Source of the DNA: Microbacteriaceae bacterium
GTDB lineage: Bacteria > Actinomycetota > Actinomycetes > Actinomycetales > Microbacteriaceae
NCBI GenBank assembly: GCA_947444785.1
Contig: CANFBG010000009.1
Span: 1 to 34,386, forward strand
Length of the DNA: 34,386 nt
Direction of reading: 5' to 3'
The notes below the pieces were generated by a model. That model was not told where the DNA came from, did not search any database, and worked only from the letters and a program-made list of their open reading frames with translations. Below are positions 1 through 34,386 of this stretch, one piece after another; position 1 is the stretch's first letter; every line of letters starts with the position of its first letter. A program made the position numbers and the translations under genes.

Positions 1-2802
1 CAGCGCCCACTGGCCCAGCCAGGCCTCCGGCTCTCCGACGATCGTCAGGGAGTCCCGGGCGGTGTCGCCAGCGCCAGCGTCACCGTCACCGTCACCGTCA
101 CCGTGACTATCGAGGTAGTCGGTTGCGCTCGGACGGGGCGACTCTCTCACCAACTCCGCCAGATCGATGACCCGGCCGCCTTTCCCGGCGCGCTCGGCCA
201 GATAGTCATTCGGGCTCGTGGACACCACCAACAGTCGGCGAGACCGGGACGGTCTCGGCGGCACGATCGGTGAATGCCGCGGCATTGAAGTGCAGGCCGG
301 GACATCCTGCCCCACGGCACTCGTCGAGCATGATGACTGTGCGACCTTCAGTCGCCGACCCGACCAGGTTCCCTCCCCCGGGGTGAGCCCTTCGTCGAAG
401 TCGACCGGTTGACCCTCGGCGAGAAGAAACTCCTGCCTGCTCGAGTGGCGCAGCAGGATGCGCCCGGCGAACAGGGGCGCCAACGCAGAAAGTGGCGACG
501 CAACCCTCTGGGCGGCGGCGAGCAGCACCACCCCGCGCCGGGATCCGTCCCGCAGCATCAGGGCCAGCCAGCGCACCACCTCGCCCTGATACTCCTGCTC
601 GAACGAGGCGAGCAGAGAATCGAGATCGTCGATGACCACGACCTGGGGTATGGCCCCGGTCTCCCCCGCCGGTGCCGCGAAACCCGCAAGATGCTCGACC
701 ACTCTGCCCAGCCTGTCCCAGGCCCCGGCGCGATCCGCCGGGATCCAGACGATGTGCGAAAGACCCGACGCGATCGCGGCGAGCACCGATGTTCTCCCGG
801 ACCGCCCGGCACCCAACACCAGGAGAGGCCCGTGAGCCTGTGGCAGCCAGACGGCCACGGGCTGCGCCTGCTCCCCCGGCAGGTCGAAGCGGCCGAACAC
901 AACGCCGCCGGCCGAGTCGGCGGAAATCACGGCCGACCGGCGCAGGTCATCGAGGTCGAGCAGCGCGGGCAGGGGTGCCAGCCAGGGACGGCGCACGGTG
1001 ATGTTCAGCCGGCGCGCCCCCCGAAGCGACTCCGGGGTCGAGCGCGCAATCTGAAAGAGCCTCGCCGCCTGCCCACCGACGGAGACGTAGCACCGTCCCC
1101 GCTTGCCGGCCGGCAGGGCCGCCGCCGCCGGGATTCCGATCAGTGCCGTTGAGTCCCCCGGGTTGTTCACCCGCAACGACAGGCGCAGGTCGCAATTCGC
1201 CAGGAGAGTGTCCCTGATGACTCCGACCGGACGCTGGGTACACAGGATGAGGTGCATGCCCAGGGAGCGGCCCCGGGCCCCGATGTCGACGAACAGGTCG
1301 TGCAGCGCCGGGAACTCCGCCAGCATCACCGCGAACTCATCGACCACGATCACCAGCCGGGGCAGTACCTCGCCGCCATGGTAGCCGGCGATGTCCCGCG
1401 CACCGTCATCCCGGAGGAGCTGCTCGCGGTAGCGGATCTCGGCCCGGAGGCTGCCGAGGGCGCGCTCGGCCTGGCGGGGATCGAGATCTGTGATCAGCCC
1501 GACGCACTGCTCAAGGTGGGTGAATGAGTCAAAGGCCGCCCCGCCCTTGAAGTCGACCAGCAGCACCGTGACCTCGTCGGCGCCGTACAGGCAGACGAGC
1601 CCGGTCACCCACGACAGGAGAAGCTCACTCTTGCCGCTGCCCGTGGTCCCGCCGATGACGGCGTGGGGGCCCTGACCGACAAGGTCGAGCACGACCTGCG
1701 CGCGAGGATCACTGCCCAGCGGCACGGGAAGTCCGCCCTGTGACGACGCCTCAGGCCACGGCCGGGGAAACGACTCCAAGAGATCCTGAAGACTGACGCT
1801 TTCAGGGATTTCGGCCCGGGGGCTTCCGGAGTTTCTGACGCGGGCCGAGAGCACGGCAGCGAGGGTCACCGCCTGGCCTTCCGAAACGAACTCCGGACTC
1901 AGGTCGCCCTCGGCCGGCGACCCCTGCGAGCCCACGGACACGACCGCCCGCGACCCGTGGTCAAGACGAACGAACACCTGGCACCCCGAGGGGACGTCGT
2001 CAAGCGACTCCGCGATGACAATCATGTGACGGGCACCGGTCGTCCCGGGGCCGTCGTCGAGCACAGTGAACCCGGGCGAGTGGGGCGCCTCGATGATCTG
2101 CACCGCCACTCCGTCCCCGGCATGCGGGAGGGACTCCAGCCACCGCCACGCCGCCCCGTCCCCGGAGGGCCCCGTGACGCGCCCTCCCTCGGGAGCCAGT
2201 GTTGCGGCGAGCTGGAGAACGAATCCCCGGGCAACGGATCGGGCAAGGGGCAGTGGGCCCACGACGGCCAGCACCGCGGGCATCCGCAGCTCGACCGGGC
2301 AGTCGCTCAGCCGCGCCGCAAAATCTGTCAGTTCTCGTTCATGCGCCGTCGGCCTGGCCGGTCTGCCCCCGATGCCGACCGTGCTCGGCCTCGTACCCGT
2401 GCCGAGTCGAAGTGTCACGTCGCCGGCGGCCAGAGCGCCGAAGAACCTAACCGATTGGTCGCAGCACTCCGCAGCCGATCTCGAGGACGCGGAGCGGGCC
2501 GAGCGTTCCTTGCGCTGGGCACCACCGACCAGCCGGCGAAAGTCCCTCTCCTGCTCGGCTTGGCGGGCGGTGTCCTCGCCGGCCGAGCGCCGAATCCGTC
2601 TGCGGGCATCCAGCAGGCCTGCCACCGCGATCAGCGGGCTCAGCCCCGCGAGAATCAGCATGGCGGGTGATTTCGAGACGGCCCACATCATTGCGGCCAT
2701 CACCAACGGGGCCAGACAGGCCAGAAGGGGAAATGCGGGCCGTGGTGCCGCGGCGGCACGCTCCGGCAGCATGATCACGTCGGAGGGCGGGAGAATGGAC
2801 AC
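1..2802 (-). CDS. EssC/EccC-type FtsK-SpoIIIE ATPase (type VII secretion-like motor), C-terminus cut by window edge
   Basis: Membrane-bound DNA-translocase-like ATPase of the family that powers type VII (ESX/WXG100) secretion. An uninterrupted minus-strand frame runs to base 1, giving at least 934 residues. Two membrane segments lie near residues 24-42 and 47-63. The first ATPase domain has a perfect Walker A (GGTTGSGKS, residues 384-392, K391) and a Walker B ending in D488-E489. The second has a degenerate Walker A, GAGRSGRTS, with Arg670 where Lys is expected, and a Walker B (VVVIDDLDSL). A Gly-Asp repeat linker and the start of a possible third domain lie at the edge. An in-frame TGA at 2857-2859 leaves GTG 2802 as the first usable start; AGGGG lies 13 bases upstream. 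There is no FHA domain in this chain, but the neighbouring gene supplies one. Family assignment is firm. The role in protein export rather than another transport is inferred, as no WXG100 gene is visible. Confidence 0.88.
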   Translation of the reverse strand, partial: MSILPPSDVIMLPERAAAAPRPAFPLLACLAPLVMAAMMWAVSKSPAMLILAGLSPLIAVAGLLDARRRIRRSAGEDTARQAEQERDFRRLVGGAQRKERSARSASSRSAAECCDQSVRFFGALAAGDVTLRLGTGTRPSTVGIGGRPARPTAHERELTDFAARLSDCPVELRMPAVLAVVGPLPLARSVARGFVLQLAATLAPEGGRVTGPSGDGAAWRWLESLPHAGDGVAVQIIEAPHSPGFTVLDDGPGTTGARHMIVIAESLDDVPSGCQVFVRLDHGSRAVVSVGSQGSPAEGDLSPEFVSEGQAVTLAAVLSARVRNSGSPRAEIPESVSLQDLLESFPRPWPEASSQGGLPVPLGSDPRAQVVLDLVGQGPHAVIGGTTGSGKSELLLSWVTGLVCLYGADEVTVLLVDFKGGAAFDSFTHLEQCVGLITDLDPRQAERALGSLRAEIRYREQLLRDDGARDIAGYHGGEVLPRLVIVVDEFAVMLAEFPALHDLFVDIGARGRSLGMHLILCTQRPVGVIRDTLLANCDLRLSLRVNNPGDSTALIGIPAAAALPAGKRGRCYVSVGGQAARLFQIARSTPESLRGARRLNITVRRPWLAPLPALLDLDDLRRSAVISADSAGGVVFGRFDLPGEQAQPVAVWLPQAHGPLLVLGAGRSGRTSVLAAIASGLSHIVWIPADRAGAWDRLGRVVEHLAGFAAPAGETGAIPQVVVIDDLDSLLASFEQEYQGEVVRWLALMLRDGSRRGVVLLAAAQRVASPLSALAPLFAGRILLRHSSRQEFLLAEGQPVDFDEGLTPGEGTWSGRRLKVAQSSCSTSAVGQDVPACTSMPRHSPIVPPRPSRSRRLLVVSTSPNDYLAERAGKGGRVIDLAELVRESPRPSATDYLDSHGDGDGDGDAGAGDTARDSLTIVGEPEAWLGQWAL
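79..102. repeat. Four perfect tandem copies of a hexanucleotide (GTCACC)
   Basis: GTCACC is repeated four times without error inside the FtsK-type gene. On the coding strand it encodes alternating Gly and Asp in a linker that follows the second ATPase domain. Because the unit is six bases, slippage would lengthen or shorten the linker without breaking the frame. Confidence 0.9.
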
Positions 2803-2906
2803 ACCCTGAGTGAAGCCCCTGCCGATGATCGGCCTCGGTCGGTCGAGAAACGCTGTTCAGTAAGCGCATCGGGCACGGCCATGCCGGAGGAGAGAACGGG
2901 CGGCTC

Positions 2907-3449
2907 TCAGCGGATATCGAAGTACTGCTCGCCGATTCGCACGCGCCAGCCACGGGACACCCCGTAGCGCTTGCCCGGTTCTGCCCGCCAGGGTGACGCA
3001 TCCACGGGCTGGATGATCGTTCCGTTGCCGGAACGAAGATCGATGATCCAGAGGCCGGCAGAGTCGACTCCGAATTCCAGGTGCGCCTTGGACACGGTCA
3101 GCTGCGGGTCGACGATTCGCACCAGCTGGGCCTCATCGAACGGGAATGCCGGCACCGGGTTCCGGCCCAGAAAGCCATGGCCGGTCACGGGAAAAGTGTC
3201 ACCCGTGCTGAACTCCAGCACGAAGGGGTCTTCGACCGACCCGGGCAGGGCCGCACCCGCGCCCGAGGAGGACGTGGCCTCCTGAACGGCCGGCGGAAGG
3301 TCAACGGGAACAACCCGCTGGGTGTCCGTGATCGCAGACGGAGCCAATTCTGCCGAGGCGAGAATGGAATTACCGCATTCCCCACAGAAGAACGCACCGG
3401 CCAGTTGAACCGTGCCGCAGGTTCGGCATCGTGAGGTCTGTGGCGTCAT
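2907..3449 (-). CDS. Zinc-ribbon plus FHA-domain protein
   Basis: A 180-residue cytosolic phosphothreonine-reader candidate. The N-terminus carries a zinc ribbon, with Cys pairs C8-C11 and C22-C25. A Ser/Ala/Pro-rich linker follows. The C-terminal FHA domain (about residues 76-178) keeps the family's signature residues: G95-R96, S120 with H123, and N142-G143-T144. In known FHA domains these residues contact the phosphothreonine peptide, so binding should be intact. The ATG overlaps the stop of the transglutaminase-like gene in ATGA, which implies coupled translation. A 104-base gap separates it from the FtsK-type gene. Natural partners would be substrates of the kinase encoded in the same cluster, including the kinase itself. 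The partner is not shown by the sequence. Confidence 0.9.
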   Translation of the reverse strand: MTPQTSRCRTCGTVQLAGAFFCGECGNSILASAELAPSAITDTQRVVPVDLPPAVQEATSSSGAGAALPGSVEDPFVLEFSTGDTFPVTGHGFLGRNPVPAFPFDEAQLVRIVDPQLTVSKAHLEFGVDSAGLWIIDLRSGNGTIIQPVDASPWRAEPGKRYGVSRGWRVRIGEQYFDIR

Positions 3450-5746
3450 CGTCGCGCTGCACCGCTCTGGCCATCGGCCGATCTGGGGCCCGAGTCGGGC
3501 AGGAATCTCCGTGCCAGGCCCAACCTCGCCCGGCGGGCCCGTTCACAGAGCCGCTGCCAGTAATGATAGGCGGGCAAGGTGAGAGGGGAGGCTCTGGCCC
3601 GGAGGCGGCGGGCCGGCGCGAGAGAGCGGAAGAGCCCTTCGCGCAAGAGGTCCGACTCGCGCCACAGGCGTTGAACATCGGCCTCACTGGGCGAAGTCGG
3701 AGCGAAGGCAGCCCGGTCACAGCCCGTGGCGAAGACGAGGAGAGCCTGGCCGCCAAAAGCCTCCGCCATCTCCAATCGGGTGCCCGAGGCGACTCGAGGG
3801 TGCCCGACATCGACACTCGCGTCGAGGTACTCCTGCCATGCTGCCCGGGCCCTGACTCGACCGTCGCCGAGACTCTGCCGACTGCGCCGACGCCGCGACT
3901 TCGCGAGAAGAACCGCGCCAACGGGGCCGAGAACGAGCAGCAGGACGGCCAAGCAGAGGCCCGTGATGCCGAGGACGCGTCCCAGGACAAGCCAGAAGGG
4001 GGCAGGCGTGGCAACGGCCCTCTCCTCTTCATTGGCCAGGGGCACTGTGGCGGCGATGTCCGGTGCCCCCGCGGCCTCAGGCGGCATGATCACTGGCCCC
4101 CGATTCGCCGCCGACACGTTCTCGGGTACCGAATCGGGCACCGGCCGAACGCTCGGCGTCGGGTCGATGCCCAGCCAGGACCCATCGAGGGTCTCCACCT
4201 CGATCCATGCCGAGATGTCGGAGCCCCGCACATCCGTCGCGCCCGGTCCGTCGCCGGCCGGCGCGAAACCGACGACGACCCTGGCCGGGAAGCCCAGCCG
4301 ATGTGCCAGAAGGGCCGCGGCGACGGCATACTGCTCGGAATCCCCGAGCATGGGCACTGCCGTGAACAACTGGGTCAGTCGGTCGGCGCCATGCCCCGAC
4401 CTCGAGAACGGCTCGCCGGCAGCGATGCCGTGACTGACGTACCCGGAAGAGGCAAGCGCCTGAAGCGCCGCGCCGAGTCGAACCCCGGCCGGCGCGTCGG
4501 CAGGCGACGCCGCCAGCAGGAAGCCATCGAGCTCCGGCGGCACACCGGATACCGCCGAGCCGCCTCCGCCTCCGGCTCCGGGCACCAGGTCGGCGACCGA
4601 GGGGATGGCGATCATCTTCGGCAACAGAGCGGTAAGCCGGTAGGAATCCCCCCGGCTGAGGCCGCCGGTATCGAGCGCCATCGTCTCCTCCGACGCATCG
4701 TAGAAGAATCCGTCGGTGTTGGCCTTGGCCGTCGGGCCGGAGAATGCGATCGACTCCAACGGACCCACTCCGGGCACCCAGACCCCCCGGTAGGCGTCCA
4801 CGCGGACACCGAGGGAGACCGGCGTTCCCCCGGCAGCCGCCTGATCGATGTCGAACGGCACCCGCTGGAATTCCCCGGTGCCCGGCCCCGCTACGACCCC
4901 GTCGTAGGACGGCAGCCGAGCGATGCTCATCCTGCCGCCGGCAGGCAACCCGCTGACCTCGAACATCACCGCATTGCTCATCTCAGGCGAAAGATAGGCC
5001 CGGTACCCCGAGAGGGCGCTCGGATAGCTCCGCACATCAAACGGCGGCGCCACGACGTTCCGCACGACCGCTCGCGGGCCGGTCGCAGGAACGGAGCCGA
5101 TCAGGGCCACGGCTCCGCCGACGGACAGCATCAGCACCAGGGTGCCGGCGATAGCTCGCATGGGGAACCGAGGGCCTGGCGCACGCCTGAACCACAGATA
5201 CCAGGCCAGCGTGACAACGAGGATGCCGAGAGAGCTCACGAACTCCAGGAACGACCGCGAGTCGCCCAGTGCGATGCCCGCGAGCAGGACCGCGGCCGGT
5301 GCGATGAAGCCCCACACCGCGTGGCGGCTCCGAAGCGCAACACTGAGCCCGAGCACTGTTGAGCCGAGAACGAGAACGAAGGCCGGAACGAGAAGTGACT
5401 GGTAGGTCCCCACGGGAAGCGAGATCGTGACGAGTTGCTTCCAGCCCAACACGCTTGCCCGCGCCAGCTCGAGAAGGCCCTCTGGCGAAGGCAGGACGGC
5501 CCACACTGTCTGCCCGGGCAGCGTCAGGGCAACGCCGGTGACAAGCCAGAAGCCGACCGTCACCAGAAGCACGGCAAATCCAGGCCAGCGAAACCGGACG
5601 CCGGCCAGGGCGATCGCTGCGCCGCCGATGACTCCCCCCACGACGACCGGGATCACCGCGGGAGTCTGGTACACGGGCCACAGCGGGATCGTACCCAGGA
5701 GCATCGCCGTCACGAAGAAGATACTCGTTCCGCTGGCCCGGCTCAT
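3446..5746 (-). CDS. Membrane transglutaminase-like protein, catalytic Cys and His replaced (probable pseudoenzyme)
   Basis: A 766-residue membrane protein. About seven hydrophobic segments occupy residues 8-217. An extracellular region with a transglutaminase-like core follows (about residues 430-540), then one membrane segment near 583-612 and a basic cytosolic tail. Active relatives have a Cys-His-Asp triad in contexts like GxCEQ(Y/F)A, HAWxE and xDPTP. Here the matching positions are Ser470 (GDSEQYA), Ser512 (SAWIE) and Asp528 (GIDPTP). Two of the three catalytic residues are therefore missing while the fold motifs remain, so a binding or scaffold role is more likely than crosslinking or proteolysis. 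It overlaps both neighbours by four bases (ATGA junctions), between the DUF58 and FHA genes. It corresponds by position to the tgm gene of Bifidobacterium PFNA clusters. Confidence 0.88.
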   Translation of the reverse strand: MSRASGTSIFFVTAMLLGTIPLWPVYQTPAVIPVVVGGVIGGAAIALAGVRFRWPGFAVLLVTVGFWLVTGVALTLPGQTVWAVLPSPEGLLELARASVLGWKQLVTISLPVGTYQSLLVPAFVLVLGSTVLGLSVALRSRHAVWGFIAPAAVLLAGIALGDSRSFLEFVSSLGILVVTLAWYLWFRRAPGPRFPMRAIAGTLVLMLSVGGAVALIGSVPATGPRAVVRNVVAPPFDVRSYPSALSGYRAYLSPEMSNAVMFEVSGLPAGGRMSIARLPSYDGVVAGPGTGEFQRVPFDIDQAAAGGTPVSLGVRVDAYRGVWVPGVGPLESIAFSGPTAKANTDGFFYDASEETMALDTGGLSRGDSYRLTALLPKMIAIPSVADLVPGAGGGGGSAVSGVPPELDGFLLAASPADAPAGVRLGAALQALASSGYVSHGIAAGEPFSRSGHGADRLTQLFTAVPMLGDSEQYAVAAALLAHRLGFPARVVVGFAPAGDGPGATDVRGSDISAWIEVETLDGSWLGIDPTPSVRPVPDSVPENVSAANRGPVIMPPEAAGAPDIAATVPLANEEERAVATPAPFWLVLGRVLGITGLCLAVLLLVLGPVGAVLLAKSRRRRSRQSLGDGRVRARAAWQEYLDASVDVGHPRVASGTRLEMAEAFGGQALLVFATGCDRAAFAPTSPSEADVQRLWRESDLLREGLFRSLAPARRLRARASPLTLPAYHYWQRLCERARRARLGLARRFLPDSGPRSADGQSGAARR

Positions 5747-6957
5747 GCGTTCGACACCGCCCGGCGAAGACCTGCGGCCAGGTCGTCGAGTCGACCGATG
5801 CGCAGAACTCGCAACTCGCCGATCTTCGTCAATCCGGGAAGCGCCCGCGGCTCACAGACCACGACGAGAACCTCGACCCCCACGGGAAACATGTTCGCTG
5901 CAGCCCTGAGAACTCGCGCGGGAATCTGGGACCCACAGACGAGAAACGCCACGGAGACACCCTGCACGCGCTCCGCCGCACCGCGGGAGACCGCCACCAG
6001 CTGGGATGGCCCGTCTCTGAGTGTGATCCGGCTGAGATCGTCCAGCAGCGTCGTCGGGGAACGGATGGCGAGGGCCGTCGTCTCCTCGTCGCGGGTGCCA
6101 CCGGTCCGCCCCCGGCCCTGCCGGAGCCGGGTCCCGGGCCGGTCAGCCCCCCGGCCGGTGATGACGGAAACCGTCCGGGCGTCACGAATGGCTCGCACCC
6201 CGAGGGATCCGACGGCGCTGGCGGCCAGTTCGAATTCGTCAGGGCTCGCATAATCGGCTGCGGAGAGCGACTGCACGATCATGATGTGGCTGCGCCTGGT
6301 CTCCTCGAACTGGCGCACCATGTGGGTCCCCGTCTTGGCAGTGCTCTTCCAATGGATGTAGCGCCGGTCATCGCCCGGAACATACTCTCGGAGGGCATGG
6401 AAGGAGATGTCGCTTGACGTCAGGTCCCGCGTGGGACTGCCCTCGAGGTCGCGGATCAATCCGGTGCTCTGCGCGGGAATAGAGGCGATGAGAGGGTGAA
6501 CGAGGATCTCGATCTGCTCGGATTCGCCCTCGGAGCGACGAAAGAGTCCCAACGGGTCGCGCCGCACCAGTCGAACCGGACCCACGACGAGCACCCCCCG
6601 CCGCTCAGCCGGGATGACCCGCTTGACGTCGGTCGACGAACCTGCCCCTAGAGCGGCTACCCGGATGACTTCGAGCCTGCCGTCCACACTCAGCTCGACG
6701 TCCCGTGGGGCAAGGCGGACCCGTGCGGCCGTGGCAACCCTGACGATGACGCTCGCACTCGAACCGGCCACGGTCACGCGTTCGGGAACGAGCAGGCTGA
6801 CCTGTGCCCCGCGGTTCGGCAGGAGAAACAGCAGGGACACGCACACCGCGATGAGCGCGGCGTAACCCGCTATTCGCAGTTCAACCCAGCCGAGCCCGTA
6901 GCCGCCGCCGAGACCCACGAGCATCACACCGACAAAGACCCGACCCAGGGCGGTCAC
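5743..6957 (-). CDS. DUF58 family membrane protein
   Basis: A 404-residue protein with two N-terminal membrane segments (about residues 7-47). The DUF58 signature spans residues 190-210 (REYVPGDD, then RYIHWKSTA). DUF58 proteins have a von Willebrand A-like fold and are typically encoded between a MoxR AAA ATPase and a transglutaminase-like protein, exactly as here. They are thought to act as a MoxR partner or client at the membrane. The strand that would carry a metal-site DxSxS motif reads IMIVQSLSAA, so a canonical MIDAS is not evident. The start is GTG, overlapping the moxR stop as GTGA. The stop overlaps the next ATG. Family is secure, but molecular function is unknown for the family as a whole. 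Confidence 0.92.
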   Translation of the reverse strand: MTALGRVFVGVMLVGLGGGYGLGWVELRIAGYAALIAVCVSLLFLLPNRGAQVSLLVPERVTVAGSSASVIVRVATAARVRLAPRDVELSVDGRLEVIRVAALGAGSSTDVKRVIPAERRGVLVVGPVRLVRRDPLGLFRRSEGESEQIEILVHPLIASIPAQSTGLIRDLEGSPTRDLTSSDISFHALREYVPGDDRRYIHWKSTAKTGTHMVRQFEETRRSHIMIVQSLSAADYASPDEFELAASAVGSLGVRAIRDARTVSVITGRGADRPGTRLRQGRGRTGGTRDEETTALAIRSPTTLLDDLSRITLRDGPSQLVAVSRGAAERVQGVSVAFLVCGSQIPARVLRAAANMFPVGVEVLVVVCEPRALPGLTKIGELRVLRIGRLDDLAAGLRRAVSNA

Positions 6958-7925
6958 GATCTGAGGCTCTCCCCGGGAACCGCGGTGTCCAGGAGTATCT
7001 GGGCGATGACGCTGTCGGCGGTCACTCCGTCGAATTCCGCCTCGGAATCGAGCACCAGCCGGTGCCCCAGCACTGCCGTTGCAAGAGTCTTCACGTCGTC
7101 GGGGATGACGTAGTTCCGACCCGTTGCGGCGGCCGCGGTCTTCGCCGTGCGAACAAGGGCGAGTGCCGCGCGAACGCTCGCCCCGAGCCGGATCTCCGGG
7201 GCGTCCCTCGTCGCTTGCACCAGGGTCGCGACGTAGTCGTTGATGGCGGGATCGACGTGCACGGTGCGCGCCATCGCCGCGAGCGTGCGAACGTCTGCGG
7301 CGTCGATCATCGGGGACAGCCTGGCGTCATGCGGCCGAAGAGCCGCCCCGGCAAGGATCGACAGGGTCGAGGCGTGATCGGGATAGCCGATCGAGGTCTT
7401 GATGATGAACCGGTCGAGCTGAGCCTCCGGCAGCCGATACGTCCCGGCCTGCTCGATGGGGTTCTGGGTCGCAATCACCATGAAGGGCGCGGGCACCGGA
7501 TGGCTGACGCCGTCGACGGTGACCTGGCCCTCCTCCATGACCTCCAGCAGGGCGGCCTGGGTCTTGGGGCTGGCGCGGTTGATCTCGTCGGCCAACACGA
7601 TATTGGCGAAGATCGGGCCCCGATGAAAGACGAATGCACCGTTTCGCTGGTCATAGATGCTGACGCCGGTGATGTCCCCGGGCAGCAGGTCGGGGGTGAA
7701 CTGGATTCTGCTGCTGGTCCCCCTCACCGTCTCGGCCACCGCGCGGGCGAGCGACGTCTTGCCCGTGCCCGGCACATCCTCCAGCAGCAGGTGGCCCTCG
7801 GAGATCAGCGCCGTGAATGCGAGACGGATGACGTGGTTCTTCCCCACGAGAACGCGCGCCACGCCGGCGACCAGGGCTTCGAATGTCAGAGCGAAGTTCT
7901 CGGCTTCCGCCGTTGTCATCGCCAT
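6954..7925 (-). CDS. MoxR-type AAA+ ATPase
   Basis: A 323-residue cytosolic AAA+ ATPase of the MoxR group, chaperone-like enzymes that help assemble or activate partner complexes, often ones with von Willebrand A-like folds. Walker A is at residues 51-57 (VPGTGKT, K56), Walker B at 111-114 (LADE), and sensor 1 at N155 (IATQNP). An arginine-finger region follows in LPEAQLDRF. Length is normal for the family. The ATG at 7925 is preceded by AAAGGT at a workable distance. The stop overlaps the DUF58 start by four bases, so the two are translationally coupled. In this cluster it most plausibly acts on the DUF58/transglutaminase-like pair, an inference from gene order. Confidence 0.95.
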   Translation of the reverse strand: MAMTTAEAENFALTFEALVAGVARVLVGKNHVIRLAFTALISEGHLLLEDVPGTGKTSLARAVAETVRGTSSRIQFTPDLLPGDITGVSIYDQRNGAFVFHRGPIFANIVLADEINRASPKTQAALLEVMEEGQVTVDGVSHPVPAPFMVIATQNPIEQAGTYRLPEAQLDRFIIKTSIGYPDHASTLSILAGAALRPHDARLSPMIDAADVRTLAAMARTVHVDPAINDYVATLVQATRDAPEIRLGASVRAALALVRTAKTAAAATGRNYVIPDDVKTLATAVLGHRLVLDSEAEFDGVTADSVIAQILLDTAVPGESLRS

Positions 7926-7990
7926 GGTGTGAGACCTTTCGTCATGAGCATGAATCGGTCGCAGCGCGATCCATCTCTATTGTCCCCTGA

Positions 7991-10900
7991 TCACGGGGCC
8001 CCATAACGCAGGAGCTGCCCGTTCACGCGGATCTCGATCCATGCATCCGATTTTCCGACGGGAGCATCAAGGGTGCAGGTATTGGCGGCCACAAGACCGC
8101 TTGCGCCCTGGTCTGTGTTCTTGCCGCAACTGAAGATCGCGGTCAGGCCCGAGTTGTTCGGCGCGTTCGTCCAGGAGAACTGACCGAGCGCGGCGGAATA
8201 TGCGAGGCCGTCTATGGCAAGGCTCAGCGACGGCTCGGACGCAACGAAGGCCATCGGGTCGCCGCAGGCTTCGACGAGCGGCCAGACATTGCAGGCCGTC
8301 AGCTGGAATCGGGCCGCGGTTCCGAACGCTGCGCCGGTGAGGCTCCGAACGAAGCCCGAGCCCGGGAAGTTCACGGGCGCCCCTGCCGGAGATCCCCTGT
8401 CGTCGAGGCGCTGGAGGATGTACTTATCAGCAGCCGGCCTGACGCCATCGACGCGATAGTCCCACTCGGTGCCGTTGAAGGCCATTGCGCCGTCGATCGA
8501 GGTGACTGAGCCGGGAGACGGATAGGGCGTGACCGAAACGACGGCCGACGCTGTGCAGCCGCCCCTGTTGTAGCCCCAGACGACGAAGTTGTACCGGGTG
8601 TCCCTGTCGGTGAGGCCCGGGAAAGACACGTCGGTGGACGCGCGACCGACTGCCTGCTGCTCGATGACCGTTCCCCCGTCCCTCGGGGCGATGAGCGCGC
8701 CGGGCGCCGGCGATTGGACCCGACACGCCTGATCGCCCGAGGGCACGGCGGAAACGCTGAGCCGCTGCACGAAGTAGCCGAGAACCGTGTCCCCGTTCGC
8801 CGAGAACGGAGAGAAAGCCACATCGATGCCGCCCGATGGGTTCGCGAAGGCACGCACGTCTCCGGGCTGGGGCGCCCCGAACGGCACCGCTGTCGTCTCT
8901 GCCGGGTTCCAGGACGCGAACGAGGCGAGGGAATCGTTCTTTGCGAGCACACTGACGGCCGCCGGAACGCCGTTCTCGAGCCCGGTGACCGTGGCCGAAC
9001 AGGTCTCGGTGCACGAGGCAGCGGACACATCCTGAACGGGCCGACCGCCGATCTCGATCGTGTAGCCCTGAACAGCGCTTCCGCCGTCGGGCACGACCGC
9101 CGGACGCCACGACAGGAGCAGGGCGCCGTCCAGCGGTGCCGCACGGATGTCTGCCGGGGTGAGCGGAACGATGTCTGAGTAGTACAGGCCGGATGCGCTG
9201 GCGCGCTCGCTCAGCCCAACGGCATTTCGTGCGGCCACCTGAATCGTCGCCCGGTAGGCAGCACCATTGCCCGGAGTGGGCACTGTGCAGCGTGTCGCGG
9301 CGCACACCGTGGAACCGAGGCTCTCTCCCCCGGGTGACACGAGGGTGATCTCAAACCCCTGGATGGCCGAGTTGTTGCTGGTTCCCGGGCTGAAGGCGAT
9401 AGCCAGCGAGCGATCTCCGAACCCGGTCACCCGAACCCCGGTGACGGGGGCCGGTCGGTCGGTGACGGATATCCGCACTGTCCCCCAGGCCGCGCGATCG
9501 GGATCGCCCGTCGCATCCAGCACCTGGTACTGCACCGACACGTCACCGGGCGGCGTATTGGCGCTGGCGAAAACCGAGAGAACACGCTTGTCGGCGCTGG
9601 GTGTGACAGACAGGCCGGCGGGCAGGCTGGCGGCGTCGATCCCCCGCACCGCGACGACGGTCAACGCCTCGCCCGGGAATGGATTCGTGGCGAGGTCATT
9701 GGCCAGAACGTCCACGACGGTGCTCGCTCCCCGCACGGCGACAGCCTGATCCGGAGCGGGGATCGCGCGGGGCCTGGTGGAGGCCACCACGGCCAGCTCG
9801 ATTCGCCCGGCCCGCCCCTCGCCCGCATCATGCCTTACGCCGATGGCCACCTGGCTGCGAGAGCCCTTCGCCGTCTGATTGCCCGCGGTGATAGACAACG
9901 ACTGGCCCGAGAGGCTCGTGCTGAAGCCGACGGGTGCGGGGTCCAGCGTCGAGAAGACCAGCCGGGCCTGATCGGCGGCATAGGGGTAGGCGGTCAGCTT
10001 CGTCAGGTCGAACACCTTGGTCTGGCCGGGCTCGAACTCGACCAGCGCACCGTTGAATGTCGGCGGCTGGTTGGTGCTGGGCACGACGCTGATCGGCAGA
10101 ACGAGGGTGGCGACGTTGGTGCCGTCGGTCACCTCAAAGGAGATGGATGCCGGACCGAAGTAGCCGGAAGCACTGGTGAAACGAAGCCTCTGATCGCCAT
10201 CGACGAGGCTCTGGCCGTCGGAATGCACCGCGCGCACGAGATTCGGATCGGTCAGGCGCACCGTGCGAGAAGAGCCGGCAACGACATACTGGGCGATGTC
10301 GATCGTCTTCTCTTGACCGCTGGTCGCCGTTATCGCCTCGGCTCCCTTGCGCAGTTGAGGGAGGGCATCTCGAAGTCCCGGGACCCAGAGGAATCCCTGG
10401 GATCGAACGCTCGGGTCATCCGGATGCGTGACGGCGAACGGGATGACCTGTCGAGTCTCACCGATCGAGACCCGAATTCGATTTCCCGCGGTCACCTCCG
10501 CAGATCCCGAATAGCCGGGAAGAACACTCAACAGAAGCGAGCGGCTCGGCCCGTCCGCAAAGAACACCCGGCTGAGAACGTCGACGTCCACAGTGCTCCG
10601 CTCGGCGATATCCGACAGGGTAAGCACCGTGTCGCTGACGACCGGCCTGCCGAGTGGAGCCTGGCTGCTGACGATCACGGTCAGAAACGACGAGCTGGTT
10701 CCGCCGCGGCCGTTATCGATCTCGTAGACGAAGCCATACCGGCCCTCTGTCGCCCCGGCGCTGACGGAGACCGTCCTGCCGTCTGTCGTTGCGGCGGGAA
10801 CGGCCCCGGCAGGCCCCCCGGCGCCGGTGATGCCCGAGATCGACAGTGTTCCGCCATCCGGGTCGGAATCGTTCTCCATCACGGGCACCGTGACCGACCT

Positions 10901-13876
10901 GCCGGGCCTCATCTCGACCTCGTCGGGCGCCGCATAGGGATTTCTTGCACCGTCGGACCTCGGGCCGATCCCAACCCGGATGCTGCCGGTTGCCCGCGCT
11001 CCCAGATTGTCGATGACGGAGTAGGTGAAGGTATCGGTGCCGGTGGCGTAGTCGCCCGCCCGGTACTGGATGAAGGCGGTTCCGGTCTCCTCGACGCTGC
11101 CCTTCTCGGGAGCCGACGTCTCACCGAGGAGCTGGACGGAGTCTCCGTCGGGATCGATGCCGGAGAGAGGGACCGGGATTCGAACGCTCGAGCCCGCAAT
11201 CACGCGGGCAATGAGGCTCTGGGCAACGGGTGCCGCGTTCGCCGCGGGGTTGGCCTCGCGAACCGAGATTCGAACGACGGCCGTGGAGAACTGGCCGTCC
11301 GGCGCCTCGACCCGATAGGTCACGGCGTAATTGCCGGGGCTGTCCGGGGCGAGGTAGCGCAGAACGCGGCCCGATACGAATGCCAGCCCGCCCGAGTCGC
11401 CGGGCCCGGCAACGAGCTGCGGCGCAAGAGTGAGGGCATCCCCGTCCGGTTGAACATCGTTTTCCAGAACCGGGATGTCCACGACGTCTCCGACCCTGAC
11501 GGCGGCCGAATCGTCGGTGGCCACGGGAGGCTGGCGGCTTGCGGGTTCCGGGATCTCGATCACGGAAACCTCGCCCGCGGCGCTCGCGAGCCCGTTGCTG
11601 ACGGTGTAGCCGAACGTCAGCGTGCCCGACTCGAGAGGTGCCGTGAGAGTCACCCGAATCAGTCTCTGCTCGAGGATCTCGACCCGCGCCCTGCCGGAGG
11701 CTGCATCCTTCAGGCCGGTGATGATGAGAACACCGCCGGCGGGGTCGAAGTCCCCGGCGAGAACGTCGACGGACATCGCCTGCGACGCTCGCACGAAGGC
11801 CGTGTGGGGAATGGTCACGGGAATCGTTGCCGCGTCCGTCGGGGCGATGACCTCGACGCGAACCACCCCGGTCGCCGTCACGCTCGAATCGGTGACCGAG
11901 TACTCGAGGTACGTCGTTCCCACGACGTCGGCCGTCAGAAGGAAGGTGCCCGCGGCGTAGTCGGGGGTTATGGCGACAGACTGCCGGGCCGGGACCGCCG
12001 CAAGCCTGACGACGCCCGAACCGCCATGAACGTGACCGAGCGGGCTCACGAGGGATTCGACACCGAGCGTGACCCTCTGAACGAATGGATCCGCCGATAT
12101 CGGCACGGTTCCCGGGGCGAGAACGGTCACCGACAGCACGCCAGCGCCCGCGAGGACTCCGTCGCTGACGGTCAGGGCCACCTGAGTAAGTCCCGGCACG
12201 GCGGCGGTGTCCGCATAGGTGACACGCCCGTCCGGCAGATAGGTGACGCCGGCCTGGCCGCTTCCCACGGCGGACTGGAGATAGATCGGGTCGCTGTCGG
12301 GGTCGACCCAGTCGCCGAGGACCGCAGTACTTGCGCGCGACGATGCGGCGACGGAAAGGCTTGTGGGCTGACGCTGGACCGGGGCGGAGTTCTCGGAGTC
12401 ACGCCGTACCGAGACCGTGACCGTCGCCGTCGCCGTGCCGCCTCGACCATCACTGATCGAGTAGTCGAAACTCACAACCCCTGTTGCCGAGGCAGGCAGC
12501 GTGATTCGAAGTTGCTGTCCCTGGCTCACCGGCTCGACCGTGAATCCCGCCCCGACCGGGACCCGCACCGCGTCGATCACGATCACGTCCGAGTTGGGGT
12601 CGTAGTCGTTCGCCAGCACATTCAGGATGCTTGCCCGGCCAGGCCGCGCGCCCACCGCGTCCGCCACGGCGACCGGCGGCTGCTGCGCGATAACGGTCGG
12701 GGGCGGCGCCGTGCTGCCGGCCTCCTCCGTCGGCGTCTGGGTCTTGTTCTGCTCGAGGAGTTCGGCCCAGTTCTGGATCAGCCGGTTCCCCTTCTGAACG
12801 TCCCAGGCGGCCCCCGCCTGCACCTCGTTCAGGAGCACCCGCGAGCCATTCACCCTGAATTCGAGCCGGCCTCCGGACGGCATCCGCGACAGGGTGCCCG
12901 AGGCCACCACCGGCGTTTCGTTTCGATCGCCGGAACAGCGGCTCCACGATCGACCATCGGTCCACGCCGCGAATTCGCAGCCTGCCACACTCACCGAGGC
13001 AGCCGGGTTTCCCGTGTGTCCGTCCGAGAGCACACTGACCGTTCGCTCGGCGAGAGAGACGGAGAGCAGGGATCCTGACGTCGACACAAGCACGGCATCG
13101 GCTTCCGGCCCAGGCCTCTGCAGGACAGCCTGCGCCAGATCCGTCGTCGATGTTTCGAGCGGGATGCTGCCATCCCGGGTCACGACGATTCCCGCCGACC
13201 GATCGAGGAGAACCCAGCGGTCGCCCACTGCCGAGATCGTCACAGCGCTCCTCGAGTCAAGCGCCACGGCCGACTGGTCTGCCGCCCGGGCCTGGGCCTC
13301 CGGCCTGATTGTGAAGACGGACTGGCCGCTCACCGAGACGGCGAACAGAGTGGAGTCCTCCGCGAGCGCGACGTCGCCTCCCACACCCAGTGTCAGATCC
13401 GGCAATGCCGACTCGTCGAATCTGGCCAAGGAGTCGGGGGTCATCAGCCACACGTTGCCGGTCGACGGGGAGAACACAACGCTGCGATTTCCCGCCTGAA
13501 GCACCTCGACCTCCCCCGGGGGCAGGGGAACGGACTCCGCGACGCTGGCGCTCGCCGGGTCGACGATCAGCGCCGCGCTGCCACTGGGGTCGACGGCGAC
13601 GACCGCGCCCGCGCCCTGGGCGAGTTCGATCGCGCCGGCTGTCGTGGGCACGACGGTATTCAGCTGGGAGATCTCGACATTGACCCGGCCGACGGCGCGC
13701 TGCGACTGGTTGGTGATCCAGACCGACGCATCCGCGTTGTCAATCTTCTGTGCCGTGTAGCCCTCGGATGTGACGGCGACCGTCACGATCAGGGTCGCCA
13801 CCACGACGCAGACGATCAGTCCTGGAATCGTCCGGCGGTGCGATGCGTGCCATGCCCGCCAGCGATCACGCATCAT
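7991..13876 (-). CDS. Giant membrane-anchored protein with Ig-like and fibronectin III repeats (PFNA fn3-type)
   Basis: Residues are numbered from an upstream GTG (13894), which gives 1967 residues. The ATG at 13876 overlaps the kinase stop as TGATG and is taken as the more likely coupled start (1961 residues). A signal-anchor helix lies at about 23-42. A region rich in beta strands (about 55-370) may form a propeller. From about 405 to 1478 come roughly nine Ig-like or cadherin-like repeats. Several of these carry (N/D)DxDPxxD-type turns, such as ANDYDPNSD, WVDPDSDP and ENDSDPDGG, which suggest calcium sites. Three fibronectin III domains follow (about 1480-1570, 1577-1670, 1673-1790), then one or two related C-terminal domains. 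All 12 Cys lie in the N-terminal region (306, 320) or in the C-terminal third. The topology places nearly the whole chain outside the membrane. Adhesion, wall association or ligand sensing are possible roles. None is proven. Confidence 0.88.
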   Translation of the reverse strand: MMRDRWRAWHASHRRTIPGLIVCVVVATLIVTVAVTSEGYTAQKIDNADASVWITNQSQRAVGRVNVEISQLNTVVPTTAGAIELAQGAGAVVAVDPSGSAALIVDPASASVAESVPLPPGEVEVLQAGNRSVVFSPSTGNVWLMTPDSLARFDESALPDLTLGVGGDVALAEDSTLFAVSVSGQSVFTIRPEAQARAADQSAVALDSRSAVTISAVGDRWVLLDRSAGIVVTRDGSIPLETSTTDLAQAVLQRPGPEADAVLVSTSGSLLSVSLAERTVSVLSDGHTGNPAASVSVAGCEFAAWTDGRSWSRCSGDRNETPVVASGTLSRMPSGGRLEFRVNGSRVLLNEVQAGAAWDVQKGNRLIQNWAELLEQNKTQTPTEEAGSTAPPPTVIAQQPPVAVADAVGARPGRASILNVLANDYDPNSDVIVIDAVRVPVGAGFTVEPVSQGQQLRITLPASATGVVSFDYSISDGRGGTATATVTVSVRRDSENSAPVQRQPTSLSVAASSRASTAVLGDWVDPDSDPIYLQSAVGSGQAGVTYLPDGRVTYADTAAVPGLTQVALTVSDGVLAGAGVLSVTVLAPGTVPISADPFVQRVTLGVESLVSPLGHVHGGSGVVRLAAVPARQSVAITPDYAAGTFLLTADVVGTTYLEYSVTDSSVTATGVVRVEVIAPTDAATIPVTIPHTAFVRASQAMSVDVLAGDFDPAGGVLIITGLKDAASGRARVEILEQRLIRVTLTAPLESGTLTFGYTVSNGLASAAGEVSVIEIPEPASRQPPVATDDSAAVRVGDVVDIPVLENDVQPDGDALTLAPQLVAGPGDSGGLAFVSGRVLRYLAPDSPGNYAVTYRVEAPDGQFSTAVVRISVREANPAANAAPVAQSLIARVIAGSSVRIPVPLSGIDPDGDSVQLLGETSAPEKGSVEETGTAFIQYRAGDYATGTDTFTYSVIDNLGARATGSIRVGIGPRSDGARNPYAAPDEVEMRPGRSVTVPVMENDSDPDGGTLSISGITGAGGPAGAVPAATTDGRTVSVSAGATEGRYGFVYEIDNGRGGTSSSFLTVIVSSQAPLGRPVVSDTVLTLSDIAERSTVDVDVLSRVFFADGPSRSLLLSVLPGYSGSAEVTAGNRIRVSIGETRQVIPFAVTHPDDPSVRSQGFLWVPGLRDALPQLRKGAEAITATSGQEKTIDIAQYVVAGSSRTVRLTDPNLVRAVHSDGQSLVDGDQRLRFTSASGYFGPASISFEVTDGTNVATLVLPISVVPSTNQPPTFNGALVEFEPGQTKVFDLTKLTAYPYAADQARLVFSTLDPAPVGFSTSLSGQSLSITAGNQTAKGSRSQVAIGVRHDAGEGRAGRIELAVVASTRPRAIPAPDQAVAVRGASTVVDVLANDLATNPFPGEALTVVAVRGIDAASLPAGLSVTPSADKRVLSVFASANTPPGDVSVQYQVLDATGDPDRAAWGTVRISVTDRPAPVTGVRVTGFGDRSLAIAFSPGTSNNSAIQGFEITLVSPGGESLGSTVCAATRCTVPTPGNGAAYRATIQVAARNAVGLSERASASGLYYSDIVPLTPADIRAAPLDGALLLSWRPAVVPDGGSAVQGYTIEIGGRPVQDVSAASCTETCSATVTGLENGVPAAVSVLAKNDSLASFASWNPAETTAVPFGAPQPGDVRAFANPSGGIDVAFSPFSANGDTVLGYFVQRLSVSAVPSGDQACRVQSPAPGALIAPRDGGTVIEQQAVGRASTDVSFPGLTDRDTRYNFVVWGYNRGGCTASAVVSVTPYPSPGSVTSIDGAMAFNGTEWDYRVDGVRPAADKYILQRLDDRGSPAGAPVNFPGSGFVRSLTGAAFGTAARFQLTACNVWPLVEACGDPMAFVASEPSLSLAIDGLAYSAALGQFSWTNAPNNSGLTAIFSCGKNTDQGASGLVAANTCTLDAPVGKSDAWIEIRVNGQLLRYGAP

Positions 13877-15246
13877 CAGGATGCGTCTGCGCACTTCTCG
13901 GCGCTGGCCGGGCCTGCGCGCCCGGCCCGGGTCACGGCCACCGTGACGCAGATCTGGCGCCCTGGCCCGGCGGAGGCCGTGAACCCGACGCCACGCTGGA
14001 CGCTGACGGTTCCGTCACCGGTCGTGACAACGTAGCTGTCGCCTTCGGCCAGGCCAGGATCCTGCCAATCAAACCGAACGATCCCCGCGCCTGACACGGT
14101 CGAGATCTCGCCTACCCGCGGGATTCCCGGGCCGGACGTGACGCTCAGAGAACCCGTGGCGAATACGAGACCCGCCCCGGCCCCCACGACCGCGAGCCCC
14201 AGCACACCGAAAAAGATGGCTCGGCTGCGGCGGGATTTCGTCCCCGCGGCCAGGTTGCGCCTGCCCCTCTGCCGAGGCATTGGCTCCCGCTCCGCTGTCG
14301 GCGCCCTGACGGTCCGCTCCGGAGACGGGTCCCCGGGCCCGGCAGCCAGGCTGGCCCCCCACGGCTCGAGCTCACTCTCCAGTGGCGTCTGGGCCAGACC
14401 GAGTGATGTCTCTATTCCCTGGTATTCGCGGACGAGAGCGAGAACGCTCTCCTGGCGATCGGCCGGATCCTTGGCCATCGAGCGAGCGAGCGAGTTCTCC
14501 AGGGCCGCAGGAACGTCCGCTCGAGACGTCGGCGGCAGCGCCGTTGCTCGGATCCGACGGATCAGCTCGGTCTGGGTGTAGGGCTCCCGGGTCTCGCCGG
14601 CCAGCCTCTCGAACGGCGATCGTCCCGCAAGCAGCGAGTAGACGGTGGCACCGAAGGAGTAGATCTCCGACTCGTGCGTGCCCGTTGTTTCTTCGGCCAG
14701 CACCTCGGGAGCCGACCACGGAACCGAGAGTCCGACCGCATCGGAGGGTCCCTGCCGGTGTGTCCTGCCTGCAATGCCGAAATCCGACAGGACCGGGTTG
14801 CCGTAGCTGGTCAGGAGAATATTTCCCGGCTTCACGTCCCGGTGCAGGATTCCCAGCTGATGGGCCGCATGAACGGCGCTGCCGATCTTTACCGCGACAC
14901 GCAGCACATCCGCCACGGGCAACTGTTCCCGGCGATAGCGCTGACCCAGGCTGGTCACGCAGTACTCCATCACGAGGTACGGTCGACCGTCCTGCGAGAC
15001 CCCGGCCGCATAGACCGTGAGGATCGACGGATGAGAACTCAGCGTCGCCATGAGGTTCGCCTCCGTGACGAACATTCGGCGAACGTCCTCCGTGACGGCC
15101 TCCGGAACCATGACCTTCACGGCAACCGTTCGACGAGGCATGTCCTGCTCGAATAGGAAGACGTCGGCGAATCCACCGGACCCCAAGACCCGCAGGAAAG
15201 AGAATCCCGCCAGCGCCGGTGGAGCCGAGGGCAGTCTCTTCGCCAT
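13876..15246 (-). CDS. Transmembrane Ser/Thr protein kinase (PknB/Hanks type)
   Basis: A 456-residue receptor-like kinase. The catalytic domain (about residues 12-280) is complete: glycine loop GSGGFADV (22-29), K44 (VAVK), E63, HRDVKPGN (135-142) with D137, DFG at 155-157, and APE at 179-181. Activation-loop Ser/Thr residues (S168, S174) are candidate phosphorylation sites. A charged juxtamembrane linker leads to one membrane helix (about 343-363). The short extracellular part is FN3-like and has a Cys pair (C433, C452). There are no PASTA repeats, so it is not the cell-division PknB. It starts nine bases after the PP2C stop, and its own stop forms TGATG with the giant FN3 gene. Likely substrates are proteins read by the two cluster FHA proteins. 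It matches pkb2 of Bifidobacterium PFNA clusters by position. Confidence 0.94.
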   Translation of the reverse strand: MAKRLPSAPPALAGFSFLRVLGSGGFADVFLFEQDMPRRTVAVKVMVPEAVTEDVRRMFVTEANLMATLSSHPSILTVYAAGVSQDGRPYLVMEYCVTSLGQRYRREQLPVADVLRVAVKIGSAVHAAHQLGILHRDVKPGNILLTSYGNPVLSDFGIAGRTHRQGPSDAVGLSVPWSAPEVLAEETTGTHESEIYSFGATVYSLLAGRSPFERLAGETREPYTQTELIRRIRATALPPTSRADVPAALENSLARSMAKDPADRQESVLALVREYQGIETSLGLAQTPLESELEPWGASLAAGPGDPSPERTVRAPTAEREPMPRQRGRRNLAAGTKSRRSRAIFFGVLGLAVVGAGAGLVFATGSLSVTSGPGIPRVGEISTVSGAGIVRFDWQDPGLAEGDSYVVTTGDGTVSVQRGVGFTASAGPGRQICVTVAVTRAGRAGPASAEKCADAS

Positions 15247-15255
15247 GGGGTTTGC

Positions 15256-16083
15256 CTAGGTTCGCTGGCGGGTGGCCGGCGAGGCCAGCGCATCCGTCGT
15301 CGGAGCCTCGACGTCAAGCACCAGGACGGTGACATTGTCGCGACCGCCGTTGGCCAGCGCTGCGGCAACCAGCTCGCCGACGGCGGTCTCCGGCGAGGGA
15401 GCGATTCTAAGGTAGTGCGCGATCCCCGTCTCGTTCAGCTCCTTGGTCAGCCCGTCGGAGCAGATCAGGATGCGCTGGCCGGGCTCGATGGGCAGCAGAG
15501 AGTAATCGGGGACCGGACGTTCGTGGAAGCCGACCGCCCGGGTGATGACATTGCTGTCGGGGTGCGTCTCGGCCTCATCCCGCGTGATGAGCCCCGCCGC
15601 GACAAGCTCCTGCACGACGGAGTGATCCACGGTTATCTGCTGCAGCCGGTCGTTCTCGAAGAAGTACACCCGGGAGTCGCCGATGTTGAACACGACCCAC
15701 TGGGCCTCCTCATCGATGATGGCCATCGCGAGACCCGTTACCGTCGTGCCCGTTCCCAGCGTGGTCTCATCCCCCACGCGGTCGATGTCCTCGACGGCAG
15801 CGTCGAGGGCGGCTTCGATCTGGGACGTGGTGATGAACTCACTGCCCGAGATCGCACCGATCCGGGTCACAACGGCATCACTCGCGACGTCCCCAGCCGC
15901 GTGGCCGCCCATACCGTCGGCGATGGCGAAGACCGGCGGGTTGGCGACGACGCTGTCCTCGTTCACCGCACGTCGGTTCCCCCGGTCAGAGATGAACGAC
16001 CAGTTCAGGGTCACCGCGCGGGAGCCCGCGCCGCCGGGAAGCGACACAGTGAGCTGTGCTGCACTGTCACCGATCTGGGTCAC
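15256..16083 (-). CDS. PP2C-type Ser/Thr protein phosphatase
   Basis: A metal-dependent phosphatase that would reverse the neighbouring kinase. With the GTG at 16083 the protein is 275 residues. This start has AAGGAG six bases upstream and lies 19 bases after the upstream FHA gene. A longer in-frame start at 16143 would overlap that gene and adds a tail unlike the family. Signature motifs are all present: SDRG (D33), NED (42-43), ADGMGGHAAGD (D56), FNIGDSRVY, CSDGL (D210) and GGRDNVTV (D249). These include the Asp residues that bind the two metal ions, so activity is expected. No membrane segment is present, so it is cytosolic. It sits between an FHA gene and the kinase gene, a standard phospho-signalling arrangement. 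Confidence 0.93.
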   Translation of the reverse strand: MTQIGDSAAQLTVSLPGGAGSRAVTLNWSFISDRGNRRAVNEDSVVANPPVFAIADGMGGHAAGDVASDAVVTRIGAISGSEFITTSQIEAALDAAVEDIDRVGDETTLGTGTTVTGLAMAIIDEEAQWVVFNIGDSRVYFFENDRLQQITVDHSVVQELVAAGLITRDEAETHPDSNVITRAVGFHERPVPDYSLLPIEPGQRILICSDGLTKELNETGIAHYLRIAPSPETAVGELVAAALANGGRDNVTVLVLDVEAPTTDALASPATRQRT

Positions 16084-16102
16084 GAGACTCTCCTTGAGGA
16101 AT

Positions 16103-17098
16103 TCACACAGACTTCTTGAGTACTTCGAATACGTTGCCGTCACCGACGTCGATCCTGCTTAGATCCGGGGTGACGAGCGAATCCCCCTGCCGTAACTTTA
16201 TCCGAGACCCGTCGGGCAGGGTGACAGTTGTTCCATTGGTCGAGGCGAGGTCGGTCACCACAACGTTCTCGCCCACCAGCGCAATTTCGGCGTGACTCGC
16301 CGAGACCATCGATGAACGCGACTCTACCCGGAGGATCATTGGCGCTCGGGATCCGGGAATTCGACGCGGTCGCGGATCGCGACCGATGACGATGGGGCCG
16401 AGGATCTCAATCGGCGATCCACCGCTGGAACGTATCTCGAAGCGCGACGCGGGACGGGTTTCTTTCGACGCTGCGCCCGGCGCCTCGTCCCGCGATGAAC
16501 CGGCGGAGGGACAGGGCATTTTCGACGGAGGCGCCACAAGCCTCGTCTCCTCGAATGCCGAGGGGTCGAACGAGGTACCTGCCGTGTCTGTTCCCGGGCC
16601 CAGCGCCAGGGAGTACTCGGAATCCAGCTGCCAGATCCCCTGACGCCCGCTGGCAGCACCCACGAGAACCGCACCGACGGCGTTGAAGGTGACCAGGTGC
16701 CAGGGCACAAGGCCCTGCGCGGAGACCCGGGCACTGCCCCCGACCGAGTGGACGTCCACGACGGCGCCACCTCGCACGACAATCGTCACCCGCGGCGATT
16801 CTCCGTGCATCCCCGCTTCGGCGAAGACCACAGAGAAGGACGCGACCGCGTCGACGCCGATAAGGGGGATCGCCTGGACGACCGATTCGGTGCAGGCATC
16901 GGGGGAATCAAGTTCCGATTGCACCCTGACCTGGATTCGCCGGGGGGTCGACGACGGAAGCGTGACGAGTGCCCGCGCGGCCCCGAATACGACCATGTCC
17001 TCCCAGGCGCCCGCGACCTTTCGACCTGGGCCCAAGGTCATCCGGCCGACGAAGGGCAGGGCAGCGGCCTCATCCCCCCTGATATCGGCACCCTGCAC
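16103..17098 (-). CDS. FHA-domain protein with unrecognised N-terminal domain
   Basis: A 331-residue protein, first gene of the minus-strand cluster. The C-terminal FHA domain (about residues 228-325) has G239-R240, S267 with H269, and N288-G289-T290, the residues expected to hold phosphothreonine. Residues 1-180 form a beta-rich domain that I do not recognise. It includes a stretch around 130-175 that looks like the AIM24-type or TRAP-like fold sometimes seen in such proteins, but this is a weak impression. A Ser/Pro/Ala-rich linker joins the two. The proposed start is GTG 17098, without a clear Shine-Dalgarno; an in-frame ATG at residue 20 is an alternative. No membrane segment was found. 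It probably recruits phosphorylated partners of the kinase two genes downstream. Confidence 0.82.
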   Translation of the reverse strand: MQGADIRGDEAAALPFVGRMTLGPGRKVAGAWEDMVVFGAARALVTLPSSTPRRIQVRVQSELDSPDACTESVVQAIPLIGVDAVASFSVVFAEAGMHGESPRVTIVVRGGAVVDVHSVGGSARVSAQGLVPWHLVTFNAVGAVLVGAASGRQGIWQLDSEYSLALGPGTDTAGTSFDPSAFEETRLVAPPSKMPCPSAGSSRDEAPGAASKETRPASRFEIRSSGGSPIEILGPIVIGRDPRPRRIPGSRAPMILRVESRSSMVSASHAEIALVGENVVVTDLASTNGTTVTLPDGSRIKLRQGDSLVTPDLSRIDVGDGNVFEVLKKSV

Positions 17099-17251
17099 AC
17101 CCCGAGCCTAGCGATACCGTCCTCAAATCCCTGTCTAGAGGCAGTTTCCTTCGTGGGCCAGAGTTTTCAGAACAACTGATTCCGCATCTTTTCTTTGTCT
17201 TGGCGACGAATTCCCTTGTGATAAGGAAATATCACTGACAGACTCGAAGTT
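17099..17251. promoter_or_regulatory. Divergent intergenic promoter region
   Basis: This 153-base gap separates the minus-strand FHA/kinase cluster from the plus-strand Lrp operon and is visibly more AT-rich than its flanks. It must hold promoters for both directions. On the plus strand TTGTCT (17196-17201 region) lies about 17-18 bases before a TGATAA-like element, a plausible sigma-70-type pair that overlaps the inverted repeat at 17218-17235. No convincing pair was picked out for the minus direction. Confidence 0.45.
17218..17235. promoter_or_regulatory. Perfect inverted repeat, probable Lrp-family operator
   Basis: GTGATA-AGGAAA-TATCAC is a perfect six-base inverted repeat with an AT-rich centre, 16 bases before the ATG of the Lrp/AsnC gene. 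Lrp-family dimers bind short AT-centred palindromes and commonly repress their own genes. Position and symmetry make it a good autoregulatory operator candidate. It overlaps the likely -10 region, which would suit repression. Confidence 0.6.
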
Positions 17252-17719
17252 ATGAATCAGAGACTGAGACCGGTTCAGCTGGACGACACCGCCAAGGCGA
17301 TCATCGAGCAGCTCCAGGATGACGGTCGTCGCTCCTACGCCGACATCGGCAAGGCCGTGGGCCTGAGCGAGGCCGCCGTCAGGCAGCGGGTGCAGAAGCT
17401 CACCGACTCAGGAGTGATGCAGATCGTCGCCGTCACGGATCCTCTGCAGCTCGGGTTCTATCGTCAGGCCATGATCGGCCTCAAGATCTCCGGGGACACG
17501 CGGCTGGTTGCCGATGCCCTCGCCAAGATCTCATCCGTCGACTACGTCGTGCTCACGGCCGGTTCCTTCGACGCGATGGCGGAGGTCGTCTGCGAGAACG
17601 ACGACGACCTCATCGCCCTGCTCAACTCCGAGATAAGAACGATTCCCGGGGTCCTGTCCACCGAGACGTTCGTCTATCTCAAGCTGCGCAAGCAGCTCTA
17701 CAACTGGGGAACCAGATAA
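17252..17719 (+). CDS. Lrp/AsnC family transcriptional regulator
   Basis: A 155-residue regulator of typical length. The N-terminal winged helix-turn-helix occupies about residues 11-60, with the family pattern DGRRSYADIGKAVGLSE followed by a recognition helix around AAVRQRVQKL. The C-terminal RAM domain (about 65-145) binds small effectors, usually amino acids, and drives oligomer formation; its strand motif GSFDAMAEV is present. It lies three bases before the aminotransferase gene on the same strand, so it is cotranscribed with it and probably controls it in response to the amine or amino acid substrate. The inverted repeat 16 bases upstream is the likely target. Confidence 0.94.
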   Translation: MNQRLRPVQLDDTAKAIIEQLQDDGRRSYADIGKAVGLSEAAVRQRVQKLTDSGVMQIVAVTDPLQLGFYRQAMIGLKISGDTRLVADALAKISSVDYVVLTAGSFDAMAEVVCENDDDLIALLNSEIRTIPGVLSTETFVYLKLRKQLYNWGTR

Positions 17720-17722
17720 CCC

Positions 17723-19138
17723 ATGACACTGTCAGAGACATACAACACGCCGTCCACCACCGGACGGACCTATGACGAGGCCGACCTGCAGAAGAAGGCC
17801 CGAGACCACCTCTGGATGCACTTCAGCCGGCAGTCCGTGATGGAGAACGGCGGCGGCGTCCCCATCATCGCCAGAGGCGAGGGCCATCACATCTGGGACA
17901 CGAAGGGCAAGAAGTACTTCGACGCCCTGTCGGGCCTCTTCGTCGTGAACGCAGGCCACGGCCGCCGACGTCTCGCCGAGGTCGCAGCCCGGCAGGCCGA
18001 GGAACTCGCCTTCTTCCCCATCTGGTCCTACGCGCATCCGGCCGCTATCGAGCTTGCCGACCGGCTCGCCGACTACGCCCCGGGAGACCTCAACCGGGTC
18101 TTCTTCTCCACGGGCGGGGGCGAGGCGGTCGAGACCGCATTCAAGCTGGCCAAGCAGTACTTCAAGCTGCAGGGCAAGCCGGGAAAGCACAAGGTCATCT
18201 CCCGGGCCGTCGCCTACCACGGCACCCCGCAGGGTGCCCTGGCCATCACCGGCATCCCCGCCATGAAGGCGATGTTCGAGCCGCTCACCCCGGGCGGGTT
18301 CCGCGTGCCGAACACCAACTTCTATCGCGCGCCGGAACACGGCGACGACCTCGAGGCCTTCGGGGTCTGGGCGGCGGACCGCATCGAGGAGATGATTCAG
18401 TTCGAGGGACCCGAAACCGTCGCAGCGGTCTTTCTCGAGCCCGTTCAGAACTCGGGCGGCTGTTTCCCCCCGCCGCCCGGCTACTTCACGCGGGTGCGGG
18501 AGATCTGCGACCGCTACGACGTGCTGCTGGTCAGCGACGAGGTGATCTGCGCGTTCGGTCGCATCGGTGAGATGTTCGCCTGCAACGCCTACGGGTTCGT
18601 GCCGGACATGATCACGTGCGCGAAGGGAATGACCAGCGGCTACTCCCCCATCGGCGCCACCATCATCTCCGACAGGGTCTACGAGCCCTTCAAGCACGGC
18701 CAGACCTACTTCGCCCACGGCTACACGTTTGCCGGACACCCGGTCTCGGCCGCGGTCGCGCTGGCCAACCTCGACATCTTCGAGGAGGAGAGGCTGAACG
18801 AGAACGTGCGGGCGAACTCACCGCTCTTCCGCCAGACGCTCGAGAAGTTGAAGGACCTGCCGATCGTCGGCGATGTTCGTGGCGACGGCTACTTCTTCGG
18901 CATCGAGCTCGTGAAAGACAAGGTCACCAAGGAGACCTTCGACGACGATGAGAGCGAGCGGCTGCTGCGCGGGTTCCTATCCAAAGCACTCTTCGATGCG
19001 GGCCTCTACTGCCGGGCGGATGACCGGGGAGACCCCGTTATCCAGCTGGCGCCGCCACTGACCGTCGGCGCCGCCGAGTTCACCGAGATCGAGGAGATCC
19101 TGCGCAGCGTTCTGACCGAGGCATGGACACGTCTCTAG
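17723..19138 (+). CDS. Class III (omega) aminotransferase, PLP-dependent
   Basis: A 471-residue enzyme of the fold-type I, class III aminotransferases, which move an amino group from an omega-amino acid or diamine to pyruvate or 2-oxoglutarate. Lys301 (CAKGMTSGYSP) should form the PLP Schiff base. Asp272 (LVSDEVICAFGR) should contact the pyridine nitrogen. FSTGGGEAVETA carries the phosphate-binding turn and EPVQNSGG follows. Length and N-terminal sequence resemble beta-alanine-, putrescine- or omega-amino-acid-pyruvate transaminases more than ornithine or acetylornithine enzymes. The exact substrate cannot be read from sequence. It lies between an Lrp regulator and a PuuB/DadA-like oxidase, which supports amine catabolism. 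The stop overlaps the oxidase gene by 16 bases. Confidence 0.92.
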   Translation: MTLSETYNTPSTTGRTYDEADLQKKARDHLWMHFSRQSVMENGGGVPIIARGEGHHIWDTKGKKYFDALSGLFVVNAGHGRRRLAEVAARQAEELAFFPIWSYAHPAAIELADRLADYAPGDLNRVFFSTGGGEAVETAFKLAKQYFKLQGKPGKHKVISRAVAYHGTPQGALAITGIPAMKAMFEPLTPGGFRVPNTNFYRAPEHGDDLEAFGVWAADRIEEMIQFEGPETVAAVFLEPVQNSGGCFPPPPGYFTRVREICDRYDVLLVSDEVICAFGRIGEMFACNAYGFVPDMITCAKGMTSGYSPIGATIISDRVYEPFKHGQTYFAHGYTFAGHPVSAAVALANLDIFEEERLNENVRANSPLFRQTLEKLKDLPIVGDVRGDGYFFGIELVKDKVTKETFDDDESERLLRGFLSKALFDAGLYCRADDRGDPVIQLAPPLTVGAAEFTEIEEILRSVLTEAWTRL

Positions 19139-20535
19139 GCCCGCCCGTCAGCTTCTGGTTCGACGGCCTGCCGGATCCCGAGAATCCCGCGCGGTCCTCG
19201 GCCGAGCCGCGGGCCGCCCTGGATGTCTGCATCATTGGCGGCGGACTCACGGGGCTCTGGACCGCCTACTATCTCGCCAAGGCGGATCCGAGCCTCGAGA
19301 TTGCCGTGCTCGAGAAACATCACGTGGGATTCGGCGCCTCAGGGCGAAACGGCGGCTGGTGCTCGGCGCTCTTCCCTCGCTCGGCGACCTCCCTCGAACG
19401 CCAACACGGCTTCGATGCGGCCGTCAGGATGCGCAGGGCGATGATCGAGACCGTCGGCGAGGTCGGGCGGGTCACCGCGCTGGAGGGCATCGACTGCGAC
19501 TTCGCCCAGGGCGGCACCATCGCCTTCGCCCGAACCCCGACGCAGCTCTCTGCCGCCCGGAGCGAGGTCGAGGAGGCACGACGCTTCGGCGTCGATGCGG
19601 TGGAGCTCTGGGAGTCGCCCGGCCCACACGATGCGGCAATTCACGGTGTCGCCGGGGCGATCGGAGCCAGCTTTGATCCGGCCTGCGCGCGACTCCAGCC
19701 GGCCAAGCTCGTCTCGGGCCTGGCCGAAGTGGTCGAGTCGCTGGGTGTTCGTATCCATGAACGGACGGAGGTTCTCAACTGGGGGCCGCGACGGGTGACC
19801 TACCGCAGTCACAGCCCCGGAGAGACCGCCCGCACCGCGACTCTCACCGCGGCAACCGTGGTGGTTGCGACCGAGGGATACGGGGCACAGCTTCCGGGGG
19901 TGGGCAGGCGCATCCTGCCCCTGTACTCCCTGATGATCGCGACCGAGCCGCTGCCCGAGGAGTTCTGGGACAGCGCCGGCATCTCGCACGGGCAGACATT
20001 CACGGACTATCGGCACCTTCTGATCTACGGCCAGCGCACCGCCGACAACCGGATCGCCTTCGGCGGCCGCGGTGCCAGATATCACTGGGGATCGAGCATT
20101 CGGCCGGAGTACGACCACGTCGAACGGGTCTTTCATCACCTGCGCCGGTGCCTGAGCGACCTGCTGCCCGCGTCGGCCGAGGCAGAGATCACCCACCGGT
20201 GGGGCGGGCCCATCGGTGTCGCCCGCGATTGGCATGCCAGCGCAAGCTTCAATCCGGCGACCGGGATCGCGTTCGCCGGAGGGTACGTCGGCGATGGCCT
20301 GAGCACGACGAATCTTGCAGGCCGCACACTTTCGCACCTGATCACCGGTCACCAGAGCCCCCTGACCGAACTGCCCTGGGTGAATCACGCGTCACCTCGC
20401 TGGGAACCTGAGCCGCTGCGCTTCCTCGGGGCCAACACGGGCCTGATGGGCATGGCCCTTGCCGACACCGAGGAGCGCCTCACCCGGCGCGAATCCGTTG
20501 TGGCCAAGATGCTCGGACCCCTCGTCGGGCACTGA
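19123..20535 (+). CDS. DadA/PuuB-like FAD-dependent oxidoreductase
   Basis: A 470-residue flavoenzyme of the DAO family (glycine/D-amino acid oxidase, sarcosine oxidase, gamma-glutamylputrescine oxidase). The dinucleotide-binding fold starts at residue 34, with IIGGGLTG (37-44) and the ribose-binding acidic residue E64. GASGRNGGW (71-79) is the second flavin motif typical of this group and is close to PuuB-type enzymes. The C-terminal GYVGDGLSTTNLAGR closes the FAD site. It should oxidise a C-N bond of an amine or amino acid. The ATG lies inside the aminotransferase gene (16-base overlap), so translation is coupled. No aldehyde dehydrogenase gene follows, so the pathway is incomplete here. 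The true substrate is unknown. Confidence 0.9.
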   Translation: MDTSLGPPVSFWFDGLPDPENPARSSAEPRAALDVCIIGGGLTGLWTAYYLAKADPSLEIAVLEKHHVGFGASGRNGGWCSALFPRSATSLERQHGFDAAVRMRRAMIETVGEVGRVTALEGIDCDFAQGGTIAFARTPTQLSAARSEVEEARRFGVDAVELWESPGPHDAAIHGVAGAIGASFDPACARLQPAKLVSGLAEVVESLGVRIHERTEVLNWGPRRVTYRSHSPGETARTATLTAATVVVATEGYGAQLPGVGRRILPLYSLMIATEPLPEEFWDSAGISHGQTFTDYRHLLIYGQRTADNRIAFGGRGARYHWGSSIRPEYDHVERVFHHLRRCLSDLLPASAEAEITHRWGGPIGVARDWHASASFNPATGIAFAGGYVGDGLSTTNLAGRTLSHLITGHQSPLTELPWVNHASPRWEPEPLRFLGANTGLMGMALADTEERLTRRESVVAKMLGPLVGH

Positions 20536-20576
20536 GCTTCACTGTCCAGGCCGTCCTGACTGCCACCTCCCCCGAT

Positions 20577-21686
20577 TCAGAGGGGAGCCCTGCCGACCCA
20601 GTCCGGCACCCGTCCGGTGTTGATCAGCGTTCTGAACAGTCGGGCAAGCTCATATCCCGGGCCGATCGCCAAGGCCGAATCGAGGTAGCCGCCTGCCGCT
20701 GTCCCGCTTCCCCTGGCCCACTCCAGCCAGGCCAGCATCGTCAGTGGCGCCAGGCGCCAGGGCTCGGGGCTGTGCCCGGCCAGGTGTCGCAGCAGCCGAA
20801 TCCCGCATTCGAGTCGAAGGCCGCTCGGGGCCTTCAGGCCGTCTCCCACGAAGGTGGCGAGGATCGAATCGTCGCCGATGCTCCCGCCGCTGTTCAAGAG
20901 CTCAGTATCCCGCGCCGCGGATCGGCCGCCGGCAGGACCCCACGCGAGTTCCATCAGGACGCAGTCACGAATGCCCTTGTCCCGGAGGCTGAAAAGAAGA
21001 GGAGCCATCTGCTCCGGAGTGAGCTCTGTCGGAAGCCCCTCGAGCGCGTCACGCCAGAGCGGAAGCGTGCGGGCGGCGTCGCCCAACCGATCACGACGAT
21101 TCTGGCTGGCCGTGATCGGACGACAGGCCTCGAGAACGAGCGCGCGGTCCGCGGCGGAGCCGAGAACGAGCACCCCCCGGCTACGCCCGAGCTCCATCCC
21201 CTCGTCGCCACAGGGCTCGAACAGGCCCTTCTCCCTCAGCTGTTTCTCCATGGTTCCCCCGGCCAGGGAGGCCAGTGTCCCCTGCTCCGAATCCAGGGCG
21301 GACGCCCACCGCTCGTCTCCGACGATGAGAGCGTCGAGGATATCGAGGCCGGCGGAAGACATTCGCTTCACGATTCGATCGGTCAAGGCGGCACGGGGCG
21401 GACGCCCCTCTCCGCCTGTGCGCGTTGCGCGCGGCTCATTCGTGTAGATGACGATGAGAACGGCGTCGACCCCCGGCACCCTGCTGATGAGTCTCATCAG
21501 GGCGTCGGCCACGAGGCGGTGGGACGCATCGGTATCGAGTTCGGGAAGGTCGATTCGCAGCGACGCCGCCGTCTGCCTGGTGTGAAAAGTCTGAATGAGA
21601 ATGCTGTTCTCTGGCGTGTAACCCAGAAACCGAGGAAGGGCGAGAAGGAAATCGGCCGGTCTGGCGGCCTTGATCACTGTTTTCAT
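20577..21686 (-). CDS. DUF4192 family protein
   Basis: A 369-residue actinobacterial protein of unknown function. The start at ATG 21686 gives an N-terminus (MKTVIKAARPADFLLALPRF) that fits the DUF4192 pattern of an A/G-P-x-D-F-L-x-x-x-P opening followed by LGYTPENSILI. A longer frame upstream adds 55 residues of Cys/Arg/Pro-rich sequence unlike the family and runs into the divergent glycosylase gene. The protein appears soluble, with no membrane segments. C-terminal features include TMLAWLEWARGSGTAAGGYLD, followed by an Ala-rich helix, the usual end of this family. It is monocistronic and diverges from the DNA glycosylase gene. No function is claimed. Confidence 0.85.
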   Translation of the reverse strand: MKTVIKAARPADFLLALPRFLGYTPENSILIQTFHTRQTAASLRIDLPELDTDASHRLVADALMRLISRVPGVDAVLIVIYTNEPRATRTGGEGRPPRAALTDRIVKRMSSAGLDILDALIVGDERWASALDSEQGTLASLAGGTMEKQLREKGLFEPCGDEGMELGRSRGVLVLGSAADRALVLEACRPITASQNRRDRLGDAARTLPLWRDALEGLPTELTPEQMAPLLFSLRDKGIRDCVLMELAWGPAGGRSAARDTELLNSGGSIGDDSILATFVGDGLKAPSGLRLECGIRLLRHLAGHSPEPWRLAPLTMLAWLEWARGSGTAAGGYLDSALAIGPGYELARLFRTLINTGRVPDWVGRAPL

Positions 21687-21844
21687 GGGACCAGCGTCGT
21701 CGCGACCAGGGCATCGGGTCGAGGCGAGCCCGGTGATCTGGGGAGAACCTCGGCGCGTCGGGCACTGTGGAGGGAATAGACACTCTCGGCAAGCCGCTGT
21801 GCAGGAACTCCTGCCCAGCCCTCCAGCTGGCCTAGGGTCGAGGC

Positions 21845-22444
21845 ATGACAACGATCCCAGGAGAGACCGAGGGCATCCATCGATGCCCGTGGGTTGGCAC
21901 CGACCCCGAATATCGGCGGTATCACGACGAGGAATGGGGCCGGCCGCTGCACGGTGACCGGGCGATGTTCGAGAAGATCGCCCTGGAGGGATTCCAGGCC
22001 GGCCTCAGCTGGATCACCATCCTGAAGAAGCGCGACGCCTTCCGGGAGCTCTTTCAGGGCTTCGACATCGACACCGTCGCCGGGTACGACGACGGCGACG
22101 TCGAACTCCTGATGGCCGACACCCGCATCATCCGCAACCGCCCGAAGATAGAGGCAGCAGTCTCCAACGCGCGCATCGTTCAGAAGCTGATCGCCGATTA
22201 CTCGCCGGGCGCATTGGACGCCCTCGTCTGGAGCTTTGCCCCCGAAACACCGGCGACACGGCCGCAGACCGCCGAAGACATCCCGGCCACAACGGCCGAA
22301 TCAGTTGCGCTGAGCAAGGCCCTGAAGAAGCTGGGCCTCAAATTCGTCGGCCCCACAACCATGTACGCCCTCATGCAATCAGCCGGCATGGTCGATGACC
22401 ACGTCAGCGACTGCTTCCGGGCGCAGCACGCCCTCAGTCGCTGA
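21845..22444 (+). CDS. tag: DNA-3-methyladenine glycosylase I
   Basis: A 199-residue base-excision repair enzyme that removes 3-methyladenine from alkylated DNA. The helix-hairpin-helix glycosylase fold is indicated by LEGFQAGLSWITILKKR (residues 47-63), with the expected acidic residue E48 and W56 in the base pocket. The zinc-site ligands of the Tag family are all present: C14 (RCPW), H27 (YHDEEWG), H186 and C190 (DHVSDC). Length is normal. It is transcribed away from the DUF4192 gene across a 158-base gap. It ends inside the opposite-strand ABC gene, overlapping by 11 bases. Confidence 0.96.
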   Translation: MTTIPGETEGIHRCPWVGTDPEYRRYHDEEWGRPLHGDRAMFEKIALEGFQAGLSWITILKKRDAFRELFQGFDIDTVAGYDDGDVELLMADTRIIRNRPKIEAAVSNARIVQKLIADYSPGALDALVWSFAPETPATRPQTAEDIPATTAESVALSKALKKLGLKFVGPTTMYALMQSAGMVDDHVSDCFRAQHALSR

Positions 22445-24392
22445 GGGCCGCCGCAAACTGCGCGTTGTACAGGGTGAAGTACGCCCCGCGCGCGGCGAGC
22501 AGCGCCTCATGGGTGCCCTGCTCCACGATGCGGCCCGACTCCATCACCAGGATGACGTCGGCGTCCTTGATCGTCGAGAGGCGATGCGCGATCACAAAGC
22601 TCGTGCGGTCTCTACGCAGCGCCGACATCGCGCGCTGCACGAGCACCTCTGTTCGGGTGTCGACGGAGCTTGTCGCCTCATCCAGAATCAGGACGCTCGG
22701 CTGGGCCAGGAACGCGCGCGCGATCGTGATGAGCTGCTTCTCGCCCGCACTGACGTTGGCGGCCTCGTCTTCCAGCACGGTGTCATAGCCCTCGGGCAGC
22801 GAGTGCACGAATCGATCCACGTACGTGGCCTGGGCTGCGGCGAGAATCTGTTCCTCGCTCGCACCGGGTCGGCCATAGGCGATGTTCTCGCGGATCGTTC
22901 CCCCGAACAGCCACGTGTCCTGCAGGACCATCCCCGTGCGGCGTCGGAGGTCATTCCTGCTCATCTGGGCGATGTCAACGCCGTCCATCGTAATTCGGCC
23001 CGCGTCCAGCTCGTAGAACCGCATGATCAGGTTGACCAGGGTGGTCTTTCCCGCCCCGGTCGGCCCGACGATGGCGACCGTCTGGCCCGGCTCGGCCACG
23101 AGGTCGAGGTTCTCGATCAGCGGGGAGTCGGCCTTGTATCGGAAGGACACCCCCTCGAAGGCGAGTCGGCCGTTCGTCTGGGTCGGCGTCTTCGTGGGCG
23201 TCGCATCCGCGCTCTGCTCGGTCGCGTCGAGGAGTGTGAAGACCCGTTCGGCCGAGGCCACGCCCGACTGCAGGAGATTCGCCATCGAGCCGAGCTGGGT
23301 CAACGGCTGGGTGAACTGGCGTGAGTACTGGATGAAGGCCTGGACCCCGCCGAGACTGAGGCTGCCGGATGCGACCATGAGCCCGCCGACGACGGCGATC
23401 GCCACGTAGACGAGGTTTCCGACGAACATCATGGCCGGCATGATGATGCCCGAGATGAACTGGGCACCGAAGCTGGCCTTGAAGAGCTCCTCGTTCTTCG
23501 CCGCGAAGACCGCCTTGATCTCGGGCTGGCGACCGAAGACCTTCACCAGGGCGTGACCCGAATAGCTCTCCTCGATGCGTGCGTTCAGGGTTCCCGTATG
23601 CGCCCACTGCTGAACGAACAACTTCTGCGACCGCTTGGCGATGACCGTGGTGATCACCAGGGTCAGCGGGATCGTCACGAGCGCGATGAGGGCCAGGAGC
23701 GGCGAGATGACGAACATCATCGTCACCACTCCGATAACGGTGAGCAGGGAGGTCAGGATCTGGCTGAGGGTCTGCTGGAGGCTGGTCGAGACGTTGTCGA
23801 TGTCATTGGTCACCCGGCTGAGCAGCTCGCCCCGCGGCATCGTGTCGAAGTAGCTCAGGGGCAGCCGGTGGATCTTGGCCTCGACCTCCTCGCGAAGGGT
23901 GTAGACCGTTCGCTGCACGACGCCGTTCAAGACGAAGGACTGGAGCCAGCCGAAGAGCGACGAGAAGACGTACAGCGCGAGCACGAGCATCAGGATGCGG
24001 CCGAGCAGGGCGAAGTCGATTCCCGTTCCGGGAACGAACGTCATGCCGCTGAGCAGGTCGGCCTGCTGGGTCTGGCCCGCGGCTCGGAGGCCCGCGATGA
24101 ACTGATCCTCGGTCGCGCCCGCCGGCAGGGACTGGCCGACGACGCCGCCGAAGATGACGTTGGTGGCCTCACCGAGGATCCGGGGGCCGACGACGCTGAG
24201 CGTGACGCTGATGACGGCAAGTGCCGTCGTGACGACGATCCACAGGCGCTCGGGCTTCAGCCTTCCGGCCAGTCGCTTGGCCGAGGGCCCGAAGTTCATC
24301 GACTTCTCGACCGGCATGCCCATGCCGCCCATCGGCCCGCCGCCGCCGGGACCCCGCATGGGGCCGCCGCCGGGACGTCCCTGCCCGCTCAT
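22434..24392 (-). CDS. ABC exporter half-transporter, catalytic-site subunit (heterodimeric type)
   Basis: A 652-residue chain with an N-terminal membrane domain (six helices, about residues 48-345) fused to an ATPase domain (about 408-650). It has Walker A GPTGAGKT (443-450, K449), Walker B with the catalytic Glu (D571-E572) and switch His603. Its signature motif is altered to VSAGE (547-551) instead of LSGGQ. Together with its partner this gives one working and one degenerate ATP site, as in TM287/288- or BmrCD-like exporters. The first 26 residues form an unusual Gly/Pro/Met-rich cytosolic tail. ATG overlaps the partner's stop as ATGA. The exported substrate is unknown; drugs, lipids and peptides are all possible. 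Confidence 0.93.
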   Translation of the reverse strand: MSGQGRPGGGPMRGPGGGGPMGGMGMPVEKSMNFGPSAKRLAGRLKPERLWIVVTTALAVISVTLSVVGPRILGEATNVIFGGVVGQSLPAGATEDQFIAGLRAAGQTQQADLLSGMTFVPGTGIDFALLGRILMLVLALYVFSSLFGWLQSFVLNGVVQRTVYTLREEVEAKIHRLPLSYFDTMPRGELLSRVTNDIDNVSTSLQQTLSQILTSLLTVIGVVTMMFVISPLLALIALVTIPLTLVITTVIAKRSQKLFVQQWAHTGTLNARIEESYSGHALVKVFGRQPEIKAVFAAKNEELFKASFGAQFISGIIMPAMMFVGNLVYVAIAVVGGLMVASGSLSLGGVQAFIQYSRQFTQPLTQLGSMANLLQSGVASAERVFTLLDATEQSADATPTKTPTQTNGRLAFEGVSFRYKADSPLIENLDLVAEPGQTVAIVGPTGAGKTTLVNLIMRFYELDAGRITMDGVDIAQMSRNDLRRRTGMVLQDTWLFGGTIRENIAYGRPGASEEQILAAAQATYVDRFVHSLPEGYDTVLEDEAANVSAGEKQLITIARAFLAQPSVLILDEATSSVDTRTEVLVQRAMSALRRDRTSFVIAHRLSTIKDADVILVMESGRIVEQGTHEALLAARGAYFTLYNAQFAAALSD

Positions 24393-26122
24393 GCTGTTTC
24401 CTGAACGGCGAGCTGGGACTCGACAATCTCGCGGTAGGTCTCCGACTTCTCCAGGAGCTCAATGTGCGTACCCTTGGCCACTACTTCGCCGTCCTCGAGA
24501 ACTATGATCTGGTCGGCGTCGATGATTGTCGACACCCGTTGCGCCACGATGATCATCGAAGCATCCGCACGATCCCGGCGAAGCGCCTGGCGGAGTCGGG
24601 CGTCGGTCGAAAGGTCGAGGGCCGAGAAGGAGTCGTCGAAGACGTAGATCTCCGGCCGCTTCACGAGCGCACGGGCGATGGCGATTCTCTGCCGCTGGCC
24701 GCCGGAGACATTCGTGCCGCCCTGGGCGATCGCCGACTCGAGGCCGTCTGTCATCTCCGCGACGAACTCGCGGGCCTGGGCGGTCTCCAGCGCCTCCCAG
24801 AGCTCGGCGTCGGTGGCATCCGGTCGACCGTACCTGAGGTTCGAGGCGACGGTGCCGCTGAAAAGATACGGCTTCTGGGGAACGAGCCCGATGCGACTCC
24901 ACAGGAGGTCGGGATCAAGCTCCCGCACATCGACCCCGTCGATCCGCACCGTTCCCGCCGTGGCGTCGAAGAGTCGCGGCAGGAGGTTGATCAGGGTCGT
25001 CTTGCCGGAGCCCGTGCTGCCGATGATGGCGGTGGTCTCCCCCGGCGCACTCACGAAGCTGATGTCGTGCAGCACCGGCTGTTCGGCCCCGGGATAGCTG
25101 AACGACACCCGGTCGAGCTCGATGACGCCCGACTGGGAGAGCTCCGTGACCGGATTCTCCGGCGGGACAACGGAGGACTCCGTGTTCAAGACCTCTGAGA
25201 TACGATCGGCACAGACGGCGGCCCGGGGAATCAGCACGGCCATGAACGTGGCCATCATGACGGCCATCAGGATCTGCACCATGTAGGTCAGGAACGCGAT
25301 GAGCGTGCCGATCTGGGTGGACCCGTCGGCGACCCGGAAGGCCCCGAACCAAAGCACCGCCACGGACGAGACGTTCAGCACGAGGGTCACGACCGGGAAC
25401 ATCAGGGCGAAGAGGCGGCCTGCCGAGAGCGCGGTGCGGGTGACGTCGCTGTTCGCCTTGCCGAAACGGATCCGCTCCGCATCCTCCCGGACGAAGGCCC
25501 GGATGACGCGGATGCCGGTCAGCTGCTCGCGGAGAACGGCATTCAGCGAGTCGATGCGCACCTGCATCAGGCGGAACAGCGGCACCATCCGAACGATGAT
25601 GAGCGACAGCAGCCCGACGAGAATCGGCAGGGCGACGACGATCAGCCAGGACAGCTCGACGTCGAGCGAGAGTGCCATGATGATTCCGCCGACGCAGAGC
25701 ATGGGAGCCGATACCAACAGCGTGCACCCCATGAGCACGAGCATCTGCACCTGCTGTACGTCGTTGGTCGTGCGCGTGATCAGGGACGGGGCCCCGAAGA
25801 ATGAGACCTCGCGCTCGGAGAAGTCGCTCACCTTCGTGAACACGCCCGCCCGGAGGTCTCGCCCGACGGCCATGGCTGCCTTGGCGCCGAAGTAGACCGC
25901 CGTGATAGCGCAGGCCACCTGCACGAGGGTGATCGCCAGCATGAGTTCACCGGTGGAGAGAATGAAGCCGGTATCCCCCTTGGCGACGCCCTGGTCGATG
26001 ATGCGCGCGTTCAGAGTCGGCAGGAAGAGCGACGCGATCGACTGCAGAAGTTGGAAGACGACGACGCCCAGCAGGAGACGCCAGTGAGGGCGGAGGTACA
26101 CCACGAGTATTCGCCAGAGCAT
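24389..26122 (-). CDS. ABC exporter half-transporter, degenerate-site subunit (heterodimeric type)
   Basis: A 577-residue membrane-ATPase fusion, partner of the next gene. The six-helix membrane domain covers about residues 15-300 and the ATPase domain about 335-570. Walker A is intact (GSTGSGKT, 368-375, K374) and the signature is near-canonical VSGGQ (472-476). However, the catalytic Glu after Walker B is Asp497 (VFDD) and the switch His is Gln528 (VAQRVST). These changes fall on the same composite site as the partner's altered signature, so one ATP site should bind but hydrolyse poorly. It begins 20 bases after the yaaA-family stop, so it may be the tail of a long minus-strand transcript. 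Confidence 0.93.
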   Translation of the reverse strand: MLWRILVVYLRPHWRLLLGVVVFQLLQSIASLFLPTLNARIIDQGVAKGDTGFILSTGELMLAITLVQVACAITAVYFGAKAAMAVGRDLRAGVFTKVSDFSEREVSFFGAPSLITRTTNDVQQVQMLVLMGCTLLVSAPMLCVGGIIMALSLDVELSWLIVVALPILVGLLSLIIVRMVPLFRLMQVRIDSLNAVLREQLTGIRVIRAFVREDAERIRFGKANSDVTRTALSAGRLFALMFPVVTLVLNVSSVAVLWFGAFRVADGSTQIGTLIAFLTYMVQILMAVMMATFMAVLIPRAAVCADRISEVLNTESSVVPPENPVTELSQSGVIELDRVSFSYPGAEQPVLHDISFVSAPGETTAIIGSTGSGKTTLINLLPRLFDATAGTVRIDGVDVRELDPDLLWSRIGLVPQKPYLFSGTVASNLRYGRPDATDAELWEALETAQAREFVAEMTDGLESAIAQGGTNVSGGQRQRIAIARALVKRPEIYVFDDSFSALDLSTDARLRQALRRDRADASMIIVAQRVSTIIDADQIIVLEDGEVVAKGTHIELLEKSETYREIVESQLAVQETA

Positions 26123-26142
26123 CCTTCGAGCCTAACCCCGCG

Positions 26143-26892
26143 TCAGTGGCCGGGCACGACCAGAACCAGCTCCCCCGAACCCCCCAATGTGAGGTCAATC
26201 CCTGCCGCGACAGCCCAGGCCAGCAGCTCGGTGATCGAGGCGAAATCGGTCGCGTTCTGGATGATCTGGCGGGTGAGGAGACCCTTGGCGCTCTTGTTGA
26301 AGTGGTTCATGGCCCGCACCATGCCGTCGGGTCCCGCCGAAACGACCCGAAGATAGAAGGCGTTCGGGTTCGCCGTGACCGGGCCGAGAGCGACATAGCC
26401 TTCCGAACGCAGGTCGAGAGTCAGGCCGGAACCGCCAAGTTCGCGAGCCACGGCCTCCTGCCAATGCCGCTTCAGTTGGATGCCCGGCAGCCGGGAATCG
26501 TGGGACAGCCGATAGGCCGGAATGTGATCCATCGCCGAGACGGGGCCGAAGAGGGCGGAGTGGATGACGACATTCTGACCGGCGAACTGCCTCTCGACTT
26601 CCGTGAGGGATGCGGCATCCAGGGCGTCGAACAAAACCCCCGTATAGCGATCCAGTGCGGGCATGGTGGGAGAGCTGGCCACGACCCGGTTCCTGCCCAC
26701 CTCATCTGCAAGCCGAGGTCCGAGCTTGAGTGCGATCATGCTGGCCGCGGGATCTCGGGCGAGCAGGGCCACCTCCTTGACGAGGATGCGCCGGAGACCG
26801 GCAAGCCTGGGAAAACGCAGGCCAGCGACAGCAACCCGCGAACCTTCCCCGCCCTCTCTCTTGGTCTCAGACGGAGGAAGGAGGATCAGCAT
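26143..26892 (-). CDS. yaaA: YaaA family (DUF328/UPF0246) peroxide-stress protein
   Basis: A 249-residue cytosolic protein. In E. coli, YaaA lowers free intracellular iron during hydrogen peroxide stress and binds DNA, limiting Fenton damage. Family hallmarks are present: LLPPSETK at the N-terminus, ALDRYTGVLFDAL (about 79-91), HSALFGPVSAMDHIPAYRL (about 110-128) and NHFNKSAKG (about 201-209). The start ATG 26892 has a very strong Shine-Dalgarno, AGGAAGGAGG, eight bases upstream. Only 38 bases separate it from the atpC stop with no terminator seen, so it may be read through from the ATP synthase operon. The exact function in actinobacteria is inferred from the family. Confidence 0.92.
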   Translation of the reverse strand: MLILLPPSETKREGGEGSRVAVAGLRFPRLAGLRRILVKEVALLARDPAASMIALKLGPRLADEVGRNRVVASSPTMPALDRYTGVLFDALDAASLTEVERQFAGQNVVIHSALFGPVSAMDHIPAYRLSHDSRLPGIQLKRHWQEAVARELGGSGLTLDLRSEGYVALGPVTANPNAFYLRVVSAGPDGMVRAMNHFNKSAKGLLTRQIIQNATDFASITELLAWAVAAGIDLTLGGSGELVLVVPGH

Positions 26893-26900
26893 CAGCCAAT

Positions 26901-26910
26901 CCTCCTTCCT
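26901..26910 (-). promoter_or_regulatory. Strong ribosome binding site of yaaA
   Basis: On the minus strand this reads AGGAAGGAGG, an almost full anti-Shine-Dalgarno match, eight bases before the yaaA ATG. It is by far the strongest such site in the window and fixes the start. Confidence 0.85.
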
Positions 26911-26930
26911 GTACTTATTCGTTGGTGCAG

Positions 26931-27194
26931 CTAGATCAGGCTGGCCGTTCCCGCCACGATCGTGACCGTGTTGTTCTCGACCGAGAGGAAGCCGGAGTCG
27001 GCCTGAGCCTGAACCTTGGCTCCATCCGCCTTCGTGATGCGGATCTCACCCGAGGCAAGGATCGCCAGCATCGGCTCGTGACCGGCAAGGATGCCGATCT
27101 CGCCCTCGACGGTCTTGGCAATGACCATGGTGGCCTCGCCAGTCCAGACCTCGTGGTCGGCCGAGACAACACTGACCTTCAAAGGAGTCGCCAT
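26931..27194 (-). CDS. atpC: ATP synthase F1 subunit epsilon, short form
   Basis: An 87-residue subunit of the central stalk. The start ATG 27194 lies two bases after the atpD stop. A longer in-frame start at 27227 would lie inside atpD and adds 11 non-family residues. The N-terminal beta-sandwich is complete, with the motifs GEIGILAGHEPML and then SGEIRI. The C-terminal two-helix domain found in most bacteria (E. coli epsilon is about 138 residues) is absent: the chain stops after AGTASLI. That domain inhibits ATP hydrolysis, so this form should lack epsilon-type inhibition. Last gene of the operon. Confidence 0.95.
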   Translation of the reverse strand: MATPLKVSVVSADHEVWTGEATMVIAKTVEGEIGILAGHEPMLAILASGEIRITKADGAKVQAQADSGFLSVENNTVTIVAGTASLI

Positions 27195-27196
27195 CT

Positions 27197-28678
<1,482 letters not shown>

Positions 28679-28708
28679 CTACGAAAAGAATCGCTGATGG
28701 ATTCGGGT

Positions 28709-29608
28709 CTACTTGGCCGAGCTAAGGGCATCGGCGCCGCCGACGATCTCGGAAATCTGCTGGGTGATCTCAGACTGCCGCGCGTTGTTCGCGAGCCGGG
28801 TGAAGTCTCGGATGAGGCCATCCGCGTTGTCGCTCGCTGCCTTCATCGCCTTCTGCGTCGCCGCATGCTTGGCCGCAGCGGACTGCAGCATCGCGTTGAA
28901 GAGGCGACTCTCGATGTACACGGGAAGCAGGGAGTCGAGAACCTTCTCGGCATCCGGCTCGAAGTTGTACAGCGGGAGAACGGTCTTGGAGTCGAGCTCC
29001 TCGACGCCTTCGACGACCTCGAGCGGAAGCAGTCGAACGACCTCGGGCTCCTGCACCAGCATCGAGATGAAGCGGTTGTAGCAGACGTGGATCTCGTCTA
29101 CACCGCCCTCGGACGCGGGCGTCAGGAACGACTCGAGAAGAGCGTCGCCGATCTCCTTCGCCGTCTCGAACTGGGGCGAGTCGGTGCCACCCGTCCACGT
29201 GCGCACCGACGCGCGGCGACGGAACGCGAAGTACGCGCTCGCCTTGCGGCCGATGAGGAAGTAGACGACCTCCTTGCCTTGGCTTCGGAGCAGCTCAGCG
29301 AGCTGCTCCGAGGCCTTGAGCACGTTGGAGTTGAAGGCACCGGCGAGACCGCGGTCGCTGGAGAAGATGACGATCGCAGCGCGCTCGATCTTCTCCGGCT
29401 CGGTGGTCAGCACGTGGTCGACGTTCGAGTACGACGCAACAGCCGAGACTGCCCGCGTGATCGCCCGAGAATACGGCGTGGATGCTGCAACCCGTGCCTG
29501 CGCTTTTTGAATGCGCGAGGCAGAGATGAGCTCCATGGCCCTGGTGATCTTCTTGGTCGTCTGAGCAGACTTGATCTTCTGCCGGTAGACCCGAAGTTGC
29601 GCTCCCAT
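28709..29608 (-). CDS. atpG: ATP synthase F1 subunit gamma
   Basis: The 299-residue rotor shaft. The N-terminal helix ([20 protein letters not shown], then [12 protein letters not shown]) and the C-terminal helix ([20 protein letters not shown], then [17 protein letters not shown]) are the two coiled-coil strands that turn inside the alpha/beta ring. [14 protein letters not shown] is the conserved Rossmann-like segment. The sequence has a mid-domain insertion of the sort found in actinobacterial gamma subunits (around residues 150-200). The gene starts three bases after the atpA stop. Confidence 0.97.
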
Positions 29609-29611
29609 TAG

Positions 29612-31249
29612 TTAGCGGCGACCCTTCACGATCTTCTCTTGATTGACGTCCTCGACAGGGATCGCGGTGAAAACCTCGCGGCCTACCGAAGCGAGGGGCT
29701 TGCCCTCACCCGTCTGGAACTCGAGCTTGAACGCGTCGACACCGGCGGCGAGGTCCGCAACCGTCTGATCGTCAAGCACGTTCGTCTCCCGCAGGCGCGT
29801 GAGAACGGTCGTGCTGCGACCCAGGAAGTCGAGCAGTTCCCGCTCGAAGCGCAGAATGTCCTCGACGGGCACCTCGTCCAGCTTGCCGTTCGTGCCGGCC
29901 CAGATCGCGACGACCTGGTCCTCCACGGGGTACGGCGAGTACTGGGGCTGCTTGAGCAGCTCCGTGAGGCGCGCACCGCGGGCCAGCTGGCGACGGCTCG
30001 TCGGGTCGAGGTCGGATGCGAACATCGCGAATGCCTCGAGCGAACGGTACTGGGCCAGTTCGAGCTTCAAGGTTCCGGAGACCTTCTTGATGCTCTTGAC
30101 CTGGGCGTCGCCACCGACTCGGGAGACGGAGATTCCGACGTCGACCGCGGGACGCTGGTTGGCGTTGAAGAGGTCGGACTGCAGGAAGATCTGGCCGTCG
30201 GTGATCGAGATCACGTTGGTGGGGATGTAGGCGGAGACGTCGTTGGCCTTCGTCTCGATGATGGGCAGGCCCGTCATCGAACCGGCGCCCAGGGCGTCGG
30301 AGAGCTTCGCACAACGCTCGAGCAGACGCGAGTGTAGGTAGAAGACGTCACCCGGGTAGGCCTCGCGTCCCGGCGGACGACGCAGCAGCAGCGAAACGGC
30401 GCGGTAAGCCTCGGCCTGCTTGGACAGGTCATCGAAGATGATGAGCACATGCTTGCCGCCGTACATCCAGTGCTGGCCGATGGCCGAACCGGTGTAGGGG
30501 GCGAGGTACTTGAAGCCGGCAGGGTCGGATGCGGGAGACGCGACGATGGTCGTGTACTCGAGCGCTCCGGCGTCTTCCAGCGCACCCTTGACGGAGGCGA
30601 TGGTCGAGCCCTTCTGGCCGATGGCGACGTAGATGCAGCGAACCTGCTTGTTCACGTCTCCGGAGTCCCAGTTGGCCTTCTGGTTGATGATCGTGTCGAT
30701 CGCGATGGCGGTCTTGCCCGTCTGGCGGTCACCGATGATCAGCTGGCGCTGGCCCCGGCCGATCGGGATCATGGCGTCGATCGCCTTGATGCCGGTCTGC
30801 ATGGGCTCGTGCACGCTCTTGCGGTCCATGACGCCGGGCGCCTGGAGCTCGAGGGCGCGGCGGCCCTCCGAGACGATCTCGCCGAGACCGTCGATCGGGT
30901 TGCCGAGCGGGTCGACGACGCGGCCGAGGTAGGCGTCTCCGACGGGAACGGAGAGGACCTCGCCGGTGCGCTGCACCTCCATGCCCTCGACGATTCCGGA
31001 GAACTCACCGAGGACGATGACACCGACCTCGTCTTCGTCGAGGTTCTGGGCAAGGCCCAGCGTGCCATCGGCGAAGCGGATGAGCTCGTTGGCCATGACG
31101 CCGGGGAGTCCCTCGACGTGGGCAATGCCGTCGCCGGCGTCAATGACGTAGCCGACCTCGGTCTTAGTCGCCTTGCCGGGCTCGTAGGACGCAACGAAGT
31201 CCTGGAGCGCGCCCCGGATCTCGTCCGGGCTAATCGATAGTTCTGCCAT
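29612..31249 (-). CDS. atpA: ATP synthase F1 subunit alpha
   Basis: The 545-residue non-catalytic nucleotide-binding subunit of F1. Walker A is GDRQTGKT, followed by [10 protein letters not shown]. The alpha signature region [19 protein letters not shown] carries the arginine that completes the catalytic site of beta. The C-terminus has an extension of about 30 residues beyond E. coli alpha (length about 513). This kind of extension is known from mycobacterial alpha, where it restrains ATP hydrolysis; whether it does so here is unknown. AAGGA lies seven bases before the ATG. It is 61 bases downstream of atpH. Confidence 0.97.
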
Positions 31250-31310
31250 CGTTTTTCCTTTTTCTGCCGGGGATGCTCTCCACGGCGGGTAGCGAGTAAG
31301 CCGTTACGGG

Positions 31311-32108
31311 CTAACCAGCGAGCTGGAGTCTCAAGTCGTTGATTCGGGAGGACAGGCTGCCGTCGATCACGTCGTCGCCGACCTGAATGCGCAGTCCCCC
31401 GATGACCTCGGGGTCGAAAACCTGTCGGATCGAGAGCGGGCGGCCGTAGAGGGACGCGAGGCCCTTCTGCAGGCGCTCGAGCTGACCCGGAGTGATGGGG
31501 GCGGCGGAGGTCACGGTGGCGATCGCCTTGCCGCCCTGGTCGGCGACGATGCGGGCTGCCTCGCGGAGAAGCTCCCCGATTCGGCGCGACCGCGGCTGGG
31601 CCACGAGGTGGCTGACGATTGCCAGAGTCTGGCCGCTCGCCTTGTCCGCCAGCAGGCGGTTGACTAGTGACAGCTTCGCCGAGGTCTCGCCCAGCTTGGA
31701 ACCGAGCGCAAGCTCGAGCTCCGGGCTGGAGGAGACGGCCTCACGGAACGACGCGATCTCGTCCTCGACCGAAACCGAGGCGGGAGCCGAGTCCGCGAGG
31801 ACGCGAATGCCGATCTCCTCGATGGCGACCAGGACATCGTCACTGGTGGACCAACGGGCCCCGGCGATGTCCGAAAGGACGGCCAAGGCCTCGGGGGCCA
31901 CACTCGTGCCAAACACCCTGGTGACCACGAGCGCCTTCGCCTTGGCGTCCGCGCTCGGGTTGGCAATCGCCGACCTGAGGGATGCGGACTCCCCGATGAT
32001 TCGTCCCGCGGCGAGCAACTGCTCGCCCGTCTGAAGCGTCGCGACTGACGCCTGGGCGCTCAGCCGTGTCCTGGTCTCAGCCAGTGCTTCTCTGGTCGCA
32101 CTACCCAT
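31311..32108 (-). CDS. atpH: ATP synthase F1 subunit delta
   Basis: A 265-residue peripheral-stalk protein that links the F1 head to subunit b. The start ATG 32108 (MGSATREALAETRTRLSAQA) has GGAGG upstream and lies four bases past the atpF stop. A frame open to 32186 would overlap atpF. It is longer than E. coli delta (177 residues); the extra N-terminal part is usual in Microbacteriaceae and other actinobacteria. The C-terminal family motif is RVGDDVIDGSLSSRINDLRL (reading from QVGDDVIDGS). It is predicted all-helical in the first half. Confidence 0.95.
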   Translation of the reverse strand: MGSATREALAETRTRLSAQASVATLQTGEQLLAAGRIIGESASLRSAIANPSADAKAKALVVTRVFGTSVAPEALAVLSDIAGARWSTSDDVLVAIEEIGIRVLADSAPASVSVEDEIASFREAVSSSPELELALGSKLGETSAKLSLVNRLLADKASGQTLAIVSHLVAQPRSRRIGELLREAARIVADQGGKAIATVTSAAPITPGQLERLQKGLASLYGRPLSIRQVFDPEVIGGLRIQVGDDVIDGSLSSRINDLRLQLAG

Positions 32109-32112
32109 GTGG

Positions 32113-32694
<582 letters not shown>

Positions 32695-32720
32695 CTAACT
32701 TGGTTGTCGGAAGACAGGGA

Positions 32721-33843
<1,123 letters not shown>

Positions 33844-33978
33844 AGCTCCAGCGACGACGAAAGATGGGGGTTGCCAGCCGCAGATAAAAAGTCATGCGGC
33901 GACGGAACGAACTTTTGAACCCTATCAACAAGAAGGGGTCCACGCCCAATCGAGAGCCCCGATTGGCGCGCCGCGGAA
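33844..33978. promoter_or_regulatory. Intergenic region before atpB
   Basis: A 135-base gap between the AtpI-like gene and atpB, the largest in the operon. It contains an AT-richer stretch (33885-33935) and a seven-base inverted repeat, CCAATCG at 33946-33952 and CGATTGG at 33960-33966 with a seven-base loop. No T-tract follows, so it is not a clear terminator. An internal promoter for atpB is possible but no convincing -35/-10 pair was found. Confidence 0.35.
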
Positions 33979-34386
33979 CTACCCCCCGTTAGAGGGGTTG
34001 CCTCCGGGGAGTCGAACGTCGCTCACGTAGGGAATCCTCGACTTCGCCACGACCACGAGGTCCACCACGAGAGAGCCGATGACGCCCGTGACGAGGCTGA
34101 GAAACATGATCAGGTTGTCGATGAACGGCTGGTCTTTCAGCAGCACGATCAGCACGAGGAAGAGGACGAACTTCAGCAGCCAGGCCCCAAGCACCACGGA
34201 GAAGAAGATGATCGTGGCGAAATCGTGCTCCTGGTAACGATTGGCCACCAGGATCGAGACCGCGGTGAGCCCGAGGAAGAACACTGCCATGCCGGTGCCG
34301 ATCAAAGCGCTCAGCACGCCGACCCAGCCGTGCGCCAGATACCCGGCGATGCCGCCCACGACCGCTATTCCGACCGCTAGGAGGGC
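33979..34386 (-). CDS. AtpI-like small membrane protein, 5' end beyond window edge
   Basis: A frame of at least 135 residues, open to the right edge; the start shown by the first in-window GTG (34359) lies within a hydrophobic helix, so the true start is probably outside. Four membrane segments are visible: the first ends around GWVG, then AVFFLGLTAVSILVA, FSVVLGAWLLKFVLFLVLIV and NLIMFLSLVTGVIGSLVVDL. The tail is polar and Gly/Asn-rich. By position before atpB and by topology it is a counterpart of AtpI, which helps assemble the c-ring. Sequence similarity to AtpI itself cannot be judged here. Confidence 0.7.
   Translation of the reverse strand, partial: ALLAVGIAVVGGIAGYLAHGWVGVLSALIGTGMAVFFLGLTAVSILVANRYQEHDFATIIFFSVVLGAWLLKFVLFLVLIVLLKDQPFIDNLIMFLSLVTGVIGSLVVDLVVVAKSRIPYVSDVRLPGGNPSNGG

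Follow-up and report, generated by a model that had tools for sequence, protein, structure and literature searches.

A giant predicted surface protein of Microbacteriaceae lies in an operon with the gene order of the bifidobacterial PFNA operon

To what kind of system does a bacterial protein of nearly 2000 residues, with the look of an anchored extracellular rod, belong? We analyzed this for a gene in the window, i.e. the whole stretch of 34,386 nucleotides of contig CANFBG010000009.1 from a Microbacteriaceae bacterium. The open reading frame is real: on the minus strand, 1967 codons run uninterrupted from a GTG at 13894 to the stop at 7991, and residues are numbered from this GTG. The protein probably starts at the ATG at 13876, giving 1961 aa; this codon overlaps the stop codon of the kinase gene as TGATG. 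A plus-strand frame of 1082 codons inside the gene (9830-13078), which has no Pfam match, was regarded as a shadow frame opposite the GC-rich coding strand. The operon context, unused in the sequence-only reading of this DNA, alters the likely function of the protein.

Gene order and relation to the PFNA operon

The operon comprises, in this order:

16103..17098, minus: FHA-domain protein with one TM-like segment, at the head of the operon (Pfam FHA, 1e-6)
15256..16143, minus: PP2C-type Ser/Thr phosphatase, PrpC-like (Pfam PP2C_2, 2.6e-11)
13876..15246, minus: Ser/Thr kinase, Pkb2-like, with a TM segment and a short domain outside (Pfam Pkinase, 1.4e-39)
7991..13894, minus: giant surface protein gene of the PFNA 'FN3' type (single open frame)
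6954..7925, minus: MoxR AAA+ ATPase (Pfam AAA_3, 2.9e-62)
5743..6957, minus: DUF58 protein (Pfam, 7e-11)
3446..5746, minus: membrane protein with a transglutaminase-like domain (Pfam; comparison with TgpA)
2907..3449, minus: FHA protein with a zinc-ribbon-like start, the ribbon scoring below the Pfam cut-off (Pfam)
1..2802, minus: EccC/EssC-like FtsK-family ATPase, truncated at the contig end (NCBIfam EssC, BLASTP)

The kinase has the HRD and DFG motifs and its TM segment at residues 344-362; the PP2C gene product scores 205 bits against NCBIfam Stp1, below the cut-off of 230. From kinase to transglutaminase-like protein the order is that of the PFNA operon of Bifidobacterium, which consists of pkb2, fn3, aaa-atp, duf58 and tgm, joined in some cases by prpC and fha (excerpts of PMC10688814, PMC12607495). 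In the excerpts on PFNA, the FN3 protein measures 1956-1994 aa (1967 here) and has its FN3 part at 1494-1671 in B. longum (approximately 1481-1672 here); both proteins have an N-terminal TM segment. In contrast to the Bifidobacterium operon, the window has the PP2C gene and one FHA gene upstream of the kinase and an EccC-like gene downstream, and its giant protein is predicted to carry a propeller and five FN3-like domains; one PFNA paper (PMC12607495) uses the word 'propeller' 0 times.

In print, the PFNA operon is said to occur only in bifidobacteria, with FN3 domains perhaps derived from eukaryotes (excerpt of PMC10688814). We scanned named genomes with alignment A1, which has 23 rows (23 of 25 homologues; G018 and G044 omitted), and kept the best 80 of 430 relatives; a scan with the single window protein as query found no locus. 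The 80 loci comprise 79 from Microbacteriaceae and one from an 'Actinomycetota bacterium' (L066). The PFNA order was found in the 79 Microbacteriaceae loci, among them loci of Cryobacterium, Agromyces, Herbiconiux and Curtobacterium, and in other families as well. Where these best 80 of 430 loci had room for the gene, the kinase (74/74), MoxR (72/72), DUF58 (70/70) and transglutaminase-like (68/68) genes were always present; most loci also had the first FHA (69/72), PP2C (67/72) and second FHA genes (60/66), and the EccC-like gene was present in 39 of 63 and missing from 24. One homologue locus, G041a, has no partner genes. We found no description of the operon outside bifidobacteria in the open-access PMC literature. 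With copies in Microbacteriaceae and other families, partly beside a secretion ATPase, the published view of the operon as a purely bifidobacterial device for sensing cytokines can be tested anew, and these copies offer non-gut models of the PFNA operon.

For a direct comparison we used a copy in genome G056, whose genus was judged to be Bifidobacterium from a phosphoketolase near-identical to structures 3ai7/8io6, which we take to be the Bifidobacterium enzyme; the best 80 of 430 relatives include no named Bifidobacterium record. The gene order of the G056 copy is kinase, giant gene, MoxR, DUF58, transglutaminase-like, PP2C, one gap and FHA, and no EccC was found beside it. The giant proteins of G056 and the window share 30% identity over 1659 aligned columns (E 2e-153).

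The published model of the PFNA operon is host cytokine sensing; in B. longum GT15, Pkb2 phosphorylates MoxR and the genes form one transcript (excerpt of PMC8430577). Carried over to the window, this model would make the operon a Bifidobacterium-type immune sensor, which we regard as very improbable. The operon also occurs in named Microbacteriaceae loci, including those of the four genera named above. Where the WSxPS motif of the first FN3 domain (FN3-1) would align, only 3 of 25 proteins have a W, and two of these belong to the bifidobacterial family; the window protein reads GLSERAS. As the WS motif is absent from FN3-1, a cytokine-receptor role of the window protein was rejected. A pattern search returned WSxxS-type motifs in 9/25 proteins and was discarded, the W being at the aligned place in just 3/25. 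G-x-S is found at this place in 24/25 proteins and G-x-S-x-P-S in 11/25, and in our view it looks like an ordinary FN3 turn. To our knowledge, Cryobacterium, Agromyces, Herbiconiux and Curtobacterium are not gut commensals. Because the operon often lies beside secretion genes in related actinobacteria, its original job was probably not a dialogue with the human immune system; on these data, immune sensing is incomplete as a general explanation, and may be an adaptation of the tip in Bifidobacterium only.

Domain architecture of the giant protein

Within the giant protein we distinguish:

13772..13828, minus: signal anchor/TM segment, residues 23-41 (hydropathy peak 2.80)
12755..13750, minus: predicted beta-propeller, residues ~49-380 (AlphaFold2, Foldseek, VIA)
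9455..12682, minus: ~11 Ig-like (Big_9/tandem-95) modules without Cys, residues 405-1480 (Pfam, NCBIfam, Pro spacing)
7994..9454, minus: five FN3-like domains, residues 1481-1967 (profile against structures, model)

The anchor helix that had been proposed is borne out as the one strong N-terminal hydrophobic segment; the only second segment above the hydropathy threshold of 1.6 (residues 574-592, 1.69) lies within the Ig-like array. The N-terminus is basic, which predicts that the C-terminus lies outside the cell.

Structure models were based on alignments of 66 of 78 (N part) and 67 of 75 (C part) usable loci. The propeller, previously no more than suspected, is modeled by AlphaFold2 with a mean pLDDT of 92.3 (residues 44-500), and the 50 VIA structure matches listed have Z-scores of 18.9-21.5; among them are the propellers of WD40 proteins and of cd1 nitrite reductase, and designed ones with eight blades. 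The best Foldseek match of the N-terminal model is 1l0q, an archaeal S-layer protein with propeller and PKD domains; it resembles our protein in the succession of a propeller and an Ig-like domain, but the identity is just 12%. Residues 40-510 as query matched in 22 of 197 genomes, including the source genome; judged by the match ranges, 16 of the 21 others span the propeller and 5 the Ig part alone.

The central repeats are of the Ig/cadherin-like type, as had been read from the sequence: Pfam Big_9 matches in 8 stretches (E 5.8e-71), next to Pfam Cadherin_4/5 and NCBIfam tandem-95. Their number is closer to 11 than to the nine estimated, based on module-marking prolines at 407, 505, 598, 692, 790, 889, 986, 1084, 1172, 1278, 1375 and 1481 (spacing 88-106), chosen from 45 Pro positions conserved at ≥90%. 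Conserved acidic positions occur in the array (e.g. D531/D533/D535 and D914/D916/D918), which alone are no proof of Ca2+ binding.

In the C-terminal part, the window protein gives no Pfam fn3 match at a threshold of E 0.1, unlike both homologues scanned. Together with the profile search against solved structures (titin, 3.6e-70) and a structure model with a pLDDT of 95.4, this upholds the assignment of FN3 domains; three are clear FN3 and two are FN3-like by strand pattern.

A propeller protein gene adjoining a moxR gene is also a feature of the MoxR-vWA-beta-propeller ternary systems (Kaur et al. 2020), reported mainly in bacteroidetes, planctomycetes, verrucomicrobia and proteobacteria (excerpt of PMC7159879). 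With 45 bits, the MoxR of the window exceeds the cut-off of 27 for Pfam bpMoxR, but it fits AAA_3 far better (209 bits). Moreover, the propeller of the window protein is predicted to lie outside the membrane, and the place of the vWA gene is occupied by a DUF58 gene, with DUF58 as the only Pfam match of its product. With bpMoxR not the best family and the vWA partner gene absent, we rejected the assignment of the operon to these systems.

Cysteine pairs in propeller and tip

The cysteines were examined in an alignment of 81 proteins, i.e. the window protein and those of the 80 named loci (the best 80 of 430 relatives); counts per pair leave out rows gapped at both places.

12935..12979, minus: Cys pair 306/320, in the propeller, predicted on one hairpin (alignment, model strands)
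9287..9304, minus: Cys pair 1531/1536, in FN3-1, the most conserved pair
8999..9013, minus: Cys pair 1628/1632, variable, both or none in the 81 rows (best 80 of 430)
8555..8725, minus: Cys pair 1724/1780, 56 residues apart, both in 79/81 (best 80 of 430)
8264..8293, minus: Cys pair 1868/1877, variable, both or none in the 81 rows (best 80 of 430)
8075..8128, minus: Cys pair 1923/1940, variable, both or none in the 81 rows (best 80 of 430)

It had been claimed that all 12 Cys occur as near pairs. The protein has 13, of which C29 lies inside the membrane segment, and the 56 residues between C1724 and C1780 are not a near spacing; the five pairs of the C-terminal third otherwise stand. The single pair of the N-terminal domain, C306/C320, is kept in 79 of the 81 rows, with C320 alone in one more, and C1531/C1536 likewise in 79 (best 80 of 430). 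The central repeats are free of Cys, as noted before, in 71 of 74 near-full-length rows, and the number of non-membrane Cys is even in 73 of these 74 (best 80 of 430). For the variable pairs, in the same best 80 of 430 plus the window, both residues or none were found in 38 and 41 rows (1628/1632), 69 and 9 rows (1868/1877), and 49 and 27 rows (1923/1940). On a tree made without the C-terminal part, these pairs changed state at least 6, 5 and 6 times, respectively, with 0 rows holding a single Cys. Since the variable pairs are gained and lost together, never by one half alone in the 81 proteins, the alignment strongly supports pairing of the Cys. Whether paired Cys come close had been proposed as a check, and the strand registers of the models would place 306/320, 1531/1536, 1628/1632 and 1868/1877 each on one hairpin or turn. 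The both-or-none pairs, which would form disulfides, provide a ready map for bench work.

In a wider, more distant set of 25 proteins, C306/C320 is found in 24 and C1531/C1536 in all 25. The halves of the other pairs are unequal there (C1628 in 1 and C1632 in 5; C1724 in 13 and C1780 in 11; C1868 in 15 and C1877 in 14; C1923 in 9 and C1940 in 7), which may reflect misalignment or genuine single Cys.

Taken as a whole, the sequence-only reading was right on the architecture and wrong on the Cys count, the near spacing of all pairs and the number of repeats; from its interpretation we retain an anchored, propeller-bearing rod, predicted to be extracellular, with Cys pairs in propeller and tip that are gained and lost together.

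A disulfide-braced FN3 tip could bind a ligand such as a cell wall polymer, a neighbour cell or a host molecule, making the protein a surface adhesin or receptor; kinase, MoxR and the others would then only regulate its display, and EccC would be a neighbour with a job of its own. Binding of TNF-alpha in vitro is reported for an FN3 fragment from bifidobacteria (excerpt of PMC10688814), and the adhesion of B. bifidum S17 has been ascribed to FN3 (excerpts of PMC10688814, PMC12607495). The tip is the part most variable in Cys content and has the lower identity among homologues (23-47%, versus 31-47% for the propeller part; best 80 of 430), and the kinase-to-transglutaminase core is found in every named locus with room among these, which does not hold for EccC. 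We consider this a credible alternative, at somewhat less than even odds; against it speak the FHA proteins, present in the operon in both locus types, and the strong linkage to EccC across 7 families of the order.

Secretion ATPase and possible roles of the operon

The window EccC-like protein, truncated by the contig end, scores 215 bits against NCBIfam EssC (cut-off 778) and matches a full EccC by BLASTP (9e-79). It carries a single Walker A and, close to the start, two TM-like segments. In 60 genomes, 19 of 26 EccC places with ≥1000 bits lie within 15 kb of a giant-gene homologue, and 7 do not; the linked 19 belong to 12 genera of 7 families, one genus contributing 7. Weaker places are mostly not near a homologue: 13/15 at 300-1000 bits, and 38/46 below 300 bits (8/46 near; 46 after merging two split pieces). 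In the paralogous loci, a full FHA-EccC/EssC-like ATPase lies downstream of the operon, usually with WXG100 genes: matches were found ≤4 kb from EccC in 8 of 9 genomes checked, 4 of them above the Pfam cut-off, and none beside the EccC of G041. The sole WXG100 match of the source genome is on a different contig; as the window contig ends inside the EccC-like gene, a WXG100 gene beside this ATPase cannot be seen.

The FHA-bearing ATPase and WXG100 genes beside the operon in paralogous loci resemble parts of type VII systems (ESX/T7SSa, T7SSb). In contrast to those, EccC scores of the operon are below curated cut-offs (537 and 525 bits at two paralogous loci), and EccB, EccD and EssB were mostly not found. 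None matched in the genome of the window, the EccB and EccD searches being of unproven sensitivity (0/14 control genomes matched) and the EssB search matching B. subtilis. Across 12 genomes there was one EccB match, below the cut-off, four EccD matches of any strength, one of them above it, and no EssB; 6 of 9 genomes lacked any match to EccB or EccD, the searches that were silent in the 14 controls. We know of no type VII system that has a giant rod, MoxR, DUF58 or a transglutaminase-like protein as a component.

In our favoured reading, to which we give a probability of roughly 0.5, the giant protein spans the cell wall as the outer arm of a type VII-like secretion or surface system under kinase control. 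The short N-terminus would remain inside, with one helix as anchor and the propeller just outside the membrane; the ~11 Ig-like modules would form a thin rod across the cell wall and display the FN3 tip, braced by disulfides, outward. Kinase, PP2C and FHA proteins would form an intracellular phosphorylation switch, MoxR and DUF58 may act in remodelling or assembly, and the transglutaminase-like membrane protein would bind rather than cut. Where present, the EccC-like ATPase would export small WXG100-type substrates, and the bifidobacterial PFNA operon would be the same system without an adjacent EccC. Against this reading count the low score and single Walker A of the window ATPase, the named loci and the Bifidobacterium copy that lack EccC, the EccC places distant from any homologue, and the scarcity of EccB and EccD matches. 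We infer the position across the wall, the export role, phospho-switching in the source organism and the formation of disulfides; the tip may bind a ligand.

Only tentatively, and as a combination that we think rather unlikely, the operon could encode the envelope side of a type VII-like system in Actinomycetales that is as yet undescribed. Such a system would run on an EccC motor with an FHA domain and export WXG100 substrates, all without EccB, EccD and EssB; in place of the known channel and wall-crossing parts it would use the propeller-rod protein together with DUF58/MoxR and a transglutaminase that is dead. If so, the 'immune-sensing' PFNA operon of bifidobacteria would be a reduced descendant. 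In the midpoint-rooted tree, one branch groups most full-EccC rows with the two rows from the bifidobacterial family (G045, with a full EccC, lies on the other side); with a support of only 89, it was set aside as proof of descent.

A role in cell-envelope maintenance, as for the mycobacterial ripA-moxR1 operon, would mean that the kinase controls how the rod and the transglutaminase-like protein organise layers of peptidoglycan or glycan. The parallel of a MoxR-DUF58 operon (excerpt of PMC12067865) and the transglutaminase-like membrane protein encoded next door fit this; we nevertheless consider it improbable, as no peptidoglycan-binding Pfam domain was found in the window protein or two homologues scanned whole, and the transglutaminase-like protein has Ser at the places of both the Cys and the His of the solved TgpA. 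The catalytic Cys is absent in 93/93 aligned rows (24 + 69, corresponding to 90 distinct loci as G009 = L057, G015 = L063 and G030 = L106). This conserved loss casts doubt on the assumed enzyme activity of the operon's 'transglutaminase'. Alignment A4 contains 26 of 28 loci plus the window.

The operon and its Bifidobacterium relative

The giant gene lies in a minus-strand series of genes that runs in this order to the contig end:

FHA protein (minus)
PP2C phosphatase (minus)
13876-15246 (minus), kinase
7991-13894 (minus), giant gene
MoxR (minus)
DUF58 protein (minus)
3446-5746 (minus), transglutaminase-like protein
zinc-ribbon-like FHA protein (minus)
EccC-like ATPase (minus)

The order kinase, FN3 giant, MoxR, DUF58 and transglutaminase equals that of the Bifidobacterium PFNA operon as described in the accessible text of PMC8430577, PMC10688814, PMC12607495 and PMC6803598. 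The same five-gene order, followed by PP2C, a gap and FHA, is present in G056, a bifidobacterial-family genome of the relatives sample, and its giant protein is 30% identical to that of the window over 1659 columns. The phosphoketolase of G056 is near-identical to the solved structures 3ai7/8io6, which we take to be B. longum entries. Because of the shared order and the homology to G056, the window operon belongs to the PFNA family and the range of this family extends beyond the bifidobacteria, to which it has been restricted in print; the giant protein is a newly found member of the PFNA FN3 family. This range, together with the presence of EccC beside the operon, is what is new relative to PFNA as printed. 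The likeness of a mycobacterial moxR operon to PFNA in gene organisation is noted already in the accessible part of PMC12067865, and that of PMC8430577 reports phosphorylation of MoxR by the kinase in B. longum.

Conservation of the partners was counted in loci long enough to hold them, among the best 80 of 430 relatives (79/80 Microbacteriaceae). The kinase (74/74), MoxR (72/72), DUF58 (70/70) and the transglutaminase-like gene (68/68) are always in place, followed by FHA (69/72), PP2C (67/72), zinc-ribbon-like FHA (60/66) and the EccC-like gene (39/63). In the relatives sample, where giant homologues occur in 45/60 genomes (including the window's own), 23/24 loci also have the transglutaminase-like gene downstream; one of the 24 loci, G041a (G041:C11:754349-759277), has no partner gene around it. 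The conservation of the inner set (kinase, phosphatase, FHA, MoxR, DUF58) suggests that assembly may be phospho-controlled.

Several observations concern single loci. One genome holds a tandem pair of giant homologues (G003:C4:297359-308667), and in another the homologue is split over several adjacent frames (G016:C1:408291-414129), probably through decay or sequencing error. In the giant gene, genomes G001-G007, listed under the genus of the window's genome, reach 43-44% similarity to it, versus 50% for G033 of another genus, which may reflect gene transfer or a questionable genus assignment. The kinase continues past its transmembrane segment into a short outer domain, which has two cysteines near its end and by eye looks FN3-like. 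Window positions 27197-33843 (minus) hold ordinary ATP synthase subunit genes (Pfam: ATP-synt_ab twice, ATP-synt, OSCP, ATP-synt_B, ATP-synt_A).

An alignment of the transglutaminase-like protein with 6g49, a solved protein-glutamine gamma-glutamyltransferase domain, places its Ser470 opposite a Cys and its Ser512 opposite a His; 6g49 is presumably TgpA, with this Cys and His catalytic. The Cys is missing at the Ser470 place in 24/24 and 69/69 rows (93 rows, 90 distinct loci), including both bifidobacterial-family genomes, G056 and G039, and His remains at the Ser512 place in 4/24 and 1/69 rows. Judged from these alignments, the protein is probably a dead transglutaminase. In the accessible text of PMC8430577 the PFNA protein is described either as a transglutaminase or as a presumed cysteine protease, and the absent Cys goes unmentioned in that portion of the PFNA literature.

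Architecture of the giant protein

The giant gene is a single frame of 1967 codons. Its listed GTG start falls within the kinase gene, and the ATG six codons downstream, which overlaps the kinase stop (TGATG), is the likelier start. An antisense frame of 1082 codons within the gene (9830-13078, plus) has no Pfam match and is taken as spurious. Since the N-terminus is basic and is followed by one strong hydrophobic segment (residues 23-41), the positive-inside rule predicts nearly the whole chain to be outside the cell.

Residues 44-500 were modelled with AlphaFold2 (66 homologues) at a mean pLDDT of 92.3. The first 337 residues of this model resemble propellers (VIA Z 18.9-21.5 among the 50 matches listed), its best Foldseek match is an archaeal surface-layer protein with a propeller and a PKD domain, and a low-confidence linker (approximately 384-403) separates the propeller from an Ig-like array. 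Eight stretches of the protein match Pfam Big_9, and conserved prolines spaced 88-106 residues apart, a selection out of 45 conserved Pro positions, suggest that the array may comprise 11 modules. The model of residues 1375-1967 (67 homologues, pLDDT 95.4) holds the last Ig module and three FN3 domains, which match the titin FN3 pair 3lpw with Z 16.8 (VIA); its strand pattern points to two more putative sandwich domains, which the VIA comparison barely probes. Some 16 modules at about 4 nm each would give a rod of approximately 60 nm, enough to span a Gram-positive wall.

The sequence-only reading had counted 12 cysteines, all in near pairs; there are 13, one of them within the membrane segment. 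Across 81 aligned proteins (the window and the best 80 of 430 relatives; rows gapped at both places skipped), the pairs 306/320, 1531/1536 and 1724/1780 are each kept in 79/81, with one row having C320 without C306. The others are present or absent together: 1628/1632 (38 both, 41 none), 1868/1877 (69 and 9) and 1923/1940 (49 and 27), with no single cysteine in any row. The six outside pairs thus act as units in this alignment, which supports the proposed pairing; the nearness does not hold for 1724/1780, a long-range pair. On a tree built from the propeller and Ig part only, the minimum numbers of state changes are 6 (1628/1632), 5 (1868/1877) and 6 (1923/1940). In a wider set of 25 proteins, 306/320 is kept in 24/25 and 1531/1536 in 25/25; the remaining four pairs, which fall in poorly aligning regions, are patchy and unequal (for example C1628 1/25 vs C1632 5/25; C1724 13/25 vs C1780 11/25).

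Linkage to EccC

The 60 genomes of the relatives sample were searched with a full FHA-bearing EccC/EssC-like protein from a paralogous locus, which itself scores 537 bits against NCBIfam EssC, below the cut-off of 778. Of 26 places with at least 1000 bits, 19 are within 15 kb of a giant homologue, spread over 12 genera and 7 families, with 7/19 from one genus; near a giant homologue are also 2/15 places of 300-1000 bits and 8/46 below 300 bits. The window ATPase aligns to the full EccC from the transmembrane pair onwards, across the first ATPase domain and on into the second. It differs in lacking the N-terminal FHA domain, and a separate FHA gene directly precedes its gene.

This linkage suggests that the operon may serve export, and we consider it about an even chance (roughly 0.5) that the giant protein is an arm of a secretion system. 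That it is instead a plain adhesin or receptor is somewhat less probable, at around one in three. The open-access literature yielded no paper linking PFNA with type VII secretion; in the sole paper with both terms, 'type VII' refers to ABC transporters.

EssB was found in 0/12 genomes. EccB and EccD had no match in 6/9 genomes (G033, G041, G044, G045, G047, G058); these searches were silent in every control genome, so their sensitivity is possibly weak. G043 matched both, on another contig; the EccD match of G001 is below cut-off, on a different contig from the EccC-linked copy, and those of G018 are weak and partial. WXG100-type matches lie at most 4 kb from the full EccC in 8 of the same nine genomes checked: G001, G018, G033, G043, G045, G047 and G058, four of these seven over the Pfam cut-off, and G044, below it; G041 has no match within 4 kb. 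G056 (G056:C16:245467-245721), G039 (G039:C1:864486-864740) and the window's own genome (G000:C50:3069-3320) each hold a single WXG100 gene that passes the cut-off and lies apart from the operon.
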